From positions 1 through 64,000 of the forward strand of contig NZ_JACHGN010000033.1 of NCBI RefSeq assembly GCF_014202315.1: a stretch of DNA of 64,000 nucleotides. The letters run 5' to 3'. This stretch comes from Thermocatellispora tengchongensis. GTDB lineage: Bacteria > Actinomycetota > Actinomycetes > Streptosporangiales > Streptosporangiaceae. Both the position numbers and the translations under genes were made by a program. The notes under the pieces are model-generated. The model searched no databases. It had not been told where the DNA came from and saw only the letters and a program-made list of their open reading frames with translations. Shown here one piece after another: positions 1 to 64,000 of this stretch. The number at the start of each line of letters is the position of its first letter. The first letter of the stretch is position 1.

Positions 1-118
1 GGGTGACGCGATCGCGGAGAAGAAGAACTCCGGTGAGGCGAAGGAGTCGCTGGAGGTCGTGGACGTGGCCCAGCTCCTGATCCGCTCGGTCAAGGACGAG
101 CGGGCCGGCACCGTGTGA
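1..118 (+). CDS. C-terminal end of an unidentified protein (5' end outside window)
   Basis: An open frame runs in from the left edge and stops at TGA 116-118, leaving the last 38 residues. The tail is charged and helical in character (EKKNSGEAKESLEVVDVAQL, then more residues ending AGTV). I do not recognise the family from this fragment. It is the only plus-strand gene before the first minus-strand block and seems unrelated to the catabolic genes that follow. Confidence 0.55.
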   Translation, partial: GDAIAEKKNSGEAKESLEVVDVAQLLIRSVKDERAGTV

Positions 119-173
119 GCACCGCGCCGGTGGCGCCGCCCCGTCACCACACGGACCGGCCACCGGCGCGCGT

Positions 174-298
174 CATCGGACCCGGCCGCGCGGACGGCCC
201 GCGCATCATCGGACCCGGCCAGCGGACGGCCCGCGCGTCATCGGACCCGGCCAGCGGACGGCCCGCGCGTCATCGGACCCGGCCACGTGGACGGCCGG
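174..298. repeat. Tandem repeat, about 32 bp x 3.9 copies, in a gene-free stretch
   Basis: Four head-to-tail units begin CATCGGACCCGGCC at 174, 207, 239 and 271. Units two and three are identical over 32 bp, unit one is 33 bp, and the last degenerates after about 28 bp. The repeat sits between the partial gene ending at 118 and the TetR gene ending at 565. I see no gene, RNA or clear terminator in the rest of 119-564. There are no unique spacers between units, so this is not a CRISPR array. Confidence 0.9.
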
Positions 299-564
299 GG
301 CGGGCGGCGGCGAAGATCGCTTCCGCGCGTCACGTCCGCCTCTCGCGCCCGCGGCGCGGCCGGTCGGCCGTGTCGCATGCGCATTCCGGGCCCCGCTCAG
401 GCCATCCGCCGCCACGCCCGCACAGCGGCGCCTGAACTCCCCGCGCCTCCCCCGCGAACTCCCGCCATGCCGCACACCACACGCGTGCGGCTCCCGTCTC
501 CTCCACCCGGCCCGGGAAACCCGCGTCGTGGTGGTGTACGGGTGCCGTGCGGCCGGAGGGCCGG

Positions 565-1266
565 TCACACGGGGGACGCGATCTCCTGGCCGTGGGTCTG
601 CGGGCGGAGGTGGCCGTGGCCGGTGTCGGCGAGGCGGGCGAAGACGTCGATGGCGCGGGCCACCAGTTCCTCGGCCTCCTCGCGGGTCGCGCAGTTGGCC
701 ACCTCGCGGCAGATGCCGCCCATGGCCTCGGTGACGATCGCCACCACCGCGCGCACGCCCAGCGCGTCGTCCCGCTCCAGCGCGTCCGGGTCGCGCAGCA
801 GCATGCTGTTCTGGCGCAGCCAGTCCTGGTTGATGCGGCGCATGCGCTGGCCGAAGCCGGGCGGGGTGTCGCCGTCGGCGGCCAGGCGGACCACGTCGCG
901 GTGCTCCCAGGCGCCCAGCAGGTAGGCGCGGGTGCCGGCCAGGAACAGGCGCAGGCCGTTGCTCACCCCGGCGGCGCGTACGGCGTGCACGGTCTCGCGG
1001 GCACGCTCGGCCTGTCTGCGCTGGTAGTGCAGCCAGATCGCCAGATAGAGGTTGGTCTTGCTGCCGTAGTGGTAGTACAGCGACCCCACGCTCATCCCGG
1101 CGCGCTCGGTGATGTCGCTGACGCTCGTCGCCGAGAAGCCCCGCTTGACGAACAACTCCCGGGCGGCGGCCATGAGCTTCTGCGCCGCCTCCGTCCGCAG
1201 CCGCGGATCGTCCAGGTCGAACGCCGGCTCGACGGCCTCGGCCGTGGAGGTTGCGAGCCTCACCAC
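565..1266 (-). CDS. TetR-family regulator, paralogue of the one at 19864-20556
   Basis: The 233-residue protein has an N-terminal TetR helix-turn-helix (AARELFVKRGFSATSVSDIT, then ERAGMSVGSLYYHYGSKTNLY, about residues 34-75) and a long helical ligand domain. It shares long identical blocks with the plus-strand TetR at 19.9 kb, including RLFLAGTRAYLLGAWEHRDV and GGICREVANCATREEAEELV. The start is GTG at 1264-1266. Its upstream region carries the palindrome at 1329-1343 that recurs before the other TetR and two catabolic operons, so autoregulation and control of the acyl-CoA operons are inferred. The ligand is probably an acyl-CoA intermediate, as in KstR-like regulators, but this is not shown. 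Confidence 0.92.
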   Translation of the reverse strand: MVRLATSTAEAVEPAFDLDDPRLRTEAAQKLMAAARELFVKRGFSATSVSDITERAGMSVGSLYYHYGSKTNLYLAIWLHYQRRQAERARETVHAVRAAGVSNGLRLFLAGTRAYLLGAWEHRDVVRLAADGDTPPGFGQRMRRINQDWLRQNSMLLRDPDALERDDALGVRAVVAIVTEAMGGICREVANCATREEAEELVARAIDVFARLADTGHGHLRPQTHGQEIASPV

Positions 1267-1328
1267 ATGTTCTCCGCTCCAGGTCGGCGGCGACGAGCGG
1301 CGGCCGATCCTCTCGAGTCCGAACGATT

Positions 1329-1343
1329 CTGAAGGGAATTCAG
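1329..1343. promoter_or_regulatory. Putative TetR operator, CTGAA-N5-TTCAG (site 1)
   Basis: CTGAAGGGAATTCAG is palindromic apart from its five central bases and lies 63 bp before the TetR start. Read on the minus strand, its flanks (CTAGACTGAA...TTCAGAA) match those of the site at 19791-19805, including a TAGACT that could be a -10 element. Confidence 0.7.
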
Positions 1344-1383
1344 TCTAGGGCAGCGGCGCGAATGCCGATCTTCGCCCCCCGGC

Positions 1384-2559
1384 TTACGCGGCGCGCGTTC
1401 TCATCGCCACGGCCATCGCCAGCCCACCCAGCACCACCGCCGCGGTGACGACCAGGGCGGTCTGATAGGAGTAGGACTCCGCCAGGTAGCCGGCGACCAG
1501 CGGGCCGGCCACCATGCCGAGGTCGGCGCTCATCTGGTACGCCGCCACCGGCGTGCCGCCGCGCCCCCGCGCCACGTCGCCGACCGTGGCCGCCCCTCCC
1601 GTGCTGCTGAACGCGGTTCCGACGCCCATGAGCGCGAACGCCGCCAGGTAGCCGGGCAGCGCCTGCCACGACATGGCGACGATCAGGCTGGCCAGGACCA
1701 GCCCCTCCCCCAGGATCAGGGACGGCTTGCGGCCCCACAGGTCGGCGGACCGGCCCGCGGTGGGCATGGCGACGGCCTGGAGCACCGCGCCCAGCGCCAG
1801 GCTCACCCCGATCCAGGTGGGCTCCTCCCCCAGCACGTCAAGCAGGAACAGCGGCAGCACCGAGACCCGTACCCCGAACACCGCCCAGCCGAGGCTGAAG
1901 ATCGTGGTCAGCGCCGTCCAGTACGGCTGCTGCCGCAGCGCGTGGCTCACCGGGACGCGCTCCGCGTCCGGGGCGGGGGCTCGCGCATCCGGAGCCGGTC
2001 TGGCGCGCGCCAGCGCCGCGGTCGCGAAGGCCATGGCCACCGCGACCGCCGCGCCGTACACGAAGAAGGGCAGCCGCGGCGAGATGGCGAGCAGGCCGCC
2101 GCCGAGCGCCGGGCCCGTCACCGTGCCGAGGGAGAAGCTGCCCTGGAACAGGCCCGCCGCCCTGCCCCGGTGCGAGGGCGGGGTCACGCGCAGCAGCAGG
2201 CTCAGCGCCGACACGCTGTAGAGCGCCGAGCCGATGCCGCACGCGCCGCGGAACAGCAGCAGCGGCAGGTAGTCCCAGGACAGCCCGGCCAGGACGCTGG
2301 TCGCGGCGAGCAGGGCCATCCCCGTGGTGAGGATGGCCCGCTCGCCGAACCTGTTGACCAGCCGGCCGCCCGGGAGCGCGCTGGACAGCCGCATGAGCGC
2401 GAACGCCGAGACGACCGCGCCGACGGCCATGCTGCTCACGCCGAACTGGCCGGCGAAGACCGGGATGGCCGGGGACTGGATGCCGAAGCCGACCGCGACG
2501 GTGAACGCGACGACCGTGAGGATCCTTACTTCCCTGGGTAGTTCCCGGAAGCCGGTCAA
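1384..2559 (-). CDS. MFS transporter
   Basis: A 391-residue, highly hydrophobic protein with about twelve membrane segments (for example EVRILTVVAFTVAVGFGIQS at the N-terminus). The loop motif GRSADLWGRKPSLI has the MFS signature between helices and supports a proton-coupled carrier. The likely start is TTG at 2557-2559, which overlaps the etfA stop as TTGA, with a purine-rich GGAGAGAGGGGA just upstream. Longer upstream frames run through etfA and are artefacts. It is the last gene of the operon. It may export or import a pathway intermediate; direction and substrate cannot be told from sequence. Confidence 0.85.
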   Translation of the reverse strand: MTGFRELPREVRILTVVAFTVAVGFGIQSPAIPVFAGQFGVSSMAVGAVVSAFALMRLSSALPGGRLVNRFGERAILTTGMALLAATSVLAGLSWDYLPLLLFRGACGIGSALYSVSALSLLLRVTPPSHRGRAAGLFQGSFSLGTVTGPALGGGLLAISPRLPFFVYGAAVAVAMAFATAALARARPAPDARAPAPDAERVPVSHALRQQPYWTALTTIFSLGWAVFGVRVSVLPLFLLDVLGEEPTWIGVSLALGAVLQAVAMPTAGRSADLWGRKPSLILGEGLVLASLIVAMSWQALPGYLAAFALMGVGTAFSSTGGAATVGDVARGRGGTPVAAYQMSADLGMVAGPLVAGYLAESYSYQTALVVTAAVVLGGLAMAVAMRTRAA

Positions 2560-3518
2560 CTCCCCTCTCTCCGCCTCGCGATCTCCTCCAGGAGCTGGGG
2601 GATCACCTGGAACAGGTCGCCCACGACGCCGTAGTCGGCCAGTTCGAAGATCGGCGCGTCCTTGTCCTTGTTGATCGCCACGATCGTCTTGCTGGTCTGC
2701 ATGCCCGCGCGGTGCTGGATCGCGCCGGAGATGCCCGCCGCGAGGTAGAGCTGCGGGGAGACGGTGACGCCGGTCTGGCCGACCTGGTACTGGTGCGGGT
2801 ACCAGCCCGCGTCCACCGCCGCGCGGGAGGCGCCGACGGCGCCGCCCAGGGCGTCGGCGAGCCGTTCGATGAGCGCGAAGTTCTCCGCGCCGCCCAGCCC
2901 GCGGCCCCCGGAGACCACGATCTCGGCCTCGGTGAGCTGCGGCCGCCCGGTGTCGGCGCGGGCGACGCGCGAGACGACCCGGGTGCGCAGCGACGCCTCG
3001 TCGAGCCGCAGGCTTCCGCGGGTGACGGCGGGCTCGGCGGGCTCCGGCGAGGGCGCCACCGCGTTCGGCTTCACCGCGACGACGGGCACGCCGGCGGTCA
3101 CCCTGGAGGTGACGGTGAAGGCGGCGCCGAACGCCCACTGGGTGACCTCCGGGCCGGACGGCCCGGGACGCACGTCCACGGCGTCGGTGAGCACGCCGCT
3201 GCCCAGCCGGACCGCCAGGCGCGCGGCGACCTCCCTGCCGTCGGGCGACGACTCCAGCAGCACCAGCTCCGGCGCCGTCTCCGCGGCCAGGCCGGCCAGG
3301 ACCTGAACCCAGCTCAGCGGGTGGTCCTCGATGCCCTCGGCCTCGATCACGTGCACCCGCGCGGCGCCGTAGCGGGCGAGGGTGTCCACTGCCGCGTCGG
3401 CGGCGCCGGCGCAGACCGCGACGGGGGTGCCGAACCTGCGGGCCAGGGTGAGGAGTTCCAGGCTCGGTTTGCGCACCTGGTCCGCGATGTGCCCGACGAG
3501 CACCACGACCTCTGCCAT
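2556..3518 (-). CDS. etfA: Electron transfer flavoprotein alpha subunit
   Basis: The 320-residue protein has the FAD-binding C-terminal domain of Etf[10 protein letters not shown] at about 203-211, [20 protein letters not shown] at about 230-249, and then [20 protein letters not shown] and [20 protein letters not shown]. It forms the ETF heterodimer with EtfB, encoded 13 bp upstream, and takes electrons from acyl-CoA dehydrogenases. Its place in an operon group with acyl-CoA dehydrogenases and hydratases suggests a dedicated ETF for this pathway. The length is normal for the family, and the start ATG (3516-3518) is preceded by GGAGGG. Confidence 0.96.
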
Positions 3519-3531
3519 ATGGACCCCTCCC

Positions 3532-4317
3532 TCAGATGAACTTCTGCTCGGTCAGGAAGCCGGCGAGCAGGAGCCCGCCCTCCCCCTCGTCGGGCACCTG
3601 GGTCCCGGCGGTCCTCGGCGGGCGGGCGGCGATCGCCGCCACGGCCGTACGGGCCGCCGCCGCGCCCACCTGCCCGGCCGGAACGCCGAGGTCGGCGAGG
3701 CTCCAGGTCTCCGGCCGCTTCTTCTTCGCCGCCATGATCCCCTTGAAGGACGGGTAGCGGGCCTCGCCGGTGCGGTCGGTGACCGACACCAGGGCGGGCA
3801 GCGCCGCCTCGCGGTGCTCGGTCCCGGCGGGCCCGTCGCGGCGGACGCGCACGGTCCCGCTCGCCGGATCGAAGGTGAGCTCGTCGGCGAAGGTGAGCTG
3901 CGGCAGCTCCAGGTGCTCGGCGAGCATCGCCGGCACCAGCGAGGTGCCGCCGTCGGTGGAGGCCATGGCGCAGATCACCAGGTCCGGCTCCAGCCGGCGC
4001 AGGGCGGCGGCGAGGACCAGCGCGGTGGCGGGCGCGTCGGAGCCGGCCAGGGCGTCGTCGCCGACGCGCACCGCGGCGTCGCCGCCCATGGCCAGGGCCT
4101 TGCGCAGCGCCTCGGCGGCGGCGTCCGGCCCCATGGTGAGGTAGGTGACCCGGGTGCCGGGCACGGTCTCCGCGATGCGCAGCGCCTGCTCGACGGCGTG
4201 CTCGTCCAGCTCCGACAGCCGGCCGGGGACGCCTTCGCGGTCCACGGTGTGGCCGGGGGTGAAGCGGGGCTGGGAGGCGAGGTCGGGGACGTGCTTGACG
4301 CAGACCACGATGTGCAT
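3532..4317 (-). CDS. etfB: Electron transfer flavoprotein beta subunit
   Basis: The 261-residue protein opens with MHIVVCVKHVPD, typical of EtfB, and has the AMP-binding region (YLTMGPDAAAEALRKALAMG, then CAMASTDGGTSLVPAMLAE). The recognition-loop region ends PSFKGIMAAKKKRPETW. It pairs with EtfA. It starts 3 bp after the enoyl-CoA hydratase stop and is translated within the same operon. Confidence 0.96.
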   Translation of the reverse strand: MHIVVCVKHVPDLASQPRFTPGHTVDREGVPGRLSELDEHAVEQALRIAETVPGTRVTYLTMGPDAAAEALRKALAMGGDAAVRVGDDALAGSDAPATALVLAAALRRLEPDLVICAMASTDGGTSLVPAMLAEHLELPQLTFADELTFDPASGTVRVRRDGPAGTEHREAALPALVSVTDRTGEARYPSFKGIMAAKKKRPETWSLADLGVPAGQVGAAAARTAVAAIAARPPRTAGTQVPDEGEGGLLLAGFLTEQKFI

Positions 4318-4320
4318 CGC

Positions 4321-5124
4321 TCACCGCCCCCGGAAGACGGGCTTGCGCTTGGCGACGAACGCGGCCGCCGCCTCCTTGTGATCCTCGCTGACGAAGGTGC
4401 CGCCCTCCAGCGCGAGCCCCACGTCCAGCAGCAGGTTCATCCGCTCCTGCACGATCTTGTTGACCGTGGCCTTGGTGCCCCGGACCGCCAGCGGGGCGGC
4501 GTCGGCCAGGCGGCGCGCGACCGCGGTGGCCTCCTCCAGCAGCCGGTCGGCGGGTACGGCGCGCAGCGCCAGCCCCAGCCGGGCCGCCTCGGTCCCGCTG
4601 AGCCGGTCGCCGGTCATCAGGTAGTACCGGGCCGCGCCCAGCGGCATCGCCAGCGGCCACATCACGGCCCCGCCGTCGCCCGCGACCAGCCCGGCCGAGA
4701 CGTGGGTGTCGGCGATCTGCGCGTCATCGGCCGCGATGACCACGTCGCAGAACAGCGCGATGGTGGCGCCCAGCCCCATCGCGTACCCGTGCACGGCGGC
4801 GACGATCGGCTGCGGGACGGACAGGATCGTCTCCAGCAGGCGGCGGCCGTGCAGGACCTGGTACACCTGCTGCCCGGCGCTGGGCCCGGCCTCGCCGTCG
4901 GCGCGCTCGGCCATGTCCTTGACGTCACCGCCGGCGCAGAACGCCCGGCCCTCGCCGCGCAGCAGCACCGCGCGCACCTCCGGGTCGCCGGCGACCTCGG
5001 CCAGGGCCAGGCTCAGCTCGCGCTCCAGCCCGCCGCCGATCGCGTTGAGCCGGTCGGGCCGGTTCAGCGCGATGGTGGCCAGGCCGTCCTTGCGGTCCAC
5101 CAGGACCGTCGTGTACTCGGTCAT
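4321..5124 (-). CDS. Enoyl-CoA hydratase/isomerase family protein (crotonase fold)
   Basis: A 267-residue crotonase-superfamily protein. NRPDRLNAI, the oxyanion-hole segment GEGRAFCAGGDVKDMAER and the second oxyanion segment AAVHGYAMGLGATIALFCDV are all present. At the second acid position it has AGLVAGDGGAVMWP, the layout of many hydratase-like proteins. The start ATG at 5122-5124 overlaps the previous stop as ATGA. It probably hydrates or isomerises a trans-2-enoyl-CoA in side-chain or ring beta-oxidation. Substrate is unknown. Confidence 0.93.
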   Translation of the reverse strand: MTEYTTVLVDRKDGLATIALNRPDRLNAIGGGLERELSLALAEVAGDPEVRAVLLRGEGRAFCAGGDVKDMAERADGEAGPSAGQQVYQVLHGRRLLETILSVPQPIVAAVHGYAMGLGATIALFCDVVIAADDAQIADTHVSAGLVAGDGGAVMWPLAMPLGAARYYLMTGDRLSGTEAARLGLALRAVPADRLLEEATAVARRLADAAPLAVRGTKATVNKIVQERMNLLLDVGLALEGGTFVSEDHKEAAAAFVAKRKPVFRGR

Positions 5125-5906
5125 ACGTCCTCCCGTTTCGCGGATATCCGGCCGACCACCGCGGCGCGGGCCTGTTCCCGGCCGGGCGCCGCGACCGCCA
5201 GCGCCTGCAGGCGCGCCTCTTCGTCGAGCAGTCCGGCCAGATCGGAGTTCAGGCCGTGGGTGAACAGCCGTTTGGTGAGCCCCACCGCGCGGCCCGGCAT
5301 GCCGGCCAGCGTGTGGGCGAGCCGGGTGGCGTGCGGCATCAGGTCGGCCGCGGGAACCACCTCGGAGACCAGGCCCCACGCCAGCGCCTCCGCCGCGCTC
5401 AGGCGGCGGCCGGTGGCCACCCACTCGTAGGCGCGGGCGTAGCCGAGCAGGCGCGGCAGGAAGTGCCCGGCGCCGGCGTCGGGGATCAGGCCCACCGAGA
5501 CGAAGGCGGGGACGAACGTGGCCTCCTCGGCCGCGACGCGCAGGTCGGCCGCGGCGGCCAGGGACAGGCCGGCGCCGGCGGCCGGGCCGTTCACCGCGGC
5601 GATGACCGGCTTGTCCAGGGCCGCCATCGCCAGCATGTGGGGGTGGTAGGTGTGCCGCAGCCCGCTGCTCCCCGGGTGCAGGCCCTCCCTGGGGGCGCGC
5701 AGGTCGGCGCCGGCGCAGAAGCCGCGCCCGGCGCCGGTGACGACGACCGCGCGTATCGCCGGGTCGGCCGCCTCGTGCCAGGCTTCGGCGAGCGCGTGCA
5801 GGGTCGGGACGTCCAGGGCGTTGAGCCGGTCGGGACGGTTGAGCGTGACGGTGAGCACCGGCCCGTCCCGCTCGGTCAGCACCGGGACACCGCCGTGCCC
5901 GCTCAC
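5121..5906 (-). CDS. Enoyl-CoA hydratase/isomerase family protein, second copy
   Basis: A 261-residue crotonase-fold protein with NRPDRLNALDV, GRGFCAGADLRAPREG and NGPAAGAGLSLAAAADLRV, followed by FVSVGLIPDAGAGHFLPRLL. Here the second acid is an Asp (IPDAG), as in the PaaG/PaaB type of hydratase-isomerase. The GTG start at 5904-5906 overlaps the stop of the thiolase-like gene as GTGA. The longer upstream frame lies inside that gene and is not real. Having two different crotonases suggests two hydration or isomerisation steps, or a ring-opening step. Confidence 0.92.
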   Translation of the reverse strand: MSGHGGVPVLTERDGPVLTVTLNRPDRLNALDVPTLHALAEAWHEAADPAIRAVVVTGAGRGFCAGADLRAPREGLHPGSSGLRHTYHPHMLAMAALDKPVIAAVNGPAAGAGLSLAAAADLRVAAEEATFVPAFVSVGLIPDAGAGHFLPRLLGYARAYEWVATGRRLSAAEALAWGLVSEVVPAADLMPHATRLAHTLAGMPGRAVGLTKRLFTHGLNSDLAGLLDEEARLQALAVAAPGREQARAAVVGRISAKREDV

Positions 5907-7084
5907 AGCGCCTGCTCCGAACCGAGGATCGCGGTGGCCTGGCTGGAGAGCTGGCCGCCGTTGCCGTGGGCGAGGGCGATCGTCACATCCGGCTGCTGCC
6001 GCTCCCCGGCCTCGCCACGGATCTGCCGGGCCGCCTCGATCAGCGTGAAGATGCCGTACATGCCGGGGTGGCAGTAGGACAGGCCGCCGCCGTTGGTGTT
6101 GACCGGCAGCGAGCCGCCAGGGGCGATGCGCCCGCCGGAGACGAACGCGCCGCCCTCGCCCTTGGCGCAGAAGCCCAGGTCCTCCAGGAACAGCACGGTG
6201 TTGATGGTGAAGGCGTCGTAGAGCTGCACCACGTCCACGTCCTGCGGGCCGACCTTCGCCATCTCGTACGCGCGCCGGGAGGACTCGGTTGCGGCGGTGA
6301 CGGTGAGGTCGGGCATCTGCGAGATGGCGCGGTGCCAGTGCGCCTCCCCCGCGCCCAGCAGGTAGACCGGCGGCCGGCGCAGGTGTCCCGCCCGGTCGGC
6401 GGCGGTCACCACCAGGGCCCCGCCGCCGTCGGTGACCAGGCAGCAGTCCAGCACCGACAGCGGGCTGGACACGATCCGGCTGGCCAGGACGTCCTCGACG
6501 GTCAGCGGGTCGCGGACGAACGCCCTGGGGTTGAGCCTGGCCCACTGCCGGGCCGCGACGGCCACCTCGGCGAGCTGGGCGCGGGTGGTGCCGTATTGGT
6601 GCATGTGGCGGGCGGCGGCCAGGGCGTATCCGGTCACGGGCATGCGGGGCCGGTAGGCGGCCTCGTAGGAGGGCGTTTCCGGCGGGGCGGCGGGCAGGCG
6701 GCCCCGGCCGTTGCCGGCATGGACGCTGTCGGAGCGGGCGGTGCTGCCGTACACGATCAGCGCCGTGTGGCAGGCGCCGGCGGCGATGGCCAGCGCCGCG
6801 TGGTGCAGGTGCGAGACGAACGAGCTGCCGCCCACCATGGTGCCGTCGGTGTAGCGGGGCCGCACGCCCAGGTACTCGGCCACGTCGAGCGGCGCCATGC
6901 CGCGCCCGGCGATCGCGCAGAACAGCCCGTCCACGTCGCGCGTGGACAGGCCGGCGTCGGCGAGCGCGGCGCCGGCGGCCTGGGCGGCCAGGTCCAGGGC
7001 GTAACGGCCGGGTCCCACCTCGCCCAGGTCGGATTCGGCGACTCCGGCGATGGCGGCGGCGCCGCGCAGGTCAGGGCCGCTCAT
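5903..7084 (-). CDS. Thiolase-fold lipid-transfer-type protein (possible retro-aldolase, Ltp2-like)
   Basis: A 393-residue thiolase-superfamily protein of the SCP-x/Ltp group. The segment where degradative thiolases carry the nucleophilic cysteine reads MVGGSSFVSHLHHAA, with no Cys. The C-terminal region is VQLYDAFTINTVLFLEDLGF and GGGLSYCHPGMYGIF. In sterol degraders, Ltp2 proteins of this type lack the cysteine, pair with a DUF35 partner and cleave a C-C bond by retro-aldol reaction. The DUF35 gene directly upstream here overlaps this one by 14 bp. ATG 7082-7084 is preferred over GTG 7085-7087 because of GGGGAG spacing. The retro-aldolase role is inference. Confidence 0.85.
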   Translation of the reverse strand: MSGPDLRGAAAIAGVAESDLGEVGPGRYALDLAAQAAGAALADAGLSTRDVDGLFCAIAGRGMAPLDVAEYLGVRPRYTDGTMVGGSSFVSHLHHAALAIAAGACHTALIVYGSTARSDSVHAGNGRGRLPAAPPETPSYEAAYRPRMPVTGYALAAARHMHQYGTTRAQLAEVAVAARQWARLNPRAFVRDPLTVEDVLASRIVSSPLSVLDCCLVTDGGGALVVTAADRAGHLRRPPVYLLGAGEAHWHRAISQMPDLTVTAATESSRRAYEMAKVGPQDVDVVQLYDAFTINTVLFLEDLGFCAKGEGGAFVSGGRIAPGGSLPVNTNGGGLSYCHPGMYGIFTLIEAARQIRGEAGERQQPDVTIALAHGNGGQLSSQATAILGSEQAL

Positions 7085-7493
7085 CACGCTCCCCGGTCTC
7101 CAGGGTGAAGGCGACGTGCGGCCCGTCGGGCCCGGCCGGATCGACGTGGGCGCGCACGCGGGCGCCGATCGCGACCTCCTCGGCGGGCGTCCCGGTCACC
7201 GTGCTCATCATGCGGAAGCCCTCGTCGAGGTCCACCAGCACGACCGGATACGGGTCGCGGCCGCGGGGGAACAGCACGCTGGTGGAGTAGACCGTGCCGA
7301 GCCCGGCGCTGCGTTCCCAGGTCAGCTCCATCGCCCCGCACGCGGGGCACAGCACCCGCGGCGGGAACACCGCGGCCCGGCACTCCTCGCAGGACTGGAA
7401 CGGCACGGCGCCCTCGGCCAGCCGCTCGGTGTACTCCAGATGCGGCGCGAGGCCCGCGCGCCGCAGGTCGGCGACCTTGCCCGGCCCGCTCAT
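7071..7493 (-). CDS. DUF35 / zinc-ribbon OB-fold protein, partner of the thiolase-like enzyme
   Basis: A 140-residue protein with a rubredoxin-like zinc ribbon (Cys35-x2-Cys38, Cys49-x2-Cys52: SCEECRAAVFPPRVLCPAC) followed by an OB-fold (YSTSVLFPRGRDPYPVVLVD). DUF35 proteins bind thiolase-fold enzymes and are needed for their activity. In mycobacteria the DUF35 domain is fused to the MaoC protein ChsH2; here it is a separate gene next to a MaoC gene, overlapping it by 4 bp (ATGA). Confidence 0.93.
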   Translation of the reverse strand: MSGPGKVADLRRAGLAPHLEYTERLAEGAVPFQSCEECRAAVFPPRVLCPACGAMELTWERSAGLGTVYSTSVLFPRGRDPYPVVLVDLDEGFRMMSTVTGTPAEEVAIGARVRAHVDPAGPDGPHVAFTLETGERDERP

Positions 7494-7948
7494 GCCGTCC
7501 TCTCCTCTCCTGGCAGAGTCGCGGTGGCCTGGCCCCGGAGCACCAGGCGCGGCTCCCGCCCGTCCGCCTCGCTGTGCACGGTCAGGCTCACCTCCACCTC
7601 CGTACGCCCGTCGGCGCCGGCGGTGGCCCGGACCGGTTCCCCGGCCAGCACCAGGGTGTCTCCGGGCCAGACCTGGCCGACGTACCGGACGCCGAAGCGG
7701 CGCAGGTTGCGCCGGCCGAGCCAGGCGGCGGCGTAGCCGCTCAGGATGCCGGCGGTCAGCAGCCCGTGGCCGAACACCGAGGGGTATCCGGCGGCGCGGG
7801 CGAAGTCGTCGTCGTGGTGCATCGGGTTGAAGTCCCCGCCCGCGCCCGCGTACCGGACGAAGTCGGTGCGCGTGAGCGGGCCGACCCGCCGTACGGGCGC
7901 CGGCGGCAGCGCCGGCACGGCGGGCGCGGACGTGTGCGCTTGGGTCAA
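7490..7948 (-). CDS. MaoC-family enoyl-CoA hydratase subunit with intact hydratase-2 motif
   Basis: A 152-residue single-hotdog protein. The hydratase-2 motif reads YAGAGGDFNPMHHDDDFARA, with Asp39 and His44 as the expected catalytic pair, followed by GYPSVFGHGLL. It starts at TTG 7946-7948, which overlaps the previous stop as TTGA. The partner upstream is a motif-less hotdog, so a heterodimer of active and inactive subunits is expected, as in ChsH1-ChsH2 and HadAB. It would hydrate a bulky 2-enoyl-CoA. Confidence 0.92.
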   Translation of the reverse strand: MTQAHTSAPAVPALPPAPVRRVGPLTRTDFVRYAGAGGDFNPMHHDDDFARAAGYPSVFGHGLLTAGILSGYAAAWLGRRNLRRFGVRYVGQVWPGDTLVLAGEPVRATAGADGRTEVEVSLTVHSEADGREPRLVLRGQATATLPGEERTA

Positions 7949-8391
7949 TGCTCCCCCAGTTCGATCACCGTGGTGCGCAGCCGCAGCACGGTCCGGTCAT
8001 GCTGGTCGGTGAAGGTGTGCTCGGTGGTCACCAGCGTCATGGCACCCCGGCTGCCGGTCTTGCCGACCACGTCGGCCACCCGGGAGCGCACGGTCAGCAC
8101 ATCGCCGGCGACGATGTCCTCCAGGTACTCCCACTCGGCTTCCCCGGCCAGCACGCGCCGCAGGTCCAGCCCGAGCGCGTCCAGGCCGCCCGGCGGCGCC
8201 CAGTGGGCGGTGACGGCCGAGAACGTGGGCGGCGCCGGCAGGTCCGCGTAGCCCGCGGCCCGCGCCGCCGCGACGTCGTGCAGCACGGGGTCGTCGTCCT
8301 TGACGGCGACGGCGAACTCGCGCACCTTGCCGTGCTCCACCGGGAAGCTGTAGCACTGGTACTCCCAGCCGATCAGGCCGCGGTCAGCCAT
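7945..8391 (-). CDS. MaoC-like hotdog subunit lacking the catalytic motif
   Basis: A 148-residue protein of the N-terminal MaoC dehydratase type (FAS1-like hotdog). It begins IGWEYQCYSFPVEHGKVREF and has AARAAGYADLPAPPTFSAVT, typical of HadA-like subunits. There is no D-x-N-P-x-H motif. It overlaps the active MaoC gene by 4 bp and the acyl-CoA ligase stop by 8 bp. Its probable role is to widen the substrate pocket of the heterodimer. Confidence 0.9.
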   Translation of the reverse strand: MADRGLIGWEYQCYSFPVEHGKVREFAVAVKDDDPVLHDVAAARAAGYADLPAPPTFSAVTAHWAPPGGLDALGLDLRRVLAGEAEWEYLEDIVAGDVLTVRSRVADVVGKTGSRGAMTLVTTEHTFTDQHDRTVLRLRTTVIELGEH

Positions 8392-10492
8392 GGCGCACCA
8401 CGATCAGGGCGTCGGCGGCGCAGACCCGGCCATCGGCCACGCGCAGCGGGTTGACGTCGATCTCGGCCACCTCGTCCAGTTCCAGGGCCAGCTCGCCGAG
8501 CCGGACCATGATCTCGGCCACGGCCCGCCGTTCGGGCTCCGACAGGCCGCGCCGACCGTGAAGGAGGCGTCCGCCGAGCAGCCCGCCCAGCGCCTTCTCG
8601 GCGGTGGCGGCGTCGAACGGCGGACGCAGCAGCGCGGCCTCGGCGAGCACCTCCACCAGCACGCCGCCGAGCCCGACGGCGACCATCGGCCCGAACACCG
8701 GGTCGCGCTGCACCCCGCAGGTCAGCTCCAGCCGGGCCGGGACCATCTGCTGGACCAGCACGCCCTCCACGACCGCCTCGGGCGCGCGGGCCGCGACCTC
8801 GGCCAGCATGTCGCGGTATCCGGCCCGCACCTCCTCGGCGCCCGCCAGGCCGAGCCGGATCGCGCCCGCGTCGGACTTGTGCGGGAGCCGGTAGGACATC
8901 ACCTTCAGCGCGACCGGGCCGCCGACGCGGGCCGCCGCCTCGACCGCCGCCTCGGCGTCGTGCACCAGCTCCTCCCGGGTGACCGGGATGCCGTAACGGG
9001 CCAGGACGCGTTTGCCGGTGGACTCCAGCAGCACCGTCTGCGGCGCGGCGGCGGCGATCAGCTCTCGCGCCTCGCGCACGCGTGCCGCGTCCGGGACGAA
9101 CGCGGCCGGATCGGGCGGCAGCGGGCCGCGCGCGGAGTACGCGGCGAGCGCGCCGAGCGCGGCCATCGCCCGGCGGGGATCGGTGTACGTCGGGACCCCG
9201 GCGGCCTGGAACTGCTCGGTCCACGCGGTGGACAGGATCGCGACCGGCCGGTCGGTGGTCTGGTACATCTCCACGATGGCGTCGTTGGCCGGGCCGGGGG
9301 TGGCCCAGGTGACGGCCGCGAGCATGTCGGCCGACGGGCTGCCGGCCACCGACATCAGCACCTGCCGGTACGCGCCGGGCATCGCCGTGGTCTGCGCGGT
9401 GGTGTCGACCGGGTTGCCGGTGCTGCCGTAGAACGGGACGGGCATCTTCGCGGCCAGGTCCCGCTGCTCCTCCTCCGGCAGCACCGGCACCGACAGCCCG
9501 GCGTGGCGCGCCTCGTCGGCGAGCAGCACGCCCGCGCCGCCGGAGGCGGTCATCACGATCGTCCGGGGGCCGCGGGCGCGGCGGCCGTCCTGGAAGATGG
9601 TGCCCAGGTCGAGCAGTTCCTCCATGGTCTGGGCGACGATGACGCCGTACTGGCGGCAGACCGCGTCGAGCACGGTGGCCGAGCCGACGATGGAGGCGGT
9701 GTGGCTCATGGCCGCGCGCGCCGCCTCCTCCGAGCGTCCGGCCTTGAGCAGCACCATCGGCTTGTCCAGTTCGGCGGCGCGGCGCGCGGTGGCGATGAAG
9801 ACCTCCGGGTCGCGCAGGGTCTCGATGAACGACAGCAGCACGCCCACCTCGGGCCGCTCCACCAGGTGCCGCAGCACGCCGGCCACGTTCACGTCGGCCT
9901 CGTTGCCGGTGGAGACGAACCAGCCGAGCCGCAGCCCGGCCAGGATCGCCTTGTGCGTGATGTAGGAGCCGAAGCCGCCGCTCTGTGAGACCAGCGCCAC
10001 CGGACCCGCGATGGGCAGGGGCTCGTCGGCGGTCAGCATGAAGTTGGCCATCACGCCGTCGTGGGCGTTCATGTAGCCGATGCAGTTCGGCCCGATCAGC
10101 CGGATGCCGGTGGTCCTGGCGACCTCGGTGAGCCGGTCCTGGAGCTCGCGCCCCTCGGCGCCGGTCTCGGCGAATCCGGAGGTGATGACGGTGGCGCCGC
10201 CGATGCCGCGGGCCGCGCACTCGGCGACCACGTCCACCACGGCCGCGGCGGGGACCGCGACGACCGCCATGTCCACCGGCTCGGGCAGGTGGGCCACGCT
10301 GCGGAAGGCCGGCCGGCCCTGGACGACCTCGTCCTTGGGGTGGATCGGGTGCACCTCGCCGGGGAAGGCGCGCAGCAGGTTGGCGAACACGGACCCGCCG
10401 ATGCGGGTGCGGGCGTTGGACGCGCCGACCATGGCGATCGAGCGCGGGGACAGCAGCCGGTCCAGCGCCGGCCGGGATTCGGTCATGGTCAT
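8384..10492 (-). CDS. ADP-forming acyl-CoA synthetase (acetyl-CoA synthetase-like, ATP-grasp)
   Basis: A 702-residue protein with a CoA-binding Rossmann domain (SIAMVGASNARTRIGGSVFA, about 18-37), a succinyl-CoA-ligase-like middle domain with SQSGGFGSYITHKA and the SHTASIVGS segment near the family's phospho-histidine position, and a C-terminal ATP-grasp domain (GGPVALKVMSYRLPHKSDAG; EIDVNPLRVADG). It would activate a carboxylate to its CoA thioester with ATP, giving ADP and phosphate. ATG 10490-10492 overlaps the CoA-transferase stop as ATGA. The real substrate could be the imported carboxylate or a side-chain fragment. Confidence 0.92.
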   Translation of the reverse strand: MTMTESRPALDRLLSPRSIAMVGASNARTRIGGSVFANLLRAFPGEVHPIHPKDEVVQGRPAFRSVAHLPEPVDMAVVAVPAAAVVDVVAECAARGIGGATVITSGFAETGAEGRELQDRLTEVARTTGIRLIGPNCIGYMNAHDGVMANFMLTADEPLPIAGPVALVSQSGGFGSYITHKAILAGLRLGWFVSTGNEADVNVAGVLRHLVERPEVGVLLSFIETLRDPEVFIATARRAAELDKPMVLLKAGRSEEAARAAMSHTASIVGSATVLDAVCRQYGVIVAQTMEELLDLGTIFQDGRRARGPRTIVMTASGGAGVLLADEARHAGLSVPVLPEEEQRDLAAKMPVPFYGSTGNPVDTTAQTTAMPGAYRQVLMSVAGSPSADMLAAVTWATPGPANDAIVEMYQTTDRPVAILSTAWTEQFQAAGVPTYTDPRRAMAALGALAAYSARGPLPPDPAAFVPDAARVREARELIAAAAPQTVLLESTGKRVLARYGIPVTREELVHDAEAAVEAAARVGGPVALKVMSYRLPHKSDAGAIRLGLAGAEEVRAGYRDMLAEVAARAPEAVVEGVLVQQMVPARLELTCGVQRDPVFGPMVAVGLGGVLVEVLAEAALLRPPFDAATAEKALGGLLGGRLLHGRRGLSEPERRAVAEIMVRLGELALELDEVAEIDVNPLRVADGRVCAADALIVVRHG

Positions 10493-11634
10493 GCTTGCAG
10501 TCGCCTTCTCTCGTGCGGGCTCTCGTGCGCCTCCAGCTCACGCAGGATCGAGCCGGTGTGCTCGCCCAGGAGCGGGGCGGGGCCGGGGTCGGGATCGGCG
10601 TAGGCGCTCAGGCGCAGCGGCTGGCGGACGTACCTGCGGCCGGCGCCGCGCAGGGTCCGTACGGTCCGGCGCGCGGCCACGTGCGGGTCGCGCAGGGCCT
10701 CGGCGAGCCGGTGCACCGGCGCCGCGGGCACGCCGGCCCGGTCGAAGGTCTCCAGCCAGTGCGCCCTGGGCCGGGTGGCCAGCACCCGGGCCAGGTCCGC
10801 GGCGAGGCCGTCCGCCCGCGCCAGGCGCTCGGCCCGGCGCAGCCACATGTGGCCGGTCAGGCCGGTGGCCCGGCACAGCAGCGTCCAGAAGTGGTCCTCG
10901 AAGCCGATGCCCAGGGCGATGAGGTTCCCGTCGGCGCAGCGGTAGAGCACGTATCCGGGCTCGTGCCCGGCCGTGCTCTCGCCCGGCCCGTTGAGGACGT
11001 CCTCCACGCGCAGCGACAGCACCGACAGCAGCGCCTCGTGCGTGGAGACGTCGACGTGGGTGCCGTGCCCGGTCGCGGCCCGGCCGGTCAGACCGGCGAG
11101 GGCGCCGAGCGCGGCGTACAGGGCGCCGACGATCGCGCCCGCCTCCAGGTCCGGCGGGGGCTGCACGGCCTCGGGCCGGTCGCACAGCGCGTCCAGCAAC
11201 CCGGCGGCGGCCTGGTACATCAGGTCGTGCCCGGCCCGGTCGCGGTACGGCCCGTCCTGGCCGAAGCCGGAAACGGACACGTACACCAGCCGGGGGTTGA
11301 TCGCGCTGAGCTCCCGGTAGCCCAGGCCGAAGCGGTCCATGGTCCCGGGCCGGTACGCCTCGAAGAGCACGTCGGCGGTACGCGCCAGCTCGCGCGCCCG
11401 CCTCCGGCCCTCGGCCTGCTTGAGGTCCAGGGTGACCGAGCGCTTGCCGCGGTTGAGTGCCTGGAACATGACGCCCTGGGCGCGGGCCGGGTCGCCGGTG
11501 CCGGGCCGCTCCACCACGATCACGTCCGCGCCGAGGTCGGCGAGGACCATGGTGGCGTACGGGCCCTGGTAGAGCTGGGCGAAGGTCACGACGCGCACGC
11601 CGTCCAGCGGGCGGGTCGCGGAGCCGGTCGCCAT
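10489..11634 (-). CDS. Family III CoA-transferase (CaiB/BaiF)
   Basis: A 381-residue CaiB/BaiF protein. It begins RPLDGVRVVTFAQLYQGPYA and has ADLGADVIVVERPGTGDPAR, NRGKRSVTLDLK and the active-site segment RAGHDLMYQAAAGLLDALC, with the conserved Asp. The C-terminal RLAEALRDPHVAARRTVRTL is typical. The start ATG at 11632-11634 is 2 bp after the SDR stop; the longer frame upstream is noncoding overlap. It would move CoA from one acyl group to another, an alternative to the ligase next door for activating the substrate. Confidence 0.93.
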   Translation of the reverse strand: MATGSATRPLDGVRVVTFAQLYQGPYATMVLADLGADVIVVERPGTGDPARAQGVMFQALNRGKRSVTLDLKQAEGRRRARELARTADVLFEAYRPGTMDRFGLGYRELSAINPRLVYVSVSGFGQDGPYRDRAGHDLMYQAAAGLLDALCDRPEAVQPPPDLEAGAIVGALYAALGALAGLTGRAATGHGTHVDVSTHEALLSVLSLRVEDVLNGPGESTAGHEPGYVLYRCADGNLIALGIGFEDHFWTLLCRATGLTGHMWLRRAERLARADGLAADLARVLATRPRAHWLETFDRAGVPAAPVHRLAEALRDPHVAARRTVRTLRGAGRRYVRQPLRLSAYADPDPGPAPLLGEHTGSILRELEAHESPHERRRLQA

Positions 11635-11636
11635 GC

Positions 11637-12404
11637 TCAGCGCACCATCATCCCGCCGCCGTCCACCGAGATCACCTGCCCGGTGAGGAAGCTGGAGGCG
11701 TCGGAGGCGAGGAAGACGAAGGTCGGCGCGATCTCCTCCGGCTCGGCGTGGCGGCGCAGCGGCGAGCGCTTGACCGCGTCGGCGAAACGGGGGTCGGTGC
11801 GGATCTTCTCCGTCATCTGGGTCGCCGCGGCCGGGGCGACCGCGTTGACCAGGATGTTGTAGCGGCCCAGCTCGCGGGCGGCGGTGCGGGCCATGCCGAG
11901 CATGCCGGACTTGGCCGCGGCGTAGTTGATCTGGCCGATGGAGCCGTTCTGCGCGGTGGAGGAGGAGGTGAGGATGATCCGCCCCCACTCCCGCTCGATC
12001 ATGTCCGCGACCACGGCCTGCAGCCAGTAGAACGAGCCGTACATGTGCACCTTGACGACCTGGTCCCACTGCTCCTCGGTCATCTTGTGCAGCATGGCGG
12101 GGCGGGTGATGCCGGCGTTGCTCACCAGCACGTCGATCGGCCCGTACGCCTCCTTCACGGCGGCGGCCGCGCGGTCCACCTCGTCGCGCCGCGACACGTC
12201 GCAGGCCACCGCCAGGGCCTCGCCGCCGCCCTCGCGGATCGCCGCGGCCGCCTTCTCCGCGGCCTCGGCCTGCACGTCCACCACGGCGACGCGGGCGCCC
12301 TCGCGGGCGTACGCCTCCGCCACCGCGCGGCCGATCCCCTGTGCGGCGCCGGTGACGACCGCGACCCTGTCCTTCAACAGCATGCGTTGCGCTCCTGACT
12401 TCAT
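11637..12404 (-). CDS. Short-chain dehydrogenase/reductase (FabG-like)
   Basis: A 255-residue classical SDR with the cofactor motif TGAAQGIG, NAG (SNAGITRPAM) and the catalytic set Ser (ILTSSSTAQNGS), Tyr-x3-Lys (INYAAAKSG). It ends in a typical TGQVISVDGGGMMVR tail. Likely a 3-hydroxyacyl-CoA or hydroxysteroid dehydrogenase. The first ATG overlaps the livF stop as ATGA. A second in-frame ATG eight codons in is also possible, with GGAG upstream. Confidence 0.93.
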   Translation of the reverse strand: MKSGAQRMLLKDRVAVVTGAAQGIGRAVAEAYAREGARVAVVDVQAEAAEKAAAAIREGGGEALAVACDVSRRDEVDRAAAAVKEAYGPIDVLVSNAGITRPAMLHKMTEEQWDQVVKVHMYGSFYWLQAVVADMIEREWGRIILTSSSTAQNGSIGQINYAAAKSGMLGMARTAARELGRYNILVNAVAPAAATQMTEKIRTDPRFADAVKRSPLRRHAEPEEIAPTFVFLASDASSFLTGQVISVDGGGMMVR

Positions 12405-13150
12405 GATTTGCCTGTGGTGAGCCGCTCGTCGGAGCGGCCCAGGTAGATCTCGCGGATCACCGCGCCGTCGTCGAACCCGTTCTTCGGGCCCGAGGCGGCG
12501 ATCCGCCCGCCCTCCATCACCGCCACGTCGTCGGCGATCTCCAGCGCCTGTTCCACCCGCTGCTCGACGAGCAGGATGGACAGCCCTTCGTCCCGCAGCT
12601 TCGCGACCATCGCCAGGACCTCCTTGACGATGACGGGGGCGAGTCCGGCGGAGGGCTCGTCGAGCATCAGCACCTTGGGGCCCGGCATCAGCGCCTGGGC
12701 GATGGCCAGCATCTGCTGCTGGCCGCCGGACAGGCTGCCCGCCGGCGCCCGCCGCCGCTCGCGCAGCATCGGGAACCGCTCGTACGCCTGCTCCAGCGCG
12801 GCGCGCCGCGCGGGGCTGCGCAGGCCCCGGCCGCCCAGCGCGTAGCCGCCCAGGAGCAGGTTCTCCTCGACGGTGCGCGCGTGGAAGACGCGCTTGTTCT
12901 CCTGGACCAGGGCCAGCCCGGCGCGGATGCGCCGGTGGGGCGGCAGGCCGGTGAGGTCGCGCCCGTCCAGTTCGACGCGGCCGGCGCCGACGGACGGCAG
13001 CAGCCCGGCGACGGCGGACAGCAGGGAGGTCTTGCCCGCGCCGTTGCGCCCGAGCACGGCGGTGATGCGCCCCGCGCGTACGGACACGTCCACCTCGCGT
13101 AGCACGCGCAGGTCGCCGTATCCGCCGGTGATCCCGGTGACCGACAACAT
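12401..13150 (-). CDS. livF: LIV-type ABC transporter ATPase LivF
   Basis: A 249-residue ABC ATPase of the branched-chain amino acid/carboxylate importer class. Walker A is GRNGAGKT, the Q-loop is QENKRVF, the signature is LSGGQQQ, Walker B is VLMLDEPSAG, and the switch region reads LLVEQ, as is usual in LivF. The start ATG overlaps the LivM-LivG stop by 1 bp (TGATG). Together with LivH, LivM-LivG and the lipoprotein it forms a complete importer. Confidence 0.95.
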   Translation of the reverse strand: MLSVTGITGGYGDLRVLREVDVSVRAGRITAVLGRNGAGKTSLLSAVAGLLPSVGAGRVELDGRDLTGLPPHRRIRAGLALVQENKRVFHARTVEENLLLGGYALGGRGLRSPARRAALEQAYERFPMLRERRRAPAGSLSGGQQQMLAIAQALMPGPKVLMLDEPSAGLAPVIVKEVLAMVAKLRDEGLSILLVEQRVEQALEIADDVAVMEGGRIAASGPKNGFDDGAVIREIYLGRSDERLTTGKS

Positions 13151-14973
13151 CAGCGGCCTCCCTTCCGCGGCTCGGCCGGTTCGAGGTCCGCCGGATCGGT
13201 CGCGCCGGTGTACTCGGCGAGCACCCGCCGGTCGGCCTGGATCTCGGCGGGGGTGCCGGAGGCGATCAGACGTCCCTGGCTGAGCACGTGGATGCGGTCG
13301 GCCAGCTTGAGCACCAGGGGGAAGTTGTGCTCCACGAGGATCACGGTCCCGCCGGCCTCGCGGATCATCCCGACGGCGTGCTCCAGCACCCGCAGGTCGC
13401 TCTCGTCCAGGCCGGAGCCGACCTCGTCGAACAGGAAGACGCGCGGGCGGGAGGCGAGGGCGCGGGCCACCTCCACCAGGCGGCGGGTGCCCAGCGCGAG
13501 GGAGTCCACCGGGCGGTCGGCCGTCTCCTCGATGCCGAGCAGGCGCAGCAGCCGCAGCGCCTCCGCGTCGTCGGCCCGGTACCCGCGGCGGAAGGCGGGC
13601 AGGCGGAGCAGCGCGGTGGCGATGCCGACCTTGTGCGTCGCGTACCGGCCGGTGGCGACGAAGGCGCGGGTGGTCATGTCCTTGGGGATCAGCGGGGTCT
13701 GGAAGGTACGGGTGACGCCCAGCCGGGCGATCCGGTACGCCGGGCGCCCGCCGATCTCCGTCTCCCCGAGCATCAGCCGCCCTCCGGAGGGCCGGTAGAA
13801 GCCGGAGATCAGGTTGAGCAGGGTGGTCTTCCCGGAGCCGTTGGGCCCGATCAGCGCGGTCACCTCGCCGGGGCGCGCCTCGATGGACACCCCTTGCAGC
13901 GCCTTGTTGCCGCCGAAGGACTTCTCCAGCTCCTCGGTGCGCAGCACCGCGCCGTCCAGCGTGCCGAGTTCGGCCTCGCCCTCGGCGACCGCCGCCGCGG
14001 CCGGGGCCTTGGGCAGCAGGCCGCGCCGCCGCGCGGCGGCCAGCCCGTCGTGCCACAGCCCGGCGAGCCCTCGGTTGAACACGATTCCGGCCAGCAGCAG
14101 GAAGCCGCCGTAGATGACGAGCTGCCAGTCCTGGAACCGGGTCAGCGTCTGCTGGCCGAGCTGCATCACCAGCGCGCCGGCGATGGCGCCGTAGACGGAG
14201 GTGGAGCCGCCGATCACCGAGGCCGCCAGCACGCTGAGCGCGAGGGCGAAGGTGAAGGTCTCCGGCGCGACGAAACCGTCGAGCATGGCGAACAGGGCGC
14301 CCGCCAGGGCGGCCGGGATGGCGCCGATGACGTACACGAGCAGCTTGAGCCGGTACACCGACACGCCCAGGACCGAGGCCAGGATCGGGCTCTGCCGCAG
14401 GACCAGGAACACGTCGCCGTGCCGGGACAGCAGCAGGTTGCGCACCAGGGCGAACCAGATCGCGGCGACCGCGACGATCAGCAGGTACAGCCCGTCGCCG
14501 GTGAGCTCCGCGCCGAACAGCGTCGGGACGGCGGTGGCCAGGCCGAGGGTGCCGCCGGTGAACGGCTCGAACACGTCGATGAGATTCGGGACCAGGATGA
14601 CCAGGAAGAACGTCACCATGGCCAGGGACCAGCCGCCCAGGCGCAGCCCGGGTATTCCGGTGACCAGCCCGACCGCGACGGCGGCCAGGACGGCGGCGCC
14701 GAGGGCGAGGAACACGTCGGTGGCGCCGAGGCCGACGCCGATGTACCCGGCGACGTAGGCGCCGACGGCGTACAGGGCGACCTGGCCGAGCGCGAGTTCC
14801 CCGGCGTAGCCGAGGACCACGTTCAGCCCGCTCACCAGCAGGCTGAGGATCGCGATCAGCATCACGGTGCGGGCCCAGTACGCGTCGATCAGGCCGGCGG
14901 CGGGGGCGGCCAGCAGCAGTCCGAGCAGCAGGAGTGCGATGGGGAGGCGGAAGCGGTGCGCGAGCAGGGCCAT
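13150..14973 (-). CDS. Fused LIV-type ABC transporter permease-ATPase (LivM-LivG)
   Basis: A 607-residue two-domain protein. Residues about 1-315 are a LivM permease with several membrane helices (GLNVVLGYAGELALGQVALY is the typical LivM segment). A short Ala-rich linker (LLPKAPAAAAVAEGEAELG) leads into a LivG ATPase with Walker A GPNGSGKT, Walker B VFLFDEV and the downstream LVEHN. The ATPase signature is degenerate (LALGTRRLVEVARAL in place of LSxGxQ). Such fusions occur in other actinobacteria. The start ATG at 14971-14973 is 2 bp after the livH stop. Confidence 0.93.
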   Translation of the reverse strand: MALLAHRFRLPIALLLLGLLLAAPAAGLIDAYWARTVMLIAILSLLVSGLNVVLGYAGELALGQVALYAVGAYVAGYIGVGLGATDVFLALGAAVLAAVAVGLVTGIPGLRLGGWSLAMVTFFLVILVPNLIDVFEPFTGGTLGLATAVPTLFGAELTGDGLYLLIVAVAAIWFALVRNLLLSRHGDVFLVLRQSPILASVLGVSVYRLKLLVYVIGAIPAALAGALFAMLDGFVAPETFTFALALSVLAASVIGGSTSVYGAIAGALVMQLGQQTLTRFQDWQLVIYGGFLLLAGIVFNRGLAGLWHDGLAAARRRGLLPKAPAAAAVAEGEAELGTLDGAVLRTEELEKSFGGNKALQGVSIEARPGEVTALIGPNGSGKTTLLNLISGFYRPSGGRLMLGETEIGGRPAYRIARLGVTRTFQTPLIPKDMTTRAFVATGRYATHKVGIATALLRLPAFRRGYRADDAEALRLLRLLGIEETADRPVDSLALGTRRLVEVARALASRPRVFLFDEVGSGLDESDLRVLEHAVGMIREAGGTVILVEHNFPLVLKLADRIHVLSQGRLIASGTPAEIQADRRVLAEYTGATDPADLEPAEPRKGGR

Positions 14974-14975
14974 GG

Positions 14976-15842
14976 CTACACCCGCCGTTCGAGCGCGGCG
15001 CCGAACAGGCCGCGCGGTCGCAGGAACAGGATCAGCAGGAACACCCCGAACACCACGATCTGCGGGAACTCCGCCCCGATGTAGCGGGCGGCGAAGGCGT
15101 AGACGAGCCCGGTGGCGAAGCCGCCGATCAGACCGCCGAGCTGGCTGCCCGAGCCGCCGATCGCGATGGCCACGAAGCCGAACAGCGCCAGGGAGTGCCC
15201 GAGGTCGAAGACGGCGTACGTGCGCGCGCCCACCAGCAGCCCGAACACCCCGGCGATGGCGCCGGCCAGGACGAAGGCGCCGGTGCCGAGCAGCCGCACG
15301 TTGATGCCGCGGGCGGCGGCGGCCTCGCGGTCCTCGGCCGAGGCGAGGGAGGCCAGGCCCAGCAGGGAGTGGCGCGACCACAGGTGCAGTCCGACGCCGG
15401 TCAGCAGCGTGAGCGCGATCAGCGCCAGGTCCACCGGGCGGACGGTGCCGCCGAGCAGGGTCAGCGGCTCGTCCGGCAGCACGGAGGGCACGGTGAGCGG
15501 TTCGCGGCCCCAGATCACCGCGGCCAGCCCGTCCAGGATGGTGGCGGCGCCGACCGTGGTGATCAGCGCGCCGTGGGCGTCGGAGCGGCCCAGCAGCGGC
15601 CGGATCGCGATCCGCTCCTCCAGCAGCGCCACCACGGCGACCCCGGCCGCGCCGAGCAGCAGGGTCGGCAGCACCGGCAGGCCCAGGGTGACCGCGCCGG
15701 TGTAGGCCAGGAAGGTGCCGGCCATCAGCAACTGGGCGTGCGCGAAGTTGAACGTGCCGGAGGCCAGGAGCACCACGTTGTACCCGATGGCGACCAGGGA
15801 GTAGATCGCTCCCGTCGCCAGTCCGGCCCATACGGTCGTCAT
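14976..15842 (-). CDS. livH: LIV-type ABC transporter permease LivH
   Basis: A 288-residue membrane protein with the LivH N-terminal pattern GLATGAIYSLVAIGYNVVLL and TFNFAHAQLLMAGTFLAY. The cytoplasmic coupling loop is ASAEDREAAAARGINVRLLG, and GGFATGLVYAFAARYIG lies near the C-terminus. About eight hydrophobic segments are visible. It forms the second half of the transmembrane pore. It is 3 bp from the lipoprotein gene and 2 bp from livM-livG. Confidence 0.95.
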   Translation of the reverse strand: MTTVWAGLATGAIYSLVAIGYNVVLLASGTFNFAHAQLLMAGTFLAYTGAVTLGLPVLPTLLLGAAGVAVVALLEERIAIRPLLGRSDAHGALITTVGAATILDGLAAVIWGREPLTVPSVLPDEPLTLLGGTVRPVDLALIALTLLTGVGLHLWSRHSLLGLASLASAEDREAAAARGINVRLLGTGAFVLAGAIAGVFGLLVGARTYAVFDLGHSLALFGFVAIAIGGSGSQLGGLIGGFATGLVYAFAARYIGAEFPQIVVFGVFLLILFLRPRGLFGAALERRV

Positions 15843-15845
15843 CGC

Positions 15846-17081
15846 TCACACCTGGCCGGGGACGTAGAAGCCGTCCTCGTTGTAGGTGCCGGGCGAGACG
15901 TACTGGTAGGTCTCGGCGTTGGCGGCGGGGAAGTGGTCGGTGGGGGTGTAGGCGAACTGCAGGTACTCGCCCTTGGGACCGGCGCTGAACCACGGTGGCG
16001 GCCCGGACGGCTGGGGCAGCTTCTCCAGCGTCGCCTTCAGCCGGTCGGCGTCGGTGGAGTTGGCCTGCCGGGCGGCGTAGACGACGAGCGCGAGCGCGTC
16101 GTGGCCGGTGGAGTAGAGCGTCCAGCCGGTGCTGGTGATCCCCTCACCGGCCGGGCCCGCCTTGATCTTGCCGATGAACCCCGCCAGGCCGGGGTGCCGC
16201 TCGCTGGTGCTCAGGGACGCCGAGGAGACGGCGACGTAGACGTTCTTGAGCTGGCCGGCGTCGAGGTTCTTCAGGTAGGGGAAGCTGGAGCAGAGCTGGT
16301 CGCAGTAGCTGGGCACGTCCCAGCCGATCTGGGCCCGGCTGCGCATGACGTACAGGGCGGCGGTGCCGTAGCCGTTGAGCACCAGCGCGTCGGGGTCCTG
16401 CGCCCGGAGCTGGTTGAGCTGGGAGGTCATGTCGAGGGCGGACGCCTCGTAGCGGGCCTCGGTGAACCGCAGCCCGGCGCCCTCGACGGCCTCCTTGTAG
16501 ATCTTGGCCGAGCTCTGCCCGGTGGCGTCGTTGGAGTAGAGCATGGCGATCTTCTTGTAGCCCTTGGCCTTGGCCTCGTTGAGCAGGGCGGGCACGTAGT
16601 CCTGGCCGGGCGAGGAGATGCCGAAGTGGTAGGGGAACTTGGCCGGGTCGTTGAGCAGCGTGCTGACCGTGCCGCCCACCGAGATGATCTTCTGCCGGGT
16701 GAGGATGGGCAGCAGCGACAGCGAGACCGCGCTGGAGCCTCCCGGGTAGACCAGGTCGGGCTTGTCCCCCGAGGCGAGACGCTGCTGGAGCAGGCTGACC
16801 GCCTTGGTCGGGTCGTTCTGGTCGTTGGCCGTCTCGACCACGATCCTGCGGCCGTCGATGCCGCCGGAGGCGTTGAACTCCTCCGCGGCCAGCTTGATGC
16901 CGGCGTCCAGGCTCGCGTTGTTCGTGGAGACCTCGCTGGAGTAGTCGCCGGTGAAGTAGACGACGAAGGGCTTGTCACCGGCGGGTCCGGCGCCGCTGGA
17001 GCCGCCGCCGCAGCCGGTGAGGGGAAGCGCCAGGAGCGTGCCCAGCGATGCCACCGCGAGACGTTTGTGCCATGATCGCAT
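15846..17081 (-). CDS. LIV-type substrate-binding lipoprotein
   Basis: A 411-residue periplasmic-binding-fold protein with a lipoprotein signal peptide (RSWHKRLAVASLGTLLALPL, lipobox LTGC with Cys24) and a Gly/Ser-rich linker. The LIV-type receptor domain has LDAGIKLAAEEFNASGGIDG near the start and YSNDATGQSSAKIYKEAVEG. Proteins of this class bind branched-chain amino acids but in catabolic islands often bind aromatic or alicyclic carboxylates. SD GAGGAGG precedes ATG 17079-17081. The operator at 17116-17130 lies 35 bp upstream, so this is the first gene of the regulated operon. Confidence 0.93.
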   Translation of the reverse strand: MRSWHKRLAVASLGTLLALPLTGCGGGSSGAGPAGDKPFVVYFTGDYSSEVSTNNASLDAGIKLAAEEFNASGGIDGRRIVVETANDQNDPTKAVSLLQQRLASGDKPDLVYPGGSSAVSLSLLPILTRQKIISVGGTVSTLLNDPAKFPYHFGISSPGQDYVPALLNEAKAKGYKKIAMLYSNDATGQSSAKIYKEAVEGAGLRFTEARYEASALDMTSQLNQLRAQDPDALVLNGYGTAALYVMRSRAQIGWDVPSYCDQLCSSFPYLKNLDAGQLKNVYVAVSSASLSTSERHPGLAGFIGKIKAGPAGEGITSTGWTLYSTGHDALALVVYAARQANSTDADRLKATLEKLPQPSGPPPWFSAGPKGEYLQFAYTPTDHFPAANAETYQYVSPGTYNEDGFYVPGQV

Positions 17082-17091
17082 TGCGGCCTCC

Positions 17092-17130
17092 TCAGTCGCG
17101 CAGGCGTGCCTGCGACTGAATGAAGTTCAG
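17092..17130. promoter_or_regulatory. Putative TetR operator (site 2, 17116-17130) with adjoining inverted repeat
   Basis: CTGAATGAAGTTCAG at 17116-17130 has perfect CTGAA/TTCAG arms. Between it and the RBS, 17092-17119 forms an imperfect inverted repeat (TCAGTCGC, CAGGC, then GCCTG, CGACTGA) that would fold in the leader of the transporter mRNA. Of the rest of 17131-17251, only a 10-bp palindrome GAAGATCTTC at 17174-17183 stands out. Confidence 0.7.
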
Positions 17131-17251
17131 GAGGTTGGTCGGGGGGTGTCGGGGGCGGACGACCAGACGGCTTGAAGATCTTCCAAGTTTGGGTGCCCTG
17201 GGGTGCGGGCGTGCGGCGGCAGGCGGGAAGGCGGGTTCGGCCCCGGCGGGT

Positions 17252-18379
17252 TCAGCGGGGCAGGCCGAGCATGCGCGCGATGATGTTCTTCTGGATCTGC
17301 GCCGAGCCGCCGTAGACGCTGACCGGGCGGGAGGTGAAGTAGGAGCCGAGCCATTCGCCGGCGGCGCCGGTCATGCAGTCGGCGCCGAGGATGTCCATGG
17401 CCAGGTGCTGCAGCGACTGCTCGGCGTCGGCCCACAGCAGCTTGGCCACCGAGCCCTCCGGGCCGGGCTCGCGCCCGGAGACGCGCAGCGAGAGCTGCTC
17501 CATGCAGTTCAGGCGCAGCACCTCGCCGCGCACGTACGCCGCGGCCAGCTTCTTGCGCGTCTCGGGCCGCTCCAGCAGGCCGCGCTCGGCCGCCAGGCGC
17601 TCCACCCGCCGCAGCGTGTGGCGGTAGCTCGCGATGAAGCCGATGTCGGCCGGCCCGCGCTCGTAGGCGACCGTGGTCATCGCGATCCGCCAGCCCTCGC
17701 CGGGAGCGCCGAGTCGCTGCGCGACCGGGATGCGCACGTCGTCCCAGAAGACCTCGCAGGTCTCGGCCTCTCCGCTGGCCAGGACGATGGGCCGCACGGT
17801 CACGCCGGGCTCGCGCATCGAGACCAGGAAGGCGGAGATGCCCTTGTGCTTGGGGACGTCGGGGTCGGTGCGGGCGAGCAGCAGGCACCAGTCGGCGTAC
17901 TGGCCGCCGCTGGTCCACATCTTCTGCCCGTTCACCACATAGTGGTCACCGTCGAGGCGGGCGAGGGTGCGCAGCGAGGCGAGGTCGGAGCCGGCCTCGG
18001 GCTCGCTGAACCCCTGGCACCACTGCGCCTCGCCCGACAGCAGCGGAGGCAGGAAGCGCTTCTTCTGCTCTTCCGAGCCGTAGGTGAAGACGGCCCGGCC
18101 GATGTAGCCGACGGACGGGAGCCGAGGGGCGTTCAGGTTGCCCGCCTCCTCGTTCAGGATCGCCTCGTACATCGGGCTCAGGCTGCGGCCGCCGTACTCC
18201 TTCGGCCAGCTCATGCCGATGTATCCGGCCTCGTAGAGGGTGCGGTGCCAGGCGCGCTGCATGCGCGCGGCCTCGTCGCGGTCCTCGATCTTGTCCCAGC
18301 CGGCCGGGATGTTCTCGGCCAGCCAGGCCCGCAGGGACGCGCGGAACTCGGCCTCCTCGGGGGTGTCGCGGTAGTCCAT
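17252..18379 (-). CDS. Acyl-CoA dehydrogenase (larger subunit of a pair)
   Basis: A 375-residue acyl-CoA dehydrogenase with FSEPEAGSDLASLRT, the FAD/substrate segment VNGQKMWTSGGQYADWCLLL, and the C-terminal SVYGGSAQIQKNIIARMLGL. At the MCAD catalytic Glu position this has Gly (YGGS), as in many actinobacterial FadE proteins. It lies 1 bp from a second, shorter dehydrogenase gene. Pairs like this form alpha2beta2 enzymes (ChsE1-ChsE2, FadE28-FadE29) that act on steroid side chains. Electrons would pass to EtfAB. Confidence 0.94.
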   Translation of the reverse strand: MDYRDTPEEAEFRASLRAWLAENIPAGWDKIEDRDEAARMQRAWHRTLYEAGYIGMSWPKEYGGRSLSPMYEAILNEEAGNLNAPRLPSVGYIGRAVFTYGSEEQKKRFLPPLLSGEAQWCQGFSEPEAGSDLASLRTLARLDGDHYVVNGQKMWTSGGQYADWCLLLARTDPDVPKHKGISAFLVSMREPGVTVRPIVLASGEAETCEVFWDDVRIPVAQRLGAPGEGWRIAMTTVAYERGPADIGFIASYRHTLRRVERLAAERGLLERPETRKKLAAAYVRGEVLRLNCMEQLSLRVSGREPGPEGSVAKLLWADAEQSLQHLAMDILGADCMTGAAGEWLGSYFTSRPVSVYGGSAQIQKNIIARMLGLPR

Positions 18380-18380
18380 C

Positions 18381-19430
18381 TCACTCTCCCGTCAGCCGGA
18401 CGTCGGCGATGCGCAGCAACTGGGCGTCCTCGTCGCCGAGGACCTGGCGGTCGGTCAGCGCGCGACGGGTGTGCACGTGCGCGATGTGCTCGTAGGTCTG
18501 GCCGATGCCGCCGAAGATCTGCATGACCGTCTCGGTGACCTCGCGCGCCACGGCGCCGCACTGCGCCTTCGCGGTGCGCGCGGCGGTCAGCGCCTCGCCG
18601 GGCTCCAGAACGTCCACCGCCCAGGCGGCGTAGCCGGTGGCGCTCGCGGCGGCCTCGGCGCTCACGTACGCCTCGGCGCACATGTGCTGCACGGCCTGGA
18701 ACGATCCGATCGGCACGCCGTACTGGATCCGTTCCTTGGCGTACTCCACCGCCTTGGTCACGGCGGAGCGCATCACGCCCACCGTGTCGGCGCACAGCGC
18801 GGCCAGGGCGAGCGCTTCCCAGCGGGCCAGTTCGGCTTCGGTGAGCGGGCGGCCCGCGCGGGTCAGCCCGGACGGGTCGATCGGGGCGTCGTAGCGGGCC
18901 AGGGAGCGGGTGAGGTCGGCGCCGGCGACCGGGGTGAACGCGCCGTCCAGCGGGACCCGCACCACCTGGGCGCCCCCGGGCGCCTCGACCAGGGCCAGCG
19001 CCTCCGCGGCGCCGTCGCAGTCCCAGGCGTACCCCTGCTCGTCACCGGGCAGCCTGGCCGGCGCGGACAGGTCGCGGTTCAGCAGGATCCCGGCCCGTTT
19101 CCCGCCTGCGGCCAGCTCCTCGGCTTCCGGGCCGGCCCCGGCCAGGGCGAGCAGCTCGGTGGCGAGCACGGCCGAGCCGAGGTAGGGCACCGGCACCAGC
19201 CCGGCGCCCAGCGCCTCCGCCACGACCGCGACCTCGACCCCGGAGGCGGAGGGGCGGCCCTCCTCGTCGCGGACCCGCAGCCCGAGCAGGCCCGCCTGGG
19301 CCAGCGACTCCCACGCCGCCGCCCGGTCGCGGGTCTTCAGGTCTCCGGGATTGGCCACTTCGGCGGCGCGGGCGATCTGGCCGGCCACCTCTTTGAGCAT
19401 CTGCTGCTCTGCGTCGAGCAGGGCAAGCAC
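18381..19430 (-). CDS. Acyl-CoA dehydrogenase-like protein (smaller subunit of a pair)
   Basis: A 349-residue, divergent acyl-CoA dehydrogenase. The middle beta-domain is weakly conserved, but the C-terminal helical domain is clear: AKERIQYGVPIGSFQAVQHM and IFGGIGQTYEHIAHVHTRRA, as in FadE28/ChsE1-type subunits. GTG 19428-19430 has AGGAGG seven bases upstream. It is the first gene of its transcript, with an operator-like site 47 bp before the start. Confidence 0.92.
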   Translation of the reverse strand: MLALLDAEQQMLKEVAGQIARAAEVANPGDLKTRDRAAAWESLAQAGLLGLRVRDEEGRPSASGVEVAVVAEALGAGLVPVPYLGSAVLATELLALAGAGPEAEELAAGGKRAGILLNRDLSAPARLPGDEQGYAWDCDGAAEALALVEAPGGAQVVRVPLDGAFTPVAGADLTRSLARYDAPIDPSGLTRAGRPLTEAELARWEALALAALCADTVGVMRSAVTKAVEYAKERIQYGVPIGSFQAVQHMCAEAYVSAEAAASATGYAAWAVDVLEPGEALTAARTAKAQCGAVAREVTETVMQIFGGIGQTYEHIAHVHTRRALTDRQVLGDEDAQLLRIADVRLTGE

Positions 19431-19476
19431 AACCGCACCTCCTGTGCGTCTGTCGAAATCCCCTCACCAGATGCGA

Positions 19477-19491
19477 CTGAATGAGGTTCAA
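19477..19491. promoter_or_regulatory. Putative TetR operator, imperfect (site 3)
   Basis: CTGAATGAGGTTCAA differs from the CTGAA-N5-TTCAG pattern by one base and is preceded by GA as at the other sites. It lies upstream of the acyl-CoA dehydrogenase pair. The divergent spacer 19431-19863 holds this site and site 4 and no gene. Confidence 0.6.
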
Positions 19492-19790
19492 AGTCTGTCT
19501 AACACGGGGCCGAGAAGGGCGTCAACGGAAACGATGGCGTTACCTGTCCGTAACCAGGACCGGCGCGCACCGATCGCCGGGGACGCCTTGTTCATCAGGG
19601 AATCAAGGGCGACAGGGCGGGAGGACCTGGAGTCCGGAGACTAGCCCGCACGGCGTCCGAAATGGGGTTTCGTCCCGGAGAATGGGATTCAGGCGAACCG
19701 GCGGGCAGGGCCGCCGGCCCGCCGGAGCGCCGGCGTCATGCCATCGGAGCCGTGGCTATGGGGTGCTCGCATGGCGCGTGCTCCTCTAGA

Positions 19791-19805
19791 CTGAACCCCG
19801 TTCAG
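19791..19805. promoter_or_regulatory. Putative TetR operator (site 4)
   Basis: CTGAACCCCGTTCAG is palindromic with perfect 6-bp arms CTGAAC/GTTCAG, 58 bp before the TetR start. The overlapping TAGACT (19787-19792) may be the -10 element. Confidence 0.72.
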
Positions 19806-19863
19806 AACAGGACGTCCCGCCGAGCCGCCACCGCCCGGCGGCGGCCCTCGATCGGAGAAGCAG

Positions 19864-20556
19864 ATGGCGAAGGCCAAGGCGACATCGGGCAGGCAGGGAG
19901 CGCCGCCCCAGCCCGGGGAGGACGTCGAGTCGCTGATCGACCTGGACGATCCGCGGCTGCAGACGGAGGCGGCGCAGAAGCTCATGGCCGCCGCCCGGGA
20001 GTTGTTCGTCAAGCAGGGCTTCTCGGCGACGAGCGTCAGCGACATCACCGAGCGCGCCGGGATGAGCGTGGGGTCGCTGTACTACCACTACGGCAGCAAG
20101 ACCAACCTCTACCAGGCCATCTACATGCTGTACCAGCGCACGCAGGAGCGGCGGGCCAGGGAGACCGTGGCGGCGGTGCGGGCGGCCGGGGTGACCAACG
20201 GGCTGCGCCTGTTCCTGGCCGGCACCCGCGCCTACCTGCTGGGCGCCTGGGAGCACCGCGACGTGGTCCGCCTGGCCGCCGACGGCGACACCCCGCCCGG
20301 CTTCGGGCTGTACATGCGCCGGATCAACCAGGAGTGGATGCGCAAGAACACCACGCTGCTGCGCGAGAGCACGAACCTGCTGGGCCAGGACGACGCGCTG
20401 AGCGTGCGCGCCGTGGTGGCGATCGTCACCGACGCCATGGGCGGCATCTGCCGCGAGGTGGCCAACTGCGCGACCCGCGAGGAGGCCGAGGAACTGGTGG
20501 CCCGCGCCATCGACGTCTTCGCCCGCCTCGCCGACGTGCCCCCGGGCCGGCCCTGA
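19864..20556 (+). CDS. TetR-family regulator, paralogue of the one at 565-1266
   Basis: A 230-residue TetR protein with the helix-turn-helix FSATSVSDITERAGMSVGSL and a ligand domain nearly identical in long blocks to the regulator at the left end. They differ mainly at the N-terminus (MAKAKATSGRQGAPPQPGED here) and in the dimerisation helices. GGAGAAG precedes the ATG. It is transcribed divergently from the acyl-CoA dehydrogenase pair. The two paralogues probably bind the same palindrome and may act as a pair, or one may titrate the other. Confidence 0.93.
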   Translation: MAKAKATSGRQGAPPQPGEDVESLIDLDDPRLQTEAAQKLMAAARELFVKQGFSATSVSDITERAGMSVGSLYYHYGSKTNLYQAIYMLYQRTQERRARETVAAVRAAGVTNGLRLFLAGTRAYLLGAWEHRDVVRLAADGDTPPGFGLYMRRINQEWMRKNTTLLRESTNLLGQDDALSVRAVVAIVTDAMGGICREVANCATREEAEELVARAIDVFARLADVPPGRP

Positions 20557-20594
20557 GCACGACCGGTCACACCACCACCGGGACCGGCCGGCCG

Positions 20595-20942
20595 TCAGGA
20601 CGCATCGCGGGCGCCGGTGCACAGGACGGCTCCGCCGGCGAGGCGGCCCATCTCCCGCCACGGCCGCCCCTGAGGGACGGGGTCGCCGGCCAGTGCCCGT
20701 CCGGCTTGGGCGTGCATGCGCCGACGCCCCTCGGGGTCCTTCGCCGAGTCGCACGCGGAGATCCACCATCGGTGCGCGAAGGCGTTCGGCGCTCCAAGAT
20801 CCAGGCTCACCCCGACCTCGTCGAGCACGGCCTTCAGGCCGGCGTCGGAAGCATCACGATCCTCCGGAACGACCAGCGCCGCAGGTTCTTCTCGGGCAGA
20901 GGTGCACCGGCGGAGATGGGAATCGTGCGGTTGTGCGGTCAT
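20595..20942 (-). CDS. Small hypothetical protein, DUF6247-like
   Basis: A 115-residue soluble, charged protein whose codon use fits a real gene. The core PAALVVPEDRDASDAGLKAV, HRWWISACDSAKDPEGRRRM resembles small DUF6247-type proteins common in Streptosporangiales, recalled from memory and not checked. Function is unknown; such proteins are sometimes next to toxin-like genes, but none is seen here. It is convergent with the TetR gene and 168 bp downstream of the acyl-CoA ligase; 20943-21110 shows no other gene. Confidence 0.5.
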   Translation of the reverse strand: MTAQPHDSHLRRCTSAREEPAALVVPEDRDASDAGLKAVLDEVGVSLDLGAPNAFAHRWWISACDSAKDPEGRRRMHAQAGRALAGDPVPQGRPWREMGRLAGGAVLCTGARDAS

Positions 20943-21110
20943 GCCCGGCTCCCTTCCCTGTCCCCTGAGCCCACAGAGGGACGGTGGCGTTCCGCCTGCG
21001 CATCGGCGTAACGTCGGATGGCGGGCGTCGCGGCCGGCCCCCCGGCGGCCGCATCGCCGTGGGCCGGCGCGGTCAGCGACGGCGGATCGGCGCCGGCGCT
21101 TCCCAGCGGC

Positions 21111-22610
21111 TCATGGCCGGGGGGCGGGTCGCAGGTGCGCGCGCAGGACGCGGCGCAGGAGCTTGCCCATCTCGTTGCGGGGCAGCGAATCGCGGACGTC
21201 GATCAGGGCGGGGACACGGCTGGAGCGCAGCCGGGCGGCCACCCACTCCCGCAGGTCCTCGGCGGAGACCCGGGCGCCTGGGCGCGGCACCACGGCGGCG
21301 GCCACGACCTCGCCCCACTGCTCGTCGGGCACGCCGAACACCGCGGCCTCGGCGACGTCCGGGTGGGCGATCAGCGCGTTCTCGATCTCGCCCGGGGACA
21401 GGTTCTCTCCCCCGCGCACGATCACGTCGTCGAGCCGGCCCTCGACGTAGACGTAGCCGTCCTCGTCGATCCAGCCGCCGTCGCGGGTGCGGAACCAGCC
21501 GCCCTCCTCCAGGTGGGAGGCGTGGGCGTACTCGCCGGACACCTGCGGGCCGCGCACCCACAGCTCGCCGGCGCTCCCCTGGGGCACGGGCCTGCCGCCG
21601 GAGTCGCGCACCTCGATCTCCACGGCGGGCAGCGGACGGCCGACCGACTCCAGGCGGCGCCGTACGCGGGGGTCGGCGGAGGCGACGGCGTCGCGGTGGT
21701 CCTGCGGGGTGAGCACGGCGATGGAGGAGGTGGTCTCGGTCAGGCCGTAGCCGTTGACGAAGTCCACGCCGGGCAGCAGCTCCAGCGCCCGCTCGATGAC
21801 GGGGCGGGGCATCCGGCCGCCGCCGTACGACAGGTGGCGCAGCGCGGGCAGCCCGCCGCCGTCGGCGCGCAGCACCTCGACGATGCGGGCCAGCATGGTG
21901 GGCACCACCATGGCGTGGGTGACGTGCTGCTCGCGGGCGAGCCGCACCCACTCGGCGGCCTCGAAGTTCGGGAGCTGCACGATGCGCCGCCCGCTGTAGA
22001 TCCCGGTGAGCAGCCCGGCGACCCCGGCGATGTGGTACGGCGGGACGCTCACCAGCGCCGCCTCGTCGGGGGCGGCGCTGAGCAGCTCGGTGCTCTCCAG
22101 GACGTAGCTGGTGAGGTGGCGGTGGCGCAGCACGGCCACCTTGGGCGTGCCGGTGGTGCCGCTGGTGTGCAGCAGGACGGCGGGCGCCTCGGGGTCCTGC
22201 GGCGCCGCCGTCTCGGTGGGAGGCATGGTCGCCGCGGTACGGAGCAGGTCGTCCGGGCCGGTGCCGGTCACGCCGGGCACCTCGGCGGCCAGGTCGAGGA
22301 CCGCCCGCCCGGCGACCAGCAGGGCCGGGGCCTGCGCGGCGATGAGGCGGCGCAGCGGATCGCCGGCCAGGCGGTAGCTGAGCGGGGCGAAGGGGCGCCC
22401 GGTCCAGGCCGCCGCGAACAGTGCGGCGGGGAAGGCGGGCGAGGCCGTCGTGGCGTACAGGACCGTGCCCTCGCCGCCGTCGAGGCGCCGGGCGGTGCGT
22501 GCGGCCAGGTCGAGCAGGCCGGCGTACGTCAGGCCGGTGTCGCGGTCGCCGAGCGCGACCCGGTCGCCGTCCGCGGCGGCCACGATCTCCAGCAGCGTGA
22601 GGATGTTCAT
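21111..22610 (-). CDS. AMP-dependent acyl-CoA ligase
   Basis: A 499-residue ANL-superfamily enzyme. The P-loop is LLHTSGTTGTPKVAV, the A5 motif is GYGLTETTSS, the hinge is GRLDDVIVRGGENLSPGEIE, and the catalytic Lys lies in PRNEMGKLLRR. It makes an acyl-CoA from a carboxylate and ATP through an acyl-AMP. The start is taken as ATG 22608-22610; the upstream in-frame extension lies in the preceding gene. It is near the 3' end of the P450/dehydrogenase operon. Confidence 0.93.
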   Translation of the reverse strand: MNILTLLEIVAAADGDRVALGDRDTGLTYAGLLDLAARTARRLDGGEGTVLYATTASPAFPAALFAAAWTGRPFAPLSYRLAGDPLRRLIAAQAPALLVAGRAVLDLAAEVPGVTGTGPDDLLRTAATMPPTETAAPQDPEAPAVLLHTSGTTGTPKVAVLRHRHLTSYVLESTELLSAAPDEAALVSVPPYHIAGVAGLLTGIYSGRRIVQLPNFEAAEWVRLAREQHVTHAMVVPTMLARIVEVLRADGGGLPALRHLSYGGGRMPRPVIERALELLPGVDFVNGYGLTETTSSIAVLTPQDHRDAVASADPRVRRRLESVGRPLPAVEIEVRDSGGRPVPQGSAGELWVRGPQVSGEYAHASHLEEGGWFRTRDGGWIDEDGYVYVEGRLDDVIVRGGENLSPGEIENALIAHPDVAEAAVFGVPDEQWGEVVAAAVVPRPGARVSAEDLREWVAARLRSSRVPALIDVRDSLPRNEMGKLLRRVLRAHLRPAPRP

Positions 22611-22621
22611 CGCGGCACCGT

Positions 22622-22927
22622 TCAGTCGGAGGCCGGCAAGGGCTTGGCGGCCTTGACGGCCAGCTCCCGGGAGCCCGCGGCCAGCGGCCCCGCTCCCCCG
22701 CGGGTGCACAGCAGTTCCAGCGTCCCCTCCTCGTCGCAGTACCGCTTGCCGATGAGCAGCGGGGGCGCGTCCGCCGGAGCGGCGGCGCCGGCGGCCTGGG
22801 CCTGCTCGAAGGGGATCATCGGGGCGCCCGCGCAGGTCAGGTGGACCTCGCCCTTCGGCGCGCGTATCACGATGACCTCGGCCTCGGAGGACGCGCTCCT
22901 GAGCCGCTGACCGGGGTTGAGCTGCAT
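22622..22927 (-). CDS. Small conserved-looking protein of unknown function
   Basis: A 101-residue protein, not recognised. It has a basic N-terminus (MQLNPGQRLRSASSEAEVIV), an IRAPKGEVHLTCAGAPMIPF stretch and a later YCDEEGTLELLCTRGG with two cysteines, three Cys in total. Hydrophobic and charged residues alternate as in a small beta-barrel, and a metal site is possible but not shown. It lies between the double-hotdog gene and the acyl-CoA ligase in one operon, so a role in that pathway is likely. Confidence 0.72.
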   Translation of the reverse strand: MQLNPGQRLRSASSEAEVIVIRAPKGEVHLTCAGAPMIPFEQAQAAGAAAPADAPPLLIGKRYCDEEGTLELLCTRGGAGPLAAGSRELAVKAAKPLPASD

Positions 22928-22948
22928 CGGGTGTTTCCTCGTCTCGTG

Positions 22949-24076
22949 CTATCCGTAGATTCCGGGTGCGGGCTGCCGTTCCTCGGCGAAGAGCGGCGCG
23001 GGGGTGGGCACGGTCCCCTCGGCGGGCAGGCGGACCGTGGCCGTGCCGCCGGCGGTGACCACGTCCTCCTGGTTGACGTTGACGAGGTCGATCTCCGCGA
23101 GCAGGTCGCCGCCGTCACGGTAGGTGCGCTTCACCGTGCCCTGAACGGTGTTCATGTCGCCGACCAGGTTGGGCCGGCGCAGCCGGGTGTCGATGCGCAG
23201 CAGGTCGCCGTGGTCGCCCATCCAGTCGGTGACGGCCTGGATCATCCAGCAGATGCGCTGCGGGCCGTAGTCGAACGTGGTGGCCTGGGCGCGGTTGCGG
23301 CGGGCGTACTCCGGGTCGGCGCGCCCGCCCGCGCCCATGTCGATGGTGCCCTCGTCCACCGCGCGCGAGCGCCGCGTGTTCAGCGCCGCGTGGGCGAACA
23401 GGTACAGCTCGGTGACGGTGTAGGTGCCCTTGGGCAGGTCGGGCAGCTTATCCCCCGCCGACACGCTCTCCCAGTAGCGTGGCTCGGCCCCGCGCCGGGT
23501 GCGCTCCCATACCAGGGGGTCGGGGGCCACGCCGCCGGCCGGGCGGGCGGACGCCGTGGCGGCCTCGACTCCCTCGCCGGGGTTGGCGAAGCGCAGCATC
23601 TCGTTGGTCAGCCTGGCGACGAGCTCGCCGCGGGAGTTCCAGTACTCGGTGACGCCCGTGCACACGCACGCCTCGCCGATCTGCCGGGTGCTGGTGCGGC
23701 GGATGCCGGCCGGCGTCTCCACGCTGCGGATGCGGTCGCCGACGTAGATCGGCCGGTACCACTCCAGGGACGCGCCCAGGTACAGCATGGTGAGATCCTT
23801 GGTGGACACGTCGGACTGCGGGATGTGCCCCCAGATGGAGGCGTTGGCGCCGAAGTCGACGGAGAAGACGAACGCCGGTGAGGCGATCAGCTCCAGGTAG
23901 CGGCCGGAGACGTGGCGGGGGTCGCGGTAGAGCGGGTTGTAGTCGCCGGCGCCGTCGCCGAAGCGCCGGATCCACTCCTCGGTGACCGTGCGCCACGGCC
24001 GGGGGTGCAGCGGACGGCCGAGCCCTTCGCGGTAGGCGGCCTCGAACTCGTCCAGCGTGGTGATCTTGCCTGACAT
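22949..24076 (-). CDS. Double-hotdog MaoC-like protein, catalytic His replaced by Tyr
   Basis: A 375-residue protein with two hotdog-like halves. The N-terminal half has FGDGAGDYNPLYRDP, which matches the hydratase-2 motif D-x-N-P but has Tyr50 where His is expected (Asp45, Asn47 and Pro48 are kept). The C-terminal half ends ATVRLPAEG. Related two-domain proteins hydrate bulky enoyl-CoAs. The Tyr change may alter or abolish hydratase activity. It opens with MSGKITTLDEFEAAYREGLG, with AAAGGA before the ATG. Confidence 0.86.
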   Translation of the reverse strand: MSGKITTLDEFEAAYREGLGRPLHPRPWRTVTEEWIRRFGDGAGDYNPLYRDPRHVSGRYLELIASPAFVFSVDFGANASIWGHIPQSDVSTKDLTMLYLGASLEWYRPIYVGDRIRSVETPAGIRRTSTRQIGEACVCTGVTEYWNSRGELVARLTNEMLRFANPGEGVEAATASARPAGGVAPDPLVWERTRRGAEPRYWESVSAGDKLPDLPKGTYTVTELYLFAHAALNTRRSRAVDEGTIDMGAGGRADPEYARRNRAQATTFDYGPQRICWMIQAVTDWMGDHGDLLRIDTRLRRPNLVGDMNTVQGTVKRTYRDGGDLLAEIDLVNVNQEDVVTAGGTATVRLPAEGTVPTPAPLFAEERQPAPGIYG

Positions 24077-24086
24077 GACGTCCTTT

Positions 24087-24118
24087 CCTCAGGGTGGTGG
24101 CGCCTCAGGGTGGTGGCG
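24087..24118. repeat. Perfect 16-bp tandem duplication at the NUDIX gene's 3' end
   Basis: CCTCAGGGTGGTGGCG occurs twice in a row (24087-24102 and 24103-24118). The right copy contains the NUDIX stop codon; the left copy is its echo in the spacer before the MaoC-like gene. Confidence 0.9.
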
Positions 24119-24746
24119 GAGCCTCGCCCGCCGCCTCGCGGCGCCAGGGCAGGCCGTCCAGCCGCAGCCGGTACGGCGCACCGCCTTCGGCCGTGACCAG
24201 CAGGAACCGGCCGCGTTCGTCCCGGCTCAACGCGCTAGTGAAGATCGCCGGCGGGCGGGCACGGGCGGCGTTCAGGATGCCGGCGGCGGAGCGGTGCCCG
24301 CTCAGCTCGCCCAGCGTGGTCCATGTCGGGGGCAGCAGGACCATGTCCCCCGCCGCGTGCCGGGCCAGCGCGGCGGCCGGGGTCAGCCAGGCGTGCTCCA
24401 CACTCTCCCGTCCGTCCACGCGGGCCGCCTGGCCGGGCGGTGCTTCGGCCAGGAAGAACCAGGTGCGGAAGCGGCGGGGCGCCTGTGCCGGCGGGGTCCA
24501 GCAGGACCAGGGCACGAGGGTGTCCTCCTCCAGCTCGATCCCCGACTCCTCCCGCGTCTCGCGCACCGCCGCCCGGCGCGCCGCCTCCGGCCGGACCCGG
24601 TCGGCCGGGTCCACCTGCCCGCCCGGGAACACCCAGGCCCCCGGGAAGGCGCGCTGGGCGGCGGAACGGCGCAGCAGCAGGACCTCCACGCCGGATCGGC
24701 CGTCGCGGAGCAGCACGCAGGTGGCCGCCTCGGCGAGCTCAGCCAT
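24105..24746 (-). CDS. NUDIX hydrolase
   Basis: A 213-residue NUDIX protein. The Nudix box is present (GGQVDPADRV, then RETREESGIEL), after the lead-in LLRRSAAQRAFPGAWVFPGG. The layout with a long C-terminal part resembles NUDT7/NUDT19-type CoA diphosphatases, which would fit control of CoA or acyl-CoA pools, but other nucleotide substrates are possible. Its ATG overlaps the 3' end of the ferredoxin gene by 8 bp. Confidence 0.88.
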   Translation of the reverse strand: MAELAEAATCVLLRDGRSGVEVLLLRRSAAQRAFPGAWVFPGGQVDPADRVRPEAARRAAVRETREESGIELEEDTLVPWSCWTPPAQAPRRFRTWFFLAEAPPGQAARVDGRESVEHAWLTPAAALARHAAGDMVLLPPTWTTLGELSGHRSAAGILNAARARPPAIFTSALSRDERGRFLLVTAEGGAPYRLRLDGLPWRREAAGEAPPPP

Positions 24747-25086
24747 CGGCCGCCCGGGGCAGGCCGGCGACGCGCGGGGTGTCGGCGCCGACCGGGCCGA
24801 CCTCGCGGGCGCCGCCGGGCGAGCCGAGCGGGGCCGCCCGGCCGGGCAGCACCTCGGTGAAGAACGCCGCGTTGTCGGCGACCGCCCAGCTCAGCTCCTC
24901 GGGCACGTCCTCGTCGAAGTAGATGGCCTGCACGGGGCACTCGGCCTCGCAGGCGGCGCAGTCGATGCACTCCTCGGGGTTGATGTACAGCTTCCGGGCG
25001 CCCTCGTAGATGCAGTCCACGGGACAGACCCGCACGCAGGAGCGGTCCATGACATCGACGCACTCGGGTCCGATCAGAAAGGTCAT
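24739..25086 (-). CDS. 7Fe ferredoxin (FdxA-like), first copy
   Basis: A 115-residue ferredoxin with the 3Fe-4S/4Fe-4S arrangement: Cys9-x7-Cys17-x3-Cys21-Pro, then Cys25, and Cys40-x2-Cys43-x2-Cys46-x3-Cys50-Pro (ECIDCAACEAECP). It is close to the ferredoxin at 61.7-62.0 kb in core and tail (LPGR, PLG, GG). Its ATG overlaps the reductase stop as ATGA, so it probably takes electrons from that FprA-type reductase. Confidence 0.95.
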   Translation of the reverse strand: MTFLIGPECVDVMDRSCVRVCPVDCIYEGARKLYINPEECIDCAACEAECPVQAIYFDEDVPEELSWAVADNAAFFTEVLPGRAAPLGSPGGAREVGPVGADTPRVAGLPRAADG

Positions 25087-26441
25087 CCCGGCACGCCCCC
25101 CAGCCGGCGCAGCTCCGCCCAGTCGGTGATCTTGGTACGCTCCCGGCCCGCCCGCCGGCCCAGCTCGATCTCGGCGGCGTCGATGCGGCGCCAGCCGTCC
25201 AGCGTGACCGGGCTGATGCCGCGCTCGCGCAGCAGCGCGTCGATCGGCGGGCCCCCGGAGCCGTTCCGGTCGCCGATCAGGTCCTCCACCATCAGGGCGA
25301 CCGTTTCGGCGGCGTCCATGCGGTTGGTGCCGATGACGCCGCTCGGGCCCCGTTTGAGCCAGCCGGCGACGTACTCCCGGGGGCATGGCTCGCCCGCCTC
25401 GTCCACGACCCGGCCGCCCGCGTTGCGGATCACGCCGCGCTCGTGGTCGAAGGGGACCCCCGGCAGCGGCAGGCCGCGGTAGCCGACCGAGCGCAGCACC
25501 AGCCCGGCGGGCAGCACCTCGCGCTCGCCGGTTCCGGTGAGCGCGCCGGAGGCGTCCAGCCGGGTGCGCTCCACGATCAGTTCCCGCACCGACGGCGTGC
25601 CCCGCACCTCGACCGGCCGCCGCCAGAACCGGAAGGTGATCGTACGCTCCGTGCCCGCGGCCGGCTCCCCGGTCCAGGACCGGAACAGCGCGAGGTTGTT
25701 CTCGGCGGTGCGGTCCAGCGGCCCGCCGCCCGGCTCGGCCTCGCCGGGCGGCACCCGGATCGCCACGCCGTCCAGTTCGTCCAGCTCGCGCAGCTCCTTG
25801 GTGGTGAACCTGGTGTGCTCCGGGCCGCGCCGGACCAGGACCGTGATGTCGGTGACCTTGCTCACCGCCAGGGCGTCCAGGACGGGCTGGGGCATGTCGG
25901 TGCGCTCCAGGGCGCGGGCGGGCTTGGCCAGCACCCGCGCCACGTCCAGCGCGACGTTCCCGGCGCCGACCACGACCGCGTGCCGGGCGTCCAGCGCGAA
26001 GGGCGGGCCGGCGTCGGGGTGGCCGCTGTACCAGGACACGAACGCGGTGGCCGGATGGCAGCCGGGCGACGACTCGCCGGGAATGCCCAGGCCCCGGTCG
26101 GCGGGGGCGCCGGCGGCGTACACGACCGCGTCATAGTGCCGCAGCAGGTCCTCGCGGTCCAGCTCCGCGCCGAAGCCGACGCCGCCGAGGAAGCGGACCC
26201 GAGGATGCTCGACGATCTTCTGCAGCGACCTCGTGACCGCCTTGATCTTCGGGTGGTCGGGCGCCACCCCGTACCGGACCAGGCCGAACGGGACGGGGAG
26301 GCGCTCCAGCAGGTCCACGGTGACCGGGAGCCGGTCCTGGCGGACCAGCTCGTCGGCGGTGAACAGCCCGGCCGGGCCGGCACCGACGACGGCCACACGC
26401 CGCGGCCCTGGTGGGTGGTGCACGTGCTCGTCCATGCTCAT
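25083..26441 (-). CDS. fprA: FprA-type NADPH:ferredoxin reductase (adrenodoxin reductase-like)
   Basis: A 452-residue flavoprotein of the adrenodoxin-reductase family. The FAD motif is VAVVGAGPAGLFTADEL, the family block is GLVRYGVAPDHPKIK, and the NADP site is VVVGAGNVALDVARVLAK. The C-terminal GWLKRGPSGVIGTNRMDA is diagnostic. It reduces ferredoxin with NADPH. It lies next to the 7Fe ferredoxin and 22 bp from a P450, giving a full NADPH-to-P450 chain. The family length is about 456. Confidence 0.95.
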   Translation of the reverse strand: MSMDEHVHHPPGPRRVAVVGAGPAGLFTADELVRQDRLPVTVDLLERLPVPFGLVRYGVAPDHPKIKAVTRSLQKIVEHPRVRFLGGVGFGAELDREDLLRHYDAVVYAAGAPADRGLGIPGESSPGCHPATAFVSWYSGHPDAGPPFALDARHAVVVGAGNVALDVARVLAKPARALERTDMPQPVLDALAVSKVTDITVLVRRGPEHTRFTTKELRELDELDGVAIRVPPGEAEPGGGPLDRTAENNLALFRSWTGEPAAGTERTITFRFWRRPVEVRGTPSVRELIVERTRLDASGALTGTGEREVLPAGLVLRSVGYRGLPLPGVPFDHERGVIRNAGGRVVDEAGEPCPREYVAGWLKRGPSGVIGTNRMDAAETVALMVEDLIGDRNGSGGPPIDALLRERGISPVTLDGWRRIDAAEIELGRRAGRERTKITDWAELRRLGGVPG

Positions 26442-26463
26442 CGGTATCGCGGGCGGGCCGGCC

Positions 26464-27681
26464 TCACCAGGTGACCGGCAGGCTGCTCATGCCGGCGGTG
26501 AGGAAGTCGGTGGCGTAGCTCTCCTCGCCCGCGAGCGCCAGGCCGGGGAAGCGCCGGAACACCGAGCCGATGATGACCTGCATCTCCATCCGGGCCAGCG
26601 AGGCGCCCAGGCAGTGGTGCAGGCCGTGGCTGAGCGTCAGATGCGGGTTGGGGGACCGCGTGACGTCGAACCGCTCGGGGTCGGCGAAGGCGTTCTCGTC
26701 GTGGTTGGCCGTGCTGATGTCGGCCATGACGCACTCGCCGGCGCGGACGAGCTGCCCGTCGATCTCGACGTCCTCGGTGGCGACGAACGGCACGAGGCCG
26801 GCGCTGCCCTCCACGTCGTTGCCGAGCGCGAAGCCTCCGTGCCGCAGCACCTCGTCCGCCAGCGTGGGCGCCACCCCGTCGATGTCGGCCAGGAAGACCC
26901 GGAGCTGGTCGGGGTTGCGCAGCAGCGCCAGCACGCCCTGGGTGGCGAAGTTGGCGGTGTTGTCGAACCCGGCCACCAAAAGCAGCATCGCGATGGGCAG
27001 GATCTCCTCGTCGGTGAGCGAGTCGTCCTTCTCCCGGGCGGTGGCCAGGGCGCTGAGCAGGTCGTCGGCCGGTTCGGCGCGGCGTGCGGCGATCAGCTCG
27101 ACGAGGTAGGTGTACAGCGCGGCGCCGTGCTCGGCGAGCTCCTGCTCCGACAGGCCGTTGGTGGCCAGCATGACCTGGCTCCAGGCGGTGAACTTGTCCC
27201 GGTCGGCGGCCGGGACACCGAGCAGCTCGCTGAGCACCAGGATCGGCACCTGCAGCGTGTAGTCGCGCACCAGGTCGGCCGGCGGGCCCTTGCGCTCCAT
27301 CGCGTCGAGCAGGTCCTCGGCGAACCGCCGGGTCTTCTCGCGCAGCAGCTCGACGCGGCGCATGGTGAACGCCTTGGCGACCAGCCGCCGCAGCCGGGTG
27401 TGCTCCGGCGGGTCGGCGAACTGCATGGTCGTCTTGAGGAAGTCCGGGAACTGGACGGGGTAGGGCACCTCCATGGCGCCGGTGGCGAAGGGCTTGCGCA
27501 CGAACCTGCGGTCCTCCAGCATCTGCTTGACCGCGGCGTGCCGGTGGATGGCCCACACCTTGCCGCCGAAGGCGTACTGGACCTGCGTCATCGGCCGGTC
27601 CTCACGAATGCGGCGCATCTGCTCATGCGCCTTCTCCGGCGACGTCGGCGGGAAGGGGAACTGGGCGGTCGTGTCGGTCAC
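26464..27681 (-). CDS. Cytochrome P450 with Asn at the usual I-helix Thr
   Basis: A 405-residue soluble bacterial P450. The heme ligand is Cys357 (SHGLHHCLGASLAR), the ExxR pair is Glu277/Arg280, and the I-helix reads LLLVAGFDNTANF, with Ala237, Gly238 and Asp240. The residue after the acid, usually Thr, is Asn241. P450cin (CYP176A1) has the same substitution. The usual Phe before the heme-binding Gly is Leu. It would hydroxylate a terpenoid or steroid-like substrate. Ferredoxin and reductase partners lie on both sides. Confidence 0.94.
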   Translation of the reverse strand: MTDTTAQFPFPPTSPEKAHEQMRRIREDRPMTQVQYAFGGKVWAIHRHAAVKQMLEDRRFVRKPFATGAMEVPYPVQFPDFLKTTMQFADPPEHTRLRRLVAKAFTMRRVELLREKTRRFAEDLLDAMERKGPPADLVRDYTLQVPILVLSELLGVPAADRDKFTAWSQVMLATNGLSEQELAEHGAALYTYLVELIAARRAEPADDLLSALATAREKDDSLTDEEILPIAMLLLVAGFDNTANFATQGVLALLRNPDQLRVFLADIDGVAPTLADEVLRHGGFALGNDVEGSAGLVPFVATEDVEIDGQLVRAGECVMADISTANHDENAFADPERFDVTRSPNPHLTLSHGLHHCLGASLARMEMQVIIGSVFRRFPGLALAGEESYATDFLTAGMSSLPVTW

Positions 27682-27708
27682 GACGTCCTCCCTGGTCGTG
27701 GGTGGGGG

Positions 27709-27936
27709 TCAGCGGGTGGGGTCGATCTCGGCGCCTGCGGCGTCGCGGATGGTGATGGCCGACATCGGGCACAGCTCGAACGCCTCGGTCACCTCCTCAG
27801 CGGGCGCGACCTGCGCGCTGATCGGCGATGATCTGCCGTCGGTGAGGGTGAAGTGCTCCGGCGCGACGGCGACGCACATGCCGTTGCCGACGCAGCGCCG
27901 CCGGTCGACCTCCAGGCTCCACTTCTCGGCGGTCAC
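27709..27936 (-). CDS. 3Fe-4S ferredoxin, P450 partner type
   Basis: A 75-residue ferredoxin with Cys15-x5-Cys21 (RRCVGNGMCVAVAPEHF) and a single later Cys56-Pro, the pattern of one 3Fe-4S cluster. These small proteins are the usual electron donors of actinobacterial P450s. It starts at GTG 27934-27936, overlapping the SMP-30 stop as GTGA; longer frames belong to the SMP-30 gene. It lies 27 bp upstream of the P450. Confidence 0.93.
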   Translation of the reverse strand: MTAEKWSLEVDRRRCVGNGMCVAVAPEHFTLTDGRSSPISAQVAPAEEVTEAFELCPMSAITIRDAAGAEIDPTR

Positions 27937-28829
27937 GGGCGGGCCTCCCCGGCGGTGACGGGCACGGCCGCCCGCCAGATCGAGCCCTGGCCCTCGCAGC
28001 GCGACTTGCCGGCGTCGAAGACCTCGAACCCGCAGCACAGATACAGCGAGCGCCGGTCGGGACCGCCGAGCACGCACGCCACCGAGTTGCCGGCCTCCTC
28101 GGCGGGCACGGTCACCTTGGCGACGACGTCGCCGCCGTCGAGGATGCGGATCGCGCCCGCGCCGGTCGGCTGGGCCACCCAGGCCGCGCCCTCCGCGTCC
28201 AGGCACATGCCGTCGGGCAGTTCGGTCACCTCGGCGAACACGCGCCGCCCGGTGACGACGCGGTCCGGGGAGAGATCGAAGGCGGTGATGCGGTTGGCGA
28301 ACGCCTCGGCGGTGACCAGAGTGGCGCCGTCGGCCGACAGGGCGATGCCGTTGGCGCCCATGACCGCGCCCGCCTCGATCAGGTCGCGGGACGAGCCGTC
28401 GGGCTCGACCACGATGATGTAGGACTCCTTGGGGCTCTCCCCCTGGAACAGCTCGAAGCCGAGCTGGGTGACGTAGGCCCGGCCGTGGGCGTCCACCACC
28501 ATGTCGTTGATCGGGCCGGTGGCGACCTGGCGCAGGTCGGCGTACAGGCCGACCTCGGCGCCGTCGTAGACGAGCACCACGCGCTCGTGCATGGAGTTGA
28601 CCAGGAGCCTGCCGTCGGGCAGGAACCCGGTGCCGATCAGCACGACGTCCTGCCCGTCCAGGCCCTCGCGGCCGGACAGGTCCAGGAAGACCTCGGCGGT
28701 GCCGTCCTCGGCGACCCTCATCACGCGGCGGTTGTACATGTCGGAGAAGTAGAAGGAGCCGTCGTGCCAGCGGGGGCACTCGGTCCAGCTGTAGCCGGTG
28801 GTGATGCGCTCCGCGGGATACGTCTGCAT
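27933..28829 (-). CDS. SMP-30/gluconolactonase-family protein
   Basis: A 298-residue six-bladed propeller of the SMP-30 family. Likely metal ligands are Glu17 (SWTECPRWHDGSFYFSDM), Asn160 (GANGIALSADG) and Asp206 (LPDGMCLD). These enzymes hydrolyse lactones. In an operon with a P450 and acyl-CoA dehydrogenases it may open a lactone intermediate. GGAGA precedes ATG 28827-28829. Substrate not known. Confidence 0.92.
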   Translation of the reverse strand: MQTYPAERITTGYSWTECPRWHDGSFYFSDMYNRRVMRVAEDGTAEVFLDLSGREGLDGQDVVLIGTGFLPDGRLLVNSMHERVVLVYDGAEVGLYADLRQVATGPINDMVVDAHGRAYVTQLGFELFQGESPKESYIIVVEPDGSSRDLIEAGAVMGANGIALSADGATLVTAEAFANRITAFDLSPDRVVTGRRVFAEVTELPDGMCLDAEGAAWVAQPTGAGAIRILDGGDVVAKVTVPAEEAGNSVACVLGGPDRRSLYLCCGFEVFDAGKSRCEGQGSIWRAAVPVTAGEARP

Positions 28830-28858
28830 GGCTGGTCTCCTGTCGTTGGGGGGTGGGG

Positions 28859-29983
28859 TCAGCGCCCGGCGATGAGCGCGCCGAGGTGCTCCAGTTGCGC
28901 GGCCGGCCCGCCGAGCGCGAACTCGTTCCACTTGCCGGCGAGGAAGTGGCGGTGGACGGGATAGTCGAGGTCGGCGCCGATGCCGCCGTGCAGGTGCAGG
29001 GCGGCGTCGAGCACGCGCGCGCCGGCGTCGGCGGCCCACCACTTGGCGATGGCCACCTCCTCGGCCGCGGGCAGCCCCTGCTCTAGCCGCCAGATGGCCT
29101 GCCAGGCGGTCAGGCGGATGCCCTCGGTGTCGATGTAGGCGTCGGCGATGCGCTGGGCGACGGCCTGGAAGGTGCCGATCGGGCGGCCGAACTGCTCGCG
29201 CTGGGAGACGTAGCCGGCCGTCATGCGCAGGGCCGCGTCGCACGCGCCGAGCTGCCGGGCGCACACGCCGGCCGTGGCGCGCGGCAGCAGCCAGTCCAGC
29301 AGCTCCCCGCCCTCGCCCGGGGCTCGCAGCACGTCATCGGCGGCCACGGCCGCGTCCCGCAGGGTCAGCAGGTACGCCGGCTGCCCGCTGATCGTGTCCT
29401 GGCGCTCGGCGCTCACCCCCGCCGTGTTCGGGTCGAGGAGGAAGATCCCGGTGCGCCCGCTCGCGTCCGCGGCGGGCACCAGGACGCGTTCGGCGCGGTC
29501 GGCGAGCGGGACGAGTGTCTTGACGCCGGTCAGCGTCCAGGATCCGTCCGCGGCGGGGCTCGCGGTGGTGGCCGGGGCGTGCGCGGGGTGGCCGCCGGGC
29601 TCGGCGAGCGCGGCCGACAGCAGTGTGCGGCCCGCGGCCAGGCCGGGCAGCAGCCGGGCCTGCTGTTCCGCGGTGCCGAACCGGGCGACCGGCAGCCCGC
29701 CGAGCAGGATCGCCTCGTACAGGGGGATGTGCGCGGCCGACGCCGCGACGGCCTCGATGGCCACGCACAGCTCCATGAAGCCGGTCCCGCCGCCGCCGGC
29801 GTCCTCCGGCAACGGCAGGCCGATCAGGCCGGCCTCGGCCAGCTCGGCCCAGAGCTTCTCGTCGAACCAGTCGCCGCCGGCGGCGTCCAGCTCGTTGAGC
29901 CGCTCGGGCGTGGCGCGGTCGGCCAGGATCTCGCGGGCCAGCTCGCGGACGGCGAGCTGCTGTTCGTCGAAGGTGAAGTCCAC
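28859..29983 (-). CDS. Acyl-CoA dehydrogenase-like protein, second pair (smaller-type subunit)
   Basis: A 374-residue acyl-CoA dehydrogenase family member. It begins MDFTFDEQQLAVRELAREIL, has SQREQFGRPIGTFQAVAQRI and ends with LHLHGGIGADLDYPVHRHFL. The middle domain has SAALAEPGGHP where active dehydrogenases have SEPxxGSD, so it may be the non-catalytic subunit of a heterotetramer with the next gene upstream. Confidence 0.93.
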   Translation of the reverse strand: MDFTFDEQQLAVRELAREILADRATPERLNELDAAGGDWFDEKLWAELAEAGLIGLPLPEDAGGGGTGFMELCVAIEAVAASAAHIPLYEAILLGGLPVARFGTAEQQARLLPGLAAGRTLLSAALAEPGGHPAHAPATTASPAADGSWTLTGVKTLVPLADRAERVLVPAADASGRTGIFLLDPNTAGVSAERQDTISGQPAYLLTLRDAAVAADDVLRAPGEGGELLDWLLPRATAGVCARQLGACDAALRMTAGYVSQREQFGRPIGTFQAVAQRIADAYIDTEGIRLTAWQAIWRLEQGLPAAEEVAIAKWWAADAGARVLDAALHLHGGIGADLDYPVHRHFLAGKWNEFALGGPAAQLEHLGALIAGR

Positions 29984-30026
29984 AGGGATGCTCCGAAAGG
30001 ATGGGGGCGGGCGCGTACGGCGCGGT

Positions 30027-31211
30027 TCAGCGCGGGGAGCGCGGGAGGCCGAGGCCGAGCTGGGCGATGAGGTCGCGCTGGATCTCGTTGGCCCCGCCGA
30101 TGAAGGTCATCACGTGCGCGGAGGCGGCCCGCTTGCCCAGGCCGCCGTCCAGGACCGCTTCGGGGGCGCCGGGGGCGAGATAGCCGTGCTGCCCGGTGAC
30201 CTCCGACAGCAGGCGGTTGGCCCGTACGGTGAGCTCGCTGCCGTACACCTTGGCCGCCGAGGCGTCGGCCGGCTGCAGCTCGCCCCGGTCCACGGCGGCG
30301 GCCAGCTTGTGGTTGAGCAGCTTGAGGAACTCGATCTCGGCGCGCACCCGGGCCAGGTTGGCGCGCACCCACGGCTGGTCGATGTGCCTGCCGCCGCCGG
30401 GGGTGCGCCGCGCCGAGGCCCATGCCACGACCCGCTCCAGTGCCTTCTCCAGGCCGGCGGCCGAGACCAGGGCGACGCGCTCGGTGTTGAGCTGGCCGGT
30501 CACCAGCTTCCAGCCGCCGTTCTCCGGGCCGATGCGGTTGGCGACCGGCACGCGTACGTCGTCGAAGCTCACCGCCGCGACGGAGTGCCGGCCCATCGTG
30601 CGCAGCCGGGTGGAGGAGATGCCGGGCGCGTGCCGGGGGACGAGCAGGACCGAGATGCCCTTGTGCTTGGGGGCCTCGGGGTCGGTGCGCACGGCGAGCC
30701 AGATGTAGTCGGCGGCCTCCATCATGCCGGTCCACAGTTTCTGGCCGTTGACGACGTACTCGTCGCCCTCGCGGACCGCTCGGGTGCGCAGCGAGGCCAG
30801 GTCGGTCCCGGACTCGGGCTCGGAGTAGCCGATGGCGAAGTGCACCCGGCCTTCGAGGATGCCGGCGAGCAGGGTGCGCTTGTGCTCCTCGGTGCCGTAC
30901 GCGGCGATGGCCGGGCCGACGCTGTTGATGGTCAGCAGCGGGGTGGGCACGTCGGCGTAGGCGGCCTCGTCGTTGAAGATGGCCTGCTCCACCATGGTGC
31001 GGCCCTGCCCGCCGATCTCCTTGGGCCAGCCGATGCCCAGCCAGCCGTCCTCGCCGAGCCGGCGCACGATCGCGCGGTAGGTCTCGGTGGCCTCCGGGAC
31101 GGAGTAGCCGTCGCGCAGGGCGTGCCGGACCTCCGGGGTCATGATCTCGCTGAAGTACTCGCGGAGCTCGTCCCGGAGGGCGAGTTGCTCGGGGGTGTAG
31201 GACAGACGCAC
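30027..31211 (-). CDS. Acyl-CoA dehydrogenase, second pair (larger-type subunit)
   Basis: A 394-residue acyl-CoA dehydrogenase with YSEPESGTDLASLRT, VNGQKLWTGMMEAADYIWLA and the C-terminal FIGGANEIQRDLIAQLGLGL. GTG 31209-31211 is preferred as start because AGGA precedes it; the in-frame extension upstream is Arg-rich and crosses the operator. It resembles the larger subunit of the pair at 17.3 kb, so the window encodes two parallel dehydrogenase pairs. It is the first gene of the 20-31 kb operon. Confidence 0.93.
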   Translation of the reverse strand: MRLSYTPEQLALRDELREYFSEIMTPEVRHALRDGYSVPEATETYRAIVRRLGEDGWLGIGWPKEIGGQGRTMVEQAIFNDEAAYADVPTPLLTINSVGPAIAAYGTEEHKRTLLAGILEGRVHFAIGYSEPESGTDLASLRTRAVREGDEYVVNGQKLWTGMMEAADYIWLAVRTDPEAPKHKGISVLLVPRHAPGISSTRLRTMGRHSVAAVSFDDVRVPVANRIGPENGGWKLVTGQLNTERVALVSAAGLEKALERVVAWASARRTPGGGRHIDQPWVRANLARVRAEIEFLKLLNHKLAAAVDRGELQPADASAAKVYGSELTVRANRLLSEVTGQHGYLAPGAPEAVLDGGLGKRAASAHVMTFIGGANEIQRDLIAQLGLGLPRSPR

Positions 31212-31315
31212 GAATGGTTCCTTCACGTCGATGGTGCCGGGCCGGACGGCCGGCCGGGATGCGACGGCTCGGTAACCCGCACCGTACGAGCGGGTTCTCG
31301 GGCGCGTCAATGCTT

Positions 31316-31331
31316 CAACAAACATTTGTTG
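31316..31331. promoter_or_regulatory. Putative TetR operator between divergent genes
   Basis: CAACAAACATTTGTTG has perfect 7-bp arms (CAACAAA/TTTGTTG) around two bases. It stands out as AT-rich in a GC-rich region and lies between the dehydrogenase start (31211) and the TetR start (31406). Confidence 0.72.
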
Positions 31332-31405
31332 CACGATCTTGCGGTGGCTCCGCGCCCGGCTCCGGCTGCGGAAACGGCGGCGCGGCGGTGTATCGTCCGA
31401 GCACG

Positions 31406-32005
31406 ATGAGCACGACGAACACCGGGCCGGGCGCGCAGAGCCGCCACGTCACGGCGATCTTGGACGCCGCGACGCGGCGCTTCGCCCAGACCGGCTATCA
31501 CGGCACCTCCATGCGCGACATCGGCGCCGAGATGGGCATGCACGCGGGCAGCCTGTACGTGCACATCCGCAGCAAGGAGGACCTGCTCGACGCGATCGTC
31601 TGGGACATCGCGCAGTCCACCGAGCGGCGGATGGAGGCGGTGCTGGCGGCGGGCGACACGCCGGTGGACAAGCTGCGCACGATCGCCGAGGAGCACCTGC
31701 GCTGGGTGGCCGCGAACCCCGACGCCGCCACGGTCTACTTCCACGAGTGGCGTCACCTGAAGGGAGAGCGCCTGGAGCGGGTCAAGGCCGCCCGCGCCCG
31801 GTGGACCCGCGGGCTGCGGGACATCATCCAGGCGGGCATCGACGAGGGCGCCTTCAAGCCGATGGACGTGCGCCTGGCCGGGCTCGCGTTCGTCGGCATG
31901 CTCAACTCGACCTACCGCTGGCTGCGGCCGGACGGCGACCTGGACACCGCCGAGATCGCGGGCACGTTCATGGACTTCCTGCTCCACGGCTGGGCGGCCG
32001 GCTGA
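31406..32005 (+). CDS. TetR-family regulator of the P450/dehydrogenase operon
   Basis: A 199-residue TetR regulator. The helix-turn-helix is AATRRFAQTGYHGTSMRDIG and AEMGMHAGSLYVHIRSKEDL, close in style to KstR2-like repressors. The start at MSTTNTGPGAQ (ATG 31406) is chosen because upstream in-frame codons cross the palindrome and are unlike coding sequence. No strong SD is visible, so the mRNA may be near-leaderless. It probably represses the divergent operon and is released by an acyl-CoA. Confidence 0.9.
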   Translation: MSTTNTGPGAQSRHVTAILDAATRRFAQTGYHGTSMRDIGAEMGMHAGSLYVHIRSKEDLLDAIVWDIAQSTERRMEAVLAAGDTPVDKLRTIAEEHLRWVAANPDAATVYFHEWRHLKGERLERVKAARARWTRGLRDIIQAGIDEGAFKPMDVRLAGLAFVGMLNSTYRWLRPDGDLDTAEIAGTFMDFLLHGWAAG

Positions 32006-32031
32006 GAAAGGCGTCTGGCGTCGCACGGCGG

Positions 32032-33177
32032 TCAGGCGACAACGCCCTGCGCGCGCAGCGCGTCGATGTCGGAGTCGGTGAACCCGGCGGCGGCCAGCAC
32101 CTCGCCGGTGTGCTCCCCGGGGCGGGGCGGCGGCTCGGGCATGCCGGCGGGGGTGCGCGCGAAGCGCGGGGCCGGCGCGGGCTGCGGGATGCCGTCCACC
32201 CGCGTGAACGCCTGCCGCGCGACCGCGTGGGGGTGCTCCACGGCCTCCACGGGGGTCAGCACCGGCGCGAAGCAGGCGTCCACCTCCTCGAACGCCGCGC
32301 ACCACTCCTTGAGGGTCCGGGTGCGGAACACCGCCGCCAGCCGCCGCTTCATCTCCGGCCACCTCGCCGCGTCCATCTGCGGCGGCAGGTCGCCGGCGTC
32401 CAGGCCGAGGGTGGCGATCAGGGCCTGGTAGAACTTCGGCTCGATCGCCGCCACCGCGACGTGCCTGCCGTCGGCGGTCTCGTAGACGCCGTAGAAGTGG
32501 GCGCCGGAGTCGAGGATGTTGGTGCCGCGCCGCTCGCTCCACCGGCCCGCGGCGGCCATGGCGTAGAACGGGGCCATGAGCGCGGCCACGCCATCGACCA
32601 TGGCCGCGTCGATGACCTGGCCCTGTCCCGACCGCCCGGCCTCCAGCAGCGCGCACACCACGCCGAAGGCCAGCAGCATGCCGCCGCCGCCGAAGTCGGC
32701 CACCAGGTTCAGCGGCGGCACGGGTGGGCCGCCGGCCTGGCCGATGGAGTACAGCGCGCCGGTGAGCGCGAGATAGTTCAGGTCGTGCCCGGCCCGCCGC
32801 GCCTCCGGCCCGTGCTGCCCCCAGCCGGTCATCCGGCCGTAGACGAGGGCGGGGTTGCGGGCCAGGCACTCGGCGGGCCCGATGCCCAGGCGCTCGGCGA
32901 CGCCCGGCCGGAAGCCCTCGATCAGCGCGTCGGCGCCGGCCACCAGCCGCAGCACGACGTCCGCGCCCAGCGGGTTCTTCAGGTCGACCTGCACGGATCG
33001 ACGTCCCCGGGAGAGGGTGTCGGTGCGGTGGCGGTCCGGCCAGCCGGCCCGGCCGCCCGGCATCCGCTCCACTCGGATGACCTCGGCTCCCATGTCGGCG
33101 AGCATCATCCCGGCGAACGGGACGGGCCCCTGTCCGGCCACCTCCACCACGCGCCTTCCCCTGAGAGGTCCGGCCAT
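32032..33177 (-). CDS. mcr: Alpha-methylacyl-CoA racemase (AMACR/MCR family)
   Basis: A 381-residue CaiB-fold protein with the racemase signature rather than a generic transferase one: RMTGWGQHGPEARRAGHDLN with His131, NLVADFGGGGM with Asp161, and AAIEPKFYQAL with Glu246. These match the His/Asp/Glu set of mycobacterial MCR. It inverts the C2 methyl configuration of 2-methylacyl-CoAs so that S-specific dehydrogenases can act, as needed for sterol and pristane side chains. ATG 33175-33177 is chosen over GTG 33181-33183 because GAGGAGG is correctly spaced. A MarR-type operator lies 17 bp upstream. Confidence 0.9.
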   Translation of the reverse strand: MAGPLRGRRVVEVAGQGPVPFAGMMLADMGAEVIRVERMPGGRAGWPDRHRTDTLSRGRRSVQVDLKNPLGADVVLRLVAGADALIEGFRPGVAERLGIGPAECLARNPALVYGRMTGWGQHGPEARRAGHDLNYLALTGALYSIGQAGGPPVPPLNLVADFGGGGMLLAFGVVCALLEAGRSGQGQVIDAAMVDGVAALMAPFYAMAAAGRWSERRGTNILDSGAHFYGVYETADGRHVAVAAIEPKFYQALIATLGLDAGDLPPQMDAARWPEMKRRLAAVFRTRTLKEWCAAFEEVDACFAPVLTPVEAVEHPHAVARQAFTRVDGIPQPAPAPRFARTPAGMPEPPPRPGEHTGEVLAAAGFTDSDIDALRAQGVVA

Positions 33178-33193
33178 GCCCACCTCCTCGCAT

Positions 33194-33225
33194 TACTGTC
33201 GTCCGGAAATATTGTCGTTCCGACA
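33194..33225. promoter_or_regulatory. 32-bp composite MarR-type operator, copy 1
   Basis: Read on the minus strand it is TGTCG-N3-CGACA, then TTTCCGG, then CGACAGTA. The same order and spacing recur at 33888-33919 on the plus strand. It overlaps the promoter region of the racemase gene. Confidence 0.75.
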
Positions 33226-33267
33226 CATTAACACGCGAACGGACCCGCCAGGACACCGCCGAGTCCC

Positions 33268-33306
33268 GGCTTCAGGGCGTGGCTTCAGGGGGTGGCTTCA
33301 GGGAGT
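33268..33306. repeat. 13-bp x 3 tandem repeat over the marR stop codon
   Basis: GGCTTCAGGG plus three variable bases repeats at 33268, 33281 and 33294. On the minus strand each unit contains TGA, and the 13-bp period puts these stops in all three frames. Confidence 0.88.
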
Positions 33307-33786
33307 GAAGGTGTCGCGCAGGGAACGGGCGAAGCGGCCGAGCAGCACGCTGAACTGCTTCAACTCCGCCTCCGGCCAGTCGCGCAGCATCTCGTTGAGC
33401 ATCGCGATCGAGGTGGCGTCGATGTCGCGCACGGCCTGACGCCCGGCCGAGGTCATCGCCACGGCGACCGCCCGCAGGTCGCCGGCCTCGGTGTGCCTCT
33501 CGATCATGCCCGCGGCCTGCAGCCGGGCCAGCACTTTGCTGATGTTGGAGGCGCTGGTGCCCGTCTCCTGGGCGAGCGCGGACGGCCGGGCCGTCCCACC
33601 GCCGCGCTGCAGCGTGAGCAGCACGGTCGCCGCCGCGGCGTCCAGTTCGACGCCCGCGCGCGCCAGGATCAGGTCCATCATGCCGACCGCCGTCCAGCGG
33701 CCGATGATGAAGCCGAACGAGCTGAGAATCAGCGGGGCCCCCACATCGCCATCCAACGTGCCCGGCTCGCCGGACTCCTCGCCCAC
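33298..33786 (-). CDS. MarR-family regulator
   Basis: A 162-residue winged-helix regulator. The recognition region is ALAQETGTSASNISKVLARL and the wing is IERHTEAGDLRAVAVAMTSA. GTG 33784-33786 is taken as the start because AAGGAGGAGG directly precedes it; the longer upstream frame is Arg-rich and runs into the operator. Matching 32-bp operators before this gene and before the racemase suggest that it controls itself, the racemase and perhaps the divergent CoA-transferase operon. Confidence 0.9.
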   Translation of the reverse strand: MGEESGEPGTLDGDVGAPLILSSFGFIIGRWTAVGMMDLILARAGVELDAAAATVLLTLQRGGGTARPSALAQETGTSASNISKVLARLQAAGMIERHTEAGDLRAVAVAMTSAGRQAVRDIDATSIAMLNEMLRDWPEAELKQFSVLLGRFARSLRDTFTP

Positions 33787-33887
33787 GCCTCCTCCTTCGC
33801 CGCCCTGCGGGCGGCACGATCGCGTCCGCGTCGCGCCCGCTCGTTCCCGCGTCCGGCTCTTCCCTGTCCGGGCGACGCGCATTACGC

Positions 33888-33919
33888 TGTCGTTCCGACA
33901 TTGTTTCCGGGCGACAGTA
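33888..33919. promoter_or_regulatory. 32-bp composite MarR-type operator, copy 2
   Basis: TGTCGTTCCGACA (33888-33900, perfect 5-bp arms), then TTTCCGG and CGACAGTA. It lies between divergent marR and the double CoA-transferase gene and could control both. Confidence 0.75.
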
Positions 33920-34007
33920 TAGCTGGCGCCCTGCCGCGCGCCCGGGGCGCGCATGTCCCGAGCATACTCAGCCGGCGATCAAGCCGATCGGACGCGCCGG
34001 CGTCGCC

Positions 34008-34043
34008 GTGTCCCGTACCACCGAAGTGTCCCGTACCACCGAA
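34008..34043. repeat. Perfect 18-bp tandem duplication in the CoA-transferase leader
   Basis: GTGTCCCGTACCACCGAA occurs at 34008-34025 and again at 34026-34043, ending a few bases before the AAGGAG ribosome site of the gene that starts at 34055. Confidence 0.93.
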
Positions 34044-34054
34044 AAGGAGCCGCA

Positions 34055-36343
34055 ATGGCCGATCCACCCGCCGAACCCCTGCTCGCGGATCTGCGCGTCG
34101 TGGAGGTCTCCCGCGGCATCGCGGGGGCGTACGCGGGCAGGACGCTGGCCGACTGCGGCGCCGAGGTGATCCTGGTGGAGCCCTCGGGCGGGCATCCTCT
34201 GCGCCGCGACCCGCGCACCGGTTCCGGTGACCGGCCACTGTTCGCCTTCCTGAGCGCGGGCAAGAAGACGGTCACCGGCGACGTCGGCGCACTCGCCGTG
34301 GGCGCGGACATCCTCATCCGCGAATGGGACGACGCGCCCACCCCCTCCCCCGCGCCGGACGTGCCGGTGACCGTGGACATCTCCCCCTGGGGCGGCGGCG
34401 GCCCGTGGTCGGGACAGGGCAGGCCGTGGACCGACTTCACCCTCCAGGCCGAGTGCGGCTCGCTCCGGCTGCGCGGGGTGCCCGACTCCTACCCGCTGAT
34501 GGCGGGCGGCCACCCGGCCGAGTGGGTGGCCGGGGCGCTGGCCGCCGCGGGCGCGCTGGCCGCCGTCCGCGGAGGTGCGCGCGCCCGCCTCGACATCTCC
34601 CTCCTGGAGGTGAACGCCTACGTCACGAACCTGTTCGTGGACGCCATGTCCGCGCTGAGCGGGGCGAGCCGCGAGCCGGTGGTGATGCGCCGGCGGCTGA
34701 CCCCCTCCGTGGAGCCGACCGCGGACGGCTGGGTCGGGTTCAACCTCGCCTCGGCGCAGCAGCTCCAGGACTTCCTGATCCTCATCGAGCGTCCCGACCT
34801 CCTTGAGGACGAGGAACTGCTCACGCACACCGGCCGCTACGCCCGGGAGAAGGAGTGGACCGAGGTGGTGCGCTCCTGGACCCGCCGGCACACCACGGCG
34901 GAGATCCTGGAGCGAGCGGGCCTGTTGCGCATCCCGGCCTCGCCGGTGCACAACGGCATGAGCATCCTGGACGACCCGCACACCGTCGCCCGCGGCTTCT
35001 ACGTCCCCGACGCCACCGGCGCCTTCCGGCATCCGGTGGTCCCGTTCCTGTTCGACGGACGCAGGCCCGAGGCGTCCCGCGAGCGCACGCCCGAGAACCG
35101 CCCCCGCCCGCGGACCCGGCCCGCGGCGGGCCTGCCCCTGGCCGGCCTGCGCGTCCTGGACCTGGGCACCTGGTGGGCCGGCTCGTTCACCGCCACGCTG
35201 CTCGCCTCCCTGGGCGCCGACGTCATCAAGATCGAGTCACCCCGGCGCATCGACGGCGCCCGGGTGCTGGGCGGTGACCCGTCGGCCGACCTGTGGTGGG
35301 AGCGCGGCTACTTCTTCCTCGGCATCAACCACAACAAGCGCGCGATCACCCTGGACCTGACCGATCCGGCGGGCCTGGACGTGCTGAAGAGGATGATCGC
35401 GGACGCGGACGTGCTGCTGGAGAACTTCGCCCCGCGCGTCATGGAGAACCTGGGCCTGGACTGGGACGGCGTGCGAGCGCTCAACCCGTCGATCGTCATG
35501 CTGCGCATGCCCGCGTTCGGGCTGACCGGCCCGCTGCGCGACCGGGTCGGCTACGCGCAGACCGTCGAGCAGTACTCGGGCCTGTGCTGGACGACCGGCT
35601 ACCCGGGCGGGCCCCCGGTCAACCCGAGCGGCCCCGCCGACCCGATGGGCGGCGCGAACGCCGCGGTGGCCCTGCTCGCCGCGCTGCACCGCCGGGCCGC
35701 CACCGGGCGCGGCATGCTCGTGGAGGCCCCGCTCGCCGAGGCGGCCCTGACCATGGCCGCCGAGCAGGTCATCGTGGCCACCGCGACGGGCACGGCCCCG
35801 GGCCGCGAGGGCAACCACGCGCCGGGCGTCGCGCCGCAGGGCGTCTACCGGTGCGAGGGCGCCGAGAGCTGGCTGGCCGTCTCGATCGAGACCGACGAGC
35901 AGTGGGCCGCGCTGCGCGAGGTCGTGGGCCTCCCCCGCTGGCGCGAGGACCGCGGGCTGGACGCGTACGCCGGGCGCAAGGCCCAGGAGGACCTTCTGGA
36001 CCGCGAGCTGGAGACGTGGGCGGCCACCCGCCGCGCCGAGGACGCGGCGGCGGAGCTGCTGCGCGCCGGCGTCCCGGCCGCGGTCGCGGCCGATCCCCGC
36101 TTCATCCACGACCACCCCCAGATGAGCGGCCGGGGGATGTTCGAGGAGATCGACCACCCGGTCGCCGGGAAGATCCTGTTGCCGGTGATCCCCTTCCGCT
36201 ACGACGGCGTCGAGCGCTGGTCGCGCCTGGCCCCGCCCACCCTCGGCCGGGACAACCGCGAGGTGCTGAGCGAGGTCGCCGGCCTCTCCCCCGCCGAGAT
36301 CGACGACCTGGTGGCCCGCGGCGTCTGCGCCACCCGCCCCTGA
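34055..36343 (+). CDS. Fused double CaiB-type CoA-transferase
   Basis: A 762-residue protein with two CaiB/BaiF units. The N-terminal half (about 1-345) has LADLRVVEVSRGIAGAYAGR and PWTDFTLQAECGSLRLRG, with an Asp near the family's catalytic position. The C-terminal half (about 360-762) has LAGLRVLDLGTWWAGSFTAT, LGADVIKIESP and the longer family blocks, but its matching segment reads RVGYAQTVEQYSGLCWTTG, with no Asp there. The start at ATG 34055 follows AAAAGGAG; the upstream extension covers the 18-bp repeat. It probably activates a pathway acid by CoA transfer. Confidence 0.9.
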   Translation: MADPPAEPLLADLRVVEVSRGIAGAYAGRTLADCGAEVILVEPSGGHPLRRDPRTGSGDRPLFAFLSAGKKTVTGDVGALAVGADILIREWDDAPTPSPAPDVPVTVDISPWGGGGPWSGQGRPWTDFTLQAECGSLRLRGVPDSYPLMAGGHPAEWVAGALAAAGALAAVRGGARARLDISLLEVNAYVTNLFVDAMSALSGASREPVVMRRRLTPSVEPTADGWVGFNLASAQQLQDFLILIERPDLLEDEELLTHTGRYAREKEWTEVVRSWTRRHTTAEILERAGLLRIPASPVHNGMSILDDPHTVARGFYVPDATGAFRHPVVPFLFDGRRPEASRERTPENRPRPRTRPAAGLPLAGLRVLDLGTWWAGSFTATLLASLGADVIKIESPRRIDGARVLGGDPSADLWWERGYFFLGINHNKRAITLDLTDPAGLDVLKRMIADADVLLENFAPRVMENLGLDWDGVRALNPSIVMLRMPAFGLTGPLRDRVGYAQTVEQYSGLCWTTGYPGGPPVNPSGPADPMGGANAAVALLAALHRRAATGRGMLVEAPLAEAALTMAAEQVIVATATGTAPGREGNHAPGVAPQGVYRCEGAESWLAVSIETDEQWAALREVVGLPRWREDRGLDAYAGRKAQEDLLDRELETWAATRRAEDAAAELLRAGVPAAVAADPRFIHDHPQMSGRGMFEEIDHPVAGKILLPVIPFRYDGVERWSRLAPPTLGRDNREVLSEVAGLSPAEIDDLVARGVCATRP

Positions 36344-36365
36344 CCCCCAATCCGAAGGAGATCCC

Positions 36366-37271
36366 ATGAGCACGCTGGACTTCACCGGCCGCGTCGTGAT
36401 CGTCACCGGCGCGGGCCGCGGCATCGGCCGGGCGTACGCGCGGCTGTTCGCCGAGCGCGGCGCCTCGGTCGTGGTCAACGACCTGGGCGGCGACACCGAC
36501 GGCGCCGCACCCTCCGCGGGCCCGGCCGAGGAGACCGTGACCGCCATCGAGAAGGCCGGCGGCACCGCCGTGGCCAGCACCGCCTCCGTCGCCACCGAGG
36601 AGGGCGCCGCGTCCGTCGTCGCCACGGCGCTGGACGCCTTCGGCCGGATCGACGCGGTGGTCAACAACGCCGGCAACTTCCGCATCGGCCCGTTCGACGA
36701 GCTGCCGCTCACGACGTATCAGGCGTTCCTGGACGTGCACTACCTGGGCAGCCTCATGCTGGCCCGCGCCGCCTGGCCGCACCTGGTGGCGAGCGGGCAG
36801 GGGCGGATCGTGAACACGGTCTCGGCCGCGCTGCTCGGCGTGCCGGACATGGTGCACTACGGCTCGGCCAAGGGCGCGGTGTACGGCCTGACCCGCAACC
36901 TCGCCGTGGCCGGCGCGCCGCACGGCGTCAAGGTCAACGCGGTCGCCCCCGGGGCCGCGACGCGCATGGTGGAGCTCACCGGCGACACCCTGCCGCCCGG
37001 CACGATCGAGTACATGCGCGAGCACATGCCGCCGGAGCTGGTGGCGCCGGTCGCGGCGTACCTGGCGCACGAGAGCTGCCGCGTCACCGGCGAGGTGCTG
37101 AACGCGGCCGGCGGCCTGGTCACCCGGATGGTGATGCTGAACTCGCGCGGCATCCACGACCCGGCCCTGACCCCCGAGACCGTGGCCGGCCGCCTGGACG
37201 AGATCCTCGACATGACCGACGCCCAGGTGGCCCCGCTCACCGTCCCGGACCCCGGGACCGTGATCACCTGA
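36366..37271 (+). CDS. SDR of the MFE2 / (3R)-hydroxyacyl-CoA dehydrogenase type
   Basis: A 301-residue SDR. The N-terminus TGAGRGIGRAYARLFAERGA and VVVNDLGGDTDG is the pattern of the dehydrogenase domain of peroxisomal multifunctional enzyme 2 (17-beta-HSD4). NNAG, Ser (VNTVSAALLGVPDM), Tyr (VHYGSAKGA) and the Lys four residues later are present. It would oxidise the (3R)-hydroxyacyl-CoA made by a MaoC-type hydratase. AAGGAG precedes the ATG, and the gene lies 22 bp after the CoA-transferase in one operon. Confidence 0.92.
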   Translation: MSTLDFTGRVVIVTGAGRGIGRAYARLFAERGASVVVNDLGGDTDGAAPSAGPAEETVTAIEKAGGTAVASTASVATEEGAASVVATALDAFGRIDAVVNNAGNFRIGPFDELPLTTYQAFLDVHYLGSLMLARAAWPHLVASGQGRIVNTVSAALLGVPDMVHYGSAKGAVYGLTRNLAVAGAPHGVKVNAVAPGAATRMVELTGDTLPPGTIEYMREHMPPELVAPVAAYLAHESCRVTGEVLNAAGGLVTRMVMLNSRGIHDPALTPETVAGRLDEILDMTDAQVAPLTVPDPGTVIT

Positions 37272-37320
37272 CGCCGCTCCGCGGGCCGGCAGCCGCGGAC
37301 GCCTCTCACCCGGCTCCCTT

Positions 37321-37356
37321 CGGCCCCTCCCGTTCACCGGGACACCGAAGGGGCCG
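37321..37356. terminator. Hairpin after the SDR gene
   Basis: CGGCCCCT at 37321-37328 pairs with AGGGGCCG at 37349-37356 across a 20-base loop. There is no T-run. It lies between the SDR stop and the isomerase gene and could end the CoA-transferase/SDR transcript. Confidence 0.5.
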
Positions 37357-37417
37357 GCCCGCGCGAATCCCTAGCATCGGCCCCACCGCCGCCCGTACAC
37401 GAAGGGGACGACCGGAC

Positions 37418-37807
37418 ATGCCATCTGCCGATGTCATCCGCGAAGCCGTGGCCCGTTATCTCAAGGCCGTGGCCGACGGCACGGCCGGCGACATCGCGGC
37501 CTGCTACGCCGAGGACGCGACGCTCGAAGACCCGGTGGGCAGTGAGCCGCGGCGCGGTCGCGCCGCGATCAGGGAGTTCTACGCGGCGATCGAGACGTCG
37601 AGACGGCACACCGAGCTGATCGCCCTCCGCGTCGCCGCCGGCAGCGCCGCCTTCCACTTCCTCGTCCGCACCGAGCTGCCGGATCAGACCATCGACGTGG
37701 CGCCGATCGATGTGATGACCTTCGACGAGGACGGCCGGATCACCTCCATGCGTGCGTTCTGGAACCCGGACGACATGGCTGTGCGGAGGCACGGTCAGGA
37801 CGGGTGA
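37418..37807 (+). CDS. ksi: Delta5-3-ketosteroid isomerase (KSI)
   Basis: A 129-residue NTF2-fold protein. It keeps the KSI catalytic set at near-canonical positions: Tyr14 (VARYLKAVADG), Asp38 (ATLEDPVGSEPRRGRAAIRE) and Asp98 (DVAPIDVMTFDEDGRITSMR). The DPVGSEPR-x-G-x-AAIREFY block is diagnostic of true KSI rather than general SnoaL-like proteins. It moves the C5-C6 double bond of 3-keto-delta5 steroids to C4-C5. It stands alone after a hairpin and right before a broken FGE fragment. It is the most direct evidence for steroid metabolism in the window. Confidence 0.88.
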   Translation: MPSADVIREAVARYLKAVADGTAGDIAACYAEDATLEDPVGSEPRRGRAAIREFYAAIETSRRHTELIALRVAAGSAAFHFLVRTELPDQTIDVAPIDVMTFDEDGRITSMRAFWNPDDMAVRRHGQDG

Positions 37808-37810
37808 ACG

Positions 37811-37960
37811 GCCCCCGGGCCACCAGGGAGCGCGAAGGGATCGGCTGACCACCTCCGCGCGCGGGTGGCCCAGCCCTGCGGAAGCCGCGGACATGTCCGC
37901 GGCTTCCGCTTCCGTGCGACAGCCCATGTCGGCGGCGAAGCGTTCGCGATCGTCGTGGTG
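37811..37960 (-). pseudogene. Fragment of formylglycine-generating enzyme (FGE) gene
   Basis: Minus-strand translation gives CRTEAEAADMSA followed by LGHPRAEVVSRSLRAPWW, an FGE N-terminal-region stretch. It matches HPRAEVVGRSARAPWW in the FGE copy at 59651 and is about 85 percent identical in DNA over some 47 bp by eye. No start or catalytic domain remains. The rest of 37808-38227 contains the palindrome and the LacI operator but no gene that I can support. Confidence 0.6.
37878..37909. repeat. Perfect 32-bp palindrome
   Basis: Sixteen bases (GCGGAAGCCGCGGACA) followed at once by their reverse complement, with no loop. It lies within the FGE fragment and would form a strong cruciform or hairpin, perhaps ending transcription from either side. 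Confidence 0.9.
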
Positions 37961-38155
37961 ACGTGCGGCCCGCGACTCCTCGATGCCGTCTCGCGCACGA
38001 GGCTCCCCGGCCGCCGTCCGGGCGGTCGGCGGCGCCGCGGTGCGCTGCGCTCCCGGCAGGGGCGGCGATACCGCACGCCGATGTTCTCCGCGGACGGCGC
38101 CCTCGGAGGACGGGCCACCCCCTGGGTTGCACCGGGTGTAACCCGAGCCCGCATT

Positions 38156-38171
38156 ACTTGCGCGCGTAAGT
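38156..38171. promoter_or_regulatory. LacI-type operator before the MFS/GH78 operon
   Basis: ACTTGCGCGCGTAAGT, a near-perfect palindrome. Its exact reverse complement occurs at 49374-49389. TTGCGC (38159-38164) and TTAACA 17 bp later could be -35 and -10 boxes overlapped by the operator. Confidence 0.75.
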
Positions 38172-38227
38172 AGCGTGTGGTTAACATCCGGGACACATCT
38201 CACCCCTTCGAAACCACGGGGTCCCCC

Positions 38228-39490
38228 ATGAGTGCAAGCGCACCGGCAGTCTCCCTCCCACCCAAGGTCAGCCCGACCTACATCTGGCTGATGGTCCTGG
38301 CCCAGTTCGGGGTCTTCATGGCGTTGACCACGCCGCTCGCCATCTCCCTGTCGATCCGGGTCGCCCAACTCGCTCCCGGCCAGGAGCAGTACCTCGGCTA
38401 CATCACCGGCGTCGGCGCGCTGGTCCCGATCCTGACCGGGCCGCTGATGGGCACGTTGAGCGACCGCACCCGCTCCCGCCTGGGCCGCCGCCGGCCGTTC
38501 ATCGTCGGCGGCATGATCGTGGGCGTCGTCTCCCTGATCGTGATGGCACTGGCCCCGAGCATCCTCGTCCTCGGGCTCGGCTGGGTGCTGGCCCAGTTCG
38601 GCTGGGGCAGCACGCTGGGCGGTCTGCTCAGCTCCCAGGCCGACCGGCTGCCGGAGGAGCAGCGCGGCAAGGTCGCCGGGCTGAGCGGCTTCGCCGCGCT
38701 GGTCGCGCCCGTGGTGGGCGTGATGCTGGCCGGAACCCTGTCGGGCAAGGCCCTGATGCTGTTCCTCGTCCCCGGCGCCGTCGGCGTGCTGTCGGTGGTC
38801 CTGTTCGCCTGGCTGGCCGGTGAGGCCGACAGCAGGGACCTGCCCGCCGCCGAGCCGTTGACCTTCCGGTCGCTGCTGCTGAAGTACACCTGGAGCGTGC
38901 GGCGCTTCCCCGACTTCTCCCTGAACTGGCTGGGACGCTTCGCCTTCTACTTCGGTCTGAGCCTGAACACCACCTTCACCGCCTTCTTCTTCGCCTCCCG
39001 GCTGGGGGTGGGCGTGGAGCAGGTGGCGGGCACGATCGCGGCGGTCGCCGGCCTCGGCGTACTGGCCACCGCGGGCGGGGCGCTGGGCGGCGGGTTCCTG
39101 TCGGACCGGCTGCGCCGTCGCCGGGTGTTCGTCCTGGCCGCCGGAGCGATCTACGCGCTGGGCACGGTGACGATGGCGCTGTCGTCGAGCGTGCCGCCGC
39201 TGTTCGCCGGGTCGCTCATCTGCTCGGTGGGCCTGGGCATGTTCTCGGCCGTGGACCAGGCGCTCGCGCTGGACGTGCTGCCCGAGCGGGACACCGACGC
39301 GGGCCGCTACCTGGGTGTGTTCGGCTTCGCCGCCTCGCTCCCGCAATCCGTCGCGCCGTTCGTCGCGCCCGTCTTCCTCGCCGTCGGCGCGAGCGGCGCG
39401 GAGAAGAACTACACGCTGCTCTACCTCGTCGCCGCCGCCTGCACCCTGCTCGGTGGCCTGGTCATCCTCCGTATCAAGTCCGTCCGCTGA
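38228..39490 (+). CDS. MFS sugar/glycoside transporter
   Basis: A 420-residue carrier with about twelve membrane segments. The loop SDRTRSRLGRRRPFIVGG has the D-R-T-R-S-R-x-G-R-R-R-P-F pattern seen in sucrose/SLC45-like and related sugar carriers. The closest relative in the window is the carrier at 49.7 kb. It is followed 13 bp later by the GH78 gene, so it probably imports a rhamnose-bearing glycoside that GH78 then cleaves. No secretion signal is seen on GH78, which fits cytoplasmic cleavage. Confidence 0.9.
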   Translation: MSASAPAVSLPPKVSPTYIWLMVLAQFGVFMALTTPLAISLSIRVAQLAPGQEQYLGYITGVGALVPILTGPLMGTLSDRTRSRLGRRRPFIVGGMIVGVVSLIVMALAPSILVLGLGWVLAQFGWGSTLGGLLSSQADRLPEEQRGKVAGLSGFAALVAPVVGVMLAGTLSGKALMLFLVPGAVGVLSVVLFAWLAGEADSRDLPAAEPLTFRSLLLKYTWSVRRFPDFSLNWLGRFAFYFGLSLNTTFTAFFFASRLGVGVEQVAGTIAAVAGLGVLATAGGALGGGFLSDRLRRRRVFVLAAGAIYALGTVTMALSSSVPPLFAGSLICSVGLGMFSAVDQALALDVLPERDTDAGRYLGVFGFAASLPQSVAPFVAPVFLAVGASGAEKNYTLLYLVAAACTLLGGLVILRIKSVR

Positions 39491-39503
39491 GGAGCTCGCC
39501 TTG

Positions 39504-41912
39504 ATGTCGTTCGTCACCGCGCCGTTTCCCGCCGAGGCGCCCTACTTCCGGCGCGAGTTCACCTGTGACCGGCTGCCCGACCATGCCCGCCTCCAGGTGA
39601 CCGCGCTGGGCATCGTCGAGCCCTACCTGAACGGCACCCGGGTGGGCGATGAGGTGCTGGCGCCCGGCTGGACGTCCTACCGGCACCGGCTCCAGGTCAG
39701 CACCCATGACGTCACCCACCTGATCCGCTCGGGAGCCAACGCCCTGGGCGCGATCGTCGGCGAGGGCTGGGCCGCCGGACGCCTCGGCTTCGAGGGCAGA
39801 AGACACCACTACACGAAGCGGCCGGCGCTGTACATGCGACTGGAACTCACCTACGGCGAGCAGACAGTGGTCATCGCCACCGACGAACAGTGGCGGGCGG
39901 GCACCGGCGCGGTGCTGGCCGCGAGTCTGTACGACGGCGAGACCTACGACGCCCGGCGGGAGCCGCGGGGCTGGAACCTGCCGGGGTTCACCGGCACCTG
40001 GGCACGGGTGGAGCCCTTCGAGTGGGACCTCGGCACCCTGGTGCCCACGGTCGCCACCCCGATCCGCCGGATCGAGGAGCTGACCCCGGTGGAGACCGTC
40101 ATCAAGGACGGCAAGACGATCGTCGACTTCGGGCAGAACATCTCCGGCTGGGTACGGCTCACCGTCACCGGCCAGGCCGGGCAGAGCGTGACGATCCGCC
40201 ACGCCGAACTGTTGAAGGACGGCGAACTGGACGTCGAGACCCTGCGCACGGCCAGGTCCACCGATCGCTACATCCTGCGCGGCGGCGGCCGGGAGGTCTG
40301 GGAGCCCCGCTTCACCTTCCACGGCTTCCGCTACGCCGAGATCGACGGCCCCTTCGAGGAGGTCGAAGCGGTGGTGGTGCACAGCGACATGCGCCGCACC
40401 GGCTGGCTGGAGACCTCCCACGAGCTGCTCAACCGCCTGCACGCCAACACCGTCTGGTCGATGCGCGGCAACTTCGTCGGCCTGCCGACCGACTGCCCGC
40501 AACGCGACGAGCGCCTCGGCTGGACCGGCGACCTCAACGCCTTCGCCCCCACCGCCGCCTTCCTGTACGACGTGCGCGACGTCCTCGGCTCCTGGCTGCA
40601 GGACCTGGCCGCCGAGCAGCGCGAAAAGGGCTACGTGCCCTGGGTGGTGCCCGACGTGCTGTCCACCCCGTCCTCCCCCACCGCCCTGTGGAGCGACGTG
40701 GCGGTCAGCCTGCCCTGGGTCCTGTACCAGGAGTACGGCGACACCGAGATCCTCAGACGCTGCTACGACTCCATGGCCGCCTTCATCCGCGACGTCGAGA
40801 CCCGGCTCGACGACAACGGGCTGTGGAGCAGCGGCTTCCAGTTCGGCGACTGGCTCGACCCCGACGCACCCCCGGACAACGCCGCGGGCGGCAAGACCGA
40901 CCGGCACCTGGTGGCCGCCGCCTACCTGGCCAAGACCACACGCGAGATGGCCGACACCGCCCGCATCCTCGCCACCGCCGACGCCGGACACTTCGCGTCA
41001 TTGGCCGAAAGGACACGCGACGCCTTCCGCGCCGAATACGTCACCAAGAACGGCCGGGTCGCCGGCGAGAGCACCACCGCCTACGCCCTGGCCATCTGCT
41101 TCGACCTGCTCGACCCCGGCCAGGAGGCCCATGCCGGCGCGCGCCTGGCGCAACTGGTCGCCAAGGCCGGCTTCAAGATCTCCACCGGCTTCGCGGGAAC
41201 CCCGTTGGTCCTGCCCGCCCTCACCAAGACCGGCCACCTGGAAGAGGCCTACCTGCTGCTCCTGGAGACCGGCTGCCCCTCCTTCCTCTACCCGGTCACC
41301 ATGGGCGCGACCACGATCTGGGAACGCTGGGACGCCATCCGCCCCGACGGCACCCTCAACTCCACCGGCATGACCTCGCTCAACCACTACGCCCTCGGCG
41401 CGGTCTGCGACTGGCTGCACAAGACCGTCGGCGGCCTGGCCCCGCTCGAACCCGGCTACCGGCGCATGCGGATCGCCCCCAAACCCGGCGGCGGCCTCAC
41501 CCACGCCACCCTCACCCACACCACCGTCCACGGCCAGGTACGCATCGGCTGGCGCCTGACCCGCCGGTTCACCCTCGACGTGACCATCCCCGACGGCACC
41601 CACGCCCTGGTCGAACTGCCCGACGGCACGACCGCCGAGATCACCGGCGGCAGCCACTCCTTCGGCTGCGACCTGCCCGGCAAGGACGGCCCGCCCGAGC
41701 CGTACACCATGGACACCCCGCTGAAGACGCTCGCCGGGGACCCGGCGGTGTGGCGGGCGGTTACGGAGGCGTTCGCCAAGCACTTCCCCGGCATCCCCCT
41801 CGACGGCACCGCCCCCGAGGCCGCCACCTACTCCCTCAACAACGTGCTCGGCTTCGTCCCCGGCGCGTCGGAGGAACTGGCGAACGACCTGAAGACCGCA
41901 CTGGAAGCATGA
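39504..41912 (+). CDS. GH78 alpha-L-rhamnosidase
   Basis: An 802-residue protein with an N-terminal beta-sandwich (APYFRREFTCDRLPDHARLQ; YLNGTRVGDEVLAPGWTSY), the concanavalin-like domain (TIVDFGQNISGWVRLTVTG) and the (alpha/alpha)6 catalytic barrel. GLPTDCPQRDERLGWTGDLN carries the acidic pair, FQFGDWLDPDAPPDN follows, and GATTIWERWDAIRPDGT holds the second Glu. It removes terminal alpha-L-rhamnose, common in plant flavonoid and saponin glycosides. No signal peptide. ATG 39504 follows GGAG. Confidence 0.95.
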   Translation: MSFVTAPFPAEAPYFRREFTCDRLPDHARLQVTALGIVEPYLNGTRVGDEVLAPGWTSYRHRLQVSTHDVTHLIRSGANALGAIVGEGWAAGRLGFEGRRHHYTKRPALYMRLELTYGEQTVVIATDEQWRAGTGAVLAASLYDGETYDARREPRGWNLPGFTGTWARVEPFEWDLGTLVPTVATPIRRIEELTPVETVIKDGKTIVDFGQNISGWVRLTVTGQAGQSVTIRHAELLKDGELDVETLRTARSTDRYILRGGGREVWEPRFTFHGFRYAEIDGPFEEVEAVVVHSDMRRTGWLETSHELLNRLHANTVWSMRGNFVGLPTDCPQRDERLGWTGDLNAFAPTAAFLYDVRDVLGSWLQDLAAEQREKGYVPWVVPDVLSTPSSPTALWSDVAVSLPWVLYQEYGDTEILRRCYDSMAAFIRDVETRLDDNGLWSSGFQFGDWLDPDAPPDNAAGGKTDRHLVAAAYLAKTTREMADTARILATADAGHFASLAERTRDAFRAEYVTKNGRVAGESTTAYALAICFDLLDPGQEAHAGARLAQLVAKAGFKISTGFAGTPLVLPALTKTGHLEEAYLLLLETGCPSFLYPVTMGATTIWERWDAIRPDGTLNSTGMTSLNHYALGAVCDWLHKTVGGLAPLEPGYRRMRIAPKPGGGLTHATLTHTTVHGQVRIGWRLTRRFTLDVTIPDGTHALVELPDGTTAEITGGSHSFGCDLPGKDGPPEPYTMDTPLKTLAGDPAVWRAVTEAFAKHFPGIPLDGTAPEAATYSLNNVLGFVPGASEELANDLKTALEA

Positions 41913-42494
41913 TCAGGGCAAGGCTGGAAGCCGATCAAGCGCACGGTCCAACAGGGCCAGGATCGCATCGTCGTCGGCCTGGCCGAGGAGACGCTCGGTG
42001 CGCAAGCCCTCGACAAGGCAGAGCAGTTCCCGGGCGTCGGCGTCGGCATCGGACACGCCGGCCCGCCGGAACTGATCGGCCACCAGGGTATGCAGCAGCG
42101 CGTACTGCTCGCGGAAAACGGCCGCGAGATCCGGGTCGGCCGCGGCGCGGGCCGTGAAGGCCGCGGCCAGCCTCGCCTCGACGGCACGCTCCTCGTCCAG
42201 CGGGAGCAACTCCAGCGCGATCGCGCGCAGCACCCGATGGGGTGGCGAGGGCTGCGGCGCGCCGGCCGCCCGCGCCGAGAGCCGCTCGGCCAGACGACGT
42301 CCATGATGCCGCAGCGCGAACAGCAGCATCTCGTCCTTGGTGGTGAAGTGATGCTGGATCGCCCCGGTGGTCACTCCGGCCTCTGCCGCGACCTGCCGCA
42401 GACCCAGCCCGTCCGGCCCGCCGCGGCTCAGCACACGGCCGACCGCTTCGGCGATCGCGGCCTGGCGCCGCGACGGGTCCAATCGAGTCCTCAC
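41913..42494 (-). CDS. TetR-family regulator of the adjacent hydrolase
   Basis: A 193-residue TetR protein. The HTH is LGLRQVAAEAGVTTGAIQHH with FTTKDEMLLFALRHHGRRLA after it. GTG 42492-42494 is chosen because GGGAGGGG precedes it, and the longer frame runs backwards through the divergent promoter. Its stop abuts the GH78 stop with no gap. A perfect 20-bp palindrome separates it from the divergent alpha/beta hydrolase, a classic repressor/target layout. Confidence 0.9.
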   Translation of the reverse strand: MRTRLDPSRRQAAIAEAVGRVLSRGGPDGLGLRQVAAEAGVTTGAIQHHFTTKDEMLLFALRHHGRRLAERLSARAAGAPQPSPPHRVLRAIALELLPLDEERAVEARLAAAFTARAAADPDLAAVFREQYALLHTLVADQFRRAGVSDADADARELLCLVEGLRTERLLGQADDDAILALLDRALDRLPALP

Positions 42495-42507
42495 GGTTCC
42501 CCTCCCA

Positions 42508-42527
42508 TACATTACGATCGTAATGTA
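42508..42527. promoter_or_regulatory. Perfect 20-bp palindromic TetR operator
   Basis: TACATTACGATCGTAATGTA is its own reverse complement and lies between the divergent TetR (start 42494) and hydrolase (start 42544) genes. Confidence 0.85.
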
Positions 42528-42543
42528 GCGGAGGTCCCGCGAA

Positions 42544-43431
42544 GTGGAGCCCTGCGTGCATGTGAGCGGATTCGTCAACGACTCGGCGCGAGAGCGGTTC
42601 TTCGCGCTGTACGAGCAGGCCATGCGGACCTGGCCGGAACACACCCGCCAGGACGTGGAAACCTCCTTCGGCCCCACCGCCACCTACCGGGCGCATGCCG
42701 GCACGGGGCCACCGGTGATACTTCTGCACGGAGGCAAGGCCACCTCGGCGTCCTGGGCCCACCTCGTGCCCACGCTGACCCCGTACGGCACCGTCTTCGC
42801 CATCGACACCCTCGGCGATGCCGGCGCCAGCATCCAGCAGCGCCCGCTGACCGACGCGCACCAGCGCGCGCAATGGCTGGATGAGGTCCTGGCAGGACTC
42901 GGCTGCGACCGCGCCCACCTGATCGGCTTGTCCTACGGCGGCTGGATGGCACTCAACCAGGCCGTACACCGGCCATCGCGGGTCGCCTCGGTGACAGCTC
43001 TCGAACCGGCCAGGGCCCTCACCCCCATCCGCGCCGGCTTCTGGCTCCGCCTGATCTCCACGACGCTCACCGGCTCCACCGCAGCCGCGGTCCGCTACCT
43101 GGCCTGGTGCCGGGCGGGACGCCTCCCGCAGCCGCCGATGCGAGACCTGCTGGTGTCGGCGATGCTGGATCACCGGCAGCGAGCCGTCTGTCCCCCTCAG
43201 CCTCTGACCAACGGCCAACTACGCGCCATCACCGCGCCCACCCTGGTGATCCTCGGCGGACGCAGCCCGGTCCACAACGTCCAGCGCGCGGCGGACCGCA
43301 CGCGCAGGCTGCTCTCCTCGGCCCGGGTAGAGATCGTGGCGGACGCCGGCCACGGGCTACCGGCCGATTCACCCGAAGCGGTCGGCCGGTTGATCCGCTC
43401 GTTCCTACGGGACGTCTCCTCGACCGCTTGA
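42544..43431 (+). CDS. Alpha/beta hydrolase
   Basis: A 295-residue alpha/beta-hydrolase fold protein. The oxyanion motif is LLHGGKATSASW, the nucleophile elbow is GLSYGGWMALNQ (Ser), and the His lies in DAGHGLPADS. An acid is expected near the ILGGRSPVHNV loop but is not clear. GTG 42544 follows GGAGG. It may be an esterase removing acyl groups from glycosides, or serve a different function, since its regulation is independent of the LacI sites. The 43432-43568 gap holds no gene. Confidence 0.88.
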   Translation: MEPCVHVSGFVNDSARERFFALYEQAMRTWPEHTRQDVETSFGPTATYRAHAGTGPPVILLHGGKATSASWAHLVPTLTPYGTVFAIDTLGDAGASIQQRPLTDAHQRAQWLDEVLAGLGCDRAHLIGLSYGGWMALNQAVHRPSRVASVTALEPARALTPIRAGFWLRLISTTLTGSTAAAVRYLAWCRAGRLPQPPMRDLLVSAMLDHRQRAVCPPQPLTNGQLRAITAPTLVILGGRSPVHNVQRAADRTRRLLSSARVEIVADAGHGLPADSPEAVGRLIRSFLRDVSSTA

Positions 43432-43568
43432 ACACCAAGCTCTTTCGAAGATCGTCCTCAGCGGTGAATCAGGGTGGAAAGCACCTCCTGGCGCACGCAC
43501 GCCGCGCCGTACGCGGTGCGCCCGGCACCGCCGGCGGAGAACCGCGCTCTGGGTGAGCGGGGCATCGC

Positions 43569-45071
43569 TCACGAGGCGGTGCCGGATTCGGCGTCCGTGG
43601 GAGTGTGGGGACGGTAGGAGACCTCGCGCACCACGACCTCGCCGGCGACCGGCTCGACGCCGAACGTGCGACCGGTGAAGCCGCCGGCCACTTCGGTTGA
43701 CAGGTAGCGTCCGTCGAACGCGCCGAGAACCTGGGGCGTCCCGTCGGCGGCCAGGACGGCCAGTTCCACGACGTCGGGCTCCGGCGGTGGCATGGGGCCG
43801 GCCGCCGCGGGTTCCCGGACCGAGATGCGCAGCCTCACCCCATCGCCCGGGGGAACCGGCACCCGCGCGATCGTCGTGCGGGCCGGTCCGACGACCACGG
43901 TGGCCTCGACCGTCTCGGCGTCGGCCGTGAGCCCATACCAGTGGGAGCCGTCGATGCCGACGATGAAGCGCCCGGTGCCCCTGGAGGTGTCGAGCCGGGC
44001 CTCCGCTGTCCACTCAAGGTCCCGCGCACGCGCCGCCAGCACCGGCCTCGGGTCGCCCTCGGCGGGCGCCGTCAGCACGAGGCGGCCGGGCGCCTGCCAC
44101 GTGGTGAACGTGTGCGGGAACAGGTTCGGCGACACCCAACGCCGGTCGAGCTCGAAGGAGTCGAACCGATCGACGAAGGAGTGGTCCGGCGGCACCGGGG
44201 CGAAGCGCCCCTCATCGACCACAGGCCAGCCGTCGACCCACTCCACGCCCGCGATGAACGTCTCACGGCCGTTGACGTGGAACATCGGGGTCTGGCCGCG
44301 GGGGCGTACCCCGAGATACACCATGGCCCACGAGCCGTCGGCCAGTTGGACGAGGTCGGCATGGCCGGTGTTCTGCACGCGATGACCCGAGCTGCGATGG
44401 GTGAGGATCGGATTGGCCGGCGCCGCCTCGAAGGGTCCATCCAGCGAACGGGAACGCGCGATGGTGACCGCATGCCCCCGCTCCGTACCGCCTTCCGCGA
44501 GCAGCAGGTACCACCAGCCGTCACGTCGGTAGAGGTGCGGGCCCTCCGGGTAGGCCAGCCCGGTGCCGTTCCAGAGCGACTTCGGCGGGGCGAGCATCGC
44601 GCCCGTCGCGGGGTCGATCGGCGCGCTGATGATTCCGGTCAGCTCAGGCGCGGTCGATGCCCAGGTGAGGTGGCATATCCCGTCCTCGTCCCAGACCAGG
44701 TCCGGGTCGATCCCGATGGCGCCGTCCACGTAGACCGGCTCCGACCATGGCCCCGCGGGGTCATCGGCCGAGACGATCATCTGGCCGCGGTGGATTTCCA
44801 CCACGTTCGTGGTGACAAGCCAGAACCTCCCCCCGTGGTGGCGAAGCGTCGGTGCGTACACTCCCGTGCTCGCGGGGGCGGCACGCACGTCCAACTGCTC
44901 GGGACGCTGCAGCGCGTTGGTCACCAACGTCCAGCTCACCAGGTCGGTGCTGCGGTGGATCGGCACGCCTGGCGCGTACTCGAAGCTGGAGTTGGCGATG
45001 TAGTACGTCTCTCCCACCCGGCAGATGGTCGGGTCGGGGTAGAACCCCGCGATGATAGGTGTCGTCGTCAC
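43569..45071 (-). CDS. GH43 glycosidase (beta-xylosidase/alpha-L-arabinofuranosidase)
   Basis: A 500-residue protein. The five-bladed GH43 propeller has Asp13 (FYPDPTICRVG), Asp122 (GIDPDLVW) and Glu176 (AYPEGPHLYRR), the base, pKa modulator and acid. A C-terminal beta-sandwich (about 310-490) is typical of the GH43 subfamilies that include xylosidases. No signal peptide is present, so it acts inside the cell. The start is GTG 45069-45071. It lies 78 bp after lacI and shares its transcript. Confidence 0.94.
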   Translation of the reverse strand: MTTTPIIAGFYPDPTICRVGETYYIANSSFEYAPGVPIHRSTDLVSWTLVTNALQRPEQLDVRAAPASTGVYAPTLRHHGGRFWLVTTNVVEIHRGQMIVSADDPAGPWSEPVYVDGAIGIDPDLVWDEDGICHLTWASTAPELTGIISAPIDPATGAMLAPPKSLWNGTGLAYPEGPHLYRRDGWWYLLLAEGGTERGHAVTIARSRSLDGPFEAAPANPILTHRSSGHRVQNTGHADLVQLADGSWAMVYLGVRPRGQTPMFHVNGRETFIAGVEWVDGWPVVDEGRFAPVPPDHSFVDRFDSFELDRRWVSPNLFPHTFTTWQAPGRLVLTAPAEGDPRPVLAARARDLEWTAEARLDTSRGTGRFIVGIDGSHWYGLTADAETVEATVVVGPARTTIARVPVPPGDGVRLRISVREPAAAGPMPPPEPDVVELAVLAADGTPQVLGAFDGRYLSTEVAGGFTGRTFGVEPVAGEVVVREVSYRPHTPTDAESGTAS

Positions 45072-45149
45072 CTGTGGCTCTTTCTATCGGGTTATGCGGG
45101 GCGGGCGGCGGGCGGGCGGCCTGTCGCAGGGCGGGCCGATGCCGCCGCC

Positions 45150-46145
45150 CTACCGCCGAGTGGATTCGCGGGCCACGATGGTCGCGTGCAGGTCGGGGGG
45201 CGTCTCGGGCAACGGCCGGTCCTCGGCCGCGTGCAGGGCCAGGTTGGCGAGGTAACGGCCCAGGCCGACGCTGTCGATGCTGACGCTGGACAGCGACGGG
45301 TAGAGCATGCTCGCCATCGGCGTGTCGTCGTGACCGATGACGGCCAGGTCACCGGGGACGGACAGGCCGGCGCGTTGCGCGGCGGCCACGGTCATCGCGG
45401 CGATGTCGTCATTGAAGGCGGCCACGGCGGTGACGCCATTCGCGTGCCATTCCCGTACGGCTCGTGCCACGCTGCCATCGAGATGATCGACCGGACGGAC
45501 GTCGAGGGGGTCGAGGCCGAGCCGGTCGGCTGCCTGCCGCGCCGCTTCCACCCGTCCTTCCGACAGCAGGGAGAAGCGCTCATTGGTGCTCGTCGCGAAG
45601 GCGAGCCGCCGGTGCCCCAGTTCGTGCAAGTGCGTGATCTGCAGGCGAGTGCCCGCGGTGAGCGTCGCCGACGCCAGGGCGGACCGCTCCTGCTGCACCT
45701 GAGGAAGGATCTTGGTGATGCCGCTGGCCTGCATGGAGCTGCGCTCGGCGGCGGTGATGGGCGTCCAGGAGATGACGACGTCCGGGTTGAGCAACTCCCA
45801 CAGGGGCCGGGCGTGCCCCCTTTCGTGGCGGGTGTAGGTCACCAGGGCGTAGCCCGCCTCGTCGAGGATTTGGGAGGCCGTCTCCAGGTTCTGGCGCAGG
45901 CTGTGCTCCATGGGCCAGTCCGGCAGCACCAGCAAAATGATCATGCTGCGCCCTCTGGCGAGCGCCTGGGCGGTCCGGTGCGGCCGGTAGCCCAGACGCG
46001 CGGCCTCGGCCAGGACGCGCTCACGCGTGGCGGCGGGGATGCTCTGGCCCGGGGTGTTGTTGAACACATAGCCCACGGTGGCGCGGGACAATCCAAGCGA
46101 GCGGGCGACATCCGTTGCGGTGACACGCCTGTTTCGCTGCGTCAC
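45150..46145 (-). CDS. LacI-family repressor of the glycoside island
   Basis: A 331-residue LacI regulator: N-terminal HTH VTATDVARSLGLSRATVGYV with the hinge helix YRPHRTAQALARG, then a sugar-binding core (FNDDIAAMTVAAAQRAGLSV, PGDLAVIGHDDTPMASMLYP). GTG 46143-46145 is preferred over the upstream start, which would lie beyond the palindrome. The operator at 46167-46194 lies 22 bp upstream. Similar 16-bp sites before the main island operons suggest one regulon, induced by a released sugar or the glycoside. Confidence 0.93.
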   Translation of the reverse strand: MTQRNRRVTATDVARSLGLSRATVGYVFNNTPGQSIPAATRERVLAEAARLGYRPHRTAQALARGRSMIILLVLPDWPMEHSLRQNLETASQILDEAGYALVTYTRHERGHARPLWELLNPDVVISWTPITAAERSSMQASGITKILPQVQQERSALASATLTAGTRLQITHLHELGHRRLAFATSTNERFSLLSEGRVEAARQAADRLGLDPLDVRPVDHLDGSVARAVREWHANGVTAVAAFNDDIAAMTVAAAQRAGLSVPGDLAVIGHDDTPMASMLYPSLSSVSIDSVGLGRYLANLALHAAEDRPLPETPPDLHATIVARESTRR

Positions 46146-46166
46146 GAGAACTTCACCTCTGCCTGC

Positions 46167-46194
46167 GATAGGGCTTGCACGCGCAAGCCCTATC
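46167..46194. promoter_or_regulatory. LacI operator in a long palindrome before lacI
   Basis: GATAGGGCTTGC, four bases ACGC, then GCAAGCCCTATC: perfect 12-bp arms. The core GCTTGCACGCGCAAGC fits the island's 16-bp operator pattern. It could also act as a terminator for the upstream GH2 gene. Confidence 0.8.
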
Positions 46195-46238
46195 ACTATC
46201 TCATGGAATCATCCATCGCCCGCAAATCGCGGGGTCCA

Positions 46239-49157
46239 TCAGTCCTCTTCGGAGAGTGTCAGGCGCCACTGCCAGGCGTATTCGCGCCGGGGCAGCCGAT
46301 ACGCGGGCAAAGTGTCGGGGCCCAGAAGTCCGGTGCCGACGCCGCGATGAGCGATGTCGAGATGGACGACGGTCTTGCGGCTCGGCCGCAGTTCCCACCA
46401 GTGTGCCGCCGCCTCCAGCTCGCTGATCGCGTAACGGCTCACGGTCATGTGCAGGGGCGTCGCGTGCACGGTTCGCACGGTTCCGGCCGGGCCGGACAGG
46501 CGTAGTTCGGTGACCTCCCCGCGGCCACCGTTCTCCTGCGGTTTCAGATACGGCACGGCGAGATCGCCGATGGGGCTCTCCCACGCGCCGAGCAGGGCCG
46601 AGGCTCGGCGGTCGGGGTAGTTCTCCCACGGCCCCAGCCCCACCCATCGGGCCTGTTCGAAGCCGTCCACGAGCTCGAACTCCATGCCCACGCGCAGCCC
46701 GTCGCCGACGGCATCGGGCAGCGTCACATGCTCGGCCAACAGGTAGTCTCCCTGGTCCAGGACCGTGACGGTGCGGGTGTGCACGACCTCGTCACCGAAG
46801 GCCGCGCGGTACCGGATGGTGGCCGTCCCGGCGTCGGCGCGGACATCGATGGGCGTGAGCTGGAAGAAACCGGATCGGACGAACCGGTTGTCCAGGGCGA
46901 ACGACTGGTCGTTGTCGGTCAGGGCCCGCCACAGGCACAGTTGCGGCCCACGGCGCAACAGCGGATGACGCACTTCGGCGTGTGCGGTGCCGGTGTCACG
47001 GGGAAGGCGCGGCAGCCTGCGGGGGAAGGTGACCTGATGGGCGGAGACCTCTGTGCCCGCCGGCGCCCACACGGCGTCCCGGCGCGTACGCACGCTCACG
47101 GTGAGCGCCAGGGCCGTGCCGAGCAGCGCACGGATCGAATCCGGCACGTCGATGATGGCCTCCGCACCTGGCGCCGCCGGCGGCGCGGGGAGCGTGACCG
47201 CGCCCACCGGCCCGTCTTCGGTCTCCACCTGCAGCCGCAGGTCGTAGGCACCGAGGTCGGCGAAGGTCTGCCGGTTGCGCAGCCGTAACGTACCGGCCTG
47301 GGCCTCCTCCGCGCCGGAGGTGATGCGGATCGGGCTGAACAGGCCGCGCGCCTCGTACAGCGCGGGCTTGGGGGTGAGGTCGGGGAAGACCACGCCGTTG
47401 AGGAGCGTGACGCCGTCGTTCGGCTCGTCGCCGAAGTCGCCGCCATAGCGGTACCGGCCGTCGCCGTCGGGGTCGAGCGCGTGGTCCTTGAATTCCCAGA
47501 TGAAGCCGCCTTGCAGGCCCGGCAGGTTCTCGAACAGCCGCCAGTACTCGGCCAGTCCGCCGGTCGAGTTCCCTTGCGAGTAGGCGTACTCGCACAGGAT
47601 GACCGGCCGGTCCGCTCGCGGATCGGCGGAAAAGGCCGTGAGGGCCTCGAACGAGGGATACATCGGGCAGACCAGGTCGCTGGCCGCGTGGCCGGCATGC
47701 CAGTCCCTGGCGATCGCGCCTTCGTAGTGCAACGGCCGTGTCGGATCGACGGCGCGCACCCACGCGGCGGCGGTATCGTGGCTGGGCCCGTAACCGGTCT
47801 CGTTACCGAGCGACCAGATGATCAGCGAGGGATGGTTACGGTCGCGCAGCACCATCCGGGAGACCCGCTCGACGAACTCGGGCAGGTAACGCGGATCGTG
47901 GGCGAGCGTGGTGGTGAAGGCGTGCCCCTCGATGTCGGCCTCATCGACCACGTAGAAGCCGATCTCGTCGCACAGGTCGAGGAAGACCGGGTCGTTGGGA
48001 TAGTGCGAGGTACGGATCGCGTTCACGTTGAACCGCTTGAGCAGGGACAGTTCCGCCAGCATCAGCTCCCGCGAGATGACGCGGCCGGTGCGCGGGTCCA
48101 CATCGTGGCGGTTGACTCCCTGGATGAGCACGCGTTCGCCGTTGACCAGCAGGTCACGCCCCTCGATGCGTACGCGGCGGAAACCGATGCGCAACCGCGC
48201 CGTGTCCACGGTCTCGCCCGCGGGCGAGACCAACTCGACCAGCAGCTCTTCCAGATGCGGTGTCTCGGCCGTCCAGGGGGCGACCTCAAGGGCGTCGAGT
48301 GTGAGGACCGCGGTGCCCGCCTTCTCCCGCGGCGGCATCATGCCATCGGCCGCCGGGCGCAGTTCCTCGGCGATGGGAGCGCCGGCCGCGCGCAGGCTGA
48401 GCAGATCCATGAGCCCGTCGGGGAGGCCCAGCGGCTTGGGCCGCTTCGAGCGATCGGTCAACGGCGGCGCGAAGGCGGGCTCCACCACGCGCGGGCTGAT
48501 TCCGCGTGTCTCCGTCCGGCCGAGCACCTCGATCCGTGCCGACCACGCGACCTCGTGCAGATGGTCCAGTCCGGCCGTGGCCACCGTCACTTTCAAGCTT
48601 CCGCGCCCGGCCTCGTAGTCCGCCACCACGGCCACGTCACGCAGGTGCACCTCCGGCACGGTGTAGAGGAACACCGATCGGGACAGGCCGGCCTGCCACC
48701 AGTGGTCCTGGTCCTCCAGGTAGGTGACCGCCGACCATTTGGCGATCTGGAGCTCGATCGTGTTGGAGCCCGCTATCACGGCGTCGGTGATGTCGAACTC
48801 GGCCGCGAGATGCGAGTCGGTGCTGGTCCCGACGGGGTGGCCGTTGACGGTGACGCTCAGGTGACCTTCGGCGGCGCCGACGTGCAAGATCGTCCGGCGC
48901 CCCGGTTGTGGCGTCAGTTCCACGGTCCGCCGGTAGACACCGGTTGGATTGTGCTCCGGGACCGCGGGAGGCACCTCGTCGAACGGCATCGCGACGTTGA
49001 GATAGTGCGGCGGATCGGCCTTCTCCCGCATCGTCCACAGTTCCGGCACCTCCACGCTCTTCCACTCCTGCTCATACGGCAGGAGCCGGAACTCCCACGT
49101 CCCGTCGAGGACGATGTCGGGCGTACGGCGCAGCGCCCCCATGGGCAGGCGTTTCAC
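46239..49157 (-). CDS. GH2 beta-galactosidase (LacZ-like)
   Basis: A 972-residue protein with the LacZ layout: N-terminal jelly-roll (WWQAGLSRSVFLYTVPEVHL), immunoglobulin-like domain, TIM barrel and C-terminal beta-sandwich. The acid/base Glu453 is in IIWSLGNETGYGPSH and the nucleophile Glu523 in ILCEYAYSQGNSTGG. An insert of roughly 80 residues (about 220-300) lies in the second domain. The usual His after CEYA is Tyr (CEYAYSQGN). GTG 49155-49157 has GAGGAG upstream. It would remove beta-galactose or a related sugar. Confidence 0.94.
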   Translation of the reverse strand: MKRLPMGALRRTPDIVLDGTWEFRLLPYEQEWKSVEVPELWTMREKADPPHYLNVAMPFDEVPPAVPEHNPTGVYRRTVELTPQPGRRTILHVGAAEGHLSVTVNGHPVGTSTDSHLAAEFDITDAVIAGSNTIELQIAKWSAVTYLEDQDHWWQAGLSRSVFLYTVPEVHLRDVAVVADYEAGRGSLKVTVATAGLDHLHEVAWSARIEVLGRTETRGISPRVVEPAFAPPLTDRSKRPKPLGLPDGLMDLLSLRAAGAPIAEELRPAADGMMPPREKAGTAVLTLDALEVAPWTAETPHLEELLVELVSPAGETVDTARLRIGFRRVRIEGRDLLVNGERVLIQGVNRHDVDPRTGRVISRELMLAELSLLKRFNVNAIRTSHYPNDPVFLDLCDEIGFYVVDEADIEGHAFTTTLAHDPRYLPEFVERVSRMVLRDRNHPSLIIWSLGNETGYGPSHDTAAAWVRAVDPTRPLHYEGAIARDWHAGHAASDLVCPMYPSFEALTAFSADPRADRPVILCEYAYSQGNSTGGLAEYWRLFENLPGLQGGFIWEFKDHALDPDGDGRYRYGGDFGDEPNDGVTLLNGVVFPDLTPKPALYEARGLFSPIRITSGAEEAQAGTLRLRNRQTFADLGAYDLRLQVETEDGPVGAVTLPAPPAAPGAEAIIDVPDSIRALLGTALALTVSVRTRRDAVWAPAGTEVSAHQVTFPRRLPRLPRDTGTAHAEVRHPLLRRGPQLCLWRALTDNDQSFALDNRFVRSGFFQLTPIDVRADAGTATIRYRAAFGDEVVHTRTVTVLDQGDYLLAEHVTLPDAVGDGLRVGMEFELVDGFEQARWVGLGPWENYPDRRASALLGAWESPIGDLAVPYLKPQENGGRGEVTELRLSGPAGTVRTVHATPLHMTVSRYAISELEAAAHWWELRPSRKTVVHLDIAHRGVGTGLLGPDTLPAYRLPRREYAWQWRLTLSEED

Positions 49158-49373
49158 GGATGCTACTCCTCAGTAAGCGTGCGGGCGTGGACGCGCATGC
49201 GGTTCGCCGCGGGACAAGGCGATCCTTCTGACAGTCGGGCCGGTGGAAGCACCGATCAACGGTGGCGGACCGGCTCGTCCGGGCCCGGATCGGTCGCCCC
49301 ACGACGCAAGCCCGTGCTCCTCGTGCTCCTCGTGCTCCTCGCGGGAGACGAGGCCCCAACTGTAGGCAGATGA

Positions 49374-49444
49374 ACTTACGCGCGCAAGTACTTGTGCGTG
49401 AAAGTTGAGGGGGCTACCGTACCGGCAAGCTTGCGCGCGAAAGC
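49374..49444. promoter_or_regulatory. Triple LacI operator and promoter between GH2 and the second MFS operon
   Basis: Operators ACTTACGCGCGCAAGT (49374-49389), ACTTGTGCGTGAAAGT (49390-49405) and GCTTGCGCGCGAAAGC (49429-49444). TTGTGC, 17 bp, TACCGT form a possible plus-strand promoter. Spacing and content match 55063-55133. The rest of the 589-bp gap 49158-49746 has no gene I can support; a weak frame 49467-49799 after GGAG may be a leader or a decayed gene. Confidence 0.78.
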
Positions 49445-49746
49445 GCCCGGAAATGGTGGAGTAACGATGGCGGCCAGTCCTCACCACAACGCGCCGGAGG
49501 GGACGTCGGACTCACCCGTTCTCGACCGTCACCCGCGCATCCCGCCCGCCCCAAGGACACCGCGAATCATGAAGGCCGGTCCGATCCAGGGTGCCGTCCC
49601 CATGGACCTCGTTGACTTCGGTGCACGGACAAAGCCATCGGTTCGCGCCGGCGTGGGGGCCAGGCGGCGAGCTGGGACCCGGCGATCGGCAAGAAGGTGC
49701 GCCGGATCGCGCACCACGTTCGAAGAGACGACGACGGAGTCAGACA

Positions 49747-51063
49747 ATGACCACCCAACATCCGGACCGTGGCACCAAGCTTCCGACGGATACCGCTGAT
49801 GACCCCGGTCCGAACGGTCCTGTCGTCACCGGCGTCCAGCCCGAACCGCCGCGCGCGTCGAAGTGGCTGATCTTCGTCTACACGATCACGATGTTCGCGG
49901 GCAGCTTTGCCCTGCTCACCCCGACCCTCTTCGCCGTCGCCTACAAGGTGCAGCAGGTGGATCCGCAGGGGAAGGAGACGGCCCTCGGCGTCATCGTCGC
50001 GGTCGCCGCCGTGATCAATCTGCTGGCCGGGCCGCTGTGCGGCGTCCTGTCCGACCGGACCCGGCTGCGGTGGGGGCGACGACGCCCCTGGATCGTCGCG
50101 GGCATCATCATCTGCGCGGGCAGCGGCCTGCTCATGGCTCTGGCCACCACCACGGTGTCGATCGGCATCGGCTGGGCCGTCTACACCGTCGGCCTGGCGT
50201 GCGCGTTGGGCGCCATGAACCCCGTACTCGCGGAGACGATCCCCTCCGGCCAGCGCGGAACGGTCGGCGCCCTGGTGGGGGTCGGCGGCCAGCTCGCGGG
50301 CGTGGCAGGCACCCTCGTCGGAAGCATGCTCACCGGCGATCCGCTGCTGCTGTTCCTCCTTCCCGTCGCCGTGCTGGCGGTCCTGTTCGTCGTGTACGCG
50401 GTCACCATCCCCGACGGGCCGGCGCCGGCCGCGACGGAGCGTCAATCCCTGGGGGCGGTGTTCCGTCAACTGGTGTTCGACCCGCGAAGGCACCGGGACT
50501 TCGCCCTGGTCTGGCTCGGCCGTTTCCTGATGCAGGTGGGGCTGACCTTCCTGAGCACCTACCAGCTGTATTTCCTGCTCGACCGGCTCGGTCTCGTCCC
50601 GGAAGACGCCGGGCGGCAGCTCGCGTTCGTCGGTGGCATCGGAATCGCCGTGACCACCCTTTTCGCGGTCGTGGGCGGGATCGTCTCCGACCGGCTGAAG
50701 CGCCGAAAGGCGTTCATCTACCTCGCCTCCGCGCTTTCCGCGACCGGTCTGGTCATCCTGGCGTTCGCGAACGGGGTGCCTCAATTCGCCACCGCCGTCG
50801 GCTTCGTTCTCGCCGCAGCGGGACTGTTCGGCTCCGTTGACCTGGCCCTGGCCGGCGACGTGATCCCGGACAGCTCCGAGGCGGGGCGGTGGATGGGCAT
50901 CTACTACGTCGCGAACACCACCTCCACGGCCCTCGCCCCGATGTTCGCGCCCGCCATCCTGCTCATCGGTGGGGGCGGAAACTACACGGCCCTGTTCCTG
51001 GTCGGCGCGGTAGTGGCCCTCGGGGCCGGTCTCACGGCCCAGCGTATCCGCGCCGTTCGCTAG
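49747..51063 (+). CDS. MFS sugar/glycoside transporter, second copy
   Basis: A 438-residue membrane carrier related to the one at 38.2 kb: SDRTRLRWGRRRPWIVAG is the same loop pattern, and GDVIPDSSEAGRWMGIYYVA matches the GPH/sucrose-type family. About twelve helices follow a polar 45-residue N-terminus. ATG 49747 follows CGGAG; the longer upstream frame is not coding-like. It leads the operon with GH3 and the dehydrogenase. Confidence 0.9.
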   Translation: MTTQHPDRGTKLPTDTADDPGPNGPVVTGVQPEPPRASKWLIFVYTITMFAGSFALLTPTLFAVAYKVQQVDPQGKETALGVIVAVAAVINLLAGPLCGVLSDRTRLRWGRRRPWIVAGIIICAGSGLLMALATTTVSIGIGWAVYTVGLACALGAMNPVLAETIPSGQRGTVGALVGVGGQLAGVAGTLVGSMLTGDPLLLFLLPVAVLAVLFVVYAVTIPDGPAPAATERQSLGAVFRQLVFDPRRHRDFALVWLGRFLMQVGLTFLSTYQLYFLLDRLGLVPEDAGRQLAFVGGIGIAVTTLFAVVGGIVSDRLKRRKAFIYLASALSATGLVILAFANGVPQFATAVGFVLAAAGLFGSVDLALAGDVIPDSSEAGRWMGIYYVANTTSTALAPMFAPAILLIGGGGNYTALFLVGAVVALGAGLTAQRIRAVR

Positions 51064-51082
51064 CACCCACAGATAGGCAACG

Positions 51083-53341
51083 ATGACCACTCATCACGAC
51101 GATGACAGACCCGCCGCCGACGCCTCACAGGCGGCACCGCTTTCCGGGATTCCCGCAGAGCGGAAGGCGAGCCTGCTGTCCGGCAGGAACTTCTGGGAGA
51201 CCGAAGCGCTCGAAGAAGCGGGGATCGCCGCGATAGCGATGGCCGATGGGCCGTATGGTCTGCGGCACCAGTCCGGCCATCATGACAACCTCGCGCTGTT
51301 CGAAAGCGATAAGGCGACCTGTTTCCCGCCCGGCGTCGCGATCGGCTCCAGCTGGGACCCGGCCATGGCGGCCCGGCTCGGCACAGCGCTCGGCAAGGAG
51401 GCGGCCGCACAGGGAGTCGATGTCGTTCTCGGCCCAGGCGTCAATATCAAGCGCTCCCCGCTGTGCGGGCGGAACTTCGAGTACTACTCCGAGGACCCGC
51501 ACCTGTCCGGTGTTCTCGGGGCCGCGTTCACCCGCGCTCTCCAGGCCGAGGGCCCAGGCGCGTCCGTGAAGCACTTCGCCGCGAACAATCAGGAGACGAA
51601 CCGGCAGACCATCAGCTCCGATGTCGACGAGCGCACGCTCCGCGAGATCTACCTGCCGGCGTTCGAACACATCGTCACCGAGGCGCGCCCGGCGACGGTG
51701 ATGGCGTCCTACAACAAGATCAACGGCGTGAGCGCCTCCGAGAACCGGTGGTTGCTCACCGAGGTGCTCCGCGGCGAATGGGGCTTCGAAGGGGTCGTCG
51801 TCTCGGACTGGAGTGCGGTGACCGACCGGGTCGCGGCTCTTAAGGCGGGCCTCGATCTCGAAATGCCCGGTGGTGACATGGGCCACGACGAGGACGTGCT
51901 CACGGCCCTGCGATCCGGAGAGGTCTCAGAATCCCACGTCGATGCGAGTGTCGCGCGGATCGCCGCGCTGGCCCGGCGCAAGGTGACCTCGGCCGCCGCG
52001 GTCGATTACGAGGAGCACCACCGGATCGCCCGGCAGATCGCGCAGGAGTGCGCGGTGCTGCTCCGCAACGAGGACCAGGTCCTGCCCATCCCCGGTGGGG
52101 TCCATGTCGCGGTCATCGGCGCGTTCGCCGAGCACCCGCGGTATCAGGGCGGGGGCAGCGCGCACGTCAATGCGACGCGCGTCGACCGGCCGATCGACGA
52201 GATCCGTACGATCGCGGCCGAGGTGGGAGCGACCGTCGGCTACACGCCCGGGTTCGTCCTCGATGGGCCGCGGGACGAGCGGCTCGTCTCCGACGCGATC
52301 GCCGCGGCCCGCAGCGCCGACATCGCGGTGGTGTTCGCCGGTCTGAGCGAACAGCGGGAGTCGGAGGGATTCGACCGGGACACCATCGACCTTCCCCCGG
52401 CACAGGTCGAGCTCATCCGCGAGGTCGCGGCCGCCGCGCACCGCACCGTCGTCGTCCTCGCCAACGGCGGCATCGTCTCGCTGGAGGGATGGCACGACGA
52501 CGTGCACGCGATCCTTGAGGGATTCCTGCTCGGCCAAGGAGGCGGACACGCTGTCGCCGACATCCTCTTCGGCCGGGTGAACCCGTCCGGCCACCTGGCC
52601 GAGAGCATCCCCATCCGGCTCCAGGACCATCCGAGCTGGCTGAACTTCCCCGGCGAGCAGGGACACGTGCGATACGGCGAGGGAGTCCTCGTCGGCTACC
52701 GCTACTTCTCCACCGCGGGGACTCCCGTGAGATACCCCTTCGGGCACGGCCTGTCCTATACGACGTTCGAGACACGCGCTCTGCGCGTCACCCGCAAGGG
52801 CGCCGACAGCGCGACCGCCGAAGTCGTGGTGACCAACACGGGGACTCGTGCCGGCAAGCATGTCGTCCAGGTCTACGTGGCGACCGAAGCCGGGCCCGTC
52901 CGGCGCCCGCTGCGGGAGCTGCGGGGGTTCGCCAAGGTCCGGCTCGACCCCGGCGAGACCGCGACGGTGGAGATCGACCTTCCCCGGCGCGCCTTCGCAT
53001 ACTGGGACGTCCGCGTGGGTCGCTGGGCGGTCGCCCCAGGCGACTACCGCATCGAGGTGTGCGCCGACGCCAACACCGTGCTGCGGTCCTCGACCCTCAC
53101 ACTCCAGGGCGAGCGCATCGCCACCGAGTTGACCATGGACACCCCCGTCGGGGCGTGGTTCGAGCATCCCGGCGTGGGCTCGAAGGTCATGGACGCGCTC
53201 GGGCTGACAGGCGCGCCGATCACCGAGGAACAGATGGCGATGATCGCCTCAATGACGATGCGGCAGTTCATCGGCATCTCGGGCCTGGACGTCTCCACGG
53301 ACGCTCTGCGATCACTCATGGCGGCCAGCCGCCCGGCCTGA
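51083..53341 (+). CDS. GH3 beta-glucosidase-type enzyme, first copy
   Basis: A 752-residue GH3 protein with an (alpha/beta)8 domain, alpha/beta sandwich and fibronectin-III domain. The nucleophile is Asp242 in VVVSDWSAV; KHFAANNQETNRQ and the likely acid region SEQRESEGFDRDT are present. It ends with a helical extension (WFEHPGVGSKVMDALG, MTMRQFIGISG) also seen in the second GH3. No signal peptide. It would release glucose or xylose. It lies 19 bp after the MFS gene. Confidence 0.94.
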   Translation: MTTHHDDDRPAADASQAAPLSGIPAERKASLLSGRNFWETEALEEAGIAAIAMADGPYGLRHQSGHHDNLALFESDKATCFPPGVAIGSSWDPAMAARLGTALGKEAAAQGVDVVLGPGVNIKRSPLCGRNFEYYSEDPHLSGVLGAAFTRALQAEGPGASVKHFAANNQETNRQTISSDVDERTLREIYLPAFEHIVTEARPATVMASYNKINGVSASENRWLLTEVLRGEWGFEGVVVSDWSAVTDRVAALKAGLDLEMPGGDMGHDEDVLTALRSGEVSESHVDASVARIAALARRKVTSAAAVDYEEHHRIARQIAQECAVLLRNEDQVLPIPGGVHVAVIGAFAEHPRYQGGGSAHVNATRVDRPIDEIRTIAAEVGATVGYTPGFVLDGPRDERLVSDAIAAARSADIAVVFAGLSEQRESEGFDRDTIDLPPAQVELIREVAAAAHRTVVVLANGGIVSLEGWHDDVHAILEGFLLGQGGGHAVADILFGRVNPSGHLAESIPIRLQDHPSWLNFPGEQGHVRYGEGVLVGYRYFSTAGTPVRYPFGHGLSYTTFETRALRVTRKGADSATAEVVVTNTGTRAGKHVVQVYVATEAGPVRRPLRELRGFAKVRLDPGETATVEIDLPRRAFAYWDVRVGRWAVAPGDYRIEVCADANTVLRSSTLTLQGERIATELTMDTPVGAWFEHPGVGSKVMDALGLTGAPITEEQMAMIASMTMRQFIGISGLDVSTDALRSLMAASRPA

Positions 53342-53389
53342 GCCCGCGTCACGCGAAACCCCGTCATCGAAGACAGTCTGGAGACGGAC

Positions 53390-54406
53390 GTGAAGAGTTT
53401 GAGAGTCACCGCTCCTGGCACCGTCGAACTGCTCGACATCGCCCGCCCGGCCGCAGGGCCGCGCGACGTCCTGGTGAAGGTCAGGGCCTGCGGGATCTGC
53501 GGTACCGACGTGTTCTACACCCACATCGGCGGGCTGCCGCATCAGCGGTACGACATACCGCTGGGGCATGAGGCCGCCGGTGAAGTCGTCGAAATCGGCG
53601 CCGACGTATCGGGTGTGTCCGTCGGGGACCATGTGGTGGTCAACCCGATGGCGAACGCCGACGGCATCATCGGCAACGGAGGCGTCCAGGGCGCGCTGTC
53701 CGAACTGCTCGTCCTTCCGGATGCCAAGCCCGGCGTGCATTTCCGCGTGATTCCCGATGACATCCCGTGGGAGGTGGCGGCGCTCAACGAACCGATGGCC
53801 GTCGCGTTCCACGGCGTCAACCGGTCCGGCACCGGCGCAGGAACCAAGGTGGTCATCTTCGGCGCCGGCCCGATAGGGCTGGGAGCGGCCGTCGCGTCCA
53901 AGTCCAATGGCGCGGATCACGTCGTGGTGGTGGACGTGGTCGCCAACCGGCTGGAGAAGGCGCGGCTGATCGGCGCGGACGGGGTCGTCAACTCGGCCGA
54001 GGAGGACGTGATCGAGCGCCTCAAGGAACTCCACGGACAGGTGCCAGGACCCGTCGGACGGCCGCCGCGGCCGGATACGGACGTCTACCTGGACGCCGCC
54101 GGCGTGCCTGCCGTGATCGAAACGGCTCTCAAGGGACTCAAGCACGGCGCGGTTCTCACGATCGTCGGCGTCCACAACAAGCCGGTGGAGATCGACCTGC
54201 GAGACATCCTCCCCAGCGAACCCGACATCCGGCTCGCCATGGGCTACCCGACCGAGATCTTCGAGGTGACCGAATCGATCATCGCCGACTGGCGGAAGTA
54301 CCGGCACCTCATCAGTGACATCGTGCCTTTCGCCGAAGCGGAACGAGCCATTCGGCTCGCGTCGGTTCCCGGCGCCACCGACAAAGTCGTCGTCGTTTTC
54401 GACTGA
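53390..54406 (+). CDS. Zinc-type alcohol dehydrogenase without the structural zinc lobe
   Basis: A 338-residue MDR-superfamily protein. Catalytic-zinc residues are seen in RACGICGTDVFYTHIG and PLGHEAAGEVVEIGADVSG, and the Rossmann motif is VIFGAGPIGLGAAV. The four-Cys structural zinc loop usual in sorbitol/threonine dehydrogenases is missing; the region reads NPMANADGIIGNGGVQGALS. It may oxidise a sugar, a polyol or the alcohol released from a glycoside. It lies 48 bp after GH3 in the same operon. Confidence 0.9.
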   Translation: MKSLRVTAPGTVELLDIARPAAGPRDVLVKVRACGICGTDVFYTHIGGLPHQRYDIPLGHEAAGEVVEIGADVSGVSVGDHVVVNPMANADGIIGNGGVQGALSELLVLPDAKPGVHFRVIPDDIPWEVAALNEPMAVAFHGVNRSGTGAGTKVVIFGAGPIGLGAAVASKSNGADHVVVVDVVANRLEKARLIGADGVVNSAEEDVIERLKELHGQVPGPVGRPPRPDTDVYLDAAGVPAVIETALKGLKHGAVLTIVGVHNKPVEIDLRDILPSEPDIRLAMGYPTEIFEVTESIIADWRKYRHLISDIVPFAEAERAIRLASVPGATDKVVVVFD

Positions 54407-54445
54407 CGTCGTGCCGCCTTCACTGGCGCTACCCGTCGTGCCCGA

Positions 54446-54508
54446 TGGACGTGCGTGCCGCCCTGAGACCACGGGAGTGTACGCACCGGCGCTTCGCCAT
54501 CACGGGGG
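54446..54508 (+). pseudogene. Scrap of a GH43 gene
   Basis: The plus-strand sequence here closely matches the minus strand of the intact GH43 gene at 44831-44892 (about 88 percent by eye, with a 1-base deletion). Translations agree: TGVYAPALRHHGGR here and TGVYAPTLRHHGGR in the gene. Nothing else of the gene is left. Confidence 0.75.
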
Positions 54509-55062
54509 AAGACCACACTGGAGGGATCCCGGTGAACCTGGACGTCGGCGTCGTAAGGCTACAGGGGCACGGACGCGCCGAAGCCATCGCAGCCATGACA
54601 GGTCCCGCTCAGTGGGAACCAGGCATCGTGCCCTGGTGAGGTACTCCTAGCGTTCGTTCGTGGGGTGCCCATGGCCCAGGTCATCGTCGACAGCGTGAGG
54701 TGCCACTTGAACACGGCGGCAAACGCATGCGAGCCGAATCGAGGCGTGCTCCTGAGGATGCGACTCCAGGACCAGCGGCACTGATGCCGGTAGCGAACAA
54801 CTGAATATCGCCGCCGCGAATGTTCCTTCGAGTCTTCGGAGCCCTCTCAGAAAGGCTTGTCCCATGACCGGCGGACCGCCCGGCTGCACGGTTCATCGAC
54901 GCCGTACGAGAAGTGGGGATCGCACTGGAAAAACTGAAGCACCCACCCACCACGCCGGTCGGCGCCTAGCGGGCATGACGAGCATCGGAGCGAAAGGCCC
55001 CGGTTGATGCGGGCTTAGCGCCGCCGGCGCCTAGCCGTACGGCGCCCCTCACTGTAGCGGTA
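54509..55062. other. Gene-free decayed stretch
   Basis: No convincing gene. A short plus-strand tail RFIDAVREVGIALEKLKHPP followed by TTPVGA and a stop near 54969 looks like the end of a lost coding sequence, family unknown. The stretch follows the GH43 scrap and precedes the second triple operator. Confidence 0.5.
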
Positions 55063-55133
55063 ACTTTCGCGCGCAAGCACTTGTGCACGAAGATGGAGAT
55101 AGCTAGCGTACCCACAGGCTTGCGCGCGAAAGC
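55063..55133. promoter_or_regulatory. Triple LacI operator and promoter before the GH3/GH1 operon
   Basis: ACTTTCGCGCGCAAGC (55063-55078), degenerate ACTTGTGCACGAAGAT (55079-55094) and GCTTGCGCGCGAAAGC (55118-55133). TTGTGC, 17 bp, TAGCGT are possible -35 and -10 boxes. First-to-third operator offset is 55 bp, as at 49374-49444. Confidence 0.78.
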
Positions 55134-55179
55134 GGTCCGACGCTGCCCGGCACCGTCATCATCTCCGGAGGTCACGTCC

Positions 55180-55544
55180 ATGGAACGGCTCATCGACCGA
55201 CCTACCGTGATCGCCGGTGCCGGCGCCGGCCGGGCCATGGCCCTGCGGCTCCCGGCCGAGGGCGCCCGGGCGGTGGCCTCCGACGCCTCCGGGGAAGGGC
55301 TGGCGGAGACCGCGTCCCTCGCGGCCGGGGACCGGCTCACCATCGTCGGCGTGGACGTCGCCGCATCCATGGCCGCGTACGCGGCCGGCCGAGGCGGCGT
55401 CGCCTCCTTCGCCCACAGCATCGCCCAGCAGCACGGCAGGTGAACATCGTGCCGGGCGGGATCAGCAGCGGCGTGCCGGTCTCGGACCACGGCTCGTTCA
55501 TCACCGGCGCCGGGATCCGCAGCGACGGCGGCACCCATCAGTAG
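55180..55544 (+). pseudogene. Decayed short-chain dehydrogenase
   Basis: GGAGG precedes an ATG giving an SDR-like start (IDRPTVIAGAGAGRAMALRL, an altered glycine motif) that stops at 55443. The shifted frame continues GTG 55440-55544 as VNIVPGGISSGVPVSDHGSF, ITGAGIRSDGGTHQ, an SDR C-terminus. The NAG motif and the Tyr-x3-Lys site are missing, so an internal deletion of about half the gene is likely. It sits as first gene of the GH3/GH1 transcript. Confidence 0.75.
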
Positions 55545-55579
55545 TCCAATCGTCCGCATCCCCCGAAGAGAAATGGCAG

Positions 55580-58204
55580 ATGGAGAACTACGAGGCGTAT
55601 CGCGACGCATCCCTTCCCGCTGAGGAGCGAGTGCGCGACCTTTTGGGCCGGATGACACTCGAGGAGAAGGCCGCCCAGACGCAAGCGCCCTTCGGATCGG
55701 CCGTCGATGTGCACACACCGCCCGTGACCGGGTGGGGCAACGTGACGGCGGGCCTGTCCACACTCGGGCTGCCGCCTCGCGAGGCGGTGCACAGGGCGAA
55801 CGAGCTGCAGCGCAAGCACGTCGAAGACACGCGGCTGGGCATCCCCGTCCTCCTCGCGGAAGAGGCCCTGATCGGCTTCAAGGTCCGTGACGCGACGACC
55901 TTTCCCGACGCGATCGCCCAGGCGGCCACCTGGGATCCCGAGCTGATCGAGGAGATGGCCAGGACGATCGGGACGCAGATGGCCCGGCTCGGGGTGCGTC
56001 AGGCGTTGTCCCCGCTCGCCGACGTCGCCCGCGACCCGCGATGGGGCCGCGTGGAGGAGACGTACGGCGAGGAGCCGTACCTGGTCGGAACGATGGCGAC
56101 CGCGTTCGTGCGCGGCCTTCAGAACGCCGACGCGCGGGTTCCCCTCATCGCCACGCTGAAGCACTTCCTCGGCTACAGCGCGAGTGACGGCGGCCGGAAC
56201 ACCGAACCGGCGCAGCTCGGCCCACGAGAGCTGCGCGAGATCCACGGGGTGCCCTTCGAGATGGCGATCCGCGAGGGCGGCGCGCGAGGCGTGATGCCCG
56301 CGTACAACGCCATCGACGGGGTTCCGCTCACCGGATCGAAGTCCTACCTGACCGGCCTGCTGCGCGAGGAATTCGGCTTCGACGGTCTGGTGATCTCCGA
56401 TCTCGCCGCGGTGGGGCAGTTGCACACCAAGCACGGCACCGCCGAGGACGAGGCCCACGCGCTCGCGCAGGCGCTGCGCGCCGGGGTCGATCTGAACCTC
56501 GACAACAAGGTGTCGGCGGAGCAGATCGTCGAAGCCGTGCGGTCGGGCGTCATCGACGAGGCCGACCTGGATCGGGCCGTCTCGCGCGTGCTGCTCGCCA
56601 AGTTCCGCCTCGGGCTGTTCGAGAACCCCTACGCCGAAGCGGAGCCGGTGCCCGAGACCTTCGACTCGGATCAGGAGCGGGCGCTCTCGCGCAGGATCGC
56701 GGAGAAGTCCGTCATCCTCCTGCGGAACGAACCGGTCGGCGATGCGCCGGTGCTCCCCCTCAGCCCTTCGCTGCGCACGATCGCCGTGATCGGCCCGAAT
56801 GCGGACCGCCCGATGGGCCAGCTCGGGGACTACAGCTACCAGGTTCTCGACAGCATGACCACGCGATTCCACCTCGCCGCCGACCCGCAGGCGCGCCCCG
56901 AGGACGTCGAGGACCTCGCCGGCAGGGGAAGCCCCGACGATGCCAGGCTGATGGTCGAATCGGTGCCGGTCGTGACCTTCCTGGAGGGCATCCGGCGGCG
57001 CGCCGGAGACGACGTGAACGTGCTGTACGAGCCCGGCTGCCCGGTCGCCGGCGAAGACCGGTCCGGTTTCGGGGCCGCGGTGCGCGCGGCGAGCGCCGCG
57101 GAGGTGGCCGTGGTCGTCGTCGGCGACCAGTCGGGAATCAACGGGTTCGGCACGGTCGGCGAGGGCCTCGACAGCACCGAGTGCGCCCTCCCCGGCGTGC
57201 AGCGCGAACTGGTCGAGGCCGTCGTGGCCACGGGGACACCGACGGTCGTGGTCCTCAGCCATGGCCGGCCGTACGTTCTCGGGTGGATGGCCGACTCCGT
57301 TCCCGCGATCGTGAGCTCGTTCTTCGGCGGTGAGGAGGCCGGTAACGCCGTCGCGTCCGTCCTGTTCGGCGACGTCAACCCGGCGGGGCGCCTGCCGATC
57401 GCGATGCTGCGTTCGGCCGGCGCCGCTCCGCTTCCGTACTGGCGGACGCTGCAGCAGCCCACGTACGTCGACGGCTCGATCGGCGCGGTGTTCCCCTTCG
57501 GGCACGGGCTCAGCTACACCAGGTTCGACTACCGCGACCTGGAGATCGAGTCTCCACAGGTGCCGACGGACGGCGTGGTGCGGCTGTCGTTCACCGTGGT
57601 CAACGTCGGCGATCGGGCGGGCGACGAGGTCGCCCAGGTGTACGGCCGTGACGTCATCGCACGTACGGCAAGGCGCGGGCGCACGCTGGTCGCCTTCCGC
57701 CGCCTTCACCTCGATCCCGGAGCCGCGACCCGGGTGACGGCCGAGGTTCCGACGAGCATGTTCGCGCTCTGGGACGTGGACGAGGGATGGGTGGTGGAGC
57801 CCGGGTCGATCAAGTTCTTCGTCGGCGGTTCCTCGGCCGCCATCCGGCTGCGGGGCGAGGTGACACTCACCGGGAAGGATCACTTTCCCGGTCCGAACCG
57901 CCCGCTGACCAGCACCGTCACCGCCGGCCCCGTCGCATCCGACGGGCTCGCGTCGCGGCAGAGGCGGGAGCTCGGCCCGGTCGAGCCGGTCACGCAGGAC
58001 AACACGGTCCGCGAATGGCTCGGCCACCCCGTGGGAGGAGAGCTTCTCCGGGAAGCGCTCGGGGGCCTCGACGAGGACGTGCTCGCCCCGGCCCTGGACC
58101 TCACTTTGCGGCAGATGGTCGCGTTCAGCGGCGGCCGGTTCCCGCTGTCGCTGCTCGATGAGCTTCTGGCGAAGATGAACAGCAGAATCGGAGATGGTTC
58201 GTGA
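55580..58204 (+). CDS. GH3 beta-glucosidase/xylosidase-type enzyme, second copy
   Basis: An 874-residue GH3 enzyme. The N-terminal domain has LPAEERVRDLLGRMTLEEKA, RWGRVEETYGEEPYLVG and the nucleophile Asp274 in LVISDLAAVGQLH (Leu follows Asp where Trp or Tyr is usual). A sandwich domain, fibronectin-III domain (FPFGHGLSYTRFDYRDL) and a helical C-terminal extension like that of the first GH3 follow. The HTPPVTGWGNVTAGLSTLG stretch suits xylosidase- or glucosidase-type GH3s. ATG 55580 has only a weak SD. Confidence 0.93.
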   Translation: MENYEAYRDASLPAEERVRDLLGRMTLEEKAAQTQAPFGSAVDVHTPPVTGWGNVTAGLSTLGLPPREAVHRANELQRKHVEDTRLGIPVLLAEEALIGFKVRDATTFPDAIAQAATWDPELIEEMARTIGTQMARLGVRQALSPLADVARDPRWGRVEETYGEEPYLVGTMATAFVRGLQNADARVPLIATLKHFLGYSASDGGRNTEPAQLGPRELREIHGVPFEMAIREGGARGVMPAYNAIDGVPLTGSKSYLTGLLREEFGFDGLVISDLAAVGQLHTKHGTAEDEAHALAQALRAGVDLNLDNKVSAEQIVEAVRSGVIDEADLDRAVSRVLLAKFRLGLFENPYAEAEPVPETFDSDQERALSRRIAEKSVILLRNEPVGDAPVLPLSPSLRTIAVIGPNADRPMGQLGDYSYQVLDSMTTRFHLAADPQARPEDVEDLAGRGSPDDARLMVESVPVVTFLEGIRRRAGDDVNVLYEPGCPVAGEDRSGFGAAVRAASAAEVAVVVVGDQSGINGFGTVGEGLDSTECALPGVQRELVEAVVATGTPTVVVLSHGRPYVLGWMADSVPAIVSSFFGGEEAGNAVASVLFGDVNPAGRLPIAMLRSAGAAPLPYWRTLQQPTYVDGSIGAVFPFGHGLSYTRFDYRDLEIESPQVPTDGVVRLSFTVVNVGDRAGDEVAQVYGRDVIARTARRGRTLVAFRRLHLDPGAATRVTAEVPTSMFALWDVDEGWVVEPGSIKFFVGGSSAAIRLRGEVTLTGKDHFPGPNRPLTSTVTAGPVASDGLASRQRRELGPVEPVTQDNTVREWLGHPVGGELLREALGGLDEDVLAPALDLTLRQMVAFSGGRFPLSLLDELLAKMNSRIGDGS

Positions 58205-59376
58205 CCCGCTCATTCCCCGACGGCTTCCTGTGGGGAGCCGCGACCGCTGCGCACCAGGTCGAGGGCAACAACGTCAACAACGACCAGTGGCAGTTCGAAC
58301 TCAGCGCCGCGGAACACGGCGTCCAGTTCAGCGGCGATGCCGTGGACGGCTATCACCGCTACGAGGAGGACATGCGGCTGCTCGCCGAAGCGGGCTGCAA
58401 CGCCTACCGGTTCAGCCTGGAGTGGTCTCGCATCGAGCCGAGCCCGGGCAGGTTCTCCCGGGCGATGCTCGCCCACTACCGGCGCATGATCGAGACGGCG
58501 AAGCGGCTGGGCCTCACACCGGTGGTCACCCTGCACCACTTCACGCATCCGATCTGGTTCGGAGAGAAGGGGGAGGCCTGGCTCGGAGAGGGCGCGATCG
58601 AGGCGTTCGCCCGCTACGTGGAGCAGGCGTGCACGATCCTTGACGGCGTCGAGTGGGTCTGCACCATCAATGAGCCGAACATCGTCGCGGTCAACCACGG
58701 GCAGCTACGCCGCATCGCCCGGGGGGAGGAGTACCAGTTCGTGGGGGCGCTGCCCGACGCCGAGATCGGCGAGGCACTGATCGCGGCGCATCGCGTTGCG
58801 GCGCCGCTCGTACGGCAGGCCACGGGGGCGAAGGTCGGCTGGACCGTCGCCAACCAGGCACTTGTCCCGGCTCCCGGCGGGGAGCGGAAACATGCCGAGA
58901 TCCAGTACATCTGGGAGGACATGTATCTCGAACCGGCCCGCGACGACGACTTCGTCGGTGTGCAGTCGTACACCAGCCAGCCCGTCGATGAAAAGGGCGT
59001 CGTCCCGCATCCGCCCCACCCCGACAACACCCTCATGGGGTGGGCCTACCGGCCGGACGCGCTCGGCATCGCCGTACGCCACACTCACGACGTCGTGGGG
59101 GACGTGCCGATCCTCGTCACCGAGAACGGCATCGCCACCGCTGACGATCGGCGGCGCATCGCCTACACCGACGAGGCCCTGAATCACCTGCGCGACGCGA
59201 TGGATGACGGCATCGATGTCCGTGGCTACCTGCACTGGAGTCTGCTGGACAACTTCGAGTGGGGGCGGTGGGAGCCCACCTTCGGGCTCATCGCCGTAGA
59301 CCGGGAAACCTTCGAACGCCGGCCGAAGCCGAGTCTCGCGTGGCTCGGGGGCATCGCCCGCGCCAACGCGGTCTGA
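58201..59376 (+). CDS. GH1 beta-glucosidase-type enzyme
   Basis: A 391-residue GH1 barrel: FPDGFLWGAATAAHQVEGNN at the start, acid/base Glu158 (CTINEPN), nucleophile Glu308 (ILVTENGIA) and GYLHWSLLDNFEWGRWEPTF, with FGLIAVD after it. It is shorter than the usual 440-480, mostly from trimmed loops. GTG 58201-58203 overlaps the GH3 stop (GTGA). It would cleave beta-linked glucose, galactose or similar sugars in the cytoplasm. Confidence 0.95.
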   Translation: MTRSFPDGFLWGAATAAHQVEGNNVNNDQWQFELSAAEHGVQFSGDAVDGYHRYEEDMRLLAEAGCNAYRFSLEWSRIEPSPGRFSRAMLAHYRRMIETAKRLGLTPVVTLHHFTHPIWFGEKGEAWLGEGAIEAFARYVEQACTILDGVEWVCTINEPNIVAVNHGQLRRIARGEEYQFVGALPDAEIGEALIAAHRVAAPLVRQATGAKVGWTVANQALVPAPGGERKHAEIQYIWEDMYLEPARDDDFVGVQSYTSQPVDEKGVVPHPPHPDNTLMGWAYRPDALGIAVRHTHDVVGDVPILVTENGIATADDRRRIAYTDEALNHLRDAMDDGIDVRGYLHWSLLDNFEWGRWEPTFGLIAVDRETFERRPKPSLAWLGGIARANAV

Positions 59377-59386
59377 AACCGGCAGA

Positions 59387-59416
59387 GCCACCGGATCGAA
59401 GGTGCGATCCGGTGGC
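59387..59416. terminator. Strong hairpin after GH1
   Basis: GCCACCGGATCG (59387-59398) pairs perfectly with CGATCCGGTGGC (59405-59416) around a 6-base loop. No T-run follows. It probably ends the GH3/GH1 transcript and marks the island's right edge. Confidence 0.8.
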
Positions 59417-59439
59417 TTGCCGATGCGGGACGGCCGTCC

Positions 59440-59640
59440 TCAGTTCAGCCGATTCCACTGAACCTCGGACAGTGCGCTCCTGACCTTGCGCGTGCCGAGG
59501 TCGATTGCGGCGGACTTCTGCATTTTCGTCAGCTTGGGAGCATCAGCGGTGCCGACGGCGCCGGCGGTGACGAGCGCTTGCGCGACTTCTCCGGCCGACT
59601 CCGGCGCTCCCGGGGACGAGACGCATGAGTGAAGGGCCAG
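59440..59640 (-). pseudogene. C-terminal remnant of an unidentified gene
   Basis: A minus-strand frame with coding-like codons reads GEVAQALVTAGAVGTADAPK, LTKMQKSAAIDLGTRKVRSA and ends at a stop at 59440. Its upstream part enters the antisense of the FGE fragment, so the 5' portion has been lost at a junction near 59.64 kb. Family not recognised. Confidence 0.45.
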
Positions 59641-59650
59641 CGCGGCCCAG

Positions 59651-60340
59651 GTGGCGAAGAAGGCCGGCTTGTCGGCGGTCTTCCACACGCTGGTGCACCC
59701 GCGCGCGGAGGTCGTCGGCCGCTCTGCGCGCGCTCCCTGGTGGCTCGGCGTCAAAGGCGCGAACTGGAAACACCCCGAAGGCCCGCAGTCAGACATCCGC
59801 GAACGCGGAGACCACCCCGTCGTCCACGTGACCTGGAACGACGCCCAGGCATACTGCGCCTGGGCCGGCCGCCGGCTGCCCACCGAGGCCGAATGGGAAC
59901 GCGCCTCGCGCGGCGGCCTGGAAGGCGCCCGCTACCCCTGGGGCGACGAACTCCTCGACCTCCTCGACGGCGACTGGCGGGTCAACATCTGGCAGGGCTC
60001 CTTCCCCGGCCACGACACCGGCGAGGACGGCTGGCACGGTACCGCGCCCGTGCGCACCTACCAGCCGAACGGCTACGGGCTCTGGCAGACCGTGGGCAAC
60101 GTCTGGGAGTGGTGCGCGGACCCGTTCGACCCGCGCGCGTACGCCAAACGCGCCCGAGCGCAGGGGCCGGCGCGCAACCCCCGCTCCCAGGTGTCCCCGG
60201 TGCTCCGCGTGCTGCGCGGCGGCTCCTACCTCTGCCACGACTCCTACTGCAACCGCTACCGCAACGCCGCCCGATCGTCGAACACCCCCGGCTCCAGCAT
60301 GGGCAACGCGGGTTTCCGCACAGTGGCACGTCAGGCGTAG
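59651..60340 (+). pseudogene. N-truncated formylglycine-generating enzyme (FGE)
   Basis: A 229-residue frame holding most of an FGE: HPRAEVVGRSARAPWWLGVK, GDHPVVHVTWNDAQAYCAWA, GNVWEWCADPFDPRAYAKRA, and the active-site pair RGGSYLCHDSYCNRY with both Cys kept. About 90-100 N-terminal residues of normal FGEs are absent, and the frame opens abruptly with AKKAGLSAVFHTLV. FGE turns a sulfatase Cys into formylglycine; no sulfatase gene is present here. The catalytic part looks intact, but the missing N-terminus makes activity doubtful. Confidence 0.78.
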
Positions 60341-60798
60341 CGCACGCCCGCGGTCACGCCACCATCGACGACGAACTCCGCTCCTGTGGAGTAGCCGGAC
60401 TGCTCACCGGCCGGGCAGACGACCAAGGGCGTGACCATATCGGGCAGGCCCATGCGCGTGAGGGCGCCATGGGTGCGGTCCACGCCGGGCCCGGCTGGCG
60501 CCTGGGCGGCGACGACCGACCCCGTGCGGACGACGGCGCGGTTGAGCACCACCGACCCGAAGCCGATGAGGCAGCTGCCGATGACGGTGGCCCACTGCTC
60601 GGTGGTGTGCACGATCGTGCCGTCCTGGATGGAGGTGCGCTCGCCGATCTCTATGCGGCCGGAGTCGCCGCGCAGGACGGCGGTCGGCCGGACCGAGGAC
60701 TCGGTGCCGATGATGACGCTTCCGATGACAACGGCGTCGGGATGGATGGCCTCGGGGTGAATCGTGGGCACCCGGTCACCGAGGGCGTAGACGGGCAT
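60331..60798 (-). pseudogene. Chimeric frame: gamma-carbonic-anhydrase-like N-terminus joined to an SDR C-terminus
   Basis: Residues 1-105 are a left-handed beta-helix protein of the PaaY/gamma-carbonic-anhydrase type (IHPDAVVIGSVIIGTESSVR, IQDGTIVHTT), but the His pair region is deleted (ATVIGSCLIGFGSVVLNRAV). After APAGPG the sequence becomes an SDR tail (TRMGLPDMVTPLV, YSTGAEFVVDGGVTAGVRYA) of the kind in FabG3/20-beta-hydroxysteroid dehydrogenases. The frame is open throughout, so a fused protein may be made, but neither half has its full active site. It is last in the ligase/reductase operon. Confidence 0.8.
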
Positions 60799-60801
60799 GA
60801 C

Positions 60802-61671
60802 TCACCTCTCCTGGTGCAGGCCCGCGTACACCTTCATGGCATTTCCGGCGAGCACGGCTCTGGCGGCGTCGTCCGGCAGCAGTTCGGCGACGGCGCGCGC
60901 GTTGGTGGCGATACCGGGGACGCCGGGCCAGTCGGTGCCGAAGATCCATTTGCGGGCCAGTCGGCCGAGGTCGAACTTGGCGTAGTACTCGGGCAGCCGT
61001 TTGGGCGGGAGGCCGGACAGCTCCAGCCAGACGGTCTCCTGGGACAGGGCGAGGAAGGCGGCCGCGTCGTACCACCAGCCGCGCCCGCCGTGGGCGAGCA
61101 CCACGTTCAGGCCCGGGAAGTCGCGCACCACCGGGATGAGGTAGGCCGGGTCGGCGTTCTCGTTGGCCGCGCCGGGGAAGGAACTGGTGCCGCAGTGTAC
61201 GACGAGCGGGACGCCGCGCTCCTCCAGCACCTGGTAGGCGGGGTAGAGGGCGGCGTCGTCGCAGCGGAACCCGCCGTGCACGGGGTGCAGCTTGAGCGCC
61301 GCCGCGCCGAGGTCGAGCTGGCGGCGCACCTCGGCGGCGAGCGGGAAGTGCAGGTGCGGGTTGACGTTGGCGACCGGGCGAAAGCGGGCCGGGTTGTACT
61401 CGGCGATCGGCAGCAGGTCCTCGAACGCCTGCATGCCGGTCGCCTTCGGGCTGTACTCGCAGAACAGCAGCGCCACGTCCACGCCCTGGGCGGCGAAGAG
61501 CGCGTCCAGGCGGGCCGGGCGCGGCCGGCCCTCGGGGTCCCAGACCTCCTCCAGCACGCCCTCTTCGCCGAAGTCGCGCGCCCAGCGCAGCCAGGCGGGT
61601 TTGAGCGTGCCGAGCAGGGGGACGTGCACGTGCGCGTCGATGAGGGGCAGCCCGTCGAGCATGTCCCTCAC
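60802..61671 (-). CDS. Amidohydrolase_2-family metal-dependent hydrolase/decarboxylase
   Basis: A 289-residue TIM-barrel protein of the ACMSD-like amidohydrolase type: IDAHVHV metal site, HPVHGGF, VVHCGTS, LAHGGRGWWY and the final FGTDWPG Asp. Such proteins decarboxylate or hydrolyse ring-derived acids. The start is either GTG 61669-61671 (overlapping the ferredoxin stop as GTGA) or ATG 61660-61662 with AGGTGAGGG upstream. It shares an operon with the 7Fe ferredoxin and the CoA ligase. Confidence 0.9.
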   Translation of the reverse strand: MRDMLDGLPLIDAHVHVPLLGTLKPAWLRWARDFGEEGVLEEVWDPEGRPRPARLDALFAAQGVDVALLFCEYSPKATGMQAFEDLLPIAEYNPARFRPVANVNPHLHFPLAAEVRRQLDLGAAALKLHPVHGGFRCDDAALYPAYQVLEERGVPLVVHCGTSSFPGAANENADPAYLIPVVRDFPGLNVVLAHGGRGWWYDAAAFLALSQETVWLELSGLPPKRLPEYYAKFDLGRLARKWIFGTDWPGVPGIATNARAVAELLPDDAARAVLAGNAMKVYAGLHQER

Positions 61672-61997
61672 CTGCCCGCGACCATGGGGGTGTCCACGCC
61701 GATCCGGCCCGTCTTGCGGGAGCCGCCGGGCACGCCCAGCGGCGTGTCCCGGCCGGGCAGCAGTTCGGCGAAGAAGCGATGGTTGTCCTCGACGAATTCG
61801 GCGTGCTCGTCTGCGACCCGCCGGTCCTGGCTGATCGCCTCCACCGGGCAGACGGGTTCACAGGCGCCGCAGTCGATGCACTCCTTCGGGTTGATGTAGA
61901 GCTTGCGGTCGCCCTCGTAGATGCAGTCGACCGGGCACTCCTCGACACACGACTTGTCCATCACGTCGATACAGGGTGCGGCGATGACGTACGGCAT
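61668..61997 (-). CDS. 7Fe ferredoxin (FdxA-like), second copy
   Basis: A 109-residue ferredoxin with Cys9-x7-Cys17-x3-Cys21-Pro and Cys40-x2-Cys43-x2-Cys46-x3-Cys50-Pro (SCVEECPVDCIYEG; ECIDCGACEPVCP). It is a paralogue of the one at 24739-25086. The reductase gene is 15 bp upstream, so they probably work together, feeding an oxygenase or reductase whose gene is not in view. Confidence 0.95.
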   Translation of the reverse strand: MPYVIAAPCIDVMDKSCVEECPVDCIYEGDRKLYINPKECIDCGACEPVCPVEAISQDRRVADEHAEFVEDNHRFFAELLPGRDTPLGVPGGSRKTGRIGVDTPMVAGR

Positions 61998-62012
61998 GGT
62001 GAGAACTCCTGG

Positions 62013-62990
62013 TCAGGCCGGGGCGGGCTGGTCGGTCGAGTGCCCCGGGAAGAGCTGGGCGGCGGGATCGAGGTGCACCGCGGCGTTGTTGACGGCCGTG
62101 GCCACCTCGCCGAAGCCGGTCGCGATCAGGCGGACCTTCCCGCCGTAGTCGGCGATGTCGCCGGCGGCGAAGATGCCGGGCACATTGGTGCGCATCGCCG
62201 AGTCCACGACGAGGTGGCGGTTGTCGTGCAGGTCGAGGCCCCACTCCCGCAGCGGCCCGAGGTCGGCGATGAAGCCGAGGGCCGCGACGAGCCGCTGGCA
62301 GGGGAGGGTGATGCCGGTGCTGAGCTCGATCCGTTCCAGCCGGTCGCCGCCTACGGTGCCGGTGACCTGCGCGTCGGTGATGATCTCGACGGGCGAGGTC
62401 TTGAGCCGCTCGACCGAGGCGTGATGGGCGCGGAACGCGGCGCGGCGGTGGACGAGCGTGACGCTCCGCGCGACGGGGTGGAGCATGAGGGCCCAGTCCA
62501 CGGCGCTGTCGCCGCCGCCGACGACGACCACGTCCCGGCCGGTGTAGTCCGCGCTGTCGGGCACGAAATAGTCGAGTCCCCTGCCCAGGAACTCCTCCCC
62601 GGCGGGAAGAGGGCGGGGGGTGAAGGTGCCGATGCCGCCGGTCACGATGACGGCCCTGGCGGCGATCTCGGTGCCGGCGCTGGTCTTCACCACGAACCGG
62701 CCGCCGGGTGGCCGTTCGAGGCGCTGGGCTTCTTCGCCCAGCACGTAGACCGGGTCGTACGGGGCGGCCTGCTCGACCAGGTTGGCGATGAGGCGGCGGC
62801 CGGAGACCGCGGGGAGGCCGGCGATGTCGTAGATCTGCTTCTCCGGATACATCGCGCTGACCTGGCCGCCCACTTGGTTCAGTGAGTCGACGACCGCAGT
62901 GCGGAGTCCGCGGACCCCGGCGTAGTAGGCGCCGAAGAGTCCCACGGGCCCGGCTCCGATGATCAACACGTCGGTGTCGATCGGATTCAC
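62013..62990 (-). CDS. Thioredoxin-reductase-like ferredoxin-NADP reductase
   Basis: A 325-residue flavoprotein of the YumC/FNR type. FAD motif IIGAGPVGLFGAYYAG, NADP motif VVVGGGDSAVDWALML, and second FAD block VPGIFAAGDIADYGGKVRLI. There is no redox-active CxxC, which separates it from thioredoxin reductases. The GTG start at 62988-62990 overlaps the ligase stop as GTGA. A different reductase family from FprA at 25-26 kb, although both partner with similar 7Fe ferredoxins. Confidence 0.93.
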   Translation of the reverse strand: MNPIDTDVLIIGAGPVGLFGAYYAGVRGLRTAVVDSLNQVGGQVSAMYPEKQIYDIAGLPAVSGRRLIANLVEQAAPYDPVYVLGEEAQRLERPPGGRFVVKTSAGTEIAARAVIVTGGIGTFTPRPLPAGEEFLGRGLDYFVPDSADYTGRDVVVVGGGDSAVDWALMLHPVARSVTLVHRRAAFRAHHASVERLKTSPVEIITDAQVTGTVGGDRLERIELSTGITLPCQRLVAALGFIADLGPLREWGLDLHDNRHLVVDSAMRTNVPGIFAAGDIADYGGKVRLIATGFGEVATAVNNAAVHLDPAAQLFPGHSTDQPAPA

Positions 62991-64000
62991 GGGCGGGCCT
63001 CCTGCGTGAGCAGCTCCCGGATGCGGAAGCGCTGGATCTTTCCGGTAGCGGTCTTGGGCAGCTGGTCGAGGAAGATCACCTGGCGTGGGCGTTTGAAGGC
63101 GGCCAGGCCGTCGCGGCACCACTGGATCAGCTCCTCCGCGGTGACCTTCTCCTGGACGACGACGCACGCGACCGGTTTGTCGAGCCCGTGTTCGTCGGCC
63201 AGGCCGACCACGGCGGCTTCCTTGACCGCGGGATGTTCCAGCAGGCGGCTCTCGACCTCCACTGGAGAGACCCAGATGCCGCCCGCCTTGAGCAGATCGT
63301 TGCTGCGGCCCAGGCAGGTGTAGTAGCCGTCGGGGGAACGGACGTAGGTGTCGCCGGTGCTGAGCCACTCGCCGGCGAACACGGCGCGGCTGGCATCGGT
63401 CCGCCGCCAGTAGCCCAGCGCGATGGACGCACCGCGCACATGCAGCGAGCCGGGCTCGCCGTCGGGTACGAGGCCGCCGTCGGCGTCGCGCAATTGGATG
63501 TCGTAGCCGGGCACCGGGCGCCCCGTCGTGCCGGGGCGCACCTCGCCGGGCCTGTTGGACAGGAAGATGTGCAGCGCCTCGGTGGAGCCGATGCCATCGA
63601 TGATCTCGACGCCGAAGCGGTGGGTGAACCGCTCCTGGAGCGGCGGGGGCAGGGCTTCTCCCGCCGAGATGCCCAGCCGCACCGATTTGAAGGAGTCCTC
63701 GGGCAGGTCGCCGGAGAGCAGGGCGGCGTAGAAGGTGGGGACCCCGAAGAACAACGTCGGCCGGTCGGCGGTCAGGCGCTCGGCGGTCACGGCGGGGGTG
63801 GGACGGCGCGGCTCCAGCAGCGTCGCCGCGCCCGCCGACAGGGGGAAGAACATCGAGTTGCCGATGCCGTAGGCGAAGAAGAGCTTGGCGATGGAGAAGC
63901 AGACGTCGTCAGGCTGGATGCCGAGCACCTGGTCGCCGTAGGTCTCGCACACGTGCCGGATGTTGGCGTGACGGTGCATCGCGCCCTTGGGGGCACCGGT
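62987..64000 (-). CDS. Benzoate-CoA-ligase-family enzyme (5' end outside window)
   Basis: The C-terminal 337 residues of an ANL ligase. The visible part begins TGAPKGAMHRHANIRHVCET (end of the P-loop motif), then IDGIGSTEALHIFLSNRPGE, GEWLSTGDTYVRSPDGYY and the catalytic Lys in PKTATGKIQRFRI. The pattern matches benzoate/4-hydroxybenzoate-CoA ligases, so an aromatic or related acid is the likely substrate. The gene runs off the right edge. Confidence 0.93.
   Translation of the reverse strand, partial: TGAPKGAMHRHANIRHVCETYGDQVLGIQPDDVCFSIAKLFFAYGIGNSMFFPLSAGAATLLEPRRPTPAVTAERLTADRPTLFFGVPTFYAALLSGDLPEDSFKSVRLGISAGEALPPPLQERFTHRFGVEIIDGIGSTEALHIFLSNRPGEVRPGTTGRPVPGYDIQLRDADGGLVPDGEPGSLHVRGASIALGYWRRTDASRAVFAGEWLSTGDTYVRSPDGYYTCLGRSNDLLKAGGIWVSPVEVESRLLEHPAVKEAAVVGLADEHGLDKPVACVVVQEKVTAEELIQWCRDGLAAFKRPRQVIFLDQLPKTATGKIQRFRIRELLTQEARP

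Follow-up and report, generated by a model that had tools for sequence, protein, structure and literature searches.

A predicted ketosteroid isomerase gene between steroid-type side-chain genes and a glycosidase cluster in Thermocatellispora tengchongensis

The window analysed here, a stretch of 64,000 nucleotides from the actinobacterium Thermocatellispora tengchongensis, encodes a protein that, judging from its sequence and its modelled fold, is very probably a genuine member of the classical ketosteroid isomerase (KSI) family and the soluble isomerase of its host in steroid catabolism. Enzymes of this kind move a double bond within a steroid. The enzyme itself is ordinary, one more member of a textbook family, and its larger setting matters more: the gene lies at the border between side-chain genes and sugar-removing genes, a position suggestive of an organism that may feed on steroid glycosides from plants.

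A ketosteroid isomerase of the classical family

The KSI frame begins with ATG and encodes 129 residues, and its GC content by codon position (0.68/0.51/0.88) is coding-like in a window of 72% GC. Searches against the PDB with phmmer gave as best match 6p3l (E = 2.2e-25), assigned by its PDB title to the KSI of Mycobacterium hassiacum (mhKSI); a D38N variant of mhKSI ranks between this chain and 1ocv, the Comamonas KSI (E = 2.2e-22). Chance would not give matches of this quality. In the alignment to the Pseudomonas putida KSI, Y14, Y30, D38, Y55, D98 and W115 correspond to Y16, Y32, D40, Y57, D103 and W120, identical at all six positions. The general base (D38/D40) is thus present, as an Asp found in 62 of the 64 aligned rows, and the oxyanion hole (Tyr14/16 and Asp99/103) is represented by Y14 and D98. 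The EDPVGSEPR block is identical in the Comamonas enzyme. An AlphaFold2 model built from a 17-row alignment (mean pLDDT 94.7) superimposes on Comamonas KSI crystal structures with query-normalised TM scores of 0.85-0.90 (about 0.89) and on mhKSI with 0.81-0.84. The first-pass annotation had claimed that Tyr14, Asp38, Asp98 and the DPVGSEPR block fit a KSI, and the position of the open reading frame, the residues, the phmmer matches and the predicted fold all agree with it.

Enzymes of this family act on delta5-3-ketosteroids. From what is known of them, Asp38 would abstract the C4-beta proton from such a substrate and return the same proton at C6, and Tyr14 and Asp98 would hold the dienolate oxygen. 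The resulting delta4-3-ketosteroid would pass to KstD and KshA, the side chain would be shortened by the neighbouring operon and, should a steroid glycoside be the substrate in nature, its aglycone would be released by the adjoining glycosidases. The isomerisation, the source of the 3-ketone and the substrate used in nature are all inferred here. One study reports that all 20 putative KSIs assayed isomerised 5(10)-estrene-3,17-dione (PMC8754429).

Phylogeny and origin of the gene

The evolution of the protein was studied in a quick maximum likelihood tree of 62 rows, which included paralogues from the host's own genome and no named SnoaL cyclase. The window KSI pairs with that of Pseudonocardia nigra (83% identity, SH-aLRT 96). 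Both belong to an actinobacterial set of 48 rows in which mhKSI is also found, and the Comamonas KSI branches just outside. Two paralogues of the host (L002 and L005) fall outside the 48-row set, L002 on a branch of length 3.97. Since much of the branching order is unsettled and some branches are long, only this coarse placement is used. The placement among SnoaL-like cyclases that the first-pass annotation had set against its own reading is not seen in this tree, in which paralogues of the host are the only sequences that stand for such proteins.

Five places in the host genome match KSI at E <= 0.01. The best after KSI itself (E = 3e-7) is devoid of the oxyanion Asp and adjoins a long frame whose start, judging from a motif, may be that of a polyketide ketosynthase. 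In the alignment to the P. putida enzyme, the D103 position is V in L002 and A in L005, and the latter also has no equivalent of Tyr16 or Asp40. The KSI of the window is therefore taken as the only such gene found in this genome.

Among 60 relatives, six including the host itself have a KSI match at E <= 1e-12, and the other five proteins are only 34-49% identical; hence, the gene may have arrived by transfer. At third codon positions its GC content (0.88) falls short of the values for the short-chain dehydrogenase (SDR, 0.99) and CoA-transferase (0.95) upstream and resembles that of the glycosidase side. Together with the nearest relative being from Pseudonocardia, this lower value suggests that KSI arrived separately from the operon beside it.

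The neighbouring side-chain genes

KSI is the last gene of a rightward run made up of a double-length CoA-transferase (CaiB_dbl), the SDR, a gap of 146 bases and KSI (Table 1). A scan found no promoter-like or terminator-like sites near it. The first-pass annotation had placed acyl-CoA genes beside KSI; profile and PDB matches confirm them and, by their sequences, they are a steroid-type side-chain module.

Table 1 Features predicted in the window
Feature	Position	Strand	Matches and remarks
Ltp2-like thiolase, ChsH2-type DUF35, MaoC and FAS1-type hydratase genes	5903..8391	-	
Second adjacent acyl-CoA dehydrogenase pair	17252..19430 (17252-18379, 18381-19430)	-	
Acyl-CoA synthetase (FadD)	21111..22709	-	Weak sub-cut-off CasG match (NF052580, 216 of 750 bits)
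MaoC/FAS1-type hydratase (MaoC2)	22949..24076	-	PF13452 E 1.5e-15; relatives in four other genomes
Cytochrome P450	26464..27681	-	Best matches macrolide-type P450s, CYP125 weaker
C-terminal portion of a longer reading frame, ferredoxin-like	27709..27936	-	Fer4_13, PDB ferredoxins
Acyl-CoA dehydrogenase ACAD_E5, partner subunit	28859..29983	-	6wy8_A E 1.2e-78, 4x28_D E 4.3e-59
Acyl-CoA dehydrogenase ACAD_E4, first subunit of a FadE26-FadE27-like pair	30027..31334	-	4x28_A E 3.7e-130, 6wy9_A E 1.2e-111
TetR-type regulator	31214..32005	+	
Family III CoA-transferase	32032..33183	-	PF02515 E 9.7e-88
MarR-type regulator	33298..33954	-	
Double-length family III CoA-transferase (CaiB_dbl), 796 aa	33953..36343	+	PF02515 E 2.5e-146; counterpart in conserved module
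SDR, (3R)-hydroxyacyl-CoA dehydrogenase / 17beta-HSD4-like, 301 aa	36366..37271	+	Pfam adh_short
KSI/ksdI, predicted delta5-3-ketosteroid isomerase, 129 aa	37418..37807	+	Catalytic Y14/D38/D98, supporting Y30/Y55/W115
GH78 alpha-L-rhamnosidase, 802 aa	39504..41912	+	84% over 802 aa in G458
GH43 glycosidase	43569..45071	-	86% in G458
GH2 beta-galactosidase-type glycosidase	46239..49157	-	80% in G458, 67% in G726
GH3 glycosidase a	51083..53341	+	
GH3 glycosidase b, 995-aa frame, N-terminus uncertain	55217..58204	+	87% in G458, 78% in G726
GH1 glycosidase	58201..59376	+	88% in G458

The ACAD_E4 and ACAD_E5 proteins match 4x28 and the Tcur3481-Tcur3483 enzyme in both of their chains; we take these two enzymes to be, respectively, the FadE26-FadE27 (ChsE4-ChsE5) dehydrogenase of steroid side-chain oxidation and its homologue. 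The Ltp2-like thiolase has 4u4e as its best match (E = 4e-127) and also matches the lipid-transfer protein 6ok1 (E = 2.5e-51). The SDR matches 2et6 (E = 2.3e-90) and the 17beta-HSD4 1zbq (E = 9e-54); it was considered as a 3beta-hydroxysteroid dehydrogenase, but it is closest to hydroxyacyl-CoA dehydrogenases of the 17beta-HSD4 type. The P450 is not clearly a CYP125, since macrolide-type P450s match better. The other family III CoA-transferase (32032..33183) could be of the alpha-methylacyl-CoA racemase type. The steroid cluster also contains branched-chain-amino-acid-type ABC uptake genes (12404-17081), with the permease and binding protein recognised by Pfam and the ATPases assumed, which are perhaps a steroid importer. 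A protein of 101 residues without Pfam match (hyp101, 22622-22927) accompanies FadD in the host, twice, and in G458, G704 and G726.

The distribution of the module was explored by searching the MaoC2 protein against 341 genomes of the family, which yielded five positives: the host, G458, G534, G704 and G726. The set ACAD, CaiB_dbl, SDR, P450, MaoC2, hyp101 and FadD is kept in four of them (window, 21111-37271; G704, contig C63, 39-51.5 kb; G726, C18, 67.8-85 kb; G458, C1, 30.8-41.5 kb) and is partial and scattered in G534. The window, G704 and G458 also have a MarR gene next to it. The run ACAD-ACAD-CaiB_dbl-CaiB-MaoC2-hyp101-FadD is common to G704 and G726, with the SDR and P450 inside the run in the former and about 6 kb on in the latter, where the module is embedded among KshA, HsaA, HsaB and HsaF. 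None of the four relatives has a KSI within the module. No convincing KSI was found in G458 or G534, and those of G704 and G726 are relatives of only 38-43% identity on other contigs. KshA is present in the host and G726; G458 has no match at E <= 1e-5, and G704 and G534 have none either. With KshA missing from three of the four relatives that carry it, the module beside KSI has no strict link to ring degradation. This absence, together with the lacking or distant KSI in all four relatives, leaves room for the module to serve other isoprenoid side chains, as it may.

The glycosidase cluster

Directly after KSI, the cluster at 38177-59376 contains a transporter of the major facilitator superfamily (MFS; frame 38177-39490), then GH78, GH43, LacI, GH2, MFS, GH3, ADH, GH3 and GH1 genes. 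Orthologous glycosidases adjoin the side-chain module in two other genera. In G458, the module (there FadD-MaoC2-P450-SDR-CaiB_dbl-ACAD) directly adjoins relatives of LacI, GH2, GH3, GH3, GH1, GH1, GH43 and GH78 (59-88% identity) in a gene order that differs from that of the window. In G726, GH106, GH43, GH2, GH3, GH1, GH78 and GH3 genes lie no farther than about 85 kb from the module and are interspersed with KstD and Hsa genes, the GH2 gene standing between KstD and HsaE/HsaC/HsaA/HsaD. Glycosidase and steroid-type genes are thus close in three of the five module-bearing genomes. No glycosidase match was found in the 120 kb examined in G534 or in the 57-kb contig of G704, which ends about 5.5 kb past the module. 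The persistence of the linkage despite altered gene order suggests a joint function. The rhamnosidase, galactosidase and glucosidase families (GH78, GH2, GH3 and GH1) that would be looked for in a saponin locus are found beside the side-chain module, here as in G458 and G726.

Ring degradation in the host and KSI in other actinobacteria

The genes of the 9,10-seco route of steroid degradation (KshA, KstD and HsaA-D) are all found in the host, on a contig (C15) other than that of KSI. KshA is above its cut-off (E = 4.3e-93), and the HsaA, HsaB, HsaC, HsaD and KstD family matches are strong but below the NCBIfam equivalog cut-offs. The same contig carries an HsaF family match and an HsaE-like hydratase, and the host's match to 4-hydroxy-2-oxovalerate aldolase is above its cut-off. 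Between HsaA and KshA lies a GH78-like rhamnosidase gene in pieces of different frames (C15:310497-312281, L012). A FAD dehydrogenase of the PRK07121 family is encoded near KshA in the host (L013:404-1981) and adjoins KSI in P. nigra (L025:2305-3801); we would guess that it is possibly a delta4-type ketosteroid dehydrogenase.

Contig C2 carries a gene with a cholesterol-oxidase substrate-binding domain (PF09129, E = 5.5e-149). For this reason KSI does not replace an absent sterol oxidase, a role that was considered and discarded, and for cholesterol it may be redundant. PF01073 could not serve to recognise a 3beta-HSD, as it matches in all 14 control genomes. Regulation by KstR was also rejected: scanning the window with a KstR-like motif gave 7 one-mismatch matches against 2.27 expected, the four in the steroid half sit inside genes, and none was found within 6 kb of KSI. 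A CasG-type steroid-24-oyl-CoA synthetase, looked for as part of the actinobacterial cholate cluster (ksdI, casG), was not found in the cluster, the FadD match being below the cut-off (Table 1).

The first-pass annotation also held that actinobacterial sterol degraders seldom carry a stand-alone KSI, a claim that the wider distribution of the gene does not support. Among 396 Actinomycetota genomes sampled, the host being one of them, KshA (E <= 1e-40) was found in 16 and a KSI relative (E <= 1e-20) in 13. Leaving the host aside, 11 of the 15 KshA-positive genomes have KSI (the others are G206, G354, G408 and G350) and 11 of the 12 KSI-positive genomes have KshA (the exception is G190). The 11 genomes with both are not independent, as they all belong to one family. 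A single scan of named genomes gave 39 related KSI loci, mostly from Nocardia. When core genes of the host served as queries (>= 40% identity, within the fetched stretch), at least one of KshA, KstD and HsaA-F was found at 23 of these loci and at least two kinds at 20, counts inflated by near-identical Nocardia strains. The stretches fetched at the remaining 16 loci contain no core steroid gene, and short stretches cannot explain all of these because some are full length. In P. nigra, the gene order is acetaldehyde dehydrogenase, 4-hydroxy-2-oxovalerate aldolase, FAD dehydrogenase and KSI; in Nocardia rosealba, two KstD-family genes flank KSI, with an HsaD homologue 2.8 kb on. Nocardioides simplex is reported to have two ksdI genes in its KstR regulon (PMC7593942, PMC7807495) and Saccharopolyspora hirsuta to have ksdI within cholate-type clusters (PMC8708139). 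Therefore, stand-alone KSI is a normal component of actinobacterial steroid degraders, which corrects the idea of its rarity.

Evolutionary and functional scenarios

Several scenarios may explain the position of KSI. It is quite plausible, if somewhat short of probable, that a genuine KSI of a general sterol or bile-acid pathway stands beside the operon and the glycosidases by accident. The lower third-position GC and the Pseudonocardia affinity of the gene fit this reading, as do the published ksdI genes of cholate-type clusters and the KstR regulon, and the regions searched near the module and the glycosidase clusters in G458, G704, G534 and G726 contain no KSI. Nevertheless, the adjacent genes form a steroid-type side-chain module, and no second KSI was found in the genome.

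Alternatively, the region could be a catabolic island for steroid glycosides (saponins), a reading we regard as a reasonable possibility that falls short of being the probable one. The glycosidases would remove the sugars, a dehydrogenase or oxidase would convert the 3-hydroxyl into the delta5-3-ketone, KSI would isomerise it to the delta4-3-ketone, the module would trim the side chain and the genes of contig C15 would open the rings. The glycosidases that follow KSI, those next to the module in G458 and G726 and the broken GH78-like gene of C15 are in its favour. Moreover, two reports describe how solanine and chaconine are jointly deglycosylated by the GH2, GH3 and GH78 enzymes of the actinobacteria Arthrobacter S41 and G. 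halophytocola S2 (PMC10653915, PMC9597252). Against it stand the lack of KshA in G458, which has the joint cluster, and in G704 and G534, and the lack of glycosidase matches in the stretches examined of G534 and G704; such glycosidase sets also serve plant polysaccharides, as those of the window could. A literature search found no paper joining saponin, glycoside hydrolase and ketosteroid isomerase.

A more specific and more tentative form of the saponin scenario, drawn from gene content, is that KSI belongs to a modular actinobacterial island in which a portable FadE26/27-type operon joins glycosidases (G458 and the window) and, in addition, ring-cleavage genes (G726); the released delta5-3-ol aglycone would be oxidised and then become the substrate of KSI. 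Should the glycosidases work jointly with the steroid module, all steps that lead from a plant saponin into central metabolism would be present in this family, with a bearing on rhizosphere ecology, saponin detoxification and the supply of sapogenin-derived steroids.

Finally, it is very improbable that the protein is a SnoaL-like cyclase or epoxide hydrolase of polyketide or other metabolism which merely resembles KSI: Pfam gives superfamily-level names only (SnoaL_2, E = 1.7e-16; SnoaL_4; NTF2; DUF4440), NCBIfam gives weak sub-cut-off matches, among them a ketosteroid isomerase-related model, and the polyether enzyme SalBIII (5cxo) likewise comes close in structure (TM 0.88), but KSI chains outrank 5cxo by sequence and by fold, no polyketide genes occur among the window genes scanned, and the tree, the structure comparison and the complete active site speak against a SnoaL cyclase.

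Comparison with known systems

The KSI of Comamonas testosteroni (8cho, 1ocv, 1ohs) shares with the window protein Y14, D38, P39, Y55, the D99 equivalent and EDPVGSEPR (45% identity over 110 aligned residues, TM 0.89), but it has Phe at the positions of Tyr30 and Trp115, and the window protein belongs to the actinobacterial clade. The P. putida enzyme (1e3v) agrees at all six active-site positions checked, with 35% identity over 126 aligned residues. The KSI of M. hassiacum (6p3l) belongs to the same actinobacterial set (45% identity), but it has Ser at the Asp98 position (Asp103 in P. putida), where the window protein keeps Asp.

The ksdI genes of N. simplex and S. hirsuta, compared here by their reported setting, are also actinobacterial but belong to steroid regulons or cholate-type clusters, whereas the window KSI adjoins a FadE26/27-type module and glycosidases and has the core ring genes of its host on another contig. 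The saponin loci of Sphingobium sp. RC1, Glutamicibacter halophytocola S2 and Arthrobacter sp. S41 have GH2, GH3 and GH78 in common with the window and a GH106 whose counterpart is found in G726; that of Sphingobium sp. RC1 also has sapogenin-oxidising enzymes. Unlike in these three loci, the predicted glycosidases of the window adjoin an acyl-CoA side-chain module and a KSI.

Follow-up and report, generated by a model that had tools for sequence, protein, structure and literature searches.

A putative LacI regulon for plant glycosides in Thermocatellispora tengchongensis with two related bidirectional operator-promoter blocks

The window analysed here, a stretch of 64,000 nucleotides from the soil actinobacterium Thermocatellispora tengchongensis, contains a cluster of glycosidase and transporter genes that we regard as likely to be a plant-glycoside regulon under a local repressor, the lacI product. 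The cluster holds two two-way blocks of operators and promoters, and both blocks would derive from one ancestor and have arrived with different operons.

Operators upstream of five transcription units

A sequence-only reading of this DNA had claimed 16-bp sites before five units, and we indeed found eight such operator sites upstream of the units MFS1-GH78 (+), lacI-GH43 (-), GH2 (-), MFS2-GH3a-ADH (+) and GH3b-GH1 (+), as defined by Pfam gene calls (Table 1). The operator is an even 16-bp palindrome with a central CG (RCTTGCGC/GCGCAAGY), which fits an operator of the LacI/GalR family. With up to three mismatches the consensus is matched 12 times in the window (1.94 expected) and 0 shuffles gave 12. 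Genome-wide counts come from pattern searches of the 11.65-Mb genome: the strict site RCTTNCGCGCGNAAGY occurs in five places, every one inside the cluster, and its reversed control has 0 matches, while the looser core CTTNYGCRYGNAAG occurs at 0 mismatches in nine distinct places, seven of them within the cluster. Shuffles and the genome-wide reversed control together rule out a chance origin of the sites. A -35-like hexamer overlaps the MFS1-GH78 operator, and an identical operator/-35 layout is present upstream of the MFS1 homolog of Actinocorallia. The start codon of lacI is most likely located at 46145. An Rfam search of 37-60 kb returned no RNA element, leaving a riboswitch or leader RNA in this region unsupported.

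Table 1. Genes, operators and predicted promoters of the cluster (positions in the window).
Feature	Position	Strand	Remarks
Operator, MFS1-GH78	38156-38171	+	overlaps -35-like TTGCGC (38158-38163); 18 bp to TAACAT (38182-38187)
MFS transporter 1 (MFS1)	38228-39490	+	Pfam MFS_1, 4e-35
GH78 alpha-L-rhamnosidase	39504-41912	+	Bac_rhamnosid6H, 2e-123
GH43 glycosidase	43569-45071	-	downstream of lacI; Glyco_hydro_43, 5e-87
LacI-family regulator (lacI)	45150-46145	-	PF00356 and PF13377; recognition helix SRATVGYVFN, Tyr26
Operator, lacI (GCTTGCGCGTGCAAGC)	46173-46188	-	lacI's own promoter region; within a longer palindrome; 28 bp upstream of start codon
GH2 (LacZ-type)	46239-49157	-	left arm of block 1; Glyco_hydro_2_C, 8e-88
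Leftward promoter, block 1	49359-49387	-	-35 TTGCGC (49387-49382, within O1), 17 bp, -10 TACAGT (49364-49359); towards GH2; kept in related genomes
O1, block 1	49374-49389	+	operator pattern match
O2, block 1	49390-49405	+	abuts O1; holds rightward -35
Rightward promoter, block 1	49392-49420	+	TTGTGC-17-TACCGT; towards MFS2
O3, block 1	49429-49444	+	at predicted rightward transcription start
MFS transporter 2 (MFS2)	49747-51063	+	nearest relative (72%) in Actinocorallia MFS-GH3-GH1 unit
GH3 glycosidase a (GH3a)	51083-53341	+	profile matches
Zinc-dependent dehydrogenase (ADH)	53390-54406	+	Pfam
Short GH43 fragment	54446-54511	+	66 bp; lies between ADH and block 2; 90% identity with the GH43 of this cluster
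Leftward promoter, block 2	55051-55076	-	TTGCGC-14-TACAGT; spacer 3 bp shorter; predicted dead
O1, block 2	55063-55078	+	operator pattern match
O2, block 2 (ACTTGTGCACGAAGAT)	55079-55094	+	one half degenerate; holds rightward -35
Rightward promoter, block 2	55081-55109	+	TTGTGC-17-TAGCGT
O3, block 2	55118-55133	+	operator pattern match
SDR (short-chain dehydrogenase) remnant	55182-55543	+	internal deletions; 5' part 83% DNA identity to intact Planobispora SDR
GH3 glycosidase b (GH3b)	55574-58204	+	88% identical to Planobispora
GH1 glycosidase	58201-59376	+	88% identical to Planobispora

The three-operator block as a two-way promoter

The three-operator layout described earlier for 49374-49444 and 55063-55133 is present in both blocks, with O1 directly next to O2 and O3 at +55, and so are the matching rightward boxes. 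Two corrections have to be made to that description: one half of O2 in block 2 is degenerate, and the leftward promoter of each block had been overlooked. In the aligned blocks of the relatives, conservation runs left of O1 as far as ACTGTAG, which is TACAGT on the other strand, 17 bp from the TTGCGC of O1; block 1 therefore holds a leftward promoter too. Two opposed sigma70-like promoters per block (TTGCGC-17-TACAGT and TTGTGC-17-TACCGT) are kept across genera, and their -35 hexamers are 4 bp apart, the leftward one lying in O1 and the rightward one in O2. By its sequence the block is thus a back-to-back, bidirectional promoter with predicted start sites, and RNA polymerase could hardly occupy both promoters simultaneously. 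In a limited literature search we found no published case of LacI operators on back-to-back divergent promoters.

The lacI product would act as a local and probably self-limiting repressor of uptake and deglycosylation of plant glycosides. Without inducer, LacI is predicted to bind the palindromes, and since the half-sites also provide the -35 hexamer, repressor and RNA polymerase would compete for the same bases. Repressor bound to the abutting O1 and O2 would shut the block in both directions, with O3, which lies at the rightward start, as a second barrier. To judge from the family, a sugar or glycoside derived from the imported substrate would release both arms. Given the half-degenerate O2, repression may differ at block 2.

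Occurrence of the block in related genomes

The O1-O2 pattern detected the block in 6 of 341 family genomes, that is, in 5 of 340 besides T. tengchongensis: two of Nonomuraea type, Actinomadura kijaniata, Planobispora longispora and the genome G330. Four of these five match loci that were also reached via lacI. Up to three blocks are found per genome (three in Planobispora longispora), and in every block-bearing genome they sit within a glycosidase cluster. The same operators are present at the orthologous lacI loci of Nonomuraea, Actinomadura, Planobispora and Actinocorallia, where one of them precedes lacI.

In Nonomuraea sp. SYSU D8015 (L035, 6621-6695) the leader between the block and GH1 matches the 3' end of the window's ADH (74% over 77 bp), suggesting that this cluster lost an ADH. 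GH3 or GH2 frames are broken or split in Actinomadura kijaniata (L036, 2023-2777) and Nonomuraea parvosata (L034, 1916-4137 and 6993-9907), by decay or sequencing error.

Origin of the two blocks

The sequence-only reading had suggested duplication of a regulatory cassette; the shared ancestry of the blocks is upheld by our comparison, copying inside the cluster is not. Blocks 1 and 2 are identical at 57 of 71 positions within the blocks and drop to background level outside. Over about 131 bp they are 69% identical, whereas block 1 is 80-83% identical to the G330 and Nonomuraea blocks and block 2 is closest to Planobispora block iii (78%). A tree of the 136-bp blocks also places block 2 with Planobispora iii, with a bootstrap of 69% that is weak alone. 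By these alignments the two blocks share an ancestor, but each has closer relatives elsewhere.

Gene order gives stronger evidence than this tree. The series block 2, SDR remnant, GH3b, GH1 is collinear with the Planobispora series block iii-MFS-SDR-GH3b-GH1, except that the MFS gene is missing and the SDR gene shrunk by internal deletions. Identity to Planobispora is 88% for both GH3b and GH1, against 69% and 83% to G330; for lacI and GH2 it is 74-81%, and here G330 is closer with 87-88%. Clade tests agree with this, though at modest strength (p about 0.03): for GH2 a clade of window and Planobispora was rejected (AU test, p 0.026), for GH1 a clade of window, G330 and Nonomuraea (p 0.034), and the branch uniting window and Planobispora in the GH1 tree has a support of only 78/88. 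MFS2 and GH3a are nearest (72-76%) to an MFS-GH3-GH1 unit of Actinocorallia, in whose vicinity we found no such operator.

An old duplication of the block before the genera split, followed by differential loss and without horizontal exchange, is a possible but doubtful course of events. Planobispora, with its three blocks, shows that T. tengchongensis is not alone in having more than one block per cluster, which would suit such a history. However, the AlaRS identities do not track those of the cluster genes: the window's genome is 85.5% identical to G330, 84.8% to Planobispora and 82% to Nonomuraea, and G330 is closest to Planobispora (89.5%), while G330 shares 90-94% identity with Nonomuraea in GH1, GH3a, GH3b and MFS. 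This conflict favours exchange between lineages over pure descent and would require such exchange even with an old duplication.

The version of the sequence-only reading, in which block 1 was copied inside the cluster and set before GH3b-GH1, is improbable. The number of identical positions, the equal spacing and an O3 that is identical in both blocks agree with it, but the spacing is ancestral, each block is more similar to blocks of other genera than to its counterpart, and the position of block 2, ahead of SDR, GH3b and GH1, is precisely that of the block in the Planobispora operon. The copies are thus not mutual closest relatives, as they would be after a recent local duplication.

The pair is better explained by the joining of two operons that already carried the promoter, and the two blocks probably took different routes into the cluster. 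Block 1 would have come from a Nonomuraea-type GH43-lacI-GH2 half and would now drive an Actinocorallia-type MFS-GH3 unit. Block 2 would from the outset have served a Planobispora-type MFS-SDR-GH3-GH1 operon as its native promoter; this operon would since have lost the MFS gene and most of the SDR gene, and horizontal exchange is the route that we infer. On this comparison the most fitting reading of the cluster is a mosaic of regulated units, of which two came with a block of their own. By its match to the cluster's GH43, the short fragment in front of block 2 is debris and a sign of past rearrangement.

Decay of arms without a gene

Since no gene to the left of block 2 reads away from the block, its leftward arm has nothing to drive, and it has decayed. 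Two Planobispora blocks, i and ii, likewise lack a gene that reads away from the block, in their case on the right. In each of these three arms the promoter is damaged: block 2 has a 14-bp spacer, Planobispora block i has TGCGGT, and block ii has TGCGAT and has lost O3. In contrast, all arms with a gene are intact (15 of 15), with the TANNGT box kept at 17-18 bp; the nominal p value of 0.0012 treats related blocks as independent. Both Planobispora lesions share TGCG and may be a single event.

The regulator and its specificity residue

The lacI product carries an N-terminal HTH domain (PF00356) and a periplasmic-binding-like core (PF13377), both over cut-off, which makes it a member of the LacI/GalR family; its PDB matches are GntR, CcpA and the Lac repressor. 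An operator lies at its own promoter and is kept in orthologs, in keeping with autoregulation through the predicted binding. Close orthologs (68-88%) have a CTTG-type operator 41-69 bp upstream of the start of the lacI match, while most of the more distant relatives (~50%) have CTAG-type sites.

This difference follows residue 26 of the protein. With Tyr26 (TVGY), CTTG is present on both halves (10 of 10 sites), and with Phe at this position (TVGF), CTAG is present on at least one half (40 of 40). Tyr or Phe predicts CTTG or CTAG operators in all 41 proteins, and position 26 is the sole error-free separator of the two classes among 343 alignment columns. In a new genome set fetched after the rule had been stated, from which five loci with an HTH motif that could not be scored were left out, two new Tyr proteins have CTTG sites only and 9 of 9 new Phe loci have A at that base. 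On the tree of the 41 proteins residue and operator base each switch five times, in every case together; only three contrasts lie on strongly supported branches, so that a sign test cannot reach significance. Four TVSY proteins have no site of this kind, and in view of these and of the five unscored loci we claim the rule for TVG[YF] proteins only.

The earlier proposal of a LacI regulon is thus well supported by sequence evidence, as the sites are confined to the cluster, one precedes lacI, they are kept with the orthologs and a base co-varies with residue 26. The lacI gene very probably encodes the regulator of these operators. That some other LacI protein of this genome, which has 38 matches at E 0.001, or several of them serve these operators is very unlikely: paralogs of 48% and 44% identity exist, one adjoining an MFS1-GH78 pair, but the 48% paralog has Phe and, at its own promoter, the only CTAG-type site of the genome, and the Tyr/CTTG link assigns the operators to the LacI of the window.

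A second MFS1-GH78 pair, 74-75% identical to that of the window, is located on contig 11 of the same genome near 301801 (L029), divergent to the 44% LacI paralog and without this operator. By its gene content this locus is a parallel rhamnoside system.

Comparison with known systems

Local sugar regulons of the LacI/GalR family (Ravcheev et al. 2014, PMC4052901) share with this one the even 16-bp palindrome with a central CG, autoregulation and several sites before glycoside genes. The spacing peaks reported there are 13, 22 and 32 bp, whereas the abutting sites of the window are 16 bp apart, and unlike in those regulons each abutting site holds the -35 of one of two opposed promoters.

In the TVSR subgroup, residues of the recognition helix set the half-site bases, a rule that emerges from autoregulatory sites (Camas et al. 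2010, PMC2978694). Here, too, a recognition-helix residue would specify a half-site base; however, the window's LacI has TVGY and lies outside that subgroup. Where TVSR proteins have arginine, this LacI and its relatives have Tyr or Phe, and this residue tracks the half-site base five from the centre, and the two preceding specificity residues (Arg-Ala) are nearly constant.

Clusters in which GH2, GH3 and GH78 together deglycosylate steroidal glycoalkaloids of potato are described for the actinobacteria Arthrobacter sp. S41 and Glutamicibacter halophytocola S2 (as cited in PMC10653915). The window also has these three families clustered, and adds GH43, GH1 and two MFS transporters to those named in the account of these clusters. 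A locus of Arthrobacter sp. S39 contains a related LacI (54%), an MFS transporter and a GH78. The combination of GH78, GH2, GH3, GH1 and GH43 with MFS uptake resembles clusters that strip sugars from plant saponins, a lead to a putative substrate. NCBIfam models naming glycosidase activities scored only below their curated cut-offs, and we therefore claim no substrate from them.

The adjoining region (1-33150) encodes acyl-CoA dehydrogenases, CoA-transferases, a thiolase-like protein, CoA ligases, a branched-chain-type ABC transporter and a cytochrome P450, and probably serves CoA-dependent catabolism of a cyclic or terpenoid aglycone. At 167-296 a 32-bp tandem repeat is present in four copies (93% matching).

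Implications

Taking these results together, we cautiously favour the view that, outside the published code, one residue (Tyr or Phe at the position of the TVSR arginine) sets half-site base 5 to T or A and separates parallel sugar regulators within one genome, and that the operator/-35 hybrid block is a promoter module which moves along with operons and sheds the arm that has no gene. The two-way hybrid block, the trimming of its arms and the operator switch by a single residue are new. The latter would be a clean and testable specificity switch in a large family of sugar repressors, with natural CTTG/CTAG pairs in one genome. A two-way repressor-promoter module that is common to several operons and trimmed by disuse would illustrate in concrete terms how sugar regulons come together.
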